Assembly (NCBI GenBank): GCA_021234155.1 | Contig: JAJEKV010000039.1 | Location: 2,232,001 to 2,296,000, forward strand | Reading direction: 5' to 3' | Length of the DNA: 64,000 bases | From: Isoetes taiwanensis | Lineage: Eukaryota > Streptophyta > Lycopodiopsida > Isoetales > Isoetaceae | Shown here: one piece after another, positions 1 to 64,000 of the stretch | Position numbering within the stretch: the stretch's first letter is position 1 | How the letters are laid out: every line of letters begins with the position of its first letter | Translations under genes and position numbers: made by a program | Notes under the pieces: generated by a model | Database searches by the model: none | Told to the model about the DNA's origin: nothing | What the model saw: the letters and a program-made list of their open reading frames with translations, nothing else

Positions 1-684
1 GAGGGGAAGGATATTTGCTAAATTTGAGTGATTGTGATGGAGGTCACATGGCGATTTTCTAACAATCTTAGAAGGGAAAAAGAATTACAAAGATTTATCT
101 AGGTATGAAATTGGGTGAAATATCCTCCCGCTCTTACGAGAATTTTTAATTTAGGGGCATTGGTGCCCTTCATGAGCAAGTTCTTCAAGGTATACATGAT
201 AAATTGGTTCGAAGATGGTACACCCAAAGATGCTAATCATTGAGTTGAGACACCCAAAGATGCTAAACGTGGAACAAAGGAAAGCTCTTCCAAATTTGGG
301 AGGTGCGCCCTCAAATTTTTTTTTGGCAACAATTCTAAGATAGGCCTAGCCAGGTGAGCTACAAACTCGTACAAACTCTATATCTGAAAAAGTAAATTTC
401 TTACGAAATTTAAGCTAGCGGGGGAGCATTAAGCAAAAAACGAACTTCAAGCCAGAAAATGTGGAGAATTATATAGTTTTTTTTAATCAAAAAAACCTCC
501 TTGAGAATTTTTTTCTATATCGGAAATTCTTGATTTCAACAGGTAGGCTTCAAGGGTTTCCCGAAATTTGTCACACTGGACCTAGCCTAAGGGCTTTAGT
601 GTCCTTCCAAACATCCCATAAAATTGAAATAATATTAAGAATTATCTATCATATGATCTGAATAAGGTTACGAGTGTATACAAA
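1..684. other. No gene seen
   Basis: AT-rich sequence without a convincing reading frame, splice pattern or repeat edge. Short open frames here have no recognisable domain. Confidence 0.5.
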
Positions 685-741
685 ATGTTGGGAAAGAGAA
701 ACGTTCGCGGCGGCCTTGGCCGCCGCGATAAGTTTCTTGTA
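685..741 (-). mobile_element. CACTA-like terminal hairpin fragment
   Basis: A perfect 22-bp palindrome lies at 706-727 (half site CGCGGCGGCCT), followed on the minus strand by the TACAAGAAA-type end that is typical of CACTA (EnSpm) terminal repeats. The same module, slightly diverged, occurs at 57,496-57,550, and its outer part at 37,287. No transposase gene is visible next to it, so this is an end fragment or the edge of an element lying to the left. Confidence 0.45.
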
Positions 742-742
742 A

Positions 743-747
743 TTATA

Positions 748-808
<61 letters not shown>

Positions 809-956
809 TGTATTTTACTATATGGTTTACGTGGCTTCAGAGTCAGCATGGTATAGCACTCCAAGCTTTATTATTATTATTATTATTATTATTCTGTATT
901 TTACTATATGGTTTACGTGGCTTCAGAGTCAGCATGGTATAGCACTCCAAGCTTTA
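743..956. repeat. ATT microsatellite with 66-bp duplicated unit
   Basis: A run of ATT triplets (743-807) is followed by a 66-bp sequence (805-870) that recurs at 891-956 after a second, shorter triplet run. The long poly-Asn or poly-Ile frames here come from the triplet repeat and are not genes. Confidence 0.9.
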
Positions 957-1772
957 TCCAGAGGTACAGGATCAGGTCCACTATTATGTTCGCTTGCAGG
1001 TACTGCAATAACGCTCTAAGGTTTTGATACTCGAGGGAGCGTGGCCACAGTTAACGTTTCACTTTAGGAAGTGTGACCACCACTTTGACAATTCTACTAC
1101 CCCTTTGAAATGGTCTTCTTCTTCTACTTAGTTTGCATGAGTTGTGAAATACTTCAGTTGGCCTAGGCCAGGTCAGGCCATGATATTTTCCAAGATTTGC
1201 ATCAGATAATCTGAGGCAATTTGTTGCAGTTGGTGTTTCCTGACCATGATTTTCCTCAAAAACCTGGAAGTGCAGGCCTTTTAATCTGAGTGAGGAAACT
1301 CCAACCATTGTACTCCCACAGGTTATAAGTAGTTTTTCTTGATTTGTTTTACTGTCATTATAGGCCAATGTCTTGAAAAATATCATTTTGTTGTTGCCGA
1401 CATGAATGATAAGGCTAGGTTTTGCTTCACTGTGTCATTTGTTTTAGAACAATAAACATCTGACAACCCCCCTAAATATGGCTTGGTAAACATTTAACAT
1501 TTCTTTTTTAAGTTGAGGTATATCTTGACAACAATGTGACACGTATCTATAACTTCTCACGATGGAATATACACTTACTTCTAGTCAATATAAGCGTTAT
1601 GACAATACCTATTTTTTCTACATTTCATCGATACAAAGTCCATAACTTTAAGACGAGAAATTATAATGCTCTTTTATTATCAAGGAAGGTGCACCTTACC
1701 TTATCTATTACAAAATCAACCACATTATTGGACTTGTTGTAGAGACCGTCTCATACAAAGGAGCACGTTAAA

Positions 1773-2299
1773 ATGGCAATGAAGCTTACATTTGTTTTCA
1801 TATTATCGATGACAGTGATGACAATTATGACGCATTCTGTAAATGCTCATCACGTCACAACCCCAGTGGCTAAGGTAGAGTAATTGATTTGCAATTCTAC
1901 TTACATAATGTGGTAACAGGTACAGGAGCAACAGCTGTGCAATAAGGAGGGCCACTCTTCAGTGGAACATCCTTCCAGTTTGGGCAGGTTTTTACGATTG
2001 ATCATCTACTCACTTCTGGACCGTCAAATACCTCCTCTGCGGTTGGAAGGGCTCAAGGCATTGGTGCTATAGCATCACTCGATGCCTTGTCAGTTTTTGT
2101 TGATTTCACAATCGTTCTTCAAGATGGTACATTCAATATTCATGGCATTGACTGCGTTACTAATGCGAAACGCATTGTTGCTGTAGCCGGTGGTACTGAT
2201 GCATATAAGTACGCTACTGGCTTTGTAGACATCACCAACTTCTCTGTTGATGGACCCAACTTTATTGTCCTTTACAAAGTGCATATGAAACTACTCTAA
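1773..2299 (+). pseudogene. Dirigent protein pseudogene (R copy 1)
   Basis: This is the copy-1 version of the intact dirigent gene at 51,132. The signal peptide start MAMKLTFVFIL is retained. A 4-bp loss near 1,878 shifts the frame after VAKVE, and a TCA-to-TAA change near 1,943 adds a stop. The last 70 codons remain open (2,087-2,299). The promoter is also damaged: the 25-bp stretch holding the TATA box in copy 3 is missing between 1,748 and 1,750. Dirigent proteins steer stereoselective phenoxy-radical coupling in the cell wall; this copy cannot encode one. Confidence 0.9.
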
Positions 2300-2406
2300 T
2301 TTTATACTTGCTAGAATAAGACAGCTACAATTTCATATAGACATTGTAGTATAGAAGATAAACTACTTTTATAGCATATATGTATTCCATAGTCCCAATG
2401 GACGTT

Positions 2407-2487
2407 TAATAATAATAATGATGATGATGATCATCTCCTCCTCCTTCTCCTCCTCCTCCTCCTCCTCCTCCGCTGCCACCGCCGCCT
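2407..2487. repeat. AAT/GAT/CTC microsatellite
   Basis: Mixed triplet repeats about 110 bp downstream of the dirigent stop. The same microsatellite, of different length, follows the dirigent region in copies 2 (44,476) and 3 (51,773), and is a useful marker of R copies. Confidence 0.9.
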
Positions 2488-2899
2488 AACTACTTAACTG
2501 ACATGGACATCTCTCTTTTATTTTTATGTAAATTTTGCAATTCTTGAATTGGTCATTATGCCAAAACTCTGGGTGGTAGAGCCTAAAGTATATTACTGGC
2601 TTGATGCTTTTCTTGCGGCCCAAATGTTGTTTTCTAGAAAAAATGTGACAATTATCAGGTTAGACTGTCACTGGCATGCGGTGGGGATCGTCTGAATTTT
2701 ACCTATTGTGTTGGTAGAAACTCTGATTGACCTTCGTGAATGGTAAAAAAAATCAGAGTGGTTAGCTTCACTTTCTGGTAGATCTAGGCTTGTTTAAGCA
2801 AGTACAGAGGGAAGAAGATCCTTTATCGTCCTAGCATTAGATGTTAAGCAGATTTCAAGCTAGTAAATCATGTTTTGTTCCATTTGGTATGGGTTTTAG

Positions 2900-3160
2900 G
2901 TGATGTCAATGTTGACAAGAATTCTATCCAGGCACCTTTGACCACCTCCATCGCTCGTTATGAGGAAGAAGAAGTTGAAGGTAATAAGCTATAAAGATTG
3001 AGCCATCTCCTGAAACTTGCTTGAGCTTTGTGAAAGAAACACTGGAGGTTAAAAGAAAAAATTGACTAAGAAGATTATGGAATGCTTTTTTAGGGAGGTA
3101 TGAACATTTTATAACACGCGTTAGATGTTCTATATCAGTAAGGATTATGCAATGGCTTAA
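2900..3160 (+). pseudogene. Exon-like remnant of an unknown gene
   Basis: After a TTTTAG acceptor-like site at about 2,898 an open stretch reads GDVNVDKNSIQAPLTTSIA and ends with an EEEEVE run at a GTAATA donor-like site near 2,980. A second open piece follows (PSPETCLSFVKETLEV). The same pieces exist in R copies 2 (about 44,980) and 3 (about 52,235, truncated). It looks like captured gene sequence within R. I do not recognise the protein. Confidence 0.3.
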
Positions 3161-3534
3161 CATCTAAGCTTTGTCAGCTCATGTAGGGTTCAATTAGTAT
3201 TAACAAAACTTCATGACAAAAATTTCTCACTTCCAGACATATTTGGGAAAACAAGCTTGGGAAATGGAAAAAGTATGCTCTAGAAGCATTGCAGCATTAT
3301 TTAGGTACCAAGCTGCTTTCAGCTGAGATTGGAATCTCAACAGAGCTCTTGACGAAGCTTGCAAATGGAAAGAGCCTTACACATAGGGAGTGACAAGAGA
3401 TTACAAGCACTGCAGTTGTTATTTAGGCTAGTTATGGAGCTTTTGTTACCTCTATCCTTCAAGCTTTTTCCAAACATGATTTTGTCAACATTTCGAGACA
3501 AGGAAGGAAGGAAGAAAGGAAGTATAATTTAACG
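3152..3534. other. Copy-1-specific DNA, weak coding-like stretch
   Basis: This sequence is absent from R copies 2 and 3, where the bases on either side of 3,152-5,990 are joined directly. One frame reads like protein for about 50 codons (WKKYALEALQHYLGTKLLS, about 3,262-3,318), then stops. I see no domain. Confidence 0.3.
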
Positions 3535-4780
3535 TCCGCGGATGCCAAATCGGCCTATGGGACGGTACATGCCAGACACAAGCAAACACAAACAAAACAA
3601 AAGACACAAAAAGCTAGTGTACAATGTATCCCTACTACCGGGATGAAAAAACCTCCACATGGGAGGAAAAACCCTAGTAGTAGGTTCTCAGATCCCCTAT
3701 CCTATAATTCTGATGGTGGAGACTTGCAGAATGTAGGATCCAAGGCGTGCCATCATTGGTGATGCAAGCAACTGATGCAGCGGTGTCTCCGAGCGTCTAA
3801 GATCAGCATGAGCTTCTCGTATGTGCGTTTATGCCGGGCACTCCTGCAGAGTGTGATGTTCATCCTCTATTTTTTGCATGTTGCAAACCTGGCATGACCT
3901 TTCCTCTCGGGGGATCTCTGCTCTGCACTCATGCTCCAATGGCCTGTCTCAATTATGAAATGATGGGATCCAGTTCTCATGGCAGCAATAGCTTTTTTTT
4001 TTTTTGTAGAGATATGTGCTTTCAAGTATGAATGCGGGCCATGATCCAGTGCAGGATTCACCTAAGTGTGGTAATGTGTTGTTTTAGGCTTTGCCAAAGT
4101 GGTTGCATCCCATAACATGGCCGCAAAACAGTCATTTATGTGCACATCCTGTGCTGCGGCATCTGCCATAGCTATTATATGTATGTAGTCGATTGACCAC
4201 CTAGCGAACCACCCCTTACAATGCTCCTGCCAGACTCTGTTAAGCCGTTGGGGCCCTTGCGCCAGTAACATAGCCCGAGGAGGAAGACATCGTGCATCCA
4301 TTTTGTTGACCTTATAAAAGTATGCAAGATGGCTTCTCATAGCAGAATGCTGCAAAGGCCAAAATCCAGTATCATATAACAAAATTGGGTAAGGAACTGT
4401 GTCCTTGACGCCCAGGCTGTTTGTTAAGAAGGCCTTCTGCATCCTCTCCAGCTTATCCCAGGTGTTTTTACCAACTGCTGGACCCCATACCTCTACCTGA
4501 TACAACAAGATTGGCTCAACCAACGCTTTAAGCAGGTGTGCTCTCCGGGCCCAGTCATAGAGGTCTATTCTGTAGCAGCTATTTCGCATGGCATACAAAG
4601 CTTTCCATCTGGCACTGACTCTTCTCTCCACACATTCACTCATAGCATGTTAGTAGAAAAATCGATTCCCAAATATTTGAAAGTTCTCACCACATCTACC
4701 TTCTATCTTCTATAATGCAGATCAGGGATATCATGTTGCAAGGACTGGACCACTGGGAGCTTAGTTTTCTGTATATTCAC
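3535..4780 (-). mobile_element. LINE 3-prime fragment
   Basis: The minus strand encodes a 193-residue piece (4,643-4,062) of the region downstream of a LINE reverse transcriptase: LVEPILLYQVEVWGP, then a W..LERMQKAFL segment and VPYPILLYDTG. That order is typical of the post-RT region of many plant non-LTR elements. Downstream is a G/T-rich 3-prime UTR ending in a TTCC-type simple repeat near 3,505-3,530, as LINE tails often do. It is 5-prime truncated with no RT catalytic core. It is a different family from the LINE at 31-37 kb. Confidence 0.7.
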
Positions 4781-6470
4781 TGTGATGAAAGAATAGGTAG
4801 AACCAAGCCCATGCTAGGAATGTTGTAGAACATAGTGAAGGAGTAGGAAATGAAGCATTTGTATTATGCAGCGAATGTTATTACAACATTATGTAATTTC
4901 AGGAGGGCTTTAAATAAAGGAAATCAATGTACTTAGTATTTGCCATTCTTTATTATAGGCATTAAAGCATACTTGGCGTAAGCTATGGCGTTAGAATGTT
5001 CTAGAATACTTAGTTCACGGGATACTTTGAATACAGTCTTTCTGCATCTGCCAAGCCTACCTAATGTAAGATCTGTCAAAGCTATTTGCTTATTGAAGTT
5101 ATTATTTTCTATTGAACCTCAAAATGCAAATTACATTTCGTTTTTCTCCAAAAACCATGAAGGAAAAGGAAATGCAAGCATTGAATATGTAAAATTTTAC
5201 AAGACACCGTTGTAGAGATGGCTAAAGAGACCCACTTGCAATGAAGAAGTTTGAAGTTGCTGAAAACTAGATAGGTTCATGAATAAGGTTGGTACATTGG
5301 TCAATAAGGAAGTCATTGTTTGAGCACTATGTAGTGATTGTGGTAAACTGCATTACGTACGCACTGGTAAAGAAAATTTGAAATTTGGTAAGCTCTTAAA
5401 TGATGAGTTAATGACTGGATAATATCAGCAGTTCGGTGGTGACTTATTATTCCATTGCATGAATTGCTAGCAGCTATTATACTGATAAGTACACCATGTT
5501 TAATTAGTATATGCAAATATATAAGAATTCAATCTATGGCATCGATGCATATACAATATAGTCTTCCAAATGAGTTGGCTGTGTAAGTACATCCTTCTTT
5601 TTGTGTCTGGCCTAACGTGAATCTAATACCACCTTCTGCATGCAAGATCAAAACAGATGAGAAATTGATTCAATGTGAAGGCAGGGAGTGAGATATGCTT
5701 TGCAAAGTGAGGTATCTCGATCGAACAAAATGGTCAGTTTTGCAGGATGAGTGTTGTTCTTACTGTGTTAGCTTCGTCTTTGGCGGGTTTCACCAGTTTT
5801 ATTTAGATCCTAATTTGTTGTCCTCTTTAATCTCATGTTATATAATCTTATTCTAAGTTTTAGTCAAGTTCTTTGTAGAAATCTTAGTATTCCATTTTGA
5901 TTTGTTTGAACAATCCATGCATCAGGGTTTTCTCAAAGAGTGTCCAATTCATCCTCCCCCTACTATATCCTTGTGACATTTGAGTTCGGATCCTTGTTGG
6001 ATCAATCTAACGTACAAAGAGCTTTTCATGCATATTTTACATCTCAGTCTCAAAGTCCCTAAGTTTTAAAAGCATATTTTTATGCCATTTGCATGGAGAT
6101 TTATAGGATCGTATAGATGCTTAGAATGTTGAAAATGAGTCAATAATTGTCTGTCCATAAGAATCAATGACATGGCATAGATTTAGGGTTTTTTCTGTTG
6201 CAGATTGGGTCTGCATCATTTAGGCGGGCTACTTCTGTTCCTGATGATCATCTTGCATAGAGTTAGCGTTGTTCTTCTTGTCTGCGCCTTAAGAATCTGG
6301 TTCTTGACTCAATACCATTTGCTGTCTCTCATTTGTTGTGCTTTCAAGCTTGTTTGATGTTCACATTTATGCTTGTTATTCACGTTTGTATTTTGCTACC
6401 AACAAATTGTTCATGCAAAATGTTGTGGGCCCACTCCACGGCTTCGAGGATGCAAAAGAGCAGAAAAAAT
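4781..6470. other. No gene seen
   Basis: AT-rich sequence. From about 5,990 it is again R-unit DNA shared with copies 2 (45,235) and 3 (52,335), leading into the copia block. Short frames have no support. Confidence 0.5.
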
Positions 6471-6480
6471 CTACATTTAC

Positions 6481-7275
6481 CATGGCTAGAAATGATGAAA
6501 TAGAGATCTTAATGGCCTCAAAGTGCCGATTTGTGGAGCATTTTGAAGAAAAGAATTTCTCCACATGGAAGTGGAGCATGGAATTCTTGCTGGGAAATAA
6601 GAAATTTTGGGCTATTATGTGCCCCAATCAGGTTGAAAATTCAGCAACAAGAGGTAGTGGACATTAGCTATTGATGGAATAAACGGATGAAGTTCCACTT
6701 CAACACAAACTGAAGGGAATTTTGCTGAAAAGGATGACAGAGCTAAGCTAATGATATGCATGAACCTGATGGACTTGCTGGAATTGTTAAACATTGGAGC
6801 ATTGCAAAGGAAATGTGGGAAGTTTTAGAGGCTAAACATGCACCTAAGGATGCACTCAACATGATCATTCTCAAAAAGAAACTGAACAATCTAGAGATGT
6901 CACCCAAAGATACCATAGATCAACACATTTCAAAGGTATGCACTATCATCGATGCTCTGGCTGCAATTGGGGCTCTAGTAGATCAAGACGAGCAGGTTCA
7001 TAGTTTACTTGGATCCTTGACTTTAAAATTCGAGAATTTTTTTGTTACCTTGGCAAACAATGCTAACAATTTTTACTTTGAAGAGATAGTAACCAGAATC
7101 AAGAATGAAGAGCTAAGGCAAATCGGCAATCAAGACTCGGGGAATCTTCCAATCTTGATTCTCTACTTTTCACCTCATATGGTAGGCACTGGACAGATCG
7201 AAATGACAGGGATCAGCGTGACGGGGGATGTTTCACATGCTATAGATGTGGAGCTGCTGGTGATCTTGCAAAGTT
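6481..7275 (+). pseudogene. Ty1/copia gag (UBN2-type) remnant, R copy 1
   Basis: A frame starting MARNDEIEILMASKCRF contains the copia gag N-terminal pattern (FSTWKWSMEFLL). After a break at 6,667 the frame resumes at 6,756 with IAKEMWEVLEAKH and IDALAAIGALVDQDEQVHSL, the UBN2 gag core. A CCHC zinc knuckle begins near 7,228 (CFTCYRCGAAG) but is cut at 7,275 by element Y; the remainder resumes at 17,803. The stop after the first segment is shared with the other copies, so gag was already broken before the unit was duplicated. Confidence 0.85.
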
Positions 7276-7439
7276 AAAGCACGATTTCATTAATTGGAGA
7301 AAATAAGCCCATTTTGAGAATTTTAAGCACACCTAATTTGCTCTAGCACGAATACTTTCACCTACTTCTCGAGCACAAGAAACATGAGGTAATTAACATA
7401 CACATATACATACAAATACACATATACATACACATACAC

Positions 7440-7559
7440 ATACACATATACTCGTAGAAGCTCAATAATGGCCCTACATTGTACACCAATAATTCACATC
7501 AATAATTTTACTTCACTATAAAAACGGCTTGACGAGGGGGTAGAGGCCATTCATCTTCT
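7440..7559 (+). promoter_or_regulatory. Promoter of small gene 1
   Basis: TATAAAAA at 7,517-7,524 lies 36 bp upstream of the ATG. The preceding 35 bp (CAATAATTCACATCAATAAT, then TTACTTCAC) are nearly the same as upstream of the paralogue at 8,281, so promoter and gene were duplicated together. Confidence 0.7.
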
Positions 7560-7802
7560 ATGGCTTCCTCAATGCCTCGTCCAGAGCACATCCGCTCTTT
7601 CAAGTGTTACTTGAGCTACAACGATCTGGGCGAATGCGCTAGAAATAGCGTTAAGCTTGATCCATGGCTCTTATCTAAAGCTGAAGGACCTGCTAGTGCT
7701 TGCAGGAAGCTCACTCGTGTTAAAGTCCACATTTACTGGCTTCCTGATCAGGAGATCTATGAGCTGAATGCCATCACGAGCTTTGATGTTGATGACGAGT
7801 GA
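7560..7802 (+). CDS. Small unknown protein 1 (element Y cargo)
   Basis: An 80-residue protein starting MASSMPRPEHIRSFKCYLSY and ending in acidic DVDDE. It has no signal peptide or membrane segment. It aligns along its length with the protein at 8,281: shared positions include KC, S.xDL, C, LDP.L, KA.G, RV..H..WLP, YE, IT and a final DE. It has no introns and carries its own TATA promoter. Function unknown. The position just inside the left end of Y, and the absence of this gene from the other R copies, mark it as element cargo. The pair conservation argues that it is a real gene family. Confidence 0.65.
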   Translation: MASSMPRPEHIRSFKCYLSYNDLGECARNSVKLDPWLLSKAEGPASACRKLTRVKVHIYWLPDQEIYELNAITSFDVDDE

Positions 7803-8189
7803 ATATGCACCTGCTAATAATGTAATAATGACATGGGTACCTAATAACTAAGTAAGGATGTAATAGCATTCTGATTAAGGATGTAATATCACGTACCTTA
7901 ACTGAGTATATTGTAACGATGTGCTATCCCACCTCCACTTATTCTGCAAGCTGTCATTGAATTCAATCATAGCTATGTAAGGAAATAATACCACAATGAA
8001 TATTGTTTGATGTATCATACCTGAATGTAGTGTAAGGGTGTGCTACTCGACTTCCAGTATATCTGCAAGCAGTTCCTAATTTCAACCACACGTGAATTAC
8101 TCAAGCACATGTTTTAAAAGCATACATATATCCATACGAAAGATGTATTATACTTGTATTTATACAACGGTCTAATACACGAGCAATAA

Positions 8190-8280
8190 TGGTGCCGAAG
8201 TCAAGCCCAATAATTCACCTCAATCATTCTACTTCACTATAAAAGCTTCTCACTTCGGGGCTAAAGTTCACTCTTCTCCC
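8190..8280 (+). promoter_or_regulatory. Promoter of small gene 2
   Basis: TATAAAAG at 8,238-8,245 with the same upstream block (CAATAATTCACCTCAATCAT, then CTACTTCAC) as at 7,481-7,516. ATG follows 35 bp after the TATA box. Confidence 0.7.
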
Positions 8281-8523
8281 ATGGATTTTTCGCCATCATC
8301 AGTTCACCACATCGAGGCGATCAAGTGCTCAATGAGCCACTCTGATCTTGTTGGTTGCCTAGACAGGCATCTTCTTCTTGATCCCTACCTGCGAAGAAAA
8401 GCTTTGGGCGCTGAGATTCGTTGCCCTGCGTCAATTCGTGTAATGATCCATCTGATTTGGCTTCCTGAGCGAATGAGCTATGAGATATCAGGGATCACTA
8501 CTACAGATCCTGAAGATGAATGA
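8281..8523 (+). CDS. Small unknown protein 2 (element Y cargo)
   Basis: An 80-residue paralogue of the protein at 7,560, starting MDFSPSSVHHIEAIKCSMSH and ending DPEDE, estimated by eye at 35-40% identity. The most constant part is the C-terminal half (RV..H..WLPE...YEI.GIT). The length is identical, both are single exon, and the promoters match. Divergence with unbroken frames suggests selection after duplication. I recognise no domain. Confidence 0.65.
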   Translation: MDFSPSSVHHIEAIKCSMSHSDLVGCLDRHLLLDPYLRRKALGAEIRCPASIRVMIHLIWLPERMSYEISGITTTDPEDE

Positions 8524-8661
8524 ATCACCTGTTTAGCATTGTATAGTGTAAGAGCTCTTGTGTTGAGATGGAAAACGCAGAGCGTAACAAATAATAACTA
8601 GTCTATTGTAACTTTCATGTTATGAATGATATAGTAATTATGTCAAAGAGCATTGCATACC

Positions 8662-11138
8662 TCAAGAGTCCTCATCATCGTCCTTAGCTTCTTTAGCCAC
8701 TAATTCTTGCAACTGAGCCCGAACACTACTGGGGATCACCACTGACAATGGCCTGGTCTCTATGGCCCATTCATAGTCTATTGTTTTCAAAGGTTGGTAG
8801 CGTGGCGGGTCATTAGGATTGGGTCTCCAATTCTTGCTCCAAAGAATCCCTATCTTGCATTGCATATGAGGTTCCCTTTCGCAAATAGGTTCAAACCAAG
8901 AGACAAACACCTCTTCGTAATGTGGGAGATTAGGGTCCTCTATTGGGTCCTCTTCGGCAAAACCCATCCATGTCGGGCAGTTATCATGTGGTCTGATTAG
9001 CAAGAGCATTCCCTTCTTGACATCTTGGTAGGGGTCGAATATTTCAACTGGGTTCTTGGGTCTACCCGAGAAAGGCCCAACGTAATGAGATGCTTCAATG
9101 TGCTCATCCACAAACACTCTTTCGGGTTCTTCCAATGCACTTTGCCCAGTGCTTTGGGCGAGAAATCCAATGAGAGCTCTACCGGGCCGCACGTCACCAA
9201 GCACTCTCAACAAGGTGGACCAGTAGTCAATAACTTCATTCATATATGTGTTGGACCATGACTTACCACCAGCTCTATAAATAGCTGCCCAGTGCATCAT
9301 GTACTTGGCAATAGAAGCTCTTAATGCACCTATATCTTTCAAGCTCCCATATGGCTGCAGGACCTTAGGTGACCCTCTCGGAATCATAGGTAAACCTTGG
9401 GCATCCTCCTTCCACATTCTGATTCCCTTTTCGTGGGAGCCACTCCCTATGCCCCGGCCTCATCTTGTAGAACATTAGTGGCCATCCATCCTTCATGCAA
9501 AACTTGAAGAGTAGAGGTTCCAAGTGACCACATAAACGGTCCTTCTTATCAGGGATAAAACCTTTCACGAATTCCTTCCAATCAGGAACCTCTGTCACAA
9601 GGTAAGGCGAAGGAGCCTTTGAACTACACTGCCTAAAGAGTTGCATAAGCTCCGGAATAGTCAATGCATCTGATCTTCTCATTAGAGTAGAGTAGTTTCC
9701 AAACAGGGCATCTATGTCATCGTGGGTGTGTCCAACCATCATGAATCCCAGCTGCACTTGATCAAATACACCTAACCAAACCAAGTATGACAAGTAAGAG
9801 AAAAGATATCTATTCTTATTCTGACCGAGCAATTATCTAGTCGCAAGTAAAGCCTCCTAGGCAACTTGTTTGCTACCATGGGGCCTTTGATAGGAGGCAT
9901 AAAATCATTTCTACCGCCATTCATCATTTTTGTCCCGAGGTTATCTCATGTTTAAAATTGCGCACCCCACCGCTTTCGGACGATCGGTTATCTCTCAAAT
10001 GGCCCCAATTATCCTCGATTTATTCTCCGGTGTCTTCAAGGTATGATTCAAGGATCCCACATGAAAATTAGAATCATCGGGCCGGAGGTCCAAAGTGAGA
10101 AGTGGCCCAAGGCACCTATACCATGGCCGTGCATGAGAGCACACAGTAACAATCGACCTTCGATCGTTCACCCCCATACGACTTTGCTAGCTTCTCTAGA
10201 CGAGGGACCATGGTCTTATTCTGATCCATCTTATCATGTATAATGGTTAAAAGCGTGCTCGGAGATCTATCGCGACAAAGCTCTCGGGACCGATAAAGGC
10301 TCCTGCAAGAAATCTGGGCCGTCATATGCGATTTTCTCTCTATTGCAAGTACCCTTCTTTCGTTTGGATCTCTGGTCTTAGCAAGCTTTTCCTTTATGAC
10401 AATACAGGTGTTACACTTGGAAAATGCTATCCTCTTAGCTATTGATACCTCTGAATGATTCTCTTTCCAAGCAGACAGAAATGACGAAGGAGAAATATGC
10501 TTGCCTGTCATCTCTGTAACGGAAATATCTACTTCTTGGTGTATATCCTTCTTAGTCAAGACTGAAGGTAGCCTCTTAACATTTTGTCTGCTACCCTCGC
10601 TCGTAATTTTCGAGCGGTGTGGCATCGTCTCTGCGTTTTCATCTATGAACATAGATAGCACAGCATTGCCAGCCAAAGTATGAGACCTTGGCTTCTTAGA
10701 CCCAGTATTTCCGTGCTCAGCAATTCTGTGGCCATCATTGAAGAGCTTCTTCCACTTGTAAAAAGTGGAAATGGGAATGCCATAGGCTTTATGCCATGCT
10801 TTCATGCACACCTGTTTGTTATTCAACATCAGTTTGCGGACTACACCATTTTCAGAGCAAAGATCTAGCATGTTATATGCAAAAGTTGTGCGCTCCGAGG
10901 ACTTCATGTTCCAGTAAAAGGTTCTCATGCAAGCTATCTCCTGGGATGTAAAATTTGCACAGCATCGTTTCATGCAGCACAGTGATGACCTGAAGTCTAG
11001 AATAGCCTCAGCACTAGTTTTTCTTTCACATTTACTCAGGCCGGGCGTGTTCTGGGTCTCCGATTGACCATCTTTGTAAGGTCTCTTTTTTGGTGATGCC
11101 AATTTCGGGTCTAATGGAGTAAGGTTCATTCTCCACAT
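8662..11138 (-). pseudogene. DUF7869-type transposase-like gene, element Y
   Basis: Read on the minus strand in order: a Cys-rich N-terminal part (LCCMKRCCANFTSQEIACMR, about residue 52), an HTH-like KAYGIPISTFYKWKKLF, a NTCIVIKEKL segment, then the DUF7869 core (IIHDKMDQNK, later GQNKNRYLFSYLSYLV and FMMVGHTHDDIDALFGNY), and an SH3-like C-terminal module (VKKGMLLLIRPHD ... VSWFEP) ending at 8,662. D residues in MDQ, LDN and DID could be RNase H-type catalytic acids; that is inference. The frame breaks near 10,160, 9,835 and 9,415, so the gene is probably dead. Open minus-strand pieces at 11,218-11,854 could be upstream exons. The homologue in element X is at 25,470. Confidence 0.8.
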
Positions 11139-13220
11139 CCTTCTCCTTCACCGCAACCACAAGAGTAGAAACCGAATGTTATCAACGAGCACGAGGGCTA
11201 TGGGCCATCTCACAAGGTCATGCGGTTGGGGCATTTACGCGCACGTGCCCGGCAACAAGATAGAGATCTTTTCGGGCATTGGAAAAATGTTCATGATAGT
11301 AGCGACTATGGAGCCTTCCCCTAACTTCACGCCGGACACAAAGATGGTTTGGATCGGCAAAACGATAACACCATAGGCATAAGCCATGTAGCAAAGATTC
11401 ATGCATGAGTGTGCACGCCTTCTCAACTAACTCATCTCTAGAAAGCCCTTGCACATGATTCGCCTCATTCTTGGCTAACCCCTCATTCCCTCCTCGTCCC
11501 CGCCACCTATGCGTTTTATCGACCTATTGGAGTGCATGCTTCCTCATGTCTATCAAGTTGAGCAACAATGTCCTTCTTGTACCACAACACAAAAGTCCCC
11601 ACACGGCTTCACCCTCATTTTTCTATTTCCATTTCGAATTGGTAGCGTAATCGTCCATCCGTAACATTCACAATTGAAACGACAACCATACCCTCCGGAC
11701 AATCGAATTGTGATGGCGCCGAAATTGTGGACTCTTCCTTCCGCCACCTTTTTTCCGAAAGTCTGTGAATTACATCAGCCATCCTGCAAACAAGAGGTCG
11801 TGAATAGCGCGGCCGCGATCCTCGTAAGCAGAAAGCACTGTGATCACAAACCACTACAAAAAATAGGAACTGAAAAATAAAAAATGCTCGGGACTATCGC
11901 CACCGCGATCTTATCGAGCATGGGTAAGAACGCGGTCGCGCTTTTTGCAATGATTCACACTAGCTGTTTCGATAAGAACTCGTGCAAATCACATTTCGAG
12001 GCTAGCTAGTGGTTTCAACTCAAAGTTATCGATAGCTGGGAGTTCATTGGTCAATAGCAAGTGTAGACGGTTGAAGGTATCGCGACCGCGATCTCGTGGA
12101 ACACCAAAGTTAAACGACTGACTCACAGAATAAAGCATTACTCATACCTCACAGAATACGGTGTCGTCAACGTCAACTTGTAGCCGGGGACCCGTCAGAA
12201 GCTGCAGTGTCATAAAAACAGTGTTTAGTTTCATCCACATGGAGAAAGAAAGCATATACCTGAAACACGTTTACATTGTATAATAAACATACCAGAGTGC
12301 ACAGTTTTGCTTAGAACATCAATTTTTACATAGTTGCAACAAAGTATCAGGAGGTATCTTATCAATCCATGCAATACATAGTGATGTTAGTGCAGAGACT
12401 CGTAGATTGTAGTTATAATTGAAATTCAGTGCAACATAGACGTTGAGTTCACTTCAGTGAGGGATATGCATCAGAATAGGCCTTTTACCTCGCCCGAAAC
12501 CCTGAATTCGATGCAGTTGCAGAATTCTGAATGTGTAGTGGCGGATTGCAAGCGGATTATCAGCGCCCTCGTCAGCGCCTTCAATGGATCGCGAATTAAG
12601 CAAGAAATCCTTGCCCGACCTTGGCCCAGCTTAGGCGCAGCTCCAGCGCCTCGAAGATCTTGCAAAACAATGAAATTTGAATTGGCTTTTCCCGCTTTCT
12701 TGAATTGGTTTGTTCTCGATTTCAAATTCTACAGTCACTGTCCGTCCGTCCGTAAATGTGTCATTTTTGGGGCATTTATGGCTGCATAATGTGTCAGGTC
12801 CGAAATTACGCCCCAAATTTGAACGCGGACGTCCAAGTGGATAAGGACCTTTCGTACGGATTACTTGCCTTTGCGGACGGGTATATTCGCACGACCGCAT
12901 TTATGTCAGGGAATAAATACGGCCGGCCGGCCGGTAATTATTACTGCCGGCGTACGACGCCATTATGGCCGGCACGTTTTTTCACGCGCAATTATGAGGG
13001 GCGGGCAATTAATTTCCGCGGCCGCGTTCTATAAATTGAAACTTCAAACCTTTAAAAACAAATTTCGACTCCGCGATTTCCTTCAGCGCCTAAGCCTAAG
13101 CTTAAGCCCTCCGAGCTTCTCGAGCCACTCCAAAAGACTTCGTATTTTCGAACTCAAAATACCCATCCCATGGCACCTAAGGACTCCCTCAGAGAAGGTA
13201 TTTTCTAACATTTCAGCTCA
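11139..13220. other. Divergent intergenic region of element Y with palindromes
   Basis: Sequence between the two head-to-head genes of Y. Palindromic GC sites occur at 11,808-11,817 (CGCGGCCGCG), 11,896-11,909 (degenerate), 11,931-11,940 (CGCGGTCGCG), 12,079-12,092 (ATCGCGACCGCGAT) and 13,017-13,026. A GGCCGGCCGGCCGG run is at about 12,921-12,934. Minus-strand open pieces at 11,218-11,854 may be N-terminal exons of the DUF7869 gene; no domain was recognised. Confidence 0.5.
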
Positions 13221-13460
13221 GCAAGATCGCGGCCGCGATCTTGCCTACTCGAACTTCTATTGTTTTCATAAGTATAGCTGCTCAGCAAGATCGCGGCCGC
13301 GGTCTTGCTTGATAGGTTTTGTAATTTCTAGACAGCGGTCTTCATAAGTGTAGCTGCTCAACAAGATCGCGGCCGCGGTCTTGCTTGATAGGTTTCGTAA
13401 TTTCTAGACAGCGGTCTTCATAATCAGGCGCTCAACAACATCACGCGCCGCTGATCCGGG
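13221..13460. repeat. 76-bp tandem repeat, each unit with a GC palindrome
   Basis: The palindrome is perfect over 24 bp at 13,221-13,244 (core GATCGCGGCCGCGATC, flanks GCAA/TTGC). It recurs with one or two changes at 13,285-13,308 and 13,361-13,384, and degenerate at about 13,437-13,456. Spacing is 64, 76 and about 76 bp, and the DNA between sites is also repeated (GATAGGTTTTGTAATTTCTA, GACAGCGGTCTTCATAA). Confidence 0.85.
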
Positions 13461-13522
13461 CCGAGTATAGATTTTCTTTCTTTATATGTTTCATGAGTAC
13501 TAGTATAGTACGTCATTAGGTT

Positions 13523-13554
13523 CGCGACCGCGGATCGGCAGGATCGCGGTCGCG
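13523..13554. repeat. Pair of GC palindromes 22 bp apart
   Basis: CGCGACCGCG at 13,523-13,532 and CGCGGTCGCG at 13,545-13,554; centres are two helical turns apart. They belong to the same family as the Y sites at 12,079, 13,221, 15,230 and 17,405. Confidence 0.75.
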
Positions 13555-13610
13555 TTTTTCTACAGTAGTTTATACCTTTTCCTTGCACCACATTATGCAG
13601 CCTACCAGGC

Positions 13611-13916
13611 ACTCACCACAGGCTTTTGTTTACAGCACTTGCTCTCTTCCGAGGACCAGATGTCGAGCCCGTCCGTATTATAACCCCTTCCAATGAAAGG
13701 AAATGGTGTATTGAGATTGCACAGGCTATACCGCACATTAAGGGTGATCGCAGAAAGGACCTGTGCCTGTTTCTGCGGACTGGAAAAAAAGCTGAGGACG
13801 TTGAACAAGTTGGCATAGTGGTGGCAATGTGGGAAGGCACGAAGAACAATGTGCAAGATGCTATCATATGCAGCATTGAGGACACACAAGCATTGCGGTT
13901 TAAGAGTACATTTTGA
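13611..13916 (+). CDS. Candidate first coding segment of the Y methyltransferase-like gene
   Basis: An open stretch after a TTTACAG acceptor-like site reads LALFRGPDVEPVRIITPSNE and continues through LCLFLRTGKKAEDVEQVG to a stop at 13,914. Its position upstream of the main gene corresponds to exon 1 of the element X gene (24,075-24,197). It could instead be a separate small gene. No domain was recognised. Confidence 0.3.
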   Translation, partial: THHRLLFTALALFRGPDVEPVRIITPSNERKWCIEIAQAIPHIKGDRRKDLCLFLRTGKKAEDVEQVGIVVAMWEGTKNNVQDAIICSIEDTQALRFKSTF

Positions 13917-14050
13917 AATGGCGCAATTATGACCCGCCTATGATGACGACCCGAGAAAATGAACAAGCCCGACCCGACCACGGAAAACGTCCCCACGTCG
14001 CCTAAGGGTTATGGCTGGTTGTTGCCATCCTATGAATCTCTCTTTTGTCG

Positions 14051-14059
14051 TATATAAAG
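14051..14059 (+). promoter_or_regulatory. Possible TATA box
   Basis: TATATAAAG lies 103 bp upstream of the ATG at 14,162, the first ATG of the long frame that opens the methyltransferase-like gene of element Y. Confidence 0.45.
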
Positions 14060-14161
14060 GGAAACAGAGACATATTGCTTTCGGGTTCGGCATGCGTAAT
14101 TGGTTTGTCTACAGACAAGAAGCCTCCGAGCTGTGCCTTAAAAGCAGTTCGGGACGAGAAG

Positions 14162-17100
14162 ATGCCCTCCGTGATGGACACTAATTGGCTAAGAGCCGTG
14201 GCCAAGAAAAAGAGTGTGAAGCCTATTGCAGCTTTGGGAGAGACATCAGCACCAAAAGAAATTGCTCAAGAACCACAATCCACGATAAACCCCTCCGGTA
14301 TTGTTAACCCTACTCTTCCTATTGCTATGAAGGCCCCAGATAGCAATACATCTGGTGGATTTATTCCAAAAAAATTCCCTCCTTTCAAAATTAGCCTTAA
14401 GAATCTGACACCTAATGAAGATAGCCCGCAGCCCAGCAGTTCTCAAACCCCCCCCTCAGTTACGAATGCCTCCTCTACACTAGCATTGACATGGCCCCAC
14501 GCACCTGCCATTCCAGTCGAGTTGAAGTTCAATCCCGAAGAGGAACGCAAGATGGCAGAGCAAACCACTCAGAAGCTTGAACAGTTCAAAAGGTTCTACC
14601 CCTTAGGGGTTAATTGGTTTACAAAGATTTCTATTTTTGATTGTGAACTGCACCAAAAAACTTGACACCGCGAGAATGCGGTCAAATGACCATGTTCAAA
14701 CTCCGGTTAAAAGCTTCAAGACATACCCGACGGAGGTCCTCACCCCTAGCGACGCCGTTTCGTTTGACCCTATTACCAAGTAACTAATTCTTTATCTTTT
14801 GGACACTTTCGTTATGTAGATTTGACCTCGACGGTTGTCTATCTTTCGGGAGGAGGGTGACATGGAGCAATCCGAGGAAGATTTGAAGGGCAAGAAATTT
14901 TATATTATTTCCGCAACCACAGATATTTTGTTGCACAACTCCTTTGTTCTATTAGTTTACGAGTTTGAGCAAAGAACGAGAATTTGCCAAAGTATATGCT
15001 AGAAGAAGATCGAGGGTGCTCAACGGAAATCTTACGAACAAGGAATATATAGAGTTGAGTATTCAATGCAACGAAGTAATTGCAAACACCGTCTGGTACG
15101 AGAGCCACCGATTGAAAAACTCGCAAACAACTTCATCGACAAGGCTTATGGCTGTCCTCCACAAGGACCTATAGGGACAGCTAAAACTTCAGCTTGGAAG
15201 GTATTCATTTATTTTCTACTCGCCAACTTCGCGGCCGCGATCTTGATGACCTTGAAATTGCTTCTGCAGGATTTCCATGAAATTGCAACGACCACCTTGA
15301 AAGTGCAGGAGCTTAAGGATGAAAAACAATTCATTTTTATGGATGAGAAGGTTTTCAAGAAGTTAATGGAAGTTGCCGGTCTGTGGGTGAGTCGTAAACT
15401 CAGTGACGACCATGGTGACTTTCCGGACAAGCCATCCAAAGACTTCTTTAACAAGACCTGGCTTCGGTTGCTACAAGGTATGTCGAATGCAGAGGTGTCA
15501 CAGCTGCTCGATGAGATTATAGAAGGCAAGACCTATTTAAAGGTGCAGTCATGTTATCACGGGAGATTTGATTGCAAACAACGGGCAACTGACATCAGAA
15601 CCCTCACTTTTATGAGGCGAGAAATTTTATCTTATGCCTCAAATTTGCTGCAAAAGGATTTCGATAGCTGGGAGGAATTGCTTCAGGCTTTTCCTGATTT
15701 GACTGAACAGAGAATACTGGATATATCAGATACCGATACAGAATACGTGAAGGCTAACTATAACAAGGATCATACACTTGGTAACCTACCTGTAGCCTTT
15801 CTGGAGCCAGTCAGGAATATTCTAAAGCCAGAAGAGGCTAGAAAAAAAAAGGAAAAGAGAAATATTGTCATAGCAGTGACAAAGGATGGCATCCCTACTT
15901 CCTCCCAAGTGTCAGAGAATGCGACATTGATATTTATTGACATCCGAGGGATAAACAAGGTATGGGATTGCAAGAAATACACAGATCTATTTACAAGGAT
16001 AGCTACCATGACGAATGCCAAAGTTTATCACTTGGTCATTATCATGCGCTCAGTGAATTTGCCCAATTGCTTGTACAGTCAGAAGCAAATTCAGGGCGGT
16101 GGCTACCTATCTTTAGGTTCTTATGAAGAAATGGGATGGGAGAGCAAACGAAGGGTGAAAGAACATCAGTACTTTATTAGTCATATGTGCATTAACAGGA
16201 GTGATGTTCGTGTAGCACCTGTGCAACCAGAGCTGGAGCTTCACCTATCTCCACACGGCAAGGCTCCTAAGTCAACACCATTGCCTCCAATGCCGCTAAC
16301 AGGTAATGAGGATGCCGACGAGAAGATAAAAAAGAAATATCAGACTCTTTTTACAGGCAAACCAAGATTCAAATGGGCGGCAATGGAAGGAGATCTTGTA
16401 TTGAAATGCCAGCTGAAAACCTCGTATGCCTACCATATTGTTGAACAGCTGGTGCCGACTGATGGTTGCGTTCTGGATTTCTTTTTAAATTTGGGGGCGA
16501 CGGCTTCTCGTGGTTGCTCTTATGCAAGGCAAAAGAGCGTGGCTTTCGAAAAGTTCGGTAAAGTGTGCCGTTTTCTCGAGGGCGTCTTTGAAACGCTTGA
16601 TAAAATGGCCAATCCAAGTGCTGATGGGTTTGAGGAAGAGCCGAAAGCAGAGAATGTTGAGCCTGATCCAGCTCAACCCGACATCAGTATCACCCAAAAC
16701 ACAGATCTATCAAAGTTGGATTCCATTTTGGAAAACCTCGATGCTAAGTCCTACGAAGAGAGAATGCAAGAAACAAAGCGCTTGCTTGAAGAGACGGAAA
16801 AAGTACGAAGCCCGAGCCCACTTTTCAAAAATTGAGTGCACTTAATGAGAAGCTTGATGGGTACATGCCTTTCTTGACAGGCTTAACATCGGTTTGAATA
16901 CGTGGGCGAGAACACATGGAAGCGCATTAACAAAGACATGGAGATTGACCAAGATGAGGTTCTTGGGTCACAGGAGCATCGGTACACAAGAAGAAGCGTA
17001 GCTCTCTCATCCACAAAGCAGAATGCTAATGCATCGAACTACTTGCAAAAGGAACTTATAGGCGGAGCAAAGCGGTGCAATGGACAAGTGAGGAATGGGA

Positions 17101-17285
17101 GCCCGATTCACATCTGCGGCGCATGCATCGCAAAGGCCATGGGTGTTGTAGTTCCGGGAGATCACAAAGTTATTCGTGAGATGGACACAACACAAGCGAT
17201 GGAATTGGGTAGAGAGCATGTCAATCGCATGGCCAATGAAATGGGTGTGATACCTGATCAAGTATCTGAAACACAATCAGAATAA
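14162..17285 (+). pseudogene. Degenerate ParB-like/DNA-methyltransferase-like gene, element Y
   Basis: Homologue of the element X methyltransferase by order of segments. A Pro/Ser-rich N-terminal part runs from MPSVMDTNWLRAVAKKKS to about 14,600. A ParB-like segment follows (14,895-15,080), where X has FVLGGTHSYKA and Y has YIISATTDILLH, then the shared ELSKE. An intron at 15,201-15,269 (GTATTC ... CTGCAG) contains a GC palindrome. A long frame (15,270-16,835) holds NLLQKDFDSWEELLQAFPDL, the motif-IV position IFIDIRGINKVWD (X: IADIPYGF) and the motif-I position VLDFFLNLGATA (X: ILDAFSGSGTTA). The acidic tail continues with breaks to 17,285 and has a CGACI cysteine motif. Frame breaks near 14,660, 14,960 and 16,835 suggest a pseudogene. 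Catalysis is unlikely; a non-enzymatic DNA-binding role is possible. Confidence 0.65.
15229..15240. repeat. GC palindrome inside an intron
   Basis: TCGCGGCCGCGA within the 69-bp intron 15,201-15,269 of the Y methyltransferase-like gene. It parallels the palindromes found inside introns of the X gene. Confidence 0.75.
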
Positions 17286-17798
17286 TTATCTCCTTCAATC
17301 AGTAATTATGTTGTATATTACTTCCTTCAATGGAAATTTTTGTTTCGTGAACTTTGGTTTTGTCTTTACCCATATCTTTTACCATATGTTTAATGCTAAA
17401 AATAATCGCGACCGCGATCCTCTGTAGCAATTATATGGCTTTAAATACTGAATTTTGTGTGATATCCTTGCTCCTCGGTACCTTCTTTTAACACAATGCT
17501 CTCATATGGTTTTAATAAAAGGCACATTATTTTGTCTCCTTTCAGCTGCGAAACATCGCGTTCGCGCTTCTCGCGAGAAGTTTTAACACTCCCTCCTACT
17601 ACGTTATACTCGCCCTGAACCTTTGCATTAGCAGTAAAAACTATATTTCCGAATAAGACTGAAGCATTTGCAGAATTTGTGCAAAAAAACGCCAACTTTT
17701 ACTCAATTGGTAGTAGTTTTTGCACTATATGGCTACCCGCTAACCTATTTCATGCTAAACGAGAATTCCAAATTTCTCTAATTAATGAATTCATGCTT
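17286..17798. other. Right end region of element Y
   Basis: Downstream of the methyltransferase-like gene. It contains the palindromes ATCGCGACCGCGAT (17,405-17,418) and a degenerate one at 17,555-17,568, then the terminal inverted repeat ending at 17,798. No gene seen. Confidence 0.6.
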
Positions 17799-17802
17799 AG
17801 TT

Positions 17803-18905
17803 CTGTCTTGCACTAATGCCATGCCATAACACCTCTGATACTTCTTCCGTATCATCAAACTCTACATCTGCACAACCTCAACATACTTTCTGTTCACAAC
17901 TAGAATTCCCTCTGCCATTCAAATTCCAAATGACCCTACCATGTGGTTTTTTGATTTCGATGCAACCACACACATGAGCCCTTTCAAGAATCATTTTGTG
18001 GCTTATACCTTGTTGCAACCACCCAGAGAAATATAGATGGAAAACAACACACCTCGTCAAGGCCTCGGTATTGGCATTGTTGCAATTACTTCTGAATTCA
18101 CCACCAAACACATCTCCAATGTGCTACATGTTACTGGCCTACATGTAAATCTTATTTCAGTTAGCCAAATTGCATATTCATGCTTCAAAATATCTTTCTC
18201 ATCCAATACATCCGAAGTATTTTCTGCAGACAACAAAATCAGGATCCATGGTGCCCGTTCTGGGAATCTTTATCAAGTCTCTATTGTTCCCATTGAGTTC
18301 GTCAACTATACATATGCCCATGCTACACTTGGCATAATCGTCTGGGGTATAGTGGCTACACCAAGATGCATCATTTGCACAGTTAAGGGAGAATCCACTT
18401 TGATCAGAACAATGTGCTTCCACGTTCTTTATGTTCTAGAGGTAAACACACTCGTACTTCTTTCCCTCCATCCGAATCCCATGTCTCCACCAGACTTCAA
18501 CTCGTTCATAGTGATATCTGCAGACCAATACGCCCAGCTTCATTCACTGGCTTTGAATACTTTCTTACATTCCTTTGATGACTGCTCTAGACATGTCAAT
18601 GTATACCCACTATGGCAAAATTTAGAAGCTTTTGCTCATTTTTGTTCTTATATTGCTGCAACAGAAAGGCTTCTTGGCACTAAGCTTGTCACACTAAGAA
18701 TAGATAATGCTGGTGAGTATTTCTCTAGTGAGTTTGCCCAATATTGAACACTCTTAGAATCACTGATAAAACCTCTACAACCTATATGCCTGAGCAAAAT
18801 GGCCGCTATGGAAGGATCAATCGCACTCTTCTGCTTTGCAACTTAATTTGTCATAATTCTGAAGGGAGTTCTCCCCTTCTTGCTTTCGGTCTGACTAGAA
18901 CAACT
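17803..18905 (+). pseudogene. Ty1/copia protease-integrase remnant, R copy 1
   Basis: Continuation of the copia block after element Y. A stretch near 17,940 reads FDFDATTHMSPFKNHF, the place of the aspartic protease motif, which in active copia elements is normally D(S/T)GA..HM. Then follow the pre-integrase part (HISNVLHVTGLHVNLISVSQ) and integrase pieces (FDDCSRHVNVYPLWQNLEAF; LRIDNAGEYFSSEFAQY). The region ends after a broken YMPEQNG-type segment near 18,800. No reverse transcriptase or RNase H follows, so the element is truncated as well as frameshifted. Confidence 0.8.
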
Positions 18906-20530
18906 TCAAATTGTTAAGCATAATTGAGTAAGCTTCTGTGTTTTCTCTATATTAAGTTTTATAGCTTCAGTTAGAGAGGCATGGCGTAAGTAGTATGTAG
19001 ATCACTTAGATACTTTCATGGTTTTAATTTCGGATGTGCATCTGGAAAGTGTAGAGCTCGCGATATAAGATGAAATCTTCATCATATGCATATTCATAAG
19101 AGCTTCCAAGCAGGAATTGCTCTTGGGCCTGCTTGTTCTGTTGAGTGGCTCGCATGGCAATTGATCAAAGGCTGTTTTGGTGGGGGTGGGTTATTTCTTC
19201 TCTTGCCTTCTCTGAACCCAATATATGTTGGAAGATCTCTTTGGCGTTATGAATGGTCTTTCTTTCAATAGGGAAGCATGTCTTTCTTTGCTTCTTTTGT
19301 ATCTCTCTCTTCTTTCTAAGGACTTCTCTCATTTATCATATTCGCTTCCATCCTCCTCTTGAAACTTCTCTTTTTGACTCTCAATATAGCTCAAGCTCCT
19401 TGGGGGTCCATTAGGCCTATACAGATTTCTTGTCTTTCCCACTTTAGGGCTTAAGACTAACTTGAGTGTACTCAATTCTCAGTAATGTGCTTATTGAGAA
19501 TTTTCATATGTATACAAGACATGTGAGGCTAGTTCACGAGGCCATTTTGAGAGGTAACAGGCTAGAACTGTGGTATCAGTGCCCAACAGAAGTGAGTCCT
19601 AGGGCTGTCTAACGAACTTTGGGTGACTGTTTGAGGGAGTTAGACTCATCCCATGATACTAAAACTTGGCCATAAAGTGAAGATAACATTTTGAGTCAAA
19701 TTGCAAAGTTTCAGACCCAGTATTGTTCTCTATACACTGTAGAAAACTTTTGCCTTTTTTTTGAGATAGGAAACTCCAATTGACCTGAATTTTTACCAGT
19801 AGGTAGGTCTCATCATGGGGAATCTGTGTTCCAAATTTCGGCTAAAAAATGAACATATGCTACTCTTTCAACCACATCTTAGCGTCTCAATCTGACATTG
19901 GCTCATCTCGTAGAGGCGACTAAGACCGTCTTTGAGCAGGCGTAGCAGATATTTGTGTTGGATATTAGAGTCAAATTCGAAAAACAAGATCCCAATAGAC
20001 TAAGATATTATTTGAATTTGCACTACTAGTATTACAAACTCAAATGAATCTTTAAACCATTGCTATAATATTTATATTCACCATTGAACCATTAAACATG
20101 AAAATCACTGTTCATATGGATCGGGATGCTCAAAACTTCTTCTAAGAATGGATCTAACTCATGTGTTAGATCGATCTGTTCCTCCTTAACCTGTGCAATC
20201 AATCAGTCTATACAGTATATACATCTTATCCTTTAAATCGGCAGGCCTTCGACAGTTTAGCCATCGAATCAGGCCGCTTGGGCCAGTTACTAAGTTCATA
20301 TGAACTTTTCGCTCCAAAAATATGCTTATTGCATTTCGACACTTCATCATCTCAATATAACAACCTTAGACCATTGGTTTATAAAATAAGTTCCTCCATG
20401 CCCTAACAACCATATGATCTATGAATAAGTAAATGATGTAGGTCTCATCTAAGATATATTACTCCAGTGTGTTTGTAGTGTTTGTTCAGTTGCAGATACC
20501 CTATTATATGATGACATTCTCAACAATTTG
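18906..20530. other. R-unit DNA without genes
   Basis: Non-coding R sequence, repeated at about 47,700-48,750 in copy 2 and in shortened form at 54,790-55,400 in copy 3. About 600 bp here (19,920-20,530) are absent from copies 2 and 3. No gene seen. Confidence 0.5.
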
Positions 20531-20785
20531 TACGGCATGCGGATTGCTCGATATGGCACTCATAATCAGGGAATTTCAGCTTGTTATTCGATGAACGCCC
20601 ACACTTCGGGATTCGTGTTCGTCCGTATATCGTGCGGGTTGGTCGATATAGCAATCAAAATGAGGCATTTCTATCTCCTTCATCGATGAACGCGTATGCC
20701 TGGTTAGATATACTCAGATCTTCCAACCCTTTTAGTGAAATCACAAAATTTCGCATGCACTGGCTCTGTCGGCATTCCTGGTCTC
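20531..20785. repeat. Degenerate 65-bp repeats at the end of R copy 1
   Basis: Two related units, centred on GCTCGATATGGCACTCATAA (20,548) and GGTCGATATAGCAATCAAAA (20,641), each followed by a TCGATGAACG motif. Copies 2 and 3 have a third unit, which is missing here because the inversion break falls near 20,785. Confidence 0.7.
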
Positions 20786-21438
20786 CCAATGGTACAGGTA
20801 CAGGCTGATTCTCTGGCTCAGGCACCACAGGCTCCAGATCGACAAACTCCACCTCCTCATCTCTTCTTCCCGTAAGTGGAGGCTGGATTTCTGTATATGT
20901 GCCTTTCACATCGCCAGCACCGTTTTTTGCTCCCAGTTCCTCGTTTTCATCAGGAAAGGATTCACAAGAGCTTATCCTGGTCCTGATGAAACTTATTTTG
21001 TCCTGGTCTATGTCGACGGAGACAACATTGCGCCCTTGCTTAAGGGCGCAAACTGCTGTGGTGCCTGAGCCTGAAAATGCATCTAGAATCCAGTCTCCTG
21101 GGCGAGAAAACCACTGAATTAAATTATTAATTAGCCGCTGTGGCTTCTGATAATGAGATACCACAGCTCCTTGTCGTTGTGGATCTCTCAATTTTTGTAG
21201 AACAGCCGGAAACTGAAAGGCGTTGCAGGGTGGAGTCTTTTCATTCTGCGTGTTAACATGAACCATGGTTTTTTTGGCGTCCGCGCTGTAAAAACCAATA
21301 TGGAAATGTTCAAAGCAGCTTACTAAGCGCGGACCACCACCATGTCCTTTGACATTTGTTTTTAGCCTGCCAAACAAAAAAGCAATTAAACATTGGCAGA
21401 AAGAAAACGAACAAAATAAGTTAGTTAAGTGGTGTGGC

Positions 21439-21512
21439 GGTATAAATTTATACCACCATTGCCTTGCTGTATAAATTTATACCACGAGGCGACTGTGGTA
21501 TAAATTTATACC
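21439..21512. repeat. Palindrome cluster 1 (3 sites), in an intron
   Basis: Three copies of GGTATAAATTTATACC or its 14-bp core, with centres at 21,446, 21,475 and 21,504, exactly 29 bp apart. They lie in the intron between the motif IV and motif I exons of the X methyltransferase gene. Confidence 0.9.
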
Positions 21513-22597
21513 GTGGTGTTAAAGTAAATAGAAAAGCAAGAAATTCAAAGCTTACCATACGCTAGCTTTTGAAGCCAGCGTTCATGCGACTCCCAATGGC
21601 TTTAGCACCGACATCGTCTGCAGGTCGGAATGAAAAATGATGACCCTCCAGTTTTCAGATGTCGTGACTTCTTTTAGGCCATCCAAGAAAGAACGGACTT
21701 GCACGTGAGTAAAAGCCTCCTCGTCAAAAGTGCTATCCTTGATTTTGAAGCCATAAGGAATATCTGCAATGCATAACGTAAAGTTTTGTTTGTCTAAAAG
21801 AGTCCCCAGCCTCGTGCCGTCACCCTGAACAACCCTGTACTGGACGTCCTGACCAAATGTAGTAAATCTCTCGTAAGTAGTGTCAAAACTGCTAGTGCTG
21901 ACTTGCTTTCCTTGCTCAATTGCTTTTAGTCTCTGCCTCTCCTCCTTGGCCCTACGAACCGTGTTTAAAAAATCCCGCTTGGTAGGCCTTTCTTCTTATT
22001 CTCGCAAGAAAAATGTGAGACAAAGGCACGAAAACAAAAAGTATTTTCTGTACAACTTACCCAGCCACTGAAGTTAACAGCGTGCTCTCTGATAATAGTA
22101 TCTGTAGTAGAGGTTGGATATAAAGCCTTGCACTCCTCCCAGTCCTCCAGGTTTAGTTGCTTCATTAATTCTGCCTGGCAGGTGACAATGTCTTTCTGAC
22201 TGCAGAGGGAAAAATGTGATCAGACAAAATTAAGAAAAAAAGAACACGACATAAGAAATGTGGCTTATGTCTTAGCTTCTTTGGCCATTTAAATCGAGAG
22301 TAAATTCTTTTGGCCACAACTTTTCTAGAAGTCTTACAAAAATTTCTTTGCTTTTCAAACCCTCAGAGTTGCGTCCGGTACAATGCTCATGTTTTTTTGT
22401 TTTGCCTCACCACCTTTTTTTGGTTTTTTTCCGGCAGAGCTAGATTGTTCTTTCAGCTCACCATCTTCGAACATACAAAATATTCTTTCTTGAAGATCCC
22501 ACACCTGTTGACGATCGAACACAAGTATTTTAGTGTTGAATGGCGAACAAGCGTTTGTTGTGAAGTCTACTATATTATTGCACACGGAATACCGGCC

Positions 22598-22941
22598 GGT
22601 ATAAAATTTATACTGCGTGACCAGCACGGTATAAATTTATACCGCGGCCCGGCAATCCAGCGGTATAACTTTATACCGCGTGCACGCAATCGGTATAAAG
22701 TTATACCGTTGCCGCACGCGATAAATTTATACCGCGTGCGCAAATCGATATAAATTTATACCGTCACCGCATGCAGTATAAATTTATACCGCGTTTCGTC
22801 ACGCGGTATAAATTTATACCGTCACCGTGCACCGTATAAATTTATACCGCGTGCTGGTGGTGACCCATAAATTTATACCGCATCTTGTCCGGTCACCGGT
22901 ATAAATTTATACTGTGACCAGGCACGGTATAAATTTATACC
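22598..22941. repeat. Palindrome cluster 2 (12 sites), in an intron
   Basis: Twelve copies of the GGTATAAATTTATACC family with centres near 22,605, 22,635, 22,669, 22,699, 22,725, 22,754, 22,782, 22,812, 22,840, 22,871, 22,905 and 22,933. Spacing is 26-34 bp, mean about 30. Two copies have central changes (ATAACTTTAT, ATAAAGTTAT). The spacers are GC-rich (CACGCG, CGTCACCG and similar). The cluster lies in the intron after the ParB-like exon. Confidence 0.9.
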
Positions 22942-24035
22942 GTGGCTGGTCTTCCTTGGTACGCATTTACAAAGTTCGATGTTAATATACAAACTCAGCT
23001 ATGCTAAGCATACTACAGACAACTAAATTAAAGCTTTTACTTACTTGACCATCTCTGAAAGCAAGCTGGAAGTAATTCTCGCATCTTGCTTCCACGTGCA
23101 TTATGGGCTTCTTATCCGAATCGTAGGCGGGTAGCACTCGTGACACAAGCTTCTCAAGTTCTTGGAGCTTGTTCTTTTGTTTTTTGAAGTCCTCCCCATG
23201 CACTTGCTTGAACTCTACGTATTCCCGGTGCATGAAGCGGATCTTGTCTATAAGACTCATTTTTAGTCTGAAGTCATTGTCGAGATTATGACTCACGGCA
23301 ATGACCTTTGCTTCCTCGTCTGTGACTCCAACGTAGATATGTGCTTCTACGCTCTTCCAAACTTCGTTACGGGATTCTTCTTTTGAAAGTTCCTTCCTTG
23401 CTTTGTAACTATGTGTGCCTCCAAGTACAAAATATGTGTAATCCTCAAAGTTAGCCTTTTTATAATCTTTTAGTTGGTTGCACTGACTCCTGTCAACCAT
23501 TACAACAAGTGGCGACACATGGGCATGAGGATTCCTTCTCATTCTTTGCTTGAGTATAGCCACATGTGCCGCGTACAGCTTTCGTACCTGAAGAACTCTG
23601 ACCCCATCTTCATTTTTAGGCGGCCTCTTAATAGTGCTCAATGTCAAGGAAATTGTTTGCTTAAGCAGTTTAGTGTCATTAACCTGTTTTAGAATAGCAC
23701 TTGACTTGTCTACGGGCTTCACAACAATATCTGCACCCGGAGCCTTCTGAAGAGCTTCTGCTGACTCCTCTATAGTCAATGCCTTTGTGGTTCTAGTCTT
23801 TTTTTTGGTGGGAGGCTGTGTATCTACTACCAGGGAATGCTTCCTACCCTTTCCCTTTGGTATTACTATTTCCTCCTCTTCCTCTTCTTCTTCTACTTCC
23901 TCAACATTTTCTTCCTCTTCGATAGTAGTGGGGTACCACAGACCTTTGACCAACACCTTTTCATCATAAAGCACCACCGACATCAAAATGTCCACTATAT
24001 CCCTCGTAATGCGGGGGTTAAGTTAGGAGGATGAC

Positions 24036-24051
24036 GGTATAAATTTATACG
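24036..24051. repeat. Single X palindrome in intron 1
   Basis: GGTATAAATTTATACG, between exon 1 (donor at 24,074) and exon 2 (from 24,002) of the X methyltransferase gene. Confidence 0.85.
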
Positions 24052-24197
24052 TAAAGCCACTAAGAATAACTTACATAGCCGCCCTTGTAATTTTCAGATA
24101 TGTACTCATTCACGTCTTTGGGCTTGCACATGCTTAATCTAAGCATTTTACTATTGAGAACATAGAAGACTTCCCCATTGTCATGCATGCACTTCAT

Positions 24198-24677
24198 TAA
24201 AAGTTCATCTTCGTTTTTACAGAAATGGCGGGTTTATAATTTCGCCGCGCGGGATAATAATCATCGGCCCTTGTACTTGCCCTTCCCTCGACCGATGGCA
24301 CAAGTGCAGTGCACGCGTCGCCGGGTTTGGTTTGCTCTCTTGCGCCCACGGTAATGCACCACGCCCCGGTCTTTTAGTTCGCATGCGTCAGGGCTCTATT
24401 GGTGCAACCTTTGAAGATTGGCCTTTGTGCACAAATTTTATCCTTGGGCCGGAACTGTGCGTTAAAAAACCATTTTTTTCGTAAGAAACAGAACATTTTT
24501 TTACTTTTTGACACACAAAAACAGTAAAAACAGAGGCTAAAAGGGCATAAAATCCACAATTAATTAACACTTTTTTTGTCTTATTTAAGCTTAAAACATA
24601 ACAATATTACTAAAATATTAAGGTTTGGGTCCATTCTTTAAGCACTAGACACCAAGATTCCGAAACAATTTTGAAAC
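24198..24677. other. Upstream region of the X methyltransferase gene
   Basis: Non-coding DNA leading from the methyltransferase start to palindrome cluster 3. It includes a GC-rich stretch (24,240-24,370) and then AT-rich DNA. No clear TATA box was picked out. Short frames have no support. Confidence 0.45.
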
Positions 24678-25008
24678 GGTATAAATTTATATGCCCCGAG
24701 CTCGAGCGGTATAAATTTATACCGAGATGGCTCTGGATCGATATAAATTTATACGCCCCGTGCTCGAGCGGTATAAATTTATACCGTTCCAGAACACATT
24801 CGGTAAAAATTTATACCGCAAGTGTTCTTGAACGGTATAAATTTATACCGCTCGTGCTCAAGCGGTATAAATTTATACCGCTCTAGAACACTTGCGGTAT
24901 AAATTTATACTGGTTGTGTTCTGGAAAGGTATAAATTTATACCGCCGAGAAAGCACGGGGCGTATAAATTTATACCGATCCAGAGCCATCTCGGATAAAT
25001 TTATACCG
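24678..25008. repeat. Palindrome cluster 3 (11 sites), 31-bp periodic, nested inverted symmetry
   Basis: Eleven sites with centres at 24,685, 24,715, 24,747, 24,777, 24,809, 24,841, 24,871, 24,903, 24,935, 24,968 and 24,999. Intervals are 30-33 bp with mean 31.4, three helical turns. The spacers pair by inversion about 24,857: GAGATGGCTCTGGATC (24,724) with GATCCAGAGCCATCTC (24,977), CCAGAACAC (24,789) with GTGTTCTGG (24,917), and AAGTGTTCT (24,820) with AGAACACTT (24,886). The cluster sits between the two head-to-head genes and is the likely control or recognition region of the element. Confidence 0.92.
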
Positions 25009-25275
25009 CCGAAGCTACCACTCTAACGATTAAAACAAAAGAGAAACTAAAAACAAGCGGAAAGTAGACTTACGTGGCATGGACCGTATGGACTAGCGTG
25101 TATAGACGTTCCGGAGAGCAAATAAGAAGGGGTATATAAAGGCGGACCATGAAGCTTTTCGACCGGCATATATGGAAAATAGGGTGGCGGCCGCTTGGCT
25201 TAAGTACCCCGCTAAGTCCGCCAGAGATAGCGCGTTTCTCCATAAAGTTTCCAATACAAGTGTCTGTGAGTTTTC

Positions 25276-25447
25276 GTATAAATTTATATCGTTTATGTTC
25301 TATGTTGCCCTCCTCTGTATAAATTTATACCATCTCCGTATAAATTTATACTGTCTCCTGCCAAGAGTTTCCCTTTCAGATAAATTTATACCATCTCTCA
25401 GATAAATTTATACCGCCTCGCCTTCTTCAATCAGATAAATTTATACA
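25276..25447. repeat. Palindrome cluster 4 (6 sites) just upstream of the DUF7869 gene
   Basis: Six sites, several with the left half shortened to GATAAATTTATACC, with centres at 25,282, 25,323, 25,344, 25,384, 25,406 and 25,439. Intervals are 41, 21, 40, 22 and 33 bp, close to 4, 2, 4, 2 and 3 helical turns. The last site ends 23 bp before the candidate ATG at 25,470. This suggests proteins bound on one face of the DNA in the promoter or leader. Confidence 0.88.
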
Positions 25448-25469
25448 ATGTGACGCTAACTTTCTGTGT

Positions 25470-28452
25470 ATGGCTCGAGAGAAAAGAACTGCAGAGCCTC
25501 CAACTCCTGTTCGCAGGCTCCCTCTTGCAATGAGTTTCACACCTCCTCAACAGACACCAGGAAGTAGTCATGAATATTCTAGCTCCGACATTCCAACACC
25601 CAGCTCTGTTGAGCTTACTCCAGCACGACCACCTCGGCTTCCACCACCAGTTCAATTTACTCCACCACACCACCTCCCCCCAACGCCGCTTTGCCCCACC
25701 AATGCATTTTACTCCACCACAGGCTAGAGAGCTCAGACTACCTCCTCCAGTTAATTTTAGTACGTCTCCCATAGTCCACCGTAGGCTCCCTCCCCGGAGG
25801 CAAATTACGCCAACTCCATCCATTTCGCTAAATGGTACTACAACAAGTGGGAGCAGTCAGCGACACGCAACTCCTGTATTCTACGACACTTCAGGAGCTG
25901 GTCAACTACGTCACCAACCTCGATTACTTTTTCCCAGAGAGAGGGAAAGCACCTCCCCCCAGGACTTGCCCACATCTACAAGTACACCTCATGTTGATCT
26001 CTCAGACGAAGAAACACCTCATGTTGATGTCTCAGACGAGGACCTACCGAAGCCACAAGACTCCATGTTCGAATTCAAAGCCCCTGCAAATCTTAAGCGT
26101 AATTTACACAAGAAAGCATGTACAACCGTTAGAAGAAAGAAACTCATGGACGAGGCTCACTTGCGGGCAACACATACAAAGCATTGTTGTTCTCAACGTT
26201 GTTTGCTTAAGATTGGACTAAAGGAATTGAGGTTGATTCGTGATAGTTACAGTTCAATGACTCTACTAGACCAAAGGGGCTACTTAGCCTTCAATATTAG
26301 GCCCGATTGTTGGTGAGAAGTTTACTTACACAGCTGGTGGTCACGTCGTCTGTCAAACGGCCTTCAAATTGATTCATGCTTTAGGCAGCAGACGACTTGA
26401 CCGCCTGAAGAAAAGGCTTGACAAGAATCCAGGCATAAATGACTACTGCCATTCAGGAGGTATATCCAGAATTCATGCCCTTCAATGTGTTTCCTGGATG
26501 GAAGGTTTCTTTAAGGAGTCTTGCGAGAAACTCCCTAACAGCCCCATGTACCACAATTTCACGAAACAACGATAATTATAAGGAGATGTGTGTTGAGGCT
26601 GGAGAATGCTTTGTCTGCTACTCTTACTTTACTGTGCTCTGGAAAAAAGAGTTTTCTCGCGTGTCCATTCCTAGAAAGCACCGGATGTCTGTTTGTGCTA
26701 CATGCTCTGAATTAAAAGCTCAGAGACAAAATGCAAGGACACTTCACACTAAAAGTAAGCTTCCAGGACGTGTTCTTGCCTAGTTCTAACTAAAAGTAGG
26801 TTCTTTCCTAAACATATTTTCATTTCAGATGCATTGAAGGAGAAACTGAACAAGCACAGAGAACAACAATCTTTGGAAAGGAGAAAATTGACAAAACATA
26901 GGAAGAAAAAGACTTGGAACAACCACTCAACTACATATCAGTTGTTATTGATGGAATGGACCAGAAGAAGACCACCCTACCACATTTTGTCAATGTGCCT
27001 AAGGATGCTGCTGAAGAAGATTTCATACATCTGCATGTTGTTGGTGCTATGGTATTTAATGGAAAACTATCTTGCAAGGCATTTTTGAATTATCCAAACA
27101 TTCATGCTGATCCAAATCTCACTATCACATTATTGAATAAGCTTCTTTCCAATCTAGAACATATACCACCGGTTCTGTATCTTCAGCTAGACAACACGAC
27201 AAGGGAAAATAAGAATCAGGCGTTGTTTGCTTACTGTGCTATGCTAGTAGAGAAACAAATCTTCAAGAAGGTGAAGATTGGTTTCCTGCTTGTTGGTCAT
27301 ATACACGATCAAATTGATCGATGTTCAAGAGGTTCTCTAAACGTCTTGCTTTCGAAAAAAAAAGCTCTCAGCCCTACCAAAGAATGATTGAGGTTATCCA
27401 AGATTCCTACAATCCTCGTCCGGACATCGAAGTTATTGGAAGAAACTTATGATTTCAAAGAATGGATTTTTCTTCGAGATCAACTGGGTCACCGTGCTAT
27501 TGAGCCCTTGAGAAACATTACATTTCAAAGATCGGATCAAAATTTCACTTGTAGATGGCAAGGCCATCTTACAAGAGAAAGAAATATGCCACATCCTTGC
27601 AAAATCAAGGCGGCCAGCAGCCAGTATTCAATTCATTCAAGCACCATCCCCAATACTAGTTCCATACTCTCTGCAGAGCAAATGCCTCTAAAAAGCTTGA
27701 AAGAAATCACAAAGAGTAAAAAGGAGGGAAGAGCATTTCACTCAAACAAATCATTGGATTGTATTGAGACAAGTATTCAGTCCTGCTCTAACCACTTTGG
27801 GGAGGCAGATGCTTTATGGTGGCCTCAATTTTTTTCTCGGCAACGTGACATGTTGCAAGCTTCATTACAAGGTCGAAGACCAGTTACATTCAACTGGCCA
27901 TCTAGGCAAACTCTCCCTGTGCAAGTTGAAAATCAAGAGGAACATGTAGAGATATTGGCTAGCTCAGATGAAGATGACAGAGTCATGTACACCGCCCCGT
28001 GACGCACAAAGACAACAAGTTGCTCGAGTATCCGGGTTCAGTCTGTGAGATTCGAGAAAGGAATGCTCATAGCTGTCCCAGCTGATAATGATGAATCTGG
28101 GAGGCCATTTTGGCTAGCTAAAGTACTGGAGGTAACAAGAGAGGATGGAATTCCCACTCAATTAAAAGTGCATTGGATGAGAACAAATGCTGCCAATGCT
28201 TTCAGTGGGAGTTATACTTTGGAGATGGTAAAAACAGGAGTGGGAAAGAGAGCTAAGTCCAAAGCAAGCACTGCTGTCATAGATCTAACTGAAGTAAAGG
28301 TTCTTGCATATGACTTTGTTCTGACTGCTGCTAATAAGTTACGTATGGTCACTCAAACTTTAATAAGGTCGGCATGTGGATTAGACAAACAAGCCAAAAA
28401 GGTGGCCAAAAAAGATGATGATCTTGCTGCAAAATATAAGTTTGTCCGATGA
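25470..28452 (+). pseudogene. DUF7869-type transposase-like gene, element X
   Basis: Homologue of the Y gene at 8,662-11,138. The start at 25,470 (MAREKRTAEPPTPVRR) opens a Pro-rich N-terminal part. Then come acidic repeats (HVDLSDEETPHVDVSDED), a Cys motif (HCCSQRCLLKIGLKELR), an HTH-like GHVVCQTAFKLIHALGSRR, ECFVCYSYF/CATC cysteines, an intron (about 26,755-26,828), and the DUF7869 core (VVIDGMDQKKTTLP, YLQLDNTTRENKNQALFAYC, GFLLVGHIHDQID). The C-terminal SH3-like module is FEKGMLIAVPADNDESG ... WLAKVLEV. Frame breaks lie near 25,680 (C-run), 26,303, 26,567, 26,915, 27,378 and 27,445, with an in-frame TGA at 28,000, so this copy is dead. The D..D..D pattern could be RNase H-like. Confidence 0.82.
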
Positions 28453-28834
28453 CTCGAACATGTAAAGAACAGAAAGTGCAGATGATGATTGTCTGTCAAA
28501 ATGTCCTATATTTTTGACAATTTTGTTCATAATTTTGTACAATTTTCACAACCTTGAATATATCACTTCTTTGTCACTCTACTACCCTTGCTATTTTTTT
28601 TTATTGCCCTTTTTTGCTACACTTTACATAAGTAACTATTTTTTGTTCTAAAATAGGAGGATAAAAATTGCTATTTGAAATTTTTGCACGGAAGTTATGT
28701 TCAATCAACCCCTCAAAAAAGGTACCTAAATTAACTAAATTGTCACACCTGTCACAAAAAAATCTTAAAAATGGACTTTTTTAAGGGAATTTTAGGGAAT
28801 CTTTCAAAGATTCCTTTTGAAGTGCGTTTCCAGC
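28453..28834. other. Right subterminal region of element X
   Basis: AT-rich non-coding DNA between the DUF7869 gene and the terminal repeat. AGTGCGTTTC occurs twice as a direct repeat near the end. Confidence 0.5.
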
Positions 28835-28863
28835 AAATAAGTGCGTTTCATTTTAAACTTTGT
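28835..28863. repeat. Element X terminal inverted repeat, right
   Basis: Read inward (minus strand) ACAAAGTTTAAAATGAAACG, then CACTTATTT. It matches the other end (31,047-31,075) over 29 bp with one mismatch. TGATCA follows directly at 28,864-28,869. Confidence 0.9.
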
Positions 28864-29966
28864 TGATCAAGAGAAAGTTCAAGTCTATTCATAGTGCTCT
28901 CTGCCAGCTCTGTAACACTCATGATGAGTCAGTGCTACACATTTTCACTTGCCAAAGGATTCAGGACTTTTGGAGATGGTTGACTCGGTCGGGTTTGAAA
29001 ATCCCTGATCTTGATTCTGTATCCAGTATTTCTCAATTCTTCCTGCTCCAGAATTCCAATGTCAATTGCACAATTTTACAATTAGCCTTGTGGATAATTT
29101 GGAAACATAGAAATAATGTGGCTCTGGCAAACAGGAAATGTGACCTTAACTGGATGAAGCTCAATTTTCAATTTGAACTTATCAGATGTGCCATGGCTCA
29201 TAAGGCTCTAAAATTAGAGAAATTTGACTTGGACTGTCTGAACTGGGGATCCTTCAAGTCTAATTTCTTCACTATTCATTTTGATTCTCTCATTGACTTG
29301 AATGCCTTTGTGGATTGCAGCCTTTTTGAACAGTGTGGTCCAGGTTTTTAGGAGGACAATTCTCCCGGATGATGTACCCACTCACCATTCGGGGACTCCC
29401 ATGTAGGCTGTAAGGGCTACTTTTCGGTTAAAATTCCTGCTCAAGGAAGCTTACAACGCTCATATCTTACACAAGTTTATTGGAACTCACAACCGTCTTC
29501 TCACAGAAAGACAATTTTCCTGCTTAAGGTCCATGTACTATTATCACAAGGGCAGATGTGAGGCTGCAGCTGGTGTTCTGTTGGATATTATTTAGGTTCC
29601 TATTGATGAGCTTCTGCTGTTGACCCCCTCCTGGGCTGAGATCAATTGGCTTGCTCCCCCCTGTTTCTCATTGCACCTCAATGCTACACACTCTTTCCCT
29701 GACCTCCCTGCCATTCCAGAATCACTGTTGAACCTATCTCCATTGCCTATTCCTTCTGCTGTCACTCCAATTTCACAAAATTCTGCTCCCTCTACCTCTG
29801 GTATATGGCTCAAAAGGTGATCATTAGATCAGACAGACTACATTTTGTGCCAAATGGCTGATTGGATCTACTGCTACTGTGTTACTGTTTTAATTTTTTC
29901 TGTTATGGGCTCTGAGCCTATTTTGAATGTTTTTAATTTATGAGTAATATAATCCATCCTTTTCCT

Positions 29967-30001
<35 letters not shown>
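28864..30001 (+). mobile_element. L1-type LINE, 3-prime part with poly-A
   Basis: A frame from 28,860 gives the zf-RVT region: LCQLCNTHDESVLHIFTCQ (CxxC...H...C) and RIQDFWRWL, WIIWKHRNNV. It ends at 29,349, with a 3-prime UTR and a poly-A run to 30,001. The reading continues that of the LINE part on the other strand at 31,076: MI|KRKFKS across the single TGATCA target. So this is the 3-prime end of that LINE, separated from it by element X and turned round by the inversion. Confidence 0.9.
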
Positions 30002-30003
<2 letters not shown>

Positions 30004-30262
30004 TCTTGGAATATATTAAGCTTATGAATATGTTGAATGCATGAGCAGGGTTGTCTGTTGAGCCTAAACTGTGGATTTTAATTGCAAAGGAAGATTTAAT
30101 TCTTCACCTGAATTCATATTTATATAAATCTAGCCTTAAGTTAGACAAGATCCTGAGTTGCCCGGAGGGTCAACTCGGTAGGCTCGTCACAAATTGTGAG
30201 GCCCTGAGTTGTAAATTTTTTTTGAATGTGAGGTAATTAGTATAGGTGTAATACTAAGCCTT
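30002..30262 (+). repeat. LINE long target-site duplication, 3-prime copy
   Basis: About 260 bp that begin directly after the LINE poly-A and end at ACTAAGCCTTCGA. They match, inverted, 36,981-37,240 at the LINE 5-prime end almost base for base. The 61-codon open frame in both copies is identical, which fits a recent duplication, and is not thought to be a gene. Confidence 0.8.
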
Positions 30263-30510
30263 CGATGCCAGAGCCAGATTGGTCTTTGTGTTTACTATGA
30301 ACACAAGATGTCAGACTTGACTCGCCAGACTTACAGTGTAAGTAGTAGAGAAAGTGCTATTTTGACGTTAGTTAACACAGTCTGACATGCCAGAAGGATT
30401 ACCAAGGAGCCTTGAGAATTGCTCAAATCTAAGAAAATACCAAAAACATTTGATGAAGGGCAGAAGTCAACTGAATATGTTGACTATAGCGTGCGCACTG
30501 TCAGAAGGGG
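30263..30510 (-). repeat. R unit copy 1, inverted piece
   Basis: Reverse complement of R sequence as at 55,780-56,010 in copy 3 (TGTCAGACTTGACTCGCCAG, then a region holding GTGCGCAC). It continues R copy 1 from 20,785 once the inversion is undone, with roughly 115 bp missing at the join. Confidence 0.85.
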
Positions 30511-31075
30511 GCGTCTCTGCTATTAAAACCTCGCAAGAGACAGATCCTAAGGGGAACGAGAGTCCTGTGGACTGGGAAGAGCCACCTCCCGTATAAATTT
30601 ATACAGACAGTATTTTAAATTAACTTTCATTGTAATCTATGTGCTAAGAATTTCAATATATTTTGATGAAGATTTTTCAACTGAAAACTTTGTCTCTTTA
30701 ACAATGCTTAATTAGAACAATTCTTTTTTTGATTTATGATTTCACACTCTTTCTCTTTTCTATGTTTGATTTTCTTAGTACTTATATTAAGCTTGCAAAA
30801 AGACAAACTATATTTCCTTCTATTTTCAACAACAAATACTTAATGAGTTTTTAAATTTAACGTCTCTCTCCTCAAAACAAGCTTTTTTTTTTTTTGCCCT
30901 TTTTTAAAAATGAAAAGGCTTAAAAAATGTTGCTTTTTTGGGGGTATTTCGAATGCTATTTGCTCAACAATCTATTTTGCTCCCTATTTTGTTTATTTTT
31001 TTCAAGTTTCCAATTTTTATAAAGGAATCTTTCAAACGCACTTCTTAAATAAGTGCGTTTCATTTTAAACCTTGT
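30510..31075. mobile_element. Element X, detached end
   Basis: This holds the last codons of the methyltransferase gene (plus strand, reading EGGVSAIKTSQETDPKGNES and ending WEEPPPV). The stop codon TAA lies inside a GGTATAAATTTATACC-family site at 30,591-30,604. AT-rich DNA follows, then the terminal repeat at 31,047-31,075, preceded by a 10-bp-stem hairpin (AAACGCACTT/AAGTGCGTTT, 31,034-31,060). TGATCA is at 31,076-31,081. Confidence 0.8.
31047..31075. repeat. Element X terminal inverted repeat, left
   Basis: Read inward (minus strand) ACAAGGTTTAAAATGAAACG, then CACTTATTT. Partner of 28,835-28,863. Confidence 0.9.
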
Positions 31076-34000
31076 TGATCATGTTAGTATTGCTCAGGAT
31101 ATCATTATGAAGAATGAGCCAAGAAAAAACTTTAATCTTAGGGCAGGCATAGGATTTCCAGCTGGATTGAAGAGTTTTCTTGAAGTTCCTGGGGGAAAGG
31201 CCCTGGAGAGAGGCATGTTTTCTGTTTTTATGAGGAAGACATGCATGATAAATCTTAGAAACTTTATAGCTCCTCTTGACTTTGAAGAACCAGTTCAGAG
31301 GTGAGTGACTTTCCCCTTTCCCATCTTTGCCTAAGAAAGGGGAATAAGTCTGCACAACTTTCTTGTAAATAGATCTATGAGTAGCACCTCCTCCCACTTT
31401 CTTCTTAATCACTTCCCAAGGAATCCAGTTTTCCTCATCATCAATAAGGTCTCTGACATAAAGAATATTAGCAGAATGCCATTTTTTGTAGCAGGTCGGA
31501 TGACTTATAGCCATGGCCAGGGAGGAGGAAGGGGCCATCACAGATGACCAGAATATGGAAGTATCCCTCACAGAATTAGAGAGTTTGTCATGAGTAAAAC
31601 TTGCAGCCACTTTTTCCTAGGCTTTAAAGATACTCCTATTGGCTGCACATTGAAAATTATAAAAGGCCGAGTCTGGGAGCTGATGTTTAATAGAGGGGCT
31701 TCCTAGGGGTTTGCTCTTGTTAAACCAGAACCTGATAAAGTCCATAGCAGGAGATTGGAAGCCAGAGATGGCTTTCCACACATTTTTGGCCCCAAGAACT
31801 TGGGCCTGAAGAAATAAGGACTTACATCCCAGCCCTCCTGCTTTTTTACTATGAGTCAGCTGATCCCAGACAGTTAGATGAGTGCCTTGCCAAATATACT
31901 CTTTAATACATTGCTCAATCTTACTGCAATCAGGGCAGAAGAAAAGTAGACATGACTACTAGCAAGGACAGAATTGGCTATCAAGATCCTCCCAGTCAGA
32001 GACAAGGAACCTTTAAGGAGGAGAAGCTTTTTCCTGATCCTATTAATGAGGGGCTGCCATGCTATCTTATGAGACATATGCACTGCAAGGGGGAGCCCTA
32101 AGAGGGTCAAATACTGCCCATTGGGGACAAATTTGATACCATGGGTGTTGAGGTCAGGATAAGAGCCATTAGCTAGAATAGAACACTTCGTATAGTTCAA
32201 GTGGATTCCAGAAGCAGCACTAAATTTGGAGATACAGTCCATGAAATTGCTCATATTGTTATTATTAGCTCTGAGCATGGTGAAGGTATCATCAGCATAT
32301 TGGAGGATCGAGAGCTGTTTATTAGAATCAGGCATTTGAAGCCCTTGGAGCAGACCCTTATCTTGATAAGAGAGGACCATCTTGGGAAGAATTTCAGCTG
32401 CAATTATGAAGAGGTAGGGGGCTAGGGGGCAACCTTGTCTCACCCCTCTTTGGATGGGAAAAAAACCAGTGGGAGTTCCATTGACAATAACATAGGAAGT
32501 GGCTTTTTGATTTAACCCCATTATTAGCTCAATAAGGGCAGGATGAATGCCTATGTGAACAAGAGCTTTCTCAAGGAATTTCCATGAAATGCAGTCATAG
32601 GCCCTTTTAAAGTCCAACTTGAGGAGGATGCAGTTCTGTTTGCTCAGTCTGTTCCAATGCAAAGCCTCACTTGCAGCTATGTAGTTGTCTAAAATGGATC
32701 TGCTAGGAAGGAAGGCAGATTGACAAACATTCACCTTGTTATGGAGATGGACCAAAATTCTACCAGCAATTATTTCAGCCACCAGCTTGTATAAGGTGGT
32801 AGTCAAAGAGATAGGGTGCCATTCATTAGTTTTGGAAGGAGCTTCAGTCTTAGGGATAAGCGAAATGACTCCAACATTGAAGGTGGGATAAATAGTCCTG
32901 GTTCTCCAGACACCTTGGACAAATTGAATAATGTCTTCCTTCATTATAGGCCAGAATTCCACAAAGAATTCAGGCTGAAAGCCATCTATACCAGGACTTT
33001 TTCCATGCTTCATCTTTTTGAGAGTTTCAAAGATCTCAGGGACTTCTGTCCAGTCATCATCCATCACTTCACTGGGGGGGCCAACAATATCAAAGATTTC
33101 TTGAATTTTGCTGTTCTCTATTTCCTCCTCCATAAAAAGATTAGTGTAAAAGTTGAAAAAAGCTAAGGAAATTTCCTTCTCTTCTGTAAGAGTGAAACCT
33201 TGATCAGATTCCAGCTGAGTGATTGAATTGTTAACCAGCCCGTTTCTAACAATTCTGAAGAACATTTTAGAACTCTCCTGGTCCAACTGATTATACATTT
33301 TTACTTTGCTTCTAAGGGCCATCCCCTTAACTTGATGTTCTTCAAGGGTCTTGATCTCTCTCATATGAAGAGAGTCATCCTTAGGATTATTTTCAAGATC
33401 AGATCTAATATTCTTAATCTGCTCCAACAAGCTGGACATAATAGCTCTCCTTTTTTGAGCAAGGTCTTTACCCCATTGCTTAACCCAGATTTTGACTTTC
33501 TTCATTTTGTCATTGAAGCACTTCATTGATTGATGTTGGCCAATTTTGGGCAGTGACAGATAAAAAGCTGTGAAATCTTGGCAAAAGGTTTTCATTTGAA
33601 GCAAAGAGGTATTAAACTTAAAGGGAGTGTTCTTGCTTCTTGGGCCAACTTTCAGATCCTTAGTGTCAAGGAAATGGGGCTGATGATCATAAATAGTGCT
33701 AGCAATATCTCCAGTAACAATGCAATTGTCTAACCAGCTAGCAGAATTGTGGATATAAAATCTGTCCAGCATACAAAAAGTCCTCTGGTCTCCCTTTCTC
33801 TTATTACTCCAGGAGAATTTGGTATTTGAAGATGGGACATAGATCAGATCTTGGCTGGCCATCCAATTGTCCCAAGAATATCTCTCATTTTTGGACATGT
33901 TAATTTTGTTGCCAAGTTTCATATCACTGTGTGGGGTATTATTGAAATCTCCAGTAACCACCCAATTCTCTACATGTTGGTGTTGGTTCATCCAATTGTT

Positions 34001-34366
34001 GATTTCATGCCACATAGGCTCTCTTTCATAGGGGTCAGTTGAAGCATAGATGTTTATGAAGGCAACTTGACAGTCCTTAATTTGGAGGGTGACACAGAGC
34101 CATCTGTTGGAAGGACTGATGTAAGTGCTAATTAACTTTTGGTTGTACCAAAAGGTAGCAATCCCCCCTTTAGTGCCATCAGCTGGGATATAGCAAGAGG
34201 CCATCCCAGGGCGGATCCAATCACCCAGATTTGCAGAGTCAAATTTGGGGAGTCTATGTTCTTGTATCATGATGATATCTGCCCTAAAATCCCTCACAGT
34301 GGCAATAAATCGTCTTCTTTTGGTGGGGCCCTTGATGCCCCTCAGATTCCAGGTTAAGATCCTCAT
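31076..34366 (-). pseudogene. LINE ORF2: AP endonuclease + reverse transcriptase
   Basis: Starts MRILTWNLRGIKGPTKRRRF, the apurinic endonuclease opening of plant L1 elements, with IIMIQEHRLP and VVTGDFNNTPHSDMK. The RT follows: KMKHGKSPGIDGFQPEFF, LIPKTEAPSKTNEWHPISL, LLKLDFKRAYDCISW, FPIQRGVRQGCPLAPYLF and the catalytic LQYADDTFTML. The 830-residue frame ends at 31,874. The reading continues in another frame (GGLGCKSLFLQAQVLGAKNV; from 31,610 AASFTHDKLSNSV) to ILSNTNMI at the X insertion. A frame break near 31,880 and a stop near 31,612 inactivate it, apart from X. The element is otherwise well preserved. Confidence 0.92.
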
Positions 34367-34399
34367 AAGGGAAGATGAGGAGGAGGCACAGGGAGGAAC

Positions 34400-36684
34400 T
34401 TAACAGTTAAGTTTTTTAAGGCCATGAGGTGAAGCCTTACTTCGAGTATAATATATGTGGGAATTTTCAATGCTCCCAGGAGACTTGGTTAAGGCCCTAC
34501 CTTTCATTTTCCTTTTTAAGGATCTGAGGGATGTATTGGAGATATCATGCAGAGGACTGCTACTCATGTCTTCCTCTGAGTCAGACACAATTAGATCTGG
34601 TTGACTCTGGTCAAAGTTCTTGTCCATGGTATCAAGATTCAGCTGTAGAGCTTGCAAACCATTATCAATGCTCTCTTTTTCAGTATTATTGGACAACATC
34701 ATAATCAGCATCTGAGGTGAGGCTTATTTGCTGGCTCTGTGTTTGACTTGTTTGGGAGTCAAACTGTGTGCTCTGGCAAACAGGGGAATGCTCACTTACC
34801 TGAATTCGCTCAATCTCCTTTTCTTCAGCCTGTTTGCTTGTCTTGGGCCAATTTGCATCCACAGCTTCAGAGACTATCCTGCTCATCAGGTCCACAGTAG
34901 ACTTGCCATATTTCTTATAGAGATCAGGCAAAGAAGTATGGTGAGAAGAGGGGATGAGTTCAGGGCCAAAAATGCAGACATTGGTATGATTGGATAGGGG
35001 GTCAACTGAGAGATCAATAAAGATTTGATCAGACATGAGGGGGAAGGTGGGGGTGGTGGGGGCTAATGTTATTAGAGGGAGTGGAGTAGGTGATCATGTT
35101 CCCTTGGTCTGCAGTGGTGTCTGAGCCATATCTTGTATGTATCTTTCTTTTCCTTGTGAGGTGAAGAGATCATTGAACTCCTCTTCAGAATCATTTCTAG
35201 AATCTTGTAAGACTTTGAATCTGTTACTGCACAGCAGGGGGGAGTTGAATTCCCCCTCTTCAGTCCCATAGACTGGTTTTACAGAAGAGTCCTGCATTGG
35301 TGAAGTAAGTTGAGTGTCGACTGTATTATCTTTGACCGGGTGTTCCTTGTCAGAGAGTTCTGTAGTGGGAGGTTGGTAGGAGAAATAAACCTCTTCTTGA
35401 GTTCCAACCTCCTCATCTACAATCACTGTGACCTTGTCAAATTGTACCTGTTCTGGTGGCTTGTGCTTATCAAAGGTTTTAACCATAGTCGAGGGGTTAA
35501 ATGAGACACCTTTGGTGATAACCCCTTTGTTTAAAACCTTCACATTACCTCTGATAGAATGAGAGTCACGATCATGTGACTTCAGAGTTTCAACCAATTC
35601 CTTATTGGCTAAGGCAATTTTTCCTTAATAATTTGTCTCCTCCGAATTCTTCTGGCGCTACCATTAAGATTGCCTCGATGGTGGGCAGTAGCGTGTTCTA
35701 CAATTGGGCCTTGCTCCATAGTAATTTGTTGAGTAGATACTGGGGAGCATTTTCCTCCTCCATGCAAACGTTTCCTGCAGATCGGGCAAATAGGAGGCAA
35801 CCCATTCCACCTTAAGAGCAAGGATTGGTCAGTCCCAAACATATCCTGGAAAGTCAATTCGAGCGGGATAGGCTTGAGAAGGTCCAATTGTATAAATATA
35901 GTGGGAGGCCTGTCAGGTCTGCGTTCTGATGATATGAAGGAGCCAATTGGAGAAAATATGGTTTTTAAGCACTGAGGATCCCAGAAGACTAGATTCAAAT
36001 CATGCAAGTGCACATAAGCAGTGTGCATGAGAGTAGTAGGCCTTAGAGGGTTGAACTGGTAAGTCCATTTCTGGAATTTGATTCTAAAGCCAAGATGAGT
36101 GAGATGACCCATCTTTAAAATATGTTCTGCGGCTTGATCCGAGCAGAATTCAATCATGAAGTATGGAAACCGAGTCCAATAGATAGCAGAGATTTGGATC
36201 GATTTAGATAATGCACAGATTTGTTTGGATACATTTCCTAAAACAATACCTTCTTTTTCGGCCCAGCAAATAACAGCATGCGAAGAGAGAAATTCAAATC
36301 TTGAATGACAGAGCTCAGGATTCAATTTAGTACCTCTGGAATGACGGTATGTCGGTGGATTATGCTTCTTCATGGTCAGAATGTCTTGTTTTATGGCATT
36401 ATCTTCCTTGAAAGGTTGAGATCTCCGTATGAAGGTGTTGCTCGAGTTCAACAGTCCCAGAAAGGTCTATCCGGGAAGGAAGATGGAAGAGCATTCTTTG
36501 GCGCCATCGTCGTTGGGATGAAGGTAGTGAATTCACCGAATTGAATCGGAGCTAGGTCTCCTTGAAGCAGCAGCTGTTGTTGGGCTAGGATTTCTTTTTG
36601 TTCATCAGAATTTAGGGAGCAGAAGGTAATTAAGATGGTGTGCATTGGGGGAGATAGTCCGTCCGCTAGATCCGGTGGGTCCAT
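34400..36684 (-). pseudogene. LINE ORF1 (nucleic-acid-binding), broken
   Basis: Minus-strand frames in order: 36,684-36,448 (MDPPDLADGLSPPMHTILIT), 36,451-35,609 (DUF4283-like part with FEFLSSHAVICWAEKEGIVL, FRIKFQKWTYQFNPL, and a zinc-knuckle-like CPICRKRLHGGGKC), 35,597-35,094, 35,036-34,686 and 34,711-34,400 (Ser/Gln-rich C-terminal part with KRKMKGRA). Overlaps and frame changes suggest several small breaks. The order DUF4283, CCHC, Ser-rich tail, then ORF2 is as in plant L1-type LINEs. Confidence 0.8.
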
Positions 36685-36980
36685 GGTAACAGAATGTTGC
36701 AGGGTGCCTCAAAAGCCGTGAAGAGAGGGAATGAGATGATTGGGAGTCAGAGAAGGGGAAAGTGGGCGAATAGCAGATGGGATATAAGAGAATTTTGCAG
36801 AGATGAAGATGCCTTTTCAGGGACGTGATGGGACCCAAGAAATCCAAGATCTAAAGGTGAAATGTAGATTACCTTACCTGCTTACCTCGGCTTTCGAGCC
36901 TGATCGCGATCGAACCCCAGTTAGGGTTAAAACATGACCAGGGTTGCGCTAGCGCTCAGCGTCCGTCCTCCATTATCTCG

Positions 36981-37240
36981 AAGGCTTAGTATTACACCTA
37001 TACTAATTACCTCACATTCAAAAAAAATTTACAACTCAGGGCCTCACAATTTGTGACGAGCCTACCGAGTTGACCCTCCGGGCAACTCAGGATCTTGTCT
37101 AACTTAAGGCTAGATTTATATAAATAAGAATTCAGGTGAAGAATTAAATCTTCCTTTGCAATTAAAATCCACAGTTTAGGCTCAACAGACAACCCTGCTC
37201 ATGCATTCAACATATTCATAAGCTTAATATATTCCAAGGT
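36981..37240 (-). repeat. LINE long target-site duplication, 5-prime copy
   Basis: Inverted relative to 30,002-30,262 and nearly identical to it; one visible difference is GATCTTGG versus GACCTTGG. It contains the CACAATT (37,045-37,051) that also forms the junctions of the tandem R copies. Beyond 37,240 the sequence is unrelated to the LINE. Confidence 0.8.
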
Positions 37241-37286
37241 CTAATTGAGCAAATCAATAGCTCAAATATTTACAATATGTTATCAA

Positions 37287-37330
37287 TACAAGAAATTTAT
37301 CGCGGCGGCTCTTTACCGACTTGGTGTCAG
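37287..37330 (+). mobile_element. CACTA-like end fragment
   Basis: TACAAGAAATTTATCGCGGC, the outer part of the module at 57,496 and (inverted) 741. The internal hairpin is lost after GGCGGC. Confidence 0.4.
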
Positions 37331-37351
37331 TCGAAGCCCAAGTAATATGAA

Positions 37352-37618
37352 GGGCATTAAAAAAATAAGAATTTTCCACTCAACAATTCTTGATTAGTCA
37401 TGTTAACTAGTCCAATAGCTAAAAGGCGTGGTCACCTCGACGGAGGCGGAGGCGTGGTTGACCCTACCAGAATGTAGGGTAAACGGAAGCGCAGAGGCGT
37501 GGTTGACCCTGCTGGAATGCAGGGTAAACGATGAAGGGCATTAAAAAAATAAAAATTTTCCACTCAACAATTCATTGATTAGTCATGTTAACTAGTCCAA
37601 TAGCTAAAAGGCATAGTC
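37352..37618. repeat. 185-bp tandem duplication with 45-bp subrepeats
   Basis: The stretch beginning GCATTAAAAAAATAAGAATT recurs about 185 bp later, ending in CCAATAGCTAAAAGGC. Between the copies, GAGGCGTGGTTGACCCT and AGGGTAAACG occur twice about 45 bp apart. Confidence 0.8.
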
Positions 37619-38846
37619 ATCTCAACGAAATCACCAAAAACCATGGTAAGTCTATCTTCACCCCTCTGAATGTGTCCACACTCAAAGGACTCGGAAAAAA
37701 AAGCCCTCAAAGGACTCATAAGAGCGAGCCCATCCGCACACTATTAGATTATGATAATTTATTATACATTATTACCTTAGGACATTTTCAAATTTCCCAT
37801 AGATTTGTCCCAACGTTCTGAAACTTCCTCAAACTAATTCATAAATTAAATCGCGCCACCATCAGAAGCAGAGACAGCGATGGCGCCAATGCAAACACAT
37901 TCCTAAAAACATAATCCCGCAGCTCTGTTCCGGCTCTGTTCTGCAGCTCTGTTCTCCATCTCTGTTCTGACAATGGGTACAATATTAATTTGTCTTCACA
38001 AGAACTCGTAACTAAACCTAAAGAATGAGGATCGTGAGACCAAAAAAGGTGTAAAGAATGCACAACATTAAGCTTAATGATAACTCAAAGCAGGACAGCT
38101 TAATGAGAAGTGAAATGCTTGATATGCTAAAAGACTCTACAATCATAGAGTATATTTTGCAATCTTCAAACATGATTGTCTATGAGAGCGTTTGCGTTTA
38201 GAGCTCGTCAATAGTTGCAAGATATTGTAAATAACTTATATACACTTGCTTCAACTCAGCACTTGCTATGACTCAACATTTTAGCAAATGCAAAAACATG
38301 TAACTCATAGACTTGATTGCCTCCAAGTCCCAGAGAGGTGGTATTTGGAGCACTTTGACAAATGCAAAACAACATGCGGTGCAAGCTTTCCTGCACCAAA
38401 AAAGCAGCCACATTTTAATCTTAGCTCTAATAATTTTGTACTCGTATCAGATGAAAAGCATTGACACAACATGGCAAATCAAATCATCAAAATGCAATAT
38501 TAGATTGCACTCCAGTTACGTACATTGAATTCGGAGGAAAAGCACTTCCTCAAAAAATGGTGGTGTGAACAGGTTGCACCATTTGGTGTGTTAAAGTCTC
38601 ATTAGCCTCATCAACTCATGTGTGACATCTAATTTCAATAGTCACAGCATCTGCATAGACTCCTGCTTCAAATCTACTGTTAAATTGGATCCTACAAAAC
38701 CACTCTATACTTCATTTTTGCCATCTGTTATAAGGCATAAAGCTCGAAGGAATCTCATATAGTACATTTCCTGTTAACTGTGCAATGGATGAGTGATACA
38801 AAGTCTTCCATAGTAGGCAAACTCTAGGGTTTCCACCTTCAAAAGC
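37619..38846. other. No gene seen
   Basis: AT-rich DNA with no convincing reading frame, splice pattern or element edge. Confidence 0.5.
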
Positions 38847-39366
38847 TTAAACCTTCACATTGTTGCCATGTTTATTAAAAGGCCAGAGATTAGCAAGACG
38901 TTCAAATACACCTCCACCTTTGACAAAGAGACCAGAAAATGCTTGTGGTGTTGCAGCTGGTGGGAAATCCTCGGCAGGCATTGCAAATGGACCAACATTT
39001 CCAACCTGTCCAATGATAGAAACGAGCCTTCCTCCTGTAGCGTTGTAGGAGAAAGAACAGGAAGAGTATGGTCCCAAAATCGTGGAGAAGCCTGCATGGG
39101 ACTGAAAATGAGAAACTATCATATAAGCTGTGCTCAAACTCATGGGGAGAGGATCACTTCAAGAGGACTAAGAGCAACACCACAACTGAACATCAACTCA
39201 ATGCGGAACCTTCTTGGATCATCAAGTGCTACCTGATTGTAAGTATCCATAAAAATAGAGTAAAAACACACAATTAAAGCACAAGATACATTATTACCGC
39301 TGTGTTCTCGTACATTCGGAGAACAATATGCGTCATATAGTCTAGCTCTTTGGTTTCAAAAATACG
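38847..39366 (-). pseudogene. C-terminal fragment of a PPIP5K/VIH-type inositol pyrophosphate kinase gene
   Basis: Minus strand: exon 39,366-39,298 reads RIFETKELDYMTHIVLRMYE, then NTA. A GTAATA...ATCAG intron follows, and the next exon (from 39,232) reads [26 protein letters not shown]. Further pieces in shifted frames are [20 protein letters not shown] and [20 protein letters not shown], ending [15 protein letters not shown] and a stop at 38,847. This is the C-terminal end of the histidine-acid-phosphatase-like domain of plant VIH (Vip1/PPIP5K) proteins, known in the family to balance InsP7/InsP8. Frame breaks (near 39,145 and 38,990) and the missing N-terminal 900 or so residues mark a pseudogene fragment with its intron kept, so it is a DNA-level copy. 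Confidence 0.8.
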
Positions 39367-39401
39367 CTGGAGGTTCACATCAGCGCTTAAAGACGCCTGT
39401 T

Positions 39402-39602
39402 TCATAGGCATCTGGACCACGCTTTATTCGGAGCGCTCACTTTGCAAATACTGCTATAATTATCATACAGAATCCTCTGATTACAGTTCTTATCACAGAC
39501 ATACATGTTGCCGGTCATTACACACCGGTAAAGATTAGCCCAAATGTGCTCAACTTGGCAGCTATGGTGAAAGGGAAACAAACACTTTGGTATGTTATTC
39601 AT
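39402..39602 (-). CDS. Unrecognised Cys-rich open frame
   Basis: A 66-residue minus-strand frame with CQVEHIWANLYRCVMTGNMY, VCDKNCNQRILYDNYSSICK. The cysteine spacing (C..TG..YVC...C) could be a small zinc-binding region from a larger plant protein. It is next to the VIH fragment but is not a known part of it. It may be an exon remnant. Confidence 0.3.
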   Translation of the reverse strand: MNNIPKCLFPFHHSCQVEHIWANLYRCVMTGNMYVCDKNCNQRILYDNYSSICKVSAPNKAWSRCL

Positions 39603-40300
39603 ATAAGTAGATGAAGCATCATGAACGATATGTACCTGGTTTAGCCCAATTCATGCTACCAAAGCGAAATCGAAACCCGAATCTTTGCCAAATAAGGACA
39701 AAACCAGAAGCTGATCATGATAAAGAATGAAATGGGCTTGAGTTCAAGAATGGACGAAACCTAGTAGAAATGTTCAACACTCTAAAAGCATACCTTTTTT
39801 TGGCCAACTGCCACGGTCGCCGCTGGAGCGCTTAAGCCTATACGAATGCTCCTCCATCACATTCACAGTGGCTCTCTAGTATTATTCTGTTTGCAAATAT
39901 TGTTGCAACGCATCCATAGACCAGATCCGACAGGCGCTCCTGAGCTTCGTGAGAAATGATAAGCAGTGGCAGCAGAAGTTCGCTCACATTTCTTGTGCCA
40001 AAAATATTATGCACTGCTGCAAACCGAGCTCCACCCTATTTCAATCCAAGGCCTTTTCACGAAAGAGTAAATTTATAGGCACCGCTTCCCCTTCAGAGAT
40101 GCCGTGTCCATGAAGAAAACTTTGTCGCATCAGACTTTGTCGGCACAACCAACGAGAATGGACGGCCGGTGGGATAAGTCGATGAAGAAGGGGACGGTCC
40201 GGATAAGTGCCCCGATACAGGAATATGCCGAAGAATCATTATATAATATTTATATATGTTTAGATATACATGCACCATAACACTGAGCAAATCAATAGAA
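39603..40300. other. No gene seen
   Basis: No supported coding sequence or element edge was found. Confidence 0.4.
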
Positions 40301-40461
40301 ATTGCTAGCTCTAGAACTCAAGCACGGTTCCCGGCCACATTGCCACCATCAACTAGACCGCTGCCTTGCGGGTTCACTGCACATGCACTCACTGGGGTTA
40401 GTCCTCGTGACTAAGTGGGATCCCGTAGCTGCTACTGAGTACATAGGAACACTCTGGCATC

Positions 40462-40980
40462 TTGGATAATATAAACATGAACAATTCCAAATATACAAGA
40501 GACTATAATGCAGTGCTAGACAGTGACAACAAAAGAAATATCATAAGAGTCAGGAGCAAAGAACACAAAGCCAAAGTACCAAAACAACATAACAAAGCTC
40601 CGGGACAATGGGAAGCTCAGCCAGCCTACAATCAGGGCCTGTTAGCAGAGAAATGCCCCGCCAGCTCACATTCCGAGCCCCGTTGGCAGAGTTGGTGGGG
40701 TAAACCTCGTATGCGCATACCCTTCCCAGCCCAAGTCTAGCGCTGGAGGACCTCTTACCATGGAGTCACAGGAGTTGACGTACAACCTCACCGGGAAGCT
40801 ACGTCCGTGAGGAGACCACGCCCGGTGTCACAGAGCATAGATACAAAGAACACAGATGACATGAGAATGCCAGAACTACCCAGGCCACCGAACCTGGAAG
40901 TCCGACCCCGGAGGTTCCAAGTACATAACATAATATCAAGAACGACAGTGGAACAATGTAAAGACCATAACATGTGTGTT
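40462..40980 (-). mobile_element. Possible LINE 3-prime end remnant
   Basis: Read on the minus strand the sequence runs from short broken coding pieces into a G/T-rich tail (TTGTTTTGGTACTTTGGC), a pattern seen at the 3-prime ends of plant LINEs. No RT or zf-RVT motif is preserved, so the call is weak. Confidence 0.25.
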
Positions 40981-42401
40981 CATTAGAGAATTTACTATAA
41001 ATGTGCCTAGATCATACTCTTAGCCCTTGTCGAGGTTGCCCATACAACCTAACCATGCCGAAGTAGCTAGATCGATGATGAAAACCCTAATGACAACTCA
41101 AATGTTGATGTAGCGTGCTCGAACCACCCCTGTAAGGTCGATGCACATTATTTATTTAAGCTCTCTTAGATATGATTTTCATATTTTTATATTAAAAGCC
41201 ACTTCCATAGCTAAGCGACTTAGTAATGCACCCAATGTGGAAACTTCAAATCTCGCACTTCTCATTTAGAAATCTACAGGACCTCATGATCATAACTTGC
41301 TTATACCACATGCCAAATAATTCCAGGCCTAGGCCCCTAGGCCCCATCTTCAGAGCCAGCCCATATAATTCTCTTAGTTATCTCGTTATAAATTAAAACA
41401 TTTATTCGTTCCTAGCATGTTCTCAACATGTTATTCTTCAAACAATGCAAGTTTTATACATCTCTTCTTACCTTATAATCTCTTACAGTCCCGCTGATGA
41501 TCTGTGCTCAACCCAAGCACAACTCAAGTCTGGCTACTTCATATTTCTCCTTGTATCTTCTTTTATCTTTGAACCCTTATTTAGCATGAACTAAATAACA
41601 GACCCAAAAGTATCAGACTATCAAGAACAAATATGACAACAACTAAATAACAGACCCAAAAGTATCAGACTAAGAAAAACAAGCAACGGGCAATCCAAGA
41701 CCCATCGATTTTTCAGTTTCGTTGCTTTTTCCAGTAAAATTGGCATTGTAGAACTGTAGTTCGATGCTTGATGGGCAATTTCGACTTATTCCTGCATGAA
41801 TCCAGTCCAAGTTTTATCCAATTCCGGCAACTTGACGCTTGATAGAAAGCATCGAATCCTCAGATAAAGCCTCTCCACGGCAAATCGGCACTTTAAATCC
41901 CCAAATCGGCTCTTTTGGAGCAGTTTCGGCCTGTTCCACTTGATCCCTGTTTCATCCTGCTAGCTCTAGTTCGTTCCATGAGATCATTAATTCAAGCCCA
42001 AAATCCCCTTTAACATCAATTTCGACCTGTTTCCTACTGAATCTGGGCCTCTTCTCATTCAATCTCAGCACTTGGAAAGCTCCTCAATCGATGCAGAAAA
42101 TTCCAATCCCTGATTCACCAAACTGGCAATTCAATCCGTAAATCCACCACTTCCCTTGCTGTTCAGAATGATTCCTATCGGCCTACAACTATTTCTATCC
42201 CTTCCTCGTAATAAACCATACATGCCCAGCTTCTGCTGTAAGCTCTTACATCCAATTACATCCAAATCGCCTTCACAGGTTAATCCTTTTTACACAAGTT
42301 TGCCTCAATTAAACCCAATAAGACTTCGTATGATGAGGACATGAAATCTAATCATAGCTGCGGCATAAATAACCCTGAAAATCAATATGAAACCCAGAAG
42401 A
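40981..42401. other. No gene seen
   Basis: Intergenic DNA. AACTAAATAACAGACCCAAA occurs twice about 58 bp apart (41,589 and 41,643), a small local duplication. Confidence 0.45.
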
Positions 42402-42881
42402 CGGTATATATCATCCGGGATGTGGTTAACCCGGACACCTGTTATCAGCCATTGTGGTTAATCCGGACACCGTTATCAGCCATTAAGAACTGCGCAGTTT
42501 GAAGCCCAAAAACCAACTGTTTTTGCCCTTTTTTTGATCGATTCTGCTCTATTTCGCCTTAAATCTCTTCCTCTCTTCATCAATCTAACATAAAAGAGGC
42601 ATACAAAGCGATTGGCATGCTTTTTAAAGCGGATCAAACCGCTCACGGAGCAGCAAGAGTGATCTGATCAAAATTTCTGCCCCGCCGCACAGTTCTACGC
42701 TTGGTTTTTTGTCCGGATTAACCACTTTTTGTCCGGATTAACCATTTGGCTGATATCGGATGTCGGATTAACCACCCTGGCTGATATCGGATGTCCGGAT
42801 TAACCACCCTGGCTGATACCGGATGTCCAGATTAACCACTCTGTTTTGTCCGGATTAACCACATCCCGGATGATATATACG
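42402..42881. mobile_element. Foldback/MITE-like element
   Basis: Ends are inverted repeats: CGGTATATATCATCCGGGAT, then GTGGTTAA (42,402-42,430), and its complement at 42,852-42,881. Near the right end, GTCCGGATTAACCA recurs at least five times, with TGGCTGATATCGGATG units between; the left end has the complementary TGGTTAATCCGGAC. There is no coding capacity. Length about 480 bp. Confidence 0.7.
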
Positions 42882-44275
42882 GAGTTCCAACCCGGAAGAC
42901 AAGTATGAAACCCCACCTGAAAGAACGATTTGATGCCGTCTATTCCAACTCTTGTCTCCAGATAGCCTCCTCCGGCTCCTCTGCAACTCAAATTCCTTCT
43001 GGAGCTCCTCTCCTGCCAAACTTCTCACGTACCACAAAAGCTCTCTTCTAAAATTTTCCTTTTTATAGTTTTGCTTATGTGGATTTGCTTATGTGGATAT
43101 TGGATATATGCCATGCATACATCCCAACATATATCCCAATCTATTAGATATATGCTTTATGTGCACTATCAATGCTGAAGTCTTAGGGCCTAGGATCGTT
43201 ACACAATTGGGAATGGCATTGGCGATCAATGTCACTGTCTCCGACCCTGGGCTCTTCTCTTGCATCAAACTTGTTTCGCGGTCAAACAAACCTAGCTACC
43301 GGAGAACTTCCTAGGATTACTACTAGCGATATCTAAGAACTAGAAAAGCAAAATGCATCAAAATTTTCGGTATCTTTCATCAGGAGTGAGTGTCACCGTC
43401 TGGGAATACTCAAATAATCTCAGCAGGGGATAAGGGAAATGTCAGGAGGAGGAATTTGATGATGAGCATGGCATGACACTTGATTTGGAGAAGGCCTGCC
43501 AAGTTAACCCTGAAAACTTGAGCTAGATAGTGAGCTTGAGAAGTTCCAGGGCATATAAGGATAGGGAATTGGGGGCGCCATGTCAGCATGACGGACTGAC
43601 CACTAAGTTGCACCTAAACCCCCATGTTACAGTCAACCTCACGCCCTGTCTGTCACGCCTGTATGTTTGATAATTTAATGGGAGAATTTTTCAAAAATGC
43701 TGGACATAATTGCCTCTACGGCCTCTGCACTACTTACTGCATTCAACATCTCCTCCAATGAGTCAATATTCTGTGCGGGGAGACCAGCGTGACGGACTGG
43801 CCGCTAAGTTGCAACTAAAGGGGCATGTTACAGTCAACCTTGTGCCCTGTCCATTACGCCCAGTTAACTCCCTAAGGTTTTGATACTTGAGGGAGCGTGG
43901 CCACAGTTAACGTTTCACTTTAGGAAGTGTGACCACCCCTTTGACAATTCTACTACCCCTTTGAAATGGTCTTCTTCTTCTACTTAGTTTGCATGAGTTG
44001 TGAAATACTTCAGTTGGACCAGGCCAGGTCAGGCCATGATATTTTCTAAGATTTGCATCAGGCAATTTGTTGCAGTTGGTGTTTCCTGACCATGATTTTC
44101 CTCAAAAACCTGGAAGTGCAGGCCTTTTAATCTGAGTGAGGAAACTCCAACCATTGTACTCCCACAGTTTATAAGTAGTTTTTCTTGATTTGTTTTACTG
44201 TCATTATAGGACAATGTCTTGAAAAATATCATTTTGTTGTTGTCGACATGAATGATAAGGCTAGGTTTTGCTTCA

Positions 44276-44365
44276 CGACGCGACTGGCTTTGTAGACGTC
44301 ACCAACTTCTCTGTTGATGGACCCAACTTTATTGTCCTTTACAAAGTGCATATGAAACTACTCTA
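44276..44365 (+). pseudogene. Dirigent gene 3-prime remnant (R copy 2)
   Basis: Only TGFVDVTNFSVDGPNFIVLY, KVHMKLL and the stop remain, joined by a deletion to upstream sequence (about 1.2 kb shorter than copy 3). The same 3-prime UTR and microsatellite (44,476-44,550) follow. Confidence 0.85.
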
Positions 44366-45767
44366 ATTGTATACTTGCTAGAATAAGACAGCTACAATTT
44401 CATATAGACATTGTAGTATAGAAGATAAACTACTTTTAGAGCATATATGTATTCCATAGACCCAATGGACGTTTAATATTAATGATGACGATGATGATGA
44501 TGATCATCTCCTCCTCCTCCTCCTCCTCCTCCTCCTCCTCCTCCTCCTCCGCTGCCACCGCCGCCTAACTACTTTACTGACATGGACATCTCTCGTTTAT
44601 TTTTATGTAAATTTTGCAATTTTTGAATTGGTCATTATGCCAAAACTCTGGGTGGTAGAGCCTAAAGTATATTACTGGCTTGATGCTTTTCTTGCGGCCC
44701 AGATGTTGTTTTCTAGAAAAAATGTGACAATTATCAGGTTAGACTGTCACTGGCATGCGGTGGGGATCGTCTGAATTTTACCTATTGTGTTGGTAGAAAC
44801 TCTAATTGACCTTCGTGAATGGTAAAAAAAATCAGAGTGGTTAGCTTGATTTTATGGTAGATCTAGGCCAGTTTAAGCAAGTACAGAGGGAAGAAGATCC
44901 TTTGTCGTCCCAGCATCAGATGTTAAGCAGATTTCAAGCTAGTAAATCATGTTTTGTTTTATTTGGTATGGGTTTTAGGTGATGTCAATGTAGACAAGAA
45001 TTCTATCCAGGCACCTTCGACTACCTCCATCGCTCGTTATGAGGAAGAAGAAGTTGAAGGTAATAAGCTATAAAGATTGAGCCGTCTCCTGAAACTTGCT
45101 TGAGCTTTGTGAAGAAGACAAACACTGGAGGTTAAAAGAAAAAATTGACTAAGAAGATTATGGAATGCTTTTTTGGGGAGGTATGAACATTTTATAACAC
45201 GCGTTAGATGTTCTATATCAGTAAGGATTATGCAATTCCTTGTTGGATCAATCTAACGTACAAAGAGCTTTTCATGCATATTTTACATCTCAGTCTCAAA
45301 GTCCCTAAGTTTTAAAAGCATATTTTTATGCCATTTGCATGGAGATTTATAGGATCGTATAGACGCTTAGAATATTGAAAATGAGTCAATATTTGTCTGT
45401 CCATAAGGATTGATGACATGGCATAGATTTAGGGTTTTTTCTGTTGCAGATTGGGTCTGCATCATTTAGGCGGGCTACTTCTGTCCCTGATGATCTTCTT
45501 GCATAGAGTTAGCGTTGTTCTTCTTGTCTGCGCCGTAAGAATCTGGTTCTTGACTTCAAAAGGACGATGTTGTACTATGGATTTCTGTTCACAAGCAATA
45601 CCATTTGGTGTCTCTCATTTGTTGTGCTTTCAAGCTTGTTTGATGTTCACATTTATGCTTGTTATTCAAGTTTGTATTTTGCTACCAACAAATTGTTCAT
45701 GCAAAATGTTGTGGGCCCACTCCACGGCTTCGAGCATGCAAAATAGCAGAAAAAATCTACATTTACC

Positions 45768-47700
45768 ATGGCTAGAAATGATGAAATAGAGATCTTAATG
45801 GCCTCAAAGTGCCTATTTATGGAGCGTTTTGAAGAAAAGAATTTCTCCACATGGAAGTGGAGCATGGAATTCTTGCTGGAAAATAGGAAATTTTGGGCTA
45901 TTATGTGCCCCAATCAGGTTGAAAATTCAGAAATTCAGCAACAAGAGGTAGTGGAGCATTAGCTATTGATGGAACAAATGGATGAAGTTCCACTTCAACA
46001 CAAACTGAAGGGAATTTTGCTGAAAAGGATGACAGAGCTAAGCTAATGATATGCATGAACCTGGGAAATGGACTCGCTAGAATTGTTAAACATTTGAGCA
46101 TTGCAAAGGAAATGTGGGAAGTTTTAGAGGCTAAACATGCACCTAAGGATACACTCAACATGATCATTCTCAAAAAGAAACTGAACAATTCACCCAAAGA
46201 TATCATAGATCAACACATTTCAAAGGTATGCACTATCATCGATGCTCTGGCTGCAATTGGGGCTCTACTAGATCAAGACGAGCCAGTTCATAGCTTACTT
46301 GGATCCTTGACTTTAAAATTTGAGAATTATTTTGTTACCTTAGCAAACAATGCTAACAATTTTTACTTTGAAGAGATGGTAACCAGAATCAAGAATGAAG
46401 AGCTAACGCAAATCGGCAATCAAGACTCGGGGAATCTTCCAATCTTGATTCTCTACTTTTCACTCAGATGGTAGGCACTGGACAGATCGAAATGACAGGG
46501 ATCAGCGTGATGGGGGATGTTTCACATGCTATAGATGTGGAGCTGCTGGTCATCTTGCAATGTTCTGCCTTGCACTAATGCCATGCCATAACACCTCTGA
46601 TACTTCTTCCGTATCATCAAACTCTACATCTGCACAACTTGAACATAGCAATACTGTTCTTGACTTTCTGTTCACAAGTAGAATTCCCTCTGCCATTCAA
46701 ATTCCAAAGGACCCTACCATGTGGTTTTTGTATTTCGCTGCAACCACACACATGAGCGCTTTCAAGAATCATTTCGTGGCTTACACCTTATTGTAACCAC
46801 CCAGAGAAATATGAATGGAAAACAACACACCTCGTCAAGGCCTCGGTATTGGCATTGTTGCAATTACTTCTGAATCCACCACCAAACACATCTTCAATGT
46901 GCTACATGTTTCTGGCCTACATGTAAATCTTATTTCAGTTAGCCAAATTGCATATTCCGGCTTCAGAATATCTTTCTCCTCCAATACATCCGAAGTATTT
47001 TCTGCAGACAACAAAATCAGGATCTAGTGCCCGTTCTGGAAATCTTTATCAAGTCTCTATTGCTCCCATTGAGTTCGTCAACTATACATCTGCCCATGCT
47101 GATTTTTGCAAAGAATACCACACTTGGCATAATCGTCTGGGGTATACTGGCTACACCAAGATGCATCATTTGCACGTCAAGAGAGAATCCACTTTGATCA
47201 GAACAATGTGCTTCCACGTTCTTTATGTTCTAGAGGTAAACACGCTCCTACTTCTTTCGCTCCATCCGAATCCCATGTCTCCACCAGACTTCAACTCGTT
47301 TATGGTGATATCTGCAGACCAATACGCCCACCTTCATTCGCAAGCTTTGAATATTTTCTTACATTCCTTGATGACTGCTCTAGACATGTCAATGTATACC
47401 CACTATGGCAAAATTTAGAAGCTTTTGATCATTTTTATTCTTATATTGCTGCAACAGAAAGGCTTCTTGGCACTAAGATTGTCACACTAAGAATAGATAA
47501 TGCTGGTGAGTATTTCTCTAGTGAGTTTGCCCAATATTGAATACTCTTAGAATCACTGATAAAACCTCTACAACCTATATGCTTGAGCAAAGTGGCCGCT
47601 CTGGAAGGATCAATCGCACTCTTCTGCTTTGCAACTTAATTTGTCATAATTCTGAAGGGAGTTCTCCCCTTCTTGCTTGCGATCTGACTAGAACAACTTC
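45768..47700 (+). pseudogene. Ty1/copia gag-protease-integrase remnant, R copy 2
   Basis: Same order as copy 1 but uninterrupted: gag (MARNDEIEILMASKCLFMER), UBN2 core (IAKEMWEVLEAKHAPKD), CCHC knuckle near 46,520, protease-position FAATTHMSAFKNHF, pre-integrase (YHTWHNRLGYTGYTKMHHLH) and integrase (FLTFLDDCSRHVNVYPLW; LRIDNAGEYFSSEFAQY). Frame breaks occur after gag part 1, within the protease region and in integrase. RT and RNase H are absent. Confidence 0.85.
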
Positions 47701-49366
47701 AAATTGTTAAGCATAATTGAGTAAGCTTCTGTGTTTTCTCTATATTGAGTTTTATAGCTTCAGTTACAGAGAAATGGCGTAAGTAGTATGTAGATCAGTT
47801 AGATACTTTCATGGTTTTAATTTCTGATGTGCATCTAGAAAGTGTAGAGCTCGCGATATAAGATGAAATCTTCATCATATGCATATTCATAAGAGCTTCC
47901 AAGTAGGAATTGCTCTTGGGCCTGCTTGTTTTGTTGAGTGGCTCGCATGGCAATTGATCAAAGGTTGTTTTGGGGTGGGGGTGGGTTATTTCTTCTCTTC
48001 CCTTCTCTGAACCCAATATATGTTGGAAGATCTCTTTGGCGTTATGAATGATCTTTCTTTCAATAGGGAAGCCTGTCTTTCTTTGCTTCTTCTGTATCTC
48101 TCTCTTCTTTCCAAGGACTTCTCTCATTTATCATATCTACTTCCATCCTCCTCTTGAAACTTCTCTTTTTGACTCTCAATATAGCTCAAGCTCCTTCGGG
48201 GTCCACTAGGCCTATACAGATTTCTTGTCTTTCCCACTTTAGGGCTTAAGGCTACCTTGAGTGTACTCAATTCTCAGTAATGTGCTTATTGAGAATTTTT
48301 ATATGTATACAAGACATGTGAGGCTAGTTTACGAGGCCATTTGGAGAGGTAACAGGCTAGAATTGTGCTGGCAGTGCCCAGCAGAAGTTAGTCCTAGGGC
48401 TGTCTAACGAACTTTGGGTGACTGTTTGAGGGAGTTAGACTCATCCCATGATACTAAAACTTGGCCATAAGGTGAAGATAATATTTTGAGTCAAATTGCA
48501 AAGTTTCAGATCCAGTATTGTATTGTTCTCTATACACTGTAGGAAACTTTTGCCCTTTTTTTGAGATAGGAAACTCCAATTGACCTGAATTTTTACCAGT
48601 AGGTAGGTCTCATCATGAGGAATCTGTGTTCCAAATTTCAGCTCAAAAATGAACATCTGCTACTCTTTCAACCACATCTTAGCGTCTCAATCTGACATTA
48701 GCTCATCTCGTAGAGGCGTCTAAGACTGTCTTTGAGCAGGCGTCGCAGATATTTGTACGGCATGCAGATTGCTCGATATGGCACTCATAATCAGGGGATT
48801 TCAGCTTGTTATTCGATGAATGCCCACACCTCGGGATTCGTGTCCGTCCGTATATCGTGCGGGTTGGTCGATATAGCAATCAAAATGAGGCATTTCTATC
48901 TCCTTCATCGATGAACGCGTATGTCTGGTTAGATATACTCAGATCTTCCAACCCTTTTAGTGAAATCACAAAATTTCGCATGCACTGGCTCTGTCTCGGC
49001 ATTTCCAACTTCAATAAACTGTATCTCTTGGAGAACAAGGTATGCAAGGACAGCTTTTGGAGGGCGTGCGGGGTGGTCGATATAGCAATCAAAATAGCCC
49101 CCTTCTGGTCTCCTCATCGACCAGTGCGGACGCTATAGTCAACATACTCAGTTGACTTCTGCCCTTCACCAATTTTTTTTGGTATTTTCTTAGATTTGAG
49201 CAATTCTCAAGGCTCCTTGGTAATTCCTCTGGCATGTCAGATTGTGATAACTAACATCAAAATAGCACTTTCTCTACTACTTACAAGTCAAGTCATGTCT
49301 GGCGAGTCAAGTCTGATATCTTGTGTTCATAGTAAACACAAAGACCAATCTGGCTCTGGCATCGAA

Positions 49367-49601
49367 GATAGATAGATAGATAGATAGTATTTTAACGTCA
49401 CGCCACTAGGCAGCATCCAACTGGACATGTGACCACACACCACACTACATTACTCGGTTGGGCCCTGCCCCCAACCACCTTACATTGCGTCTGTTAGGAT
49501 TTGACCCCCAACAGTACCGAGTGCGATTCTGGGCAGTCTCGAACTCGAGACCACATTGCTAAGGAACTAGTGTGTTACCACTAGACCAAACGCCCAGACG
49601 C
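49367..49601 (-). mobile_element. tRNA-derived SINE
   Basis: On the minus strand a polymerase III A box (TGGTCTAGTGGTAACA, 49,588-49,573) and B box (GAGTTCGAGACT, 49,546-49,535) lie about 27 bp apart, and a 3-prime tail of TATC-type repeats is at 49,367-49,386. Copies 1 and 4 of R lack it. There is no tRNA cloverleaf beyond the 5-prime part, so it is a SINE rather than a tRNA gene. Confidence 0.75.
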
Positions 49602-51089
49602 AATTACACCTATACTAATTACTTCACATTCAAAAAACTTTTACAACTCAGGGCCTCACAATTGGGAATGGCATTGGCGATCAATATCACTGTCCCCGAC
49701 CATGGGCTCTTCTCTTGCATCAAACTTGTTTCGCGGTCAAACAAACCTAGTTACCGGAGAACTTCCTAGGATTACTACCGGCGATATCTAACAACTAGAA
49801 AAGCGAAATGCATCAAAATTTTCGGTATCTTTCATCTGAAGTGAGTGTCACTGTCTGGGAACACTCAAATAATCTCAGCAAGGGATAAGGGAAATGTCAG
49901 GAGGAGGAATTTGATGATGAGCATGGCATGACACTTGATTTGGAGAAGGCCTGCCAAGTTAACCCTGAAAACTTGAGCTAGATAGTGAGCTTGAGAAGTT
50001 TCAGGGCATATAAGGATAGGGAATTGGGGACGCCACGTCAGCATGACGGACTGACAGACCGCTAAGTTGCACCTAAACCCCCATGTTACAGTCAACCTCA
50101 CGCCCTGTCTGTCACGCCTGTATGTTTGATAATTTAATGGGAGAATTTTTCAGAAATGTTGGACATAATTGCCTCCACGGCGTCTGCACTACTTACTGCA
50201 TTCAACACCTCCTCCAATGAGTCAATATTCTGTGCGGGGAGACCAGTGTGATGGACTGGCCGCTAAGTTGCAACTAAAGAGGCATGTTACAGTCAACCTT
50301 GCGCCCTGTCCATTACGCCCAGTTAACGCTCTAAGGTTTTGATACTTGAGGGAGTGTGGCCACAGTTAACGTTTCACTTTAGGAAGTGTGACCACCCCTT
50401 TGACAATTCTACTACCCCTTTGAAATGGTCATCTTCTTCTACTTAGTTTGCATGAGTTGTGAAATACTTCAGTTGGCCCAGGCCAGGTCAGGCCATGATA
50501 TTTTCCAAGATTTGCATCAGATAATCTGAGGCAATTGGTTGCAGTTGGAGTTTCCTGACCATGATTTTCCTCAAAAACCTCGAAGTGCAGGCCTTTTAAT
50601 CTGAGTGAGGAAACTCCAACCATTGTACTCCCACAGTTTATAAGTAGTTTTTCTTGATTTGTTTTACTGTCATTATAGGACAATGTCTTGAAAAATATCT
50701 TTTTGTTGTTGTCGACATGGATGATAAGGCTAGGTTTTGCTTCACTGTGTCATTTGTTTTAAAACAATAAACATCTGATATATTAGAAAAGAAATATACC
50801 CCCCTAAATATGGCTTGGTAAACATTTAACATTTCTTTTTTAAGATGAGGTATATCTTGACAACAATTTGACACATATCTATAACATCTCACGATGGAAT
50901 ATACACTTACTTCTAGTCAATATAAGCGCTATCACAATACCTATTTTTTCTACGTTTCATCGATACAAAGTCCACAAACTTTAAGACTAGAAATTATAAT
51001 GCTCTTTTATTATCAAGGAAGGTGCACCTTACCTTTATCTATTACAAAATCAACTACATTATTGGACTTGTTGTAGAGACCAAATAAGC

Positions 51090-51097
51090 TATAAAAA
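51090..51097 (+). promoter_or_regulatory. TATA box of the dirigent gene
   Basis: TATAAAAA, 34 bp upstream of the ATG at 51,132. It is missing from copy 1 and replaced in copy 4 by insertion DNA. Confidence 0.65.
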
Positions 51098-51131
51098 CGG
51101 TAGTGTCTCATACACAAATGAGCACGTTAAA

Positions 51132-51662
51132 ATGGCAATGAAGCTTACATTTGTTTTCATATTATCGATGACAGTGATGACAATTATGATGCATTCTATA
51201 AATGCTCATCACGTCACAACCCCAGTGGCCAAGGTAGAAAATGTAATTGATTTGCAATTCTACTTACATAATGTGCTAACAGGTACAGGAGCAACAGCTG
51301 TGCAATCAGGAGGGCCACTCTTCAATGGAACATCCTTCCAGTTTGGGCAGGTTTTTACGATTGATGATCTACTCACTTCTGGACCGTCAAATACCTCCTC
51401 TGCGGTTGGAAGGGCTCAAGGCATTGGTGCTATAGCATCACTCGATGCCTTGTCAATTTTTGTTGATTTCACAATCGTTCTTCAAGATGGTACATTCAAT
51501 ATTCATGGCATTGACCGCGTTACTAATGCGAAACGCATTGTTGCTGTAGCCGGTGGTACTGGTGCATATAAGTACGCTACTGGCTTTGTAGACGTCACCA
51601 ACTTCTCTGTTGATGGACCCAACTTTATTGTCCTTTATAAAGTGCATATGAAACTACTCTAA
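51132..51662 (+). CDS. Dirigent protein
   Basis: A single-exon frame of 176 residues. The signal peptide is MAMKLTFVFILSMTVMTIMM with probable cleavage after INA (about residue 25), giving a secreted protein. The dirigent beta-barrel follows: VIDLQFYLHNVLTGTGATAV, FGQVFTIDDLLTSGPS, SSAVGRAQGIGAIASLDALS, DGTFNIHGIDRVTNAKRIVA, VAGGTGAYKYATGFVDV. The family usually has 180-190 residues, so this is full length. Dirigent proteins set the stereochemistry of coupling of monolignol-type radicals in lignan and lignin-related pathways; the substrate here cannot be told. It is the only intact copy among four in the window. Confidence 0.92.
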   Translation: MAMKLTFVFILSMTVMTIMMHSINAHHVTTPVAKVENVIDLQFYLHNVLTGTGATAVQSGGPLFNGTSFQFGQVFTIDDLLTSGPSNTSSAVGRAQGIGAIASLDALSIFVDFTIVLQDGTFNIHGIDRVTNAKRIVAVAGGTGAYKYATGFVDVTNFSVDGPNFIVLYKVHMKLL

Positions 51663-51772
51663 TTGTATACTTTCTAGAATAAGACAGCTACAATTTCATA
51701 TAGACATTGTAGTATAGAAGATAAACTACTTTTATAGCATATATGTATTCCATAGTATCAATGGACATTTAA

Positions 51773-51830
51773 TAATAATGATGATGATGATGACCTCCTC
51801 CTCCTCCTCCTCCTCCTCCTCCTCCTCCTA
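51773..51830. repeat. GAT/CTC microsatellite
   Basis: Triplet repeats downstream of the dirigent gene, shorter than the ones in copies 1 and 2. Confidence 0.85.
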
Positions 51831-52863
51831 ACTACTTAACTGACATGGACATCTCTCTTTTATTTTTATGTATATTTTGCAATTCTTGAATTGGTCATTA
51901 CGCCAAAACTCTGGGTGGTAGAGCCTAAAGTATATTACTGGCTTGATGCTTTTCTTGCGGTCCAGATGTTGTTTTCTAGAAAAAATGTGACAATTATCAG
52001 GTTAGACTATCACTGGCATGTGGTGGGGATCGTCTGAATTTTACCTATTGTGTTGGTAGAAACTCTGATTGACCTTTGTAAATGGTAAAAAAAATCAGAG
52101 TGGTTAGCTTGATTTTCTGGTAGATCTAGGCCTGTTTAAGCAAGTACAGAGGGAAGAAGATCCTTTGTCGTCCCAGCATCAGATGTTAAGCAGATTTCAA
52201 GCTAGTAAATCATGTTTTGTTCCATTAGGTATGGGTTTTAGGTGATGTCAATGTAGACAAGAATTCTATCCAGGCACCTTCGACTACCTCCATCGCTCGT
52301 TATGATGTTCTATATCAGTAAGGATTATGCAATTCCTTGTTGGATCAATCTAACGTACAAAGAGCTTTTCATGCATATTTTACATCTCAGTCTCAAAGTC
52401 CCTAAGTTTTAAAAGCATATTTTTATGCCATTTGCATGGAGATTTATAGGATCGTATAGACGCTTAGAATGTTGAAAATGAATCAATATTTGTCTGTCCA
52501 TAAGGATCGATGACATGGCATAGATTTAGGATTTTTCTGTTGCAGATTGGATCTGCATCATTTAGGCAGGCTACTTCTGTTCCTGATGATCTTCTTGCAT
52601 AGAGTTAGCGTTGTTCTTCTTGTCTGCGCCTTAAGAATCTGGTTCTTGACTCCAAAAGGACGATGTTGTACTATGGATTTCTGTTCACAAGCAATACCAT
52701 TTGGTGTCTCTCATTTGTTGTGCTTTCAAGCTTGTTTGATGTTCACATTTATGCTTGTTATTCACGTTTGTATTTTGCTACCAACAAATTGTTCATGCAA
52801 AATGTTGTGGGCCCACTCCACGGCTTCGAGCATGCAAAATAGCAGAAAAAATCTACATTTACC

Positions 52864-54790
52864 ATGGCTAGAAATGATGAAATAGAGAACTTAACGACCT
52901 CAAAGTGCCGATTTGTGGAGCGTTTTGAAGAAAAGGATTTCTCCACATGGAAGTGGAGCATGGAATTCTTGCTGGGAAATAAGAAATTTTGGGCTATTAT
53001 GTGCTTCAATCAGGTTGAAAATTCAGCAACAAGAGGTAGTGGAGCATTAGCTATTGATGGAACAAATGGATGAAGTTCCACTTCAACACAAACTGAAGGG
53101 AATTTTGCTGAAAAGGATGACAGAGCTAAGCTAATGATATGCATGAACCTGGGAAATGGACTCGCTGGAATTGTTAAACATTTGAGCATTGCAAAGGAAA
53201 TGTGGGAAGTTTTAGAGGCTAAACATGCACCTAAGGATGCACTCAACATGATCATTCTCAAAAAGAAACTGAACAATCTAGAGATACCCAAAGATACCAT
53301 AGATCAACACATTTCAAAGGTATGCACTATCATCGATGCTCTGGCTGCAATTGGGGCTCTAGTAGATCAAGACGAGCAGGTTCATAGTTTACTTGGATCC
53401 TTGACTTTAAAATTTGAGAATTTTTTTGTTACCTTAGCAAACAATGCTAACAATTTTTACTTTGAAGAGATAGTAACCAGAATCAAGAATGAAGAGCTAA
53501 GGCAAATCGGCAATCAAGACTCGGGGAATCTTCCAATCTTGATTCACTACTTTTCACCTCAGATGGTAGGCACTGGATAGATCGAAATGACAGGGATCAG
53601 CGTGACGGGGGATGTTTCACATGTGTGGAGCTGCTGGTCATCTTGCAAAGTTCTGCCTTGCACTAATGCCACACCATAACACCTTTGATACTTCTTCTGT
53701 ATCATCAAACTCTACATCTGCACAACCTGAACATAGCAATACTGTTCTTGACTTTCTGTTCACAACTAGAATTCCCTCTGCCATTCAAATTCCAAACGAC
53801 CCTACCATGTGGTTTTTTTATTTCGCTGCAACCACACACATGAGCCCTTTCAAGAATCATTTTGTGGCTTACATCTTGTTGCAACCACCCAGATAAATAT
53901 GGATGGAAAACAACACACCTCGTCAAGGCCTCGGTATTGGCATTGTTGCAATTACTTCTGAATTCACCACCAAACACATCTCCAATGTGCTATATGTTCC
54001 TGGCCTACATGTAAATCTTATTTCAGTTAGCCAAATTGCATATTCCGCTTCAAAATATCTTTCTCATCCAATAAATCCAAAGTATTTTCTGCAGACAACA
54101 AAATCAGGATCCACGGTGCCCGTTCTTGAAATCTTTATCAAGTCTCTATTGCTCCCATTGAGTTCGTCAACTATACTTCTGCCCATGCTGATTTTTGCAA
54201 AGAATACCACAGTTGGCATAATCGTCTGGGGTATACTGGCTACACCAAGATGCATCATTTGCACAGTCAAGGGAGAATCCACTTTGATCAGAACAATGTG
54301 CTTCCATGTTCTTTATGTTCTAGAGGTAAACACACTCGTACTTCTTTCCCTCCATCTGAATCCCATGTCTCCACCAGACTTCAACTCCTTCATAGTGATA
54401 TCTGCAGACCAATACGCCCACCTTCATTCGCTGGCTTTGAATACTTTCTTACATTCCTTGATGACTGCTCTAGACATGTCAATGTATACCCACTATGGCA
54501 AAATTTAGAAGCTTTTGCTCATTTTTGTTCTTATATTGCTGCAATAGAAAGGCTTCTTGGCACTAAGCTTGTCACTAAGAATAGATAATGCTGGTGAGTA
54601 TTTCTCTAGTGAGTTTGCCCAATATTGAACACTCTTAGAATCACTGATAAAACCTCTACAACCTATATGCCTGAGCAAAATGGCCGCTATGGAAGGATCA
54701 ATCGCACTCTTCTGCTTTGCAAGTTAATTTGTCATAATTCTGAAGGGAGTTCTCCCCTTCTTGCTTTCGGTCTGACTAGAACAACTTCAA
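52864..54790 (+). pseudogene. Ty1/copia gag-protease-integrase remnant, R copy 3
   Basis: gag part 1 (MARNDEIENLTTSKCRFVER) ends at an in-frame TGA after AIDGTNG that also exists in the other copies. The UBN2 core (53,170-53,480), a shortened zinc knuckle (CGAAGHLAKFC), the protease-position FAATTHMSPFKNHF and the integrase segment with HSDICRPIRPPSFAGFEYFL, TFLDDCSRHVNVYPLW follow. RT is absent. The shared breaks date the decay to before the R duplication. Confidence 0.85.
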
Positions 54791-56077
54791 ATTGTTAAGC
54801 ATAATTGAGTAAGCTTCTGTGTTTTCTCTATATTAAGTTTTATAGCTTCAGTTAGAGAGACATGGCGTAAGTAGTATGTAGATCACCTAGATACTTTCAT
54901 GGTTTTAATTTCTGATGTGCATCTTGAAAGTGTAGAGCTTATTGAGAATTTTCATATGTATACAAGACATGTGAGGCTAGTTTACGAGGCCATTTTGAGA
55001 GGTAGCAGGCTAGAACTGTGCTGGCAGTGCCTAGCAGAAGTTAGTCCTAGGGCTGTCTAACGAACTTTGGGTGACTGTTCGAGGGAGTTAGACTCATCCC
55101 ATGATACTAAAACTTGGCCATAAGGTGAAGATAATATTTTGAGTCAAATTGCAAAGTTTCAGACACAGTATTGTTCTCTATACACTGTAGGAAATTTTTG
55201 CCCTTTTTTTGAGATAGGAAACTCCAATTGACCTGAATTTTTACCAGTAGGTAGGTCTCATCATGAGGAATCTGTGTTCCAAATTTCAGCTCAAAAATGA
55301 ACATCTGCTACTCTTTCAACCACATCTTAGCATCTCAATCTGACATTGGCTCATCTCGTAGAGGCGTCTAAGACCGTCTTTGAGCAGGCGTAGCAGATAT
55401 CTGTACAGCATGCGGATGCGGATTGCTCGATATGGCACTCATAATCAGGGAATTTCAGCTTGTTATTCGATGAATGCCCACACCTCGGGATTCGTGTCCG
55501 TCCGTATATCGTGCGGGTTGGTCGATATAGCAATCAAAATGAGGCATTTCTATCTCCTTCATCGATGAACGTGTATGCCTGGTCAGATACACTCAGATCT
55601 TCCAACCCTTTTAGTAAAATCACAAAATTTCGCATGCACTGGCTCTGTCTCGGCATTTCCAACTTCAATAAACTGCCTCTCTTGGAGAACAAGGTATGCA
55701 AGGACGGCTTTTGGAGGGCGTGCGGGGTGGTCGATATAGCAATCAAAATCGCCCCCTTCTGGTCTCCTCATCGACCAGTGCGCACGCTATGGTCAACATA
55801 CTTAGTTGACTTCTGCCCTTCACCAAATTTTTTTGGTATTTTCTTAGATTTGAGCAATTCTCAAAGCTCCTTGGTAATCCTTCTGGCATGTCAGACTTTG
55901 GTAACTTACATCAAAATAGCACTTTCTCTACTACTTACACTGTAAGTCTGGCGAGTCAAGTCTGACATCTTCTGTTCATAATAAACACAAAGACCAATCT
56001 GGCTCTGGCATCGAAGGCTTAATATTACATCTATACTAATTACTTCACATTCAAAAAAAATTTACAACTCAGGGCCT

Positions 56078-57495
56078 CACAATTGGGAATGGGATTAGCG
56101 ATCAATGTCACTGTCCCCGACCCTGGGCTCTTCTCTTGCATCAAACTTGTTTCGCGGTCAAACAAACCTAGCTACCGGAGAACTTCCTAGGATTACTACT
56201 GGCGATATCTAACAACTAGAAAAGCGAAATGCATCAAAATTTTCGGTATCTTTCATCAGGAGCGAGTGTCACCATCTGGGAACACTCAGATAATCTCAGC
56301 AGGGGATAAGGGAAATGTCAGGAGGAGGAATTTGATGATGAGCATGGCATGACACTTGATTTGGAGAAGGCCTACCAAGCTAACCCTGAAAACTTGAGCT
56401 AGATAGTGAGCTTGAGAAGTTTCAGGGCATATAAGGATAGGGAATTGGGGGCGCCACGTCAGCATGACGGACTGACCGCTAAGTTGCACCTAAACCCCCA
56501 TGTTACAGTCAACCTCACGCGCTATCTGTCACGCCTGTATGTTTGATAATTTAATGGGAGAATTTTTCAGAAATGTTGGACATAATTGCCTCCATGGCCT
56601 CTGCACTACTTACTGCATTCAACATCTCCTCCAATCAGTCAATATTCTGTGCGGGGAGACCAGCGTGACGGACTGGGCGCTAAGTTGCAACTAAAGGGGC
56701 ATGTTACAGTCAACCTTGCGCTCTGTCCATTACGCCCAGTTAACGCTCTAAGGTTTTGATACTTGAGGGAGCGTGGCCACAGTTAACGTTTCACTTTAGG
56801 AAGTGTGACCACCCCTTTGACAATTCTACTACCCCTTTGAATTGTCTTCTTCTTCTACTTAGTTTGCATGAGTGTGAAATACTTCAGTTGGCCCAGGCCA
56901 TGATATTTTCCAAGATTTGCATCAGATAATCTAAGACAATTTGTTGCAGTTGGTGTTTCCTGACCATGATTTTCCTCAAAAATCTGGAAGTGCAGGCTTT
57001 TTAATCTGAGTGAGGAAACTCCAACCATTGTACTCCCACAGTTTATAAGTAGTTTTTCTTGATTTGTTTTACTGTCATTATAGAACAATGTCTTGAAAAA
57101 TATCATTTTGTTGTTGTCGACATGAATGATAAGGCTAGGTTTTGCTTCACTGTGTCATTTGTTTTAGAACAATAAACATCTGACAAATTAGAAAAGAAAT
57201 ATACCCCCCTAAATATGGCTTGGTAAACATTTAACATTTCTTTTTTAAGATGGGGTATATCTTGACAACAATTTGACACATATCTATAACTTCTCACGAT
57301 GGAATATACACTCACTTCTAGTCAATATAAGCGTTATGACAATACCTATTTTTTCTATGTTTCATGGATACAAAGTCCATAAACCTTAAGACGAGAAATT
57401 ATAATGTTCTTTTATTATCAAGGAAGGTGCACCTTACCTTATTTATTACAAAATCAACCACATTATTGGACTTGTTGTAGAGACCAAATAAGCTA
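56078..57495. repeat. R unit, copy 4, first part
   Basis: Begins at the CACAATT junction. The upstream region matches copy 3 up to the TATA box of the dirigent gene, where AAGCTATA is followed by foreign DNA at 57,496. Confidence 0.88.
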
Positions 57496-57550
57496 TACAA
57501 GAAATTTATCGTGGCGGCCAAGGCCGCCGCGAACATTTCTCTTGCCCAAC
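57496..57550 (+). mobile_element. CACTA-like end with hairpin
   Basis: TACAAGAAATTTATCGTGGC leads into a hairpin (GGCGGCCAAGGCCGCC, about 57,513-57,528). It matches, inverted, 685-741. It is the left edge of a 2.4 kb insertion into the dirigent promoter of R copy 4; no matching right end is seen near 59,937. Confidence 0.45.
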
Positions 57551-58530
57551 TCGCAGCAAGGTAAATTTTTGTATCAAGTAAAAAAGGATCTCAGTTATGG
57601 GCTTGCAAAATCGAACTAAATATGTTTAAGTTGGAGAACTCTAATCTTCAAATCGGGTCTAGCCCTTGTATAACATTGCTAAACTGTTGCACAATATGCC
57701 AGGTGAAATCTCTGCAGCAAACGACTCAATTGAAGAAGATAATGGTTTTACAACCTATGGGTGCTTCCTTACCATTGGAACACAGGGCTCCAAGTTTGTA
57801 GGCATGATGTGAGGCACTTGGCTGCGAGCAAAAAGGCTTCTAGATATAATAACTCAATTTCAATGTGAAGAACAGGACCGGCAAAATTATACTTTAGCCT
57901 CTTATGTTATAAAAATAGTCACACAATTGGGAAAGAAACACACGCCAACAATAGAACATGCAAAAAGATTAGGTGGCAGTTTTATCATTAATCACTAATG
58001 TGACCACAAATTAACAATGTTCTGGTGCAATATGCAATATCAACATGACAAACTGTTGAAGGCTACATGGATTAAAAGAATTAAACTTACATGCATTTTA
58101 GAGGCAGCTCTTTCTCTGGTTCCTTAACTTGCAGAACAGAACATGGTTTGGATTGCATCTTGTTTCTTAAATAATAGGCATTGTACACCACATACACAAG
58201 ACTTAATATTTGATAATGTGCTTATTACTCGCACAACAAGAGGTCAAGGGCAACACAAAAAATAAACATGTCAAGATATGAAAGCACTCCACCGTATCTG
58301 CATAAATCAAATACAGTAAGAATTGTTCAATAGTTTGAACTGAGCCAACAGGTGAACGTATATTTTGCATGCATTACGCAGCATATAACTTCAAACATTC
58401 TCAGGTATAAAGGTCCAGATTTCATGATAGTTAGTGTTGTCCAAGGGTGCAGCACATTTGCTCCGAAGTATGACTGGTGAAGCAATAGAGATTTAAGATA
58501 ACCCAAATGGCAAGGTAAAGCAGTCAATAC
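57551..58530. other. Inserted DNA with possible further exons
   Basis: Minus-strand candidates flanked by splice-like signals are SASHHAYKLGALCSN near 57,780-57,830 and SVLQVKEPEKELPLKCM near 58,095-58,160. They could be downstream exons of the gene at 58,531-59,806. Phases were not verified. Confidence 0.3.
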
Positions 58531-59806
58531 CTCCAGATACTTATCATCTGCCATGCTTCTTGACATGTCATTGTCCTTGCTTCTTGACATGTCATTGTCC
58601 TGAACCACTGCTTCACGTACTGAAACAACGAAAATGCATAGGATATGATTACTTAGCATCTCAGATGCTTTTAGTTTTGAACAGGACTGTTAACATCTAG
58701 GTAAGACAATCTTGCCAGATTGTCACATTGCCAGCTAGTAATAAAGCATCCATGATACCTGCAGAAAAATCACTTTTGTCGTTGTTGCTATGTTCTCGGG
58801 TGTGTGTGCAATAAATTCAGTAGGTATAATATATCTACTGGATGACGAGCATACCACTTGAAAAGATTTCTTTCTATCTGCCTCACAATCAGGATCTACT
58901 TTTTCTACATGAAAGGGCATGACAGCAAGCACTTCCCTAGCATCCAGCCGCATCCATCTGAAAGGCAGCCCATTGCTAATGTGTAGGCCAGGGAAGATAT
59001 ATAAGAATAAGATTGGAGATCCCTTTAAACACAGTGCATTCAACACAAAAGGCCAAAGGGCAAGAATCTTGATCTGTAGTATGGATTTCTAAAGTTGTTT
59101 GCCTTTCAGAGTATAATGAGCTTAAAAGCAAGGAATGCATTACTTACCAGGGCAGCAATTCCTTCAGTTGACTAATAATTCCATCATCTGTGCCATATAC
59201 CTCACTTGCCAGAGCTGCATTGGGATTGACCTCTTCAAATGGATTGGTGGAAACAAAGCGTTTTATTACAGTGAGAACTTCTTCAGGTTTAAGATTTCTA
59301 CTCCAATCCCTATCAGTCTTCCATGTCAACCCAGTTGCTTGCTCATATACCTACAAAAAGTCCATCTTAATACTTAAATTAGGGAAAAAAATGCATGAAT
59401 ATAGACCAGAACTAGCTTACCGGAACATGACCTGCAGACAAATCATTGCAAGAATACCAAGCACGTTGCCATACCCAAATACCGTTAAAGGCTTCCTAAC
59501 CTAAATTTCTAAGCACAAAAGAGCAAACTCGAAGAGGTTACCGAAATGCCCGTTAGTGAAATTGTGCCCGCAGGAGCTGGGTTCGGCGTCCGGCAATATA
59601 CCGACACTTCTGGCCGAATTTAGTTTCGCATTTCGCTTCATCGAAATTTTCTTGTGACTTGCCTTGAAAGCATACTGACAACCCCCTTTTTTCCTGCATA
59701 TTGCCATCGCTCGCTTTCTCTTCTTACGCCGGCAAACAGAACATCTGAGCAACATACCTTGCAGCGGCAGGGCTAATCTGAGGTCAAGCATGCCCGCCAT
59801 CGCCAA
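58531..59806 (-). pseudogene. Multi-exon gene fragment of unknown function
   Basis: Five exons join in phase on the minus strand: 59,806-59,542 (MAMAGMLDLRLALPLQGMLL, then basic), an 11-nt microexon 59,431-59,421, 59,350-59,148 (VYEQATGLTWKTDRDWSRN ... EEVNPNAALASEVYGTDDG), 58,975-58,858 (NGLPFRWMRLDAREVLAVMP, then EKVDPDCEADRKKSFQ) and 58,619-58,531 (YVKQWFRTMTCQEA, with a duplicated ARTMTCQE). The N-terminal part is Arg/Lys/Ser-rich and could be an organelle transit peptide. I do not recognise the family. It lies in an insertion that splits R copy 4, so it is captured or translocated host DNA, probably incomplete. Confidence 0.55.
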
Positions 59807-59937
59807 TAGCCAGGCGTTGAAAGACTATTAAAAAAATACACGTGGCAGGCAAATATAAGATTAGATTGCGGCGCAGAAAAATTGCAGTGTGACAAAAATA
59901 GAAAATGAAAATAGGAGACTGCATTATATATGGTTTG

Positions 59938-60236
59938 AAAACGGTAGTGTCTCATACAAAGGAGCACGTTAAAATGGCAATGAAGCTTACATTTGTTTTC
60001 ATATTATCGATGATAGTGATGACAATTATGATGCATTCTGTAAATGCTCATCATCACAAAAAAAAAATTCTTATCTTATCTTATCTTATCTTATCTTATC
60101 TTATCTTATCATCACGTCACAACCCCAGTGGCCAAGGTAGAAAATGTAATTGATTTGCAATTCTACTTACATAATGTGGTAACAGGTACAGGAGCAACAG
60201 CTGTGCAATCAGGAGGGCCACTCCAATGGAACATCC
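59938..60236 (+). pseudogene. Dirigent gene, truncated (R copy 4)
   Basis: R resumes at AAAACGGTAG. The ATG at 59,974 opens MAMKLTFVFILSMIVMTIMM and a signal peptide, but a TTATC pentanucleotide repeat (60,067-60,112) interrupts it just after HH. Dirigent sequence continues (ENVIDLQFYLHNVVTGTGAT) and stops at about 60,236, where unrelated DNA begins. It is non-functional. Confidence 0.88.
60067..60112. repeat. TTATC pentanucleotide repeat
   Basis: About eight units, preceded by an A-run, within the dirigent copy 4. Confidence 0.9.
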
Positions 60237-60640
60237 ACAAGGCCCCAAAAAAAAATTGTTATTAGTTTTTGGGTTGCCCCTAGGGGGCAAACCCTCGTTT
60301 ATGTGGGCATGTGGGCATATCCAGGTATATGCCGGCATATGCCTAGCATATGCTGGTGACTGCTCCAAACTGGCTGCTGCGTGTAAACTCTCGGTCATCC
60401 AGCCCCAGTCCTTCGCAGGCGTGGCTATGGCGCAGCTCGACCCTTCTTCTTCTTCCGAGCATTTTCTATGTATCAGAAGAAGATGAAACCAGCAAGTTAG
60501 CAAGCTATGCGCCAATAGGTTCTCCTCCGTCCCGAAGCTGAGGCCAGGTACTTACCCTCTTTCATTCGCCAAGCTGCTGCATAAGTCGATTCCTAAAAAT
60601 TACTGGAAAATATTTATGCTCGTCATAACAGACAATTTTA
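60237..60640. other. Unassigned DNA
   Basis: GGCCCCAAAAAAAAATTGTT at 60,241 looks like an element edge. The following GTGGGCATGTGGGCATAT and GCATATGCCTAGCATATGC stretches are locally repetitive. A minus-strand frame (60,515-60,117) runs through unrelated pieces and is not believed. Confidence 0.35.
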
Positions 60641-60646
60641 TTCATA

Positions 60647-60935
60647 ATGAGGATAATCTGTTTTCTTCTGGCCATTTTGATGCCTTTGTTGATTGAAGCA
60701 CGCAAAAATCCAGTTGTGCAGCCTTCAGCATATGAAGAGCTTGAGGAGTATGGCTTTCCTAGTGGGCTTATACCGCATACAGTGGTTAATTATAATCTTG
60801 GTCCAAATGGAAAGTTCTCTGTGTCATGTGACTGTATATTATGGAGTAAATGGCATCATTAATCCTGTACCTGTGGGCGTGCCCTTAAAATGTTGCTATG
60901 TCAGGCAGTTAAAATGGATCAAAAATTTGTTATGA
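60647..60935 (+). pseudogene. DUF538 family protein, frameshifted fragment
   Basis: A signal peptide (MRIICFLLAILMPLLIEA) is followed by SAYEELEEYGFPSGLIPHTV, VNYNLGPNGKFSVSCD, which is the N-terminal signature of plant DUF538 proteins. The frame breaks at about 60,840; the next frame reads YGVNGIINPVPVGVPLKCCY to a stop at 60,933, resembling the second half of the domain. The usual length is about 150-170 residues. The role of DUF538 proteins is not settled. Confidence 0.7.
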
Positions 60936-62033
60936 GGTACTCAACAAGGTGGATCTAAGCCTATTTAATGTGGACCGAAAATTACTTGAGGTACTCAGAA
61001 AAGATGTGAATAATCTCCTATACTAATGGATTATAAAACGTGGAGTAGCCAGAAGGAATGTCTTGGAGTTTATAATCTACCAAGTACATACAGAAAGAAG
61101 ATGGCTGCCTGTGTGGACATGCTCCACGTAGATGCTCTTTGTGATCTTTACACACGATGGTTTTAATTGAAGAAGAAGAACCAGATGCCATTTGAACATG
61201 CATCCAGCAATCTCCGTATTTTCACACAATGAGCTAAACATGTAAATTTGCTTGCATTAAGCTCCAAATCTGCAAGGTGGATTAAGCACAGGGCATCAGT
61301 AAACGCTTATGCTTCAAATATTATTTGAGAACAGAAGAAATGGCTAATCAAGATAGATAGTCACTCAAGATATGGATACAAAAGTTTAAAGTTTGAGATG
61401 CCTATTTCTTGCATTTGTGATCTGTTTTCTCTAGATTGTTGATACAAATTGATCTTTTATTCCAAAAGAATATGGACATCTTTGCAACTGTACCTTGTTG
61501 ACTAGAGCTATAGGTGAATTGAGAATTTGTACAATGGAGTAGGTGCTCAAAGGGCTTAGGATGTAATCTCATATCAGGCAAATCCTAAATTACATAAGTT
61601 ACAGACTAGGATTTATTAATCGTATCAAATAAAGAATGCCGTTCCAATGAAGAATATACTGATTTGTCAAATTTCTCCTTAGCACCTTAGCATCCACATT
61701 AGGATTTGCATAACATGACTCCACCAATATTTAACGAGGGTGCAGAATATAATTTTTTTCCTCCAACCAGAAACGCATAGAATTGCAAAATTGATTTTTT
61801 TTAAAAGAAGTTTCTTTGGCATCCAAGATGGACAGACCAGGGGGCGTCTACCCACCTTGAGTTCCTGACACAATCAAGTATTAACTTCATCTCAGTCCCT
61901 ATAAAGGTTTTGAGACATCCTTTCTAATTTAACTTCCTTGAACACTACATATATTATCACTACATATATTATCAATAAGTATGCAAGACAAGGAAGAGAA
62001 TACACTGTTGCTATCTCCATGATTTAATCAAAT
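60936..62033. other. No gene seen
   Basis: AT-rich intergenic DNA; short frames on both strands have no domain or splice support. Confidence 0.5.
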
Positions 62034-62421
62034 TCATAAACTACTCATAGCTTCTTGCAAAGCTCTTCTCCAAACAAAATCTCGAGTCCAGCCACCTGCA
62101 ATTGCTGCATGCTGTTGAAGGATTTTCAATGCTTCCTCGTCTCCATGAGACTCACTAAAAGACGTCCCACTTATGGGCATGGGTTGTGCAGCAACAACTG
62201 GAAGTATAGATCGTGCATATGCTCCAAGATCAGGTGCATACATATTGGTACCAATTTGGCCAATTGAATCTATTCCCTGAACGAATCATATAAAGTTAGT
62301 GCCATGATTCAATATAAAAGATTCAACAAAATAAATGGGTTATAACTTGCCTGCTCATGGAATGGCTTGATATTTGTACGGCCTTGCTCTTTCAAAAGTG
62401 TGCCAGCTAGTTCTTCAACCT
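62034..62421 (-). pseudogene. Two C-terminal exons of an unrecognised gene
   Basis: Minus strand: an exon near 62,421-62,352 (VEELAGTLLKEQGRTNIKPF, HEQ) ends at a GCAAGT donor, the rarer GC-AG type. The next exon, from about 62,277 to 62,034, reads GIDSIGQIGTNMYAPDLGAY ... HGDEEALKILQQHAAIAGGW, TRDFVWRRALQEAMSSL and a stop. Phase is kept across the intron. Upstream exons were not found in the window, so it may be a fragment. Confidence 0.5.
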
Positions 62422-62727
62422 ATGTAAGATATGGAAGCCCATACAAAAGAAACAAAAGTTGTCATTTCAGGGAATAGCATTCTCTGAAAAACCGTTGAAT
62501 GAGACTGTCTGCAGACAGAACCAATTGGCTCAAGCTATAGGCTGCCGGTGTAACCAGAATTATCAGAGTTAAGCTACTCTTCCAAGTGCACTCTTAAATT
62601 CAAAACACAGATTGATGCAATTGGAACATGTAAAGACAGAGTGAAAACTTGTTTGCACATGAGGAGTCTAAATGTAAAGCTTAATATCTTAGATTTTATT
62701 GCGTAACATTTGTGTGTTGCAGATATT

Positions 62728-63294
62728 ACCTGCCTCTTGCAAAGATGCAGGAAAGAGAGAAGCTTAGATTACGGAAAGCGTTTGCACATGCATATTCTTA
62801 ATAACGGGCTTGAGATTAATATGTATGCCAAATGTAGCTCACTCCCAGAAGCATAGGAAGTTTTTGACAATATGCCTGTCAGGGATGTGGTCTTATGGAA
62901 TGTGCTAATATCAGGTTATTCTGAAAATGGGCTTGGACTAGAAGCTCTGAAATGCTATAGAGATATGCAATTAAATGGGATATCCCCAAATGCTATAACA
63001 TTTTCTAGCTCACTCAAGGCATGTAGCAATGATTTTTCCCTTGAAATGGGTCGAGAAATACATTTAAAATTTGCACAGGAGGGATTGGAGGCTGACATCT
63101 CTACAACAATATCTGAATTGTGGCTCTCTTGCAGAGGCACAAGAAGTTTTCAACAAACGCAGTATTCCAAATTTACACTAATTACGGGATATATCGACTG
63201 TGGGCTTTGTTGGAAAGCATTAAAATGTTATGAACAGATGGAACTTAGGGGGATAACTGGAGATGCCATTACTACTTTTTACGGGCATTTATAA
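62728..63294 (+). pseudogene. PPR protein (PLS-type) fragment
   Basis: Pentatricopeptide repeats: LLQRCRKERSLDYGKRLHMH, MYAKCSSLPEA then an in-frame TAG at about 62,848, FDNMPVRDVVLWNVLISGYS, ENGLGLEALKCYRDMQLNGI, SPNAITFSSSLKACS, then decayed repeats (GYIDCGLCWKALKCYEQMEL). Organelle RNA-binding PPR proteins of this type are numerous in land plants. This piece has only three or four repeats, a stop and degenerate spacing, so it is a pseudogene fragment. Confidence 0.8.
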
Positions 63295-64000
63295 TTCTAT
63301 TTTATTACGAGCCACTTTTACAAGGGTGGATGTGGAATTACTGGCATGTCTGGCCTGCCAGCTTCTGTCTTCTGCCCCTCTGCCCCCACACCAGTGTTGG
63401 GGAATGTTTTTGACCTTAATAGGAAAAATTCCTACTACTTTTGAGGGCATTCGAAATTTACAAATTCTCGGAAGCTTCCTTCAACCGAAAAATTTCGAAT
63501 TTGATAAATTAAAATTAAGTTTTATATTGAGTTCCTTCTATGATATAACAAAGCATATAATATGCAGAAACAAGAAAAAAGGGTTGTATTCTTGTTTAAG
63601 GCACAATAGAGATAGACAAGATTCTGACCTTTGACATACAAGAGTTGCATATAAGAGCAAACAAAATCTATCTTGTATTCTCAACTGTGCTCTTCCTTTC
63701 ATGACATTATTTTCTTTCATCCTACCGACCAGGATTTAATTGATCGGCCATAGCCTGTGGTTGTGATGCTTAAGAAATAACACACATATGCCGTCCCCTG
63801 CTCTGCAAGGCGGCAAGAATTCGAAATCACTCAAAAATTGTGCGGGATGTGTTCCGTTAGGTTTCCATGCCATACTGATAATTATTAATGTTGGATTGTA
63901 CACCTACCATCTCCCGGGGGACTTCCCCAATGCTGCCCCACACATCGATAAACTAATGTAAAACATACCCCAATTATTAAGTACTGCCCTTATTTTCTTT
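63295..64000. other. No gene seen
   Basis: No convincing coding sequence or repeat edge was found. Confidence 0.5.

Follow-up and report, generated by a model that had tools for sequence, protein, structure and literature searches.

A DUF7869 transposon of Isoetes taiwanensis with a bacterial-type methyltransferase gene and family-specific palindromes

Selfish elements comparable to element A

The VANC/VANDAL system of Arabidopsis, in Mutator-type elements, resembles the transposon described here (element A) in carrying a short motif repeated in introns and upstream regions and in encoding an extra gene beside the transposase, and its motif clusters are family-specific and differ in related families, as in families A and D of the present study (PMC5735166, PMC10398659). 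Clusters of a family-specific motif likewise occupy non-coding DNA of the elements studied here. In contrast to the tandem, same-orientation repeats described for VANDAL, the motif here is palindromic, 16-18 bp long, spaced in part by helical turns and flanked by unrelated sequence; the second protein of A is a bacterial-type amino-methyltransferase, its putative transposase is a DUF7869 protein, and an anti-silencing role can be suggested here by analogy. Other selfish elements also carry DNA methyltransferases, including the Dam-like adenine methyltransferases of DIRS retrotransposons and the DNMTs of Symbiodinium and Klebsormidium retrotransposons, but these are retrotransposons, and the relevant passages of their description mention no linked array of recognition sites (PMC5890265). 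The N4CMT of bdelloid rotifers is, like the enzyme of A, a captured bacterial amino-methyltransferase in a eukaryotic nucleus; it differs in its chromodomain fusion, its motif SPPY and its part in silencing transposons, and the relevant passages do not describe it as transposon-borne (PMC8885841). The TET/JBP DNA transposons of fungi place a DNA-modifying enzyme beside a transposase as A does, but that enzyme is a dioxygenase rather than a methyltransferase, the transposases are of the KDZ, hAT, IS3EU, Harbinger and EnSpm/Plavaka types, and the passages that treat these elements mention no private palindrome array (PMC12730594). Element A has a 4-bp target site duplication (TSD) rather than the 8-bp TSD of Zisupton, and Pfam identified no TET/JBP gene in the scanned exons. 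In ParB/parS a palindromic site of about 16 bp is read by a protein, a likeness that extends to A through a possible ParB-like domain, although this candidate domain is fused to a methyltransferase and is eukaryotic.

Structure, genes and copies of element A

The window (the whole 64,000-nucleotide stretch analysed here) contains the following parts of element A.

20786..28864, plus strand: body of element A; starts at an inversion breakpoint within the methyltransferase gene and runs to the right terminus; collinear with an intact-order copy at about C16:317002-325016
20786..21380, minus strand: methyltransferase exon with motif I (DAFSGSGTT); PF01555, E 1.8e-15
21585..21995, minus strand: methyltransferase exon with motif IV (ADIPYG)
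22275..22570, minus strand: methyltransferase linker exon, frameshifted in the window; possible helix-turn-helix (HTH_19, at E 0.16 only)
22985..24020, minus strand: large conserved methyltransferase exon (the reader exon), part of it weakly ParB-like
24075..24233, minus strand: part of the N-terminal methyltransferase exon; N-terminus homologous in copies C16b and C4 and, by eye, in family D
25470..28449, plus strand: DUF7869 gene (predicted transposase), broken in the window
28839-28864: right terminus, AAGTGCGTTTCATTTTAAACTTTGTT
28865..28868, no strand: right TSD, GATC; other copies have different but matching 4-mers
30501..31076, minus strand: left end, inverted and displaced, holding the 3' end of the methyltransferase gene; 90% identity to C16:316415-316999 in opposite orientation
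31051-31076: left terminus
31077..31080, no strand: left TSD, GATC; the LINE reading frame is open when the flanks are joined

Element A is a genuine DNA transposon with the terminal repeats and constant-length, 4-bp target duplications that a DDE/RNase-H DNA transposon requires, and it is a member of a large group of plant transposons. Its ends read AACAAGG...CTTTGTT, and a separate motif (ACGCACTT/AAGTGCGT) is repeated at both termini. The intact-order copy, which in full spans about C16:316416-325016, identifies 30501-31076 as the left end of the element itself, in inverted orientation to the body. The LINE into which the element is inserted shows the same split and reversal, and joining its flanks yields an open reading frame that spans the junction. 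An earlier note on this DNA had placed an element at 20785..31075; the element is real, but 28869-30500 is LINE sequence with its poly-A and flank. The terminal inverted repeats it described were not recovered, as there is none at 20785 and the ACAARGTTT.. copies at 28844-28863 and 31056-31075 both lie on the minus strand and are direct, and the duplication that it read as TGATCA is the 4-bp GATC, its outer T and A belonging to the element ends. Its pair of head-to-head genes was confirmed in orientation, a DUF7869 gene (PF25273, E 1.7e-34) facing an N6_N4_Mtase gene; both are broken by frameshifts or stops in this decayed copy.

The DUF7869 protein is by fold the transposase of the element, since its structure model (pLDDT 90.5) is a DDE/RNase-H core, with Mos1 and integrases as closest matches, in which the acidic residues of an RNase-H-like catalytic core are present. 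For the methyltransferase, motif I is accompanied by similarity to PF01555 at 57.9 bits (cut-off 26.7), and the PDB matches are MboIIA and CcrM; among NCBIfam models, too, the spliced composite scores best with CcrM (E 3.5e-11), yet its 42.6 bits are below the cut-off of 830. Motif IV reads DIPYG in six of the seven A copies with data, YIPYG in the other and DLPYG in family D, and DIPY/DLPY differs from the canonical DPPY, (D/N/S)PP(Y/F/W). Enzymes of the KsgA/Erm type use (N/D)(I/L)PY. The reader exon has 117 long matches in the genome, 46 of them stop-free as counted from the listing, and dN/dS is 0.08-0.15 for this exon (3 pairs) and 0.05-0.54 for the catalytic exons in 33 of 34 pairs. This is an intron-containing gene for a bacterial-type amino-methyltransferase, kept under purifying selection, and its product may methylate DNA. 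The ParB-like character that had been ascribed to the protein dwindles to a weak lead, two PHROG matches at E 0.024 and 0.1: no ParB domain was matched in Pfam, in the PDB or, for the family D piece, in PHROGs, residues of the ParB CTPase signature look replaced, the AlphaFold model of the candidate part, built from 3 sequences, has a pLDDT of 34, and no ParA gene was noticed.

Genome-wide, 962 left termini were found with up to 3 mismatches (control 0). The flanking 4-mers match in eight of the nine complete A-type copies examined, with ACCC, ATAG, AAAT, GATT, TGTC, AGAA and TTGG as TSDs of copies outside the window, and differ in the complete copy C17 (CCCG/CAGG). When 12 copies were chosen by the left terminus alone and examined over 2.4-kb stretches, which do not reach the DUF7869 gene, all 12 contained palindromes (1-11 each) and seven contained methyltransferase exons, while four were complete elements of 2.14-2.26 kb in which no gene was matched; these have 6-11 palindromes and are flanked by matching TSDs. 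On the contigs covered, at least nine of 23 reader exon matches have a perfect, correctly oriented left terminus, among the first 100 listed termini used, at a distance of 2.6-3.5 kb. None of the 12 is a terminus-bearing copy devoid of both genes and palindromes, the finding that the earlier note had named as refuting its reading; over the stretches covered, this supports the view that methyltransferase, DUF7869 gene, palindromes and termini form a single mobile unit.

Palindromes of families A, D and B

The family A palindrome, GGTATAAATTTATACC, occurs in the window 29 times with up to 2 mismatches, always within 21439-30605 (shuffles give 0.03), and 32 times with up to 3, in keeping with the earlier count of about 34 confined to the element. 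Its placement in introns, intergenic space and gene ends likewise agrees with our exon reading.

21439..21512, no strand: array 1, 3 copies, in an intron of the methyltransferase gene
22604..22942, no strand: array 2, 10 copies with up to 2 mismatches, in an intron of the methyltransferase gene
24036..24051, no strand: lone palindrome, in the first intron of the methyltransferase gene
24678..25007, no strand: array 3, 11 copies, separating the two gene starts
25275..25446, no strand: array 4, 3 copies with up to 2 mismatches and weaker ones, in the 5' leader of the DUF7869 gene
30590..30605, no strand: lone palindrome, at the 3' end of the methyltransferase gene

In the 1.66-Gb genome there are 13,337 such sites (control 57). 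Palindromes spread without the element would have spoken against a link between the two; the sites are genome-wide, yet where examined they lie inside the element, with none outside element-assigned intervals in 261,750 bases, an assignment that is partly circular for four loci. The arrays are internal and lopsided, and copy C16b has no palindrome within 3.5 kb of its right end. Among nine A elements, the number of palindromes varies from 7 to 32 sites (up to 3 mismatches), and core identity is 0.85-0.96 as against 0.28-0.55 for the 8-bp flanks, a contrast which argues against tandem amplification. In seven gene-less copies only 18 of 850 non-CpG palindrome cells are off consensus, compared with 1,076 of 13,312 elsewhere (p 6e-13), and the palindromes are thus about four-fold less diverged than the rest, indicating selection. 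Many spacings are near whole helical turns: gaps cluster near 21, 31, 42, 52 and 62 (n=114, R(10.5)=0.57), with R(10.5) of 0.65 for the 38 gaps outside 27-35, and the signal is weaker when each lineage contributes a single copy (n=46, best period 16; 0.45 in the 12 gaps that fall outside 27-35).

Sister family D shares both genes and their layout with A but has a different palindrome, with the core GTGTATTCCGGAATACAC and 5,786 sites (control 0). Its identity to A is 35-50% in the reader exons and 47% in the catalytic exon, and 16 of its 20 palindrome gaps are 41-42 or 83-85 (R=0.73); the fully laid-out copy is decayed, with stops in the reader exons. In A and in D alike, the family's own palindrome forms arrays within introns and in the region that separates the gene starts.

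A further DUF7869 element, element B, also lies in the window.

7276..17798, no strand: element B, inside a copia-like retrotransposon (copia by eye); imperfect terminal repeats, TSD AGTT
8665..11147, minus strand: DUF7869 gene; PF25273, E 4.6e-29 on 9368-9832
13569..17282, plus strand: second gene (approximate), head to head with the DUF7869 gene
11805..17419, no strand: palindrome family (A)AGATCGCGGCCGCGATCT(T), 9 copies (Markov controls 1-2)

The palindrome core of B, GATCGCGGCCGCGATC, has 1,165 sites genome-wide (control 0). Its partner gene gave no match to the A methyltransferase exons at E <=1e-4 and encodes no recognisable methyltransferase; a motif I-like stretch was seen by eye only. 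Element B thus has palindromes without such a partner, and a role in methylation may not be common to all of these elements. In C14, which has DUF7869 and a B-type partner, no convincing palindrome array was found.

Possible roles of the methyltransferase and palindromes

By analogy with VANC, we tentatively favour, at somewhat short of an even chance, an element-encoded, palindrome-reading methyltransferase that would mark or free the DNA of its own family, as an enzyme-armed counterpart. The protein, with its catalytic domain and a putative DNA-reading part, would bind the palindrome as a dimer, and spacing by whole helical turns would let several dimers occupy one face of the DNA. Once loaded, it may modify adenines, or the N4 of cytosines, in DNA of its own family and/or displace silencing factors, and autonomous and gene-less members alike would thereby stay accessible to the transposase. 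Only palindrome-bearing DNA would respond, and the system is therefore proposed to be private to the family, palindrome and reader diverging together. A more specific version, which we consider possible but doubtful, gives each family a palindrome as 'password' together with a methyltransferase-reader of its own, which would write a foreign base mark (6mA or 4mC) on DNA bearing that password; autonomous and gene-less members would be kept open for transposition and the rest of the genome untouched, with the pairs co-evolving and splitting into new ones. The AMT1 6mA pathway is described as lost in plants (PMC12695648), and such marks would therefore stand out.

The palindromes could instead be binding sites of the DUF7869 transposase, serving as internal transpososome enhancers while the methyltransferase has another role. 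CACTA and Mutator elements, with their transposase-binding motifs, are the model for this reading, which fits the constrained palindromes of gene-less copies, as predicted by a cis requirement of transposition, and the presence of DUF7869 in A, D and B when a recognisable methyltransferase is not found in B. We nevertheless think it rather unlikely, since the arrays are internal and asymmetric, many sites lie inside introns of the methyltransferase gene, and both termini carry their own repeated motif, which would leave the palindromes for another protein. It is improbable that the methyltransferase marks the palindromes to repress the element, as copy-number control, or to maintain it in the manner of bdelloid 4mC: bdelloids do silence transposons with a captured bacterial amino-methyltransferase (PMC8885841), and one array sits between the two gene starts, but the gene is under purifying selection and gene-less passengers retain their palindromes, which suggests that the element gains from the system rather than being restrained by it.

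Ordinary promoter function, as two-way TATA boxes (TATAAAT/ATTTATA) or sites of host transcription factors, would account for the TATAAA on both strands of the A core and for the array between gene starts; it also has a low probability, as TATAAA is absent from the D and B cores, the arrays of A and D lie within introns as well, and gene-less A copies keep their palindromes with no recognised gene to transcribe. Functionless palindromes spread in the elements by slippage or conversion would explain the variable number of sites, and this we regard as very improbable given the unrelated flanks, the helical phasing of many gaps and the conservation of cores in gene-less copies.

If the favoured reading is true, element A would represent a second, enzyme-based answer to the problem solved by VANC, namely how to escape silencing while the genome at large stays closed, and an enzyme that proves active would provide targeted methylation of adenine or N4-cytosine from a plant. 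Matched pairs of palindrome and reader within one genome could be used to study how DNA-binding specificity splits, and the A and D arrays offer a simple handle for querying host methylomes. Family D, with a palindrome of its own, goes beyond what the earlier note had proposed.

Anatomy of the element and association of its parts

An earlier note had described a transposon, here element A, with two genes and about 34 palindromes confined to it. At up to two mismatches the window has 29 copies of the palindrome GGTATAAATTTATACC (32 at up to three), and all 29 copies lie within 21439-30605, compared with 0.03 in shuffled sequence, in agreement with this confinement. Both genes are also real: a methyltransferase on the minus strand (N6_N4_Mtase, E 1.8e-15) and a DUF7869 gene on the plus strand (E 1.7e-34). 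The observation itself was thus sound, and the anatomy given for it needed correction at the termini and the target duplication. Copies of the terminal motif lie at 28844-28863 and 31056-31075, both on the minus strand, and the duplication described as TGATCA is 4 bp, GATC.

We searched the host assembly of 1,658,258,908 bases in 1,110 contigs, in which the window is C1044:2232001-2296000. Ten regions of 20 kb, each retrieved for its cluster of palindromes, include a copy of element A in intact order (~C16:316416-325016), the left end of which corresponds to 31077-30501 of the window in reverse, and the remainder to 20786-28864 forward. Since the two parts align in this way, the window segment 20786-30500 (~9.7 kb) is apparently inverted, whether by real rearrangement or assembly error, with one breakpoint within the methyltransferase gene. 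The host LINE of element A is split by the same inversion, and its flanks read as an open frame across the junction when joined without the duplicated GATC, which argues for a duplication of 4 bp. Other A copies have 4-bp duplications of ACCC, ATAG, AAAT, GATT, TGTC, AGAA and TTGG, and a complete copy in C17 has a non-matching pair, CCCG/CAGG. Synonymous divergence between the window copy and that at ~C16:316416-325016 is 0.62-0.93 in the methyltransferase half and 0.19 in the DUF7869 half, and because of this inequality the two halves of element A may have separate histories through inter-element recombination.

The left terminus (55 bases, up to three mismatches) is present 962 times in the genome (control 0). 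Twelve loci were selected by terminus alone, in list order and one per contig, with 2.4 kb fetched from each; contigs C2, C7 and C16, which the palindrome-based selection had covered, were left out, as were additional sites on C23 and C46. All twelve carry palindromes (1-11 each, up to two mismatches), which bears out the joint travel of termini and palindromes. Joint travel of termini and genes holds in part, with methyltransferase exons in seven of the twelve loci, in stretches of 2.4 kb that are too short for DUF7869. Four loci contain whole elements without genes, 2,144-2,261 bp long, in which 6-11 palindromes lie between matching duplications, and one (L032) has a single palindrome and no gene match within its 2.4-kb stretch. 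At least nine of 23 matches to the reader exon, the large conserved exon of the methyltransferase gene, lie 2.6-3.5 kb from a perfect left terminus that is correctly oriented, among the 100 of 962 termini listed and the contigs these cover. Perfect palindrome sites have a neighbour within 3 kb in 49 of 50 cases for A, and in 39 of 50 for its sister family D, among the sites listed. No palindrome lies outside the assigned element intervals in 261,750 fetched bases, a count that is partly circular, as we drew the intervals and the ends in C5, C7, C8 and C14 were not independently fixed. The ten 20-kb loci, being chosen by palindrome, are uninformative on how often elements carry palindromes.

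The methyltransferase gene and related DUF7869 elements

In NCBIfam the spliced composite scores best against the model of the adenine methylase CcrM (E 3.5e-11), and because its 42.6 bits are far under the equivalog cut-off of 830, the element A methyltransferase is best classed by sequence as a CcrM relative, not a CcrM. The nearest solved enzymes are MboIIA and CcrM. Motif IV is DIPYG in six of the seven A copies with data and YIPYG in one, and DLPYG in family D. The reader exon has at least 117 long matches in the genome (117 scored of 3,598 candidates), 46 of them without a stop by our own count. Ratios of dN/dS between copies are 0.08-0.15 for this exon (three pairs) and, for the catalytic exons, 0.05-0.54 in 33 of 34 pairs and 0.83 in one (defined ratios, decayed copies included); these low values indicate that the methyltransferase gene has been maintained by selection. 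The DUF7869 gene gives 0.29-0.39 (six pairs).

Seven methyltransferase relatives were matched among 7,992 scored candidates, at E 2.4e-6 or weaker, with matches spanning 7-13% of the query. The only one of them assigned to a named organism is bacterial, and no eukaryotic relative was found among these candidates by a search that requires shared 5-residue words and may miss some. The same type of search yielded no relative of the reader part among 746 candidates. A structure model of the reader exon from three sequences has a pLDDT of 34, and profile searches of Pfam, PHROGs and the PDB found no secure match to a ParB fold, so the proposed ParB-like identity stands as a lead and no more.

A second DUF7869 gene in C4 is 56-70% identical in its core and 34% at its N-terminus, and adjoins AGTGTATTCCGGAATACACT repeats. 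The D palindrome, the 18-mer GTGTATTCCGGAATACAC, has 5,786 genome sites at up to one mismatch (control 0), and was used to select the D locus L041.

Features of locus L041, in order, and of element B, the third DUF7869 element
L041, first: catalytic exon, 47% identical to A, DLPYG
L041, after the catalytic exon: five arrayed palindromes exactly 42 bases apart
L041, after these palindromes: reader exons, 35-50% identical to A, stops present
L041, after the reader exons: N-terminal exon, then seven palindromes
L041, last: DUF7869, opposite orientation
7276-17798 of the window: element B, target duplication AGTT, DUF7869 E 4.6e-29

No A palindrome is present in L041, and this layout with its own palindrome thus points to A and D as sister families with common genes and layout and a different palindrome. 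A third palindrome is present nine times in element B (controls 1-2), and its 20-mer has 1,165 genome sites at up to two mismatches (control 0). The head-to-head second gene of B contains no recognisable methyltransferase, and for this reason the pairing of methyltransferase with DUF7869 is established in A and D alone. In C14 the partner of the DUF7869 gene is of B type, and no palindrome beside it at this locus is convincing; C7 has no palindrome besides that of A in the stretch scanned.

DUF7869 relatives number 108, those named being from liverwort (Riccia), fern (Adiantum), sea urchin, clam and amphioxus. Riccia sorocarpa, the liverwort, contributes many DUF7869 proteins, and related elements may occur in its genome.

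Palindrome constraint, spacing and proposed self-recognition

Palindrome cores within each of nine A elements are 0.85-0.96 identical, and their 8-base flanks 0.28-0.55. Corresponding values are 0.78 against 0.46/0.37 for B, and 0.82 against 0.54/0.35 for D in C4. Because cores are alike while flanks diverge, the palindromes of A, B and D are not a simple tandem repeat. Of the further candidates beside other DUF7869 genes, AAGGAATATTCCTT in C17 (11-12 copies) resembles an ordinary tandem repeat, with flanks that are half conserved (0.62/0.49), and GTGGAGGCCTCTAC (four copies, second element of C16b) and TTGGGCGGGCCCAA (three copies, C14) are at or near control level; none of them was counted as support. 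In seven gene-less A copies, three of them from the palindrome-chosen set and all scored at sites set on their own consensus, 18 of 850 non-CpG palindrome cells are off-consensus, compared with 1,076 of 13,312 cells in the remainder (p 6e-13). Inclusion of CpG gives 38 of 954 and 1,216 of 13,985, and 158 of 1,098 in 12-base flanks.

The spacing of A palindromes (n=114 gaps) peaks near 21, 31, 42, 52 and 62 bases, with a resultant of 0.57 at a period of 10.5; leaving aside the dominant class of 27-35, the other 38 gaps give 0.65, in statistics where gaps inherited by descent are non-independent. One copy per lineage gives 0.52 (n=46), and 0.45 outside 27-35 (n=12), with a best period of 16 because a gap of 32 dominates. 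Family D has 20 gaps, 16 of which measure 41-42 or 83-85 bases (the rest 25, 101, 117 and 124; resultant 0.73). Such whole-turn spacing fits what a protein array on a single DNA face would need.

Gene-less copies retain palindromes, so the A palindromes would act for their copy in cis and be read by a factor supplied in trans. Both termini of element A bear their own repeated ACGCACTT motif, a natural transposase site, and the palindromes are internal and lopsided. As the termini offer this site and the methyltransferase is the element's other product, we favour the methyltransferase as reader. It would bind the palindrome as a dimer, the arrays would load several copies in register, and the loaded protein could then mark or free family DNA. 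The main rival, that the DUF7869 transposase reads the palindrome, seems to us unlikely, and is rated no lower because A, D and B share DUF7869 and no other gene. Under the favoured methyltransferase reading an adenine mark would stand out in plants, whose AMT1 6mA pathway has been lost and whose mark is 5mC (PMC12695648); VANC proteins provide a plant precedent for motif-restricted anti-silencing (PMC5735166). We found no description of DUF7869, methyltransferase and palindromes in combination in the literature covered (titles and abstract openings, few subscription papers), and none of DUF7869 by name. We conclude that the unit is a transposon with genes of its own and a private palindrome code, under selection, that differs between sister families, and the system a putative variety of transposon-encoded sequence-specific self-recognition.

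Other repeats in the window and fetched loci

At 5789-6119 of L005, CACCACATGTGGTG is present in five copies (nine at up to three mismatches) with unrelated flanks and no adjoining match to an A or B gene, possibly another palindrome-bearing element. Within element B, at 7560-8530 of the window, two related small proteins in tandem (starts MASSMPRPEH and MDFSPSSVHH, by eye) each have a TATA-like sequence upstream, with 70% DNA identity over 104 nt. By eye, the window also has a dirigent-like gene along with copia and LINE elements; with liverwort and fern among the named DUF7869 relatives, this content suggests a land plant as host. Pairs of TAAGTTGCAACTAA recur every ~6.4 kb across 43604-56681 (43.6, 50.1 and 56.5 kb), which suggests that the surroundings of the dirigent-like gene at 51 kb have been triplicated in tandem. 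The flank of element A (near 20658-20771) is repeated at 48.9 and 55.6 kb. In L023/L024 (C7), local 9135-12541, 22 copies of TTCTAGAA, which we take to resemble a heat-shock element core, lie inside a repeat common to C2.
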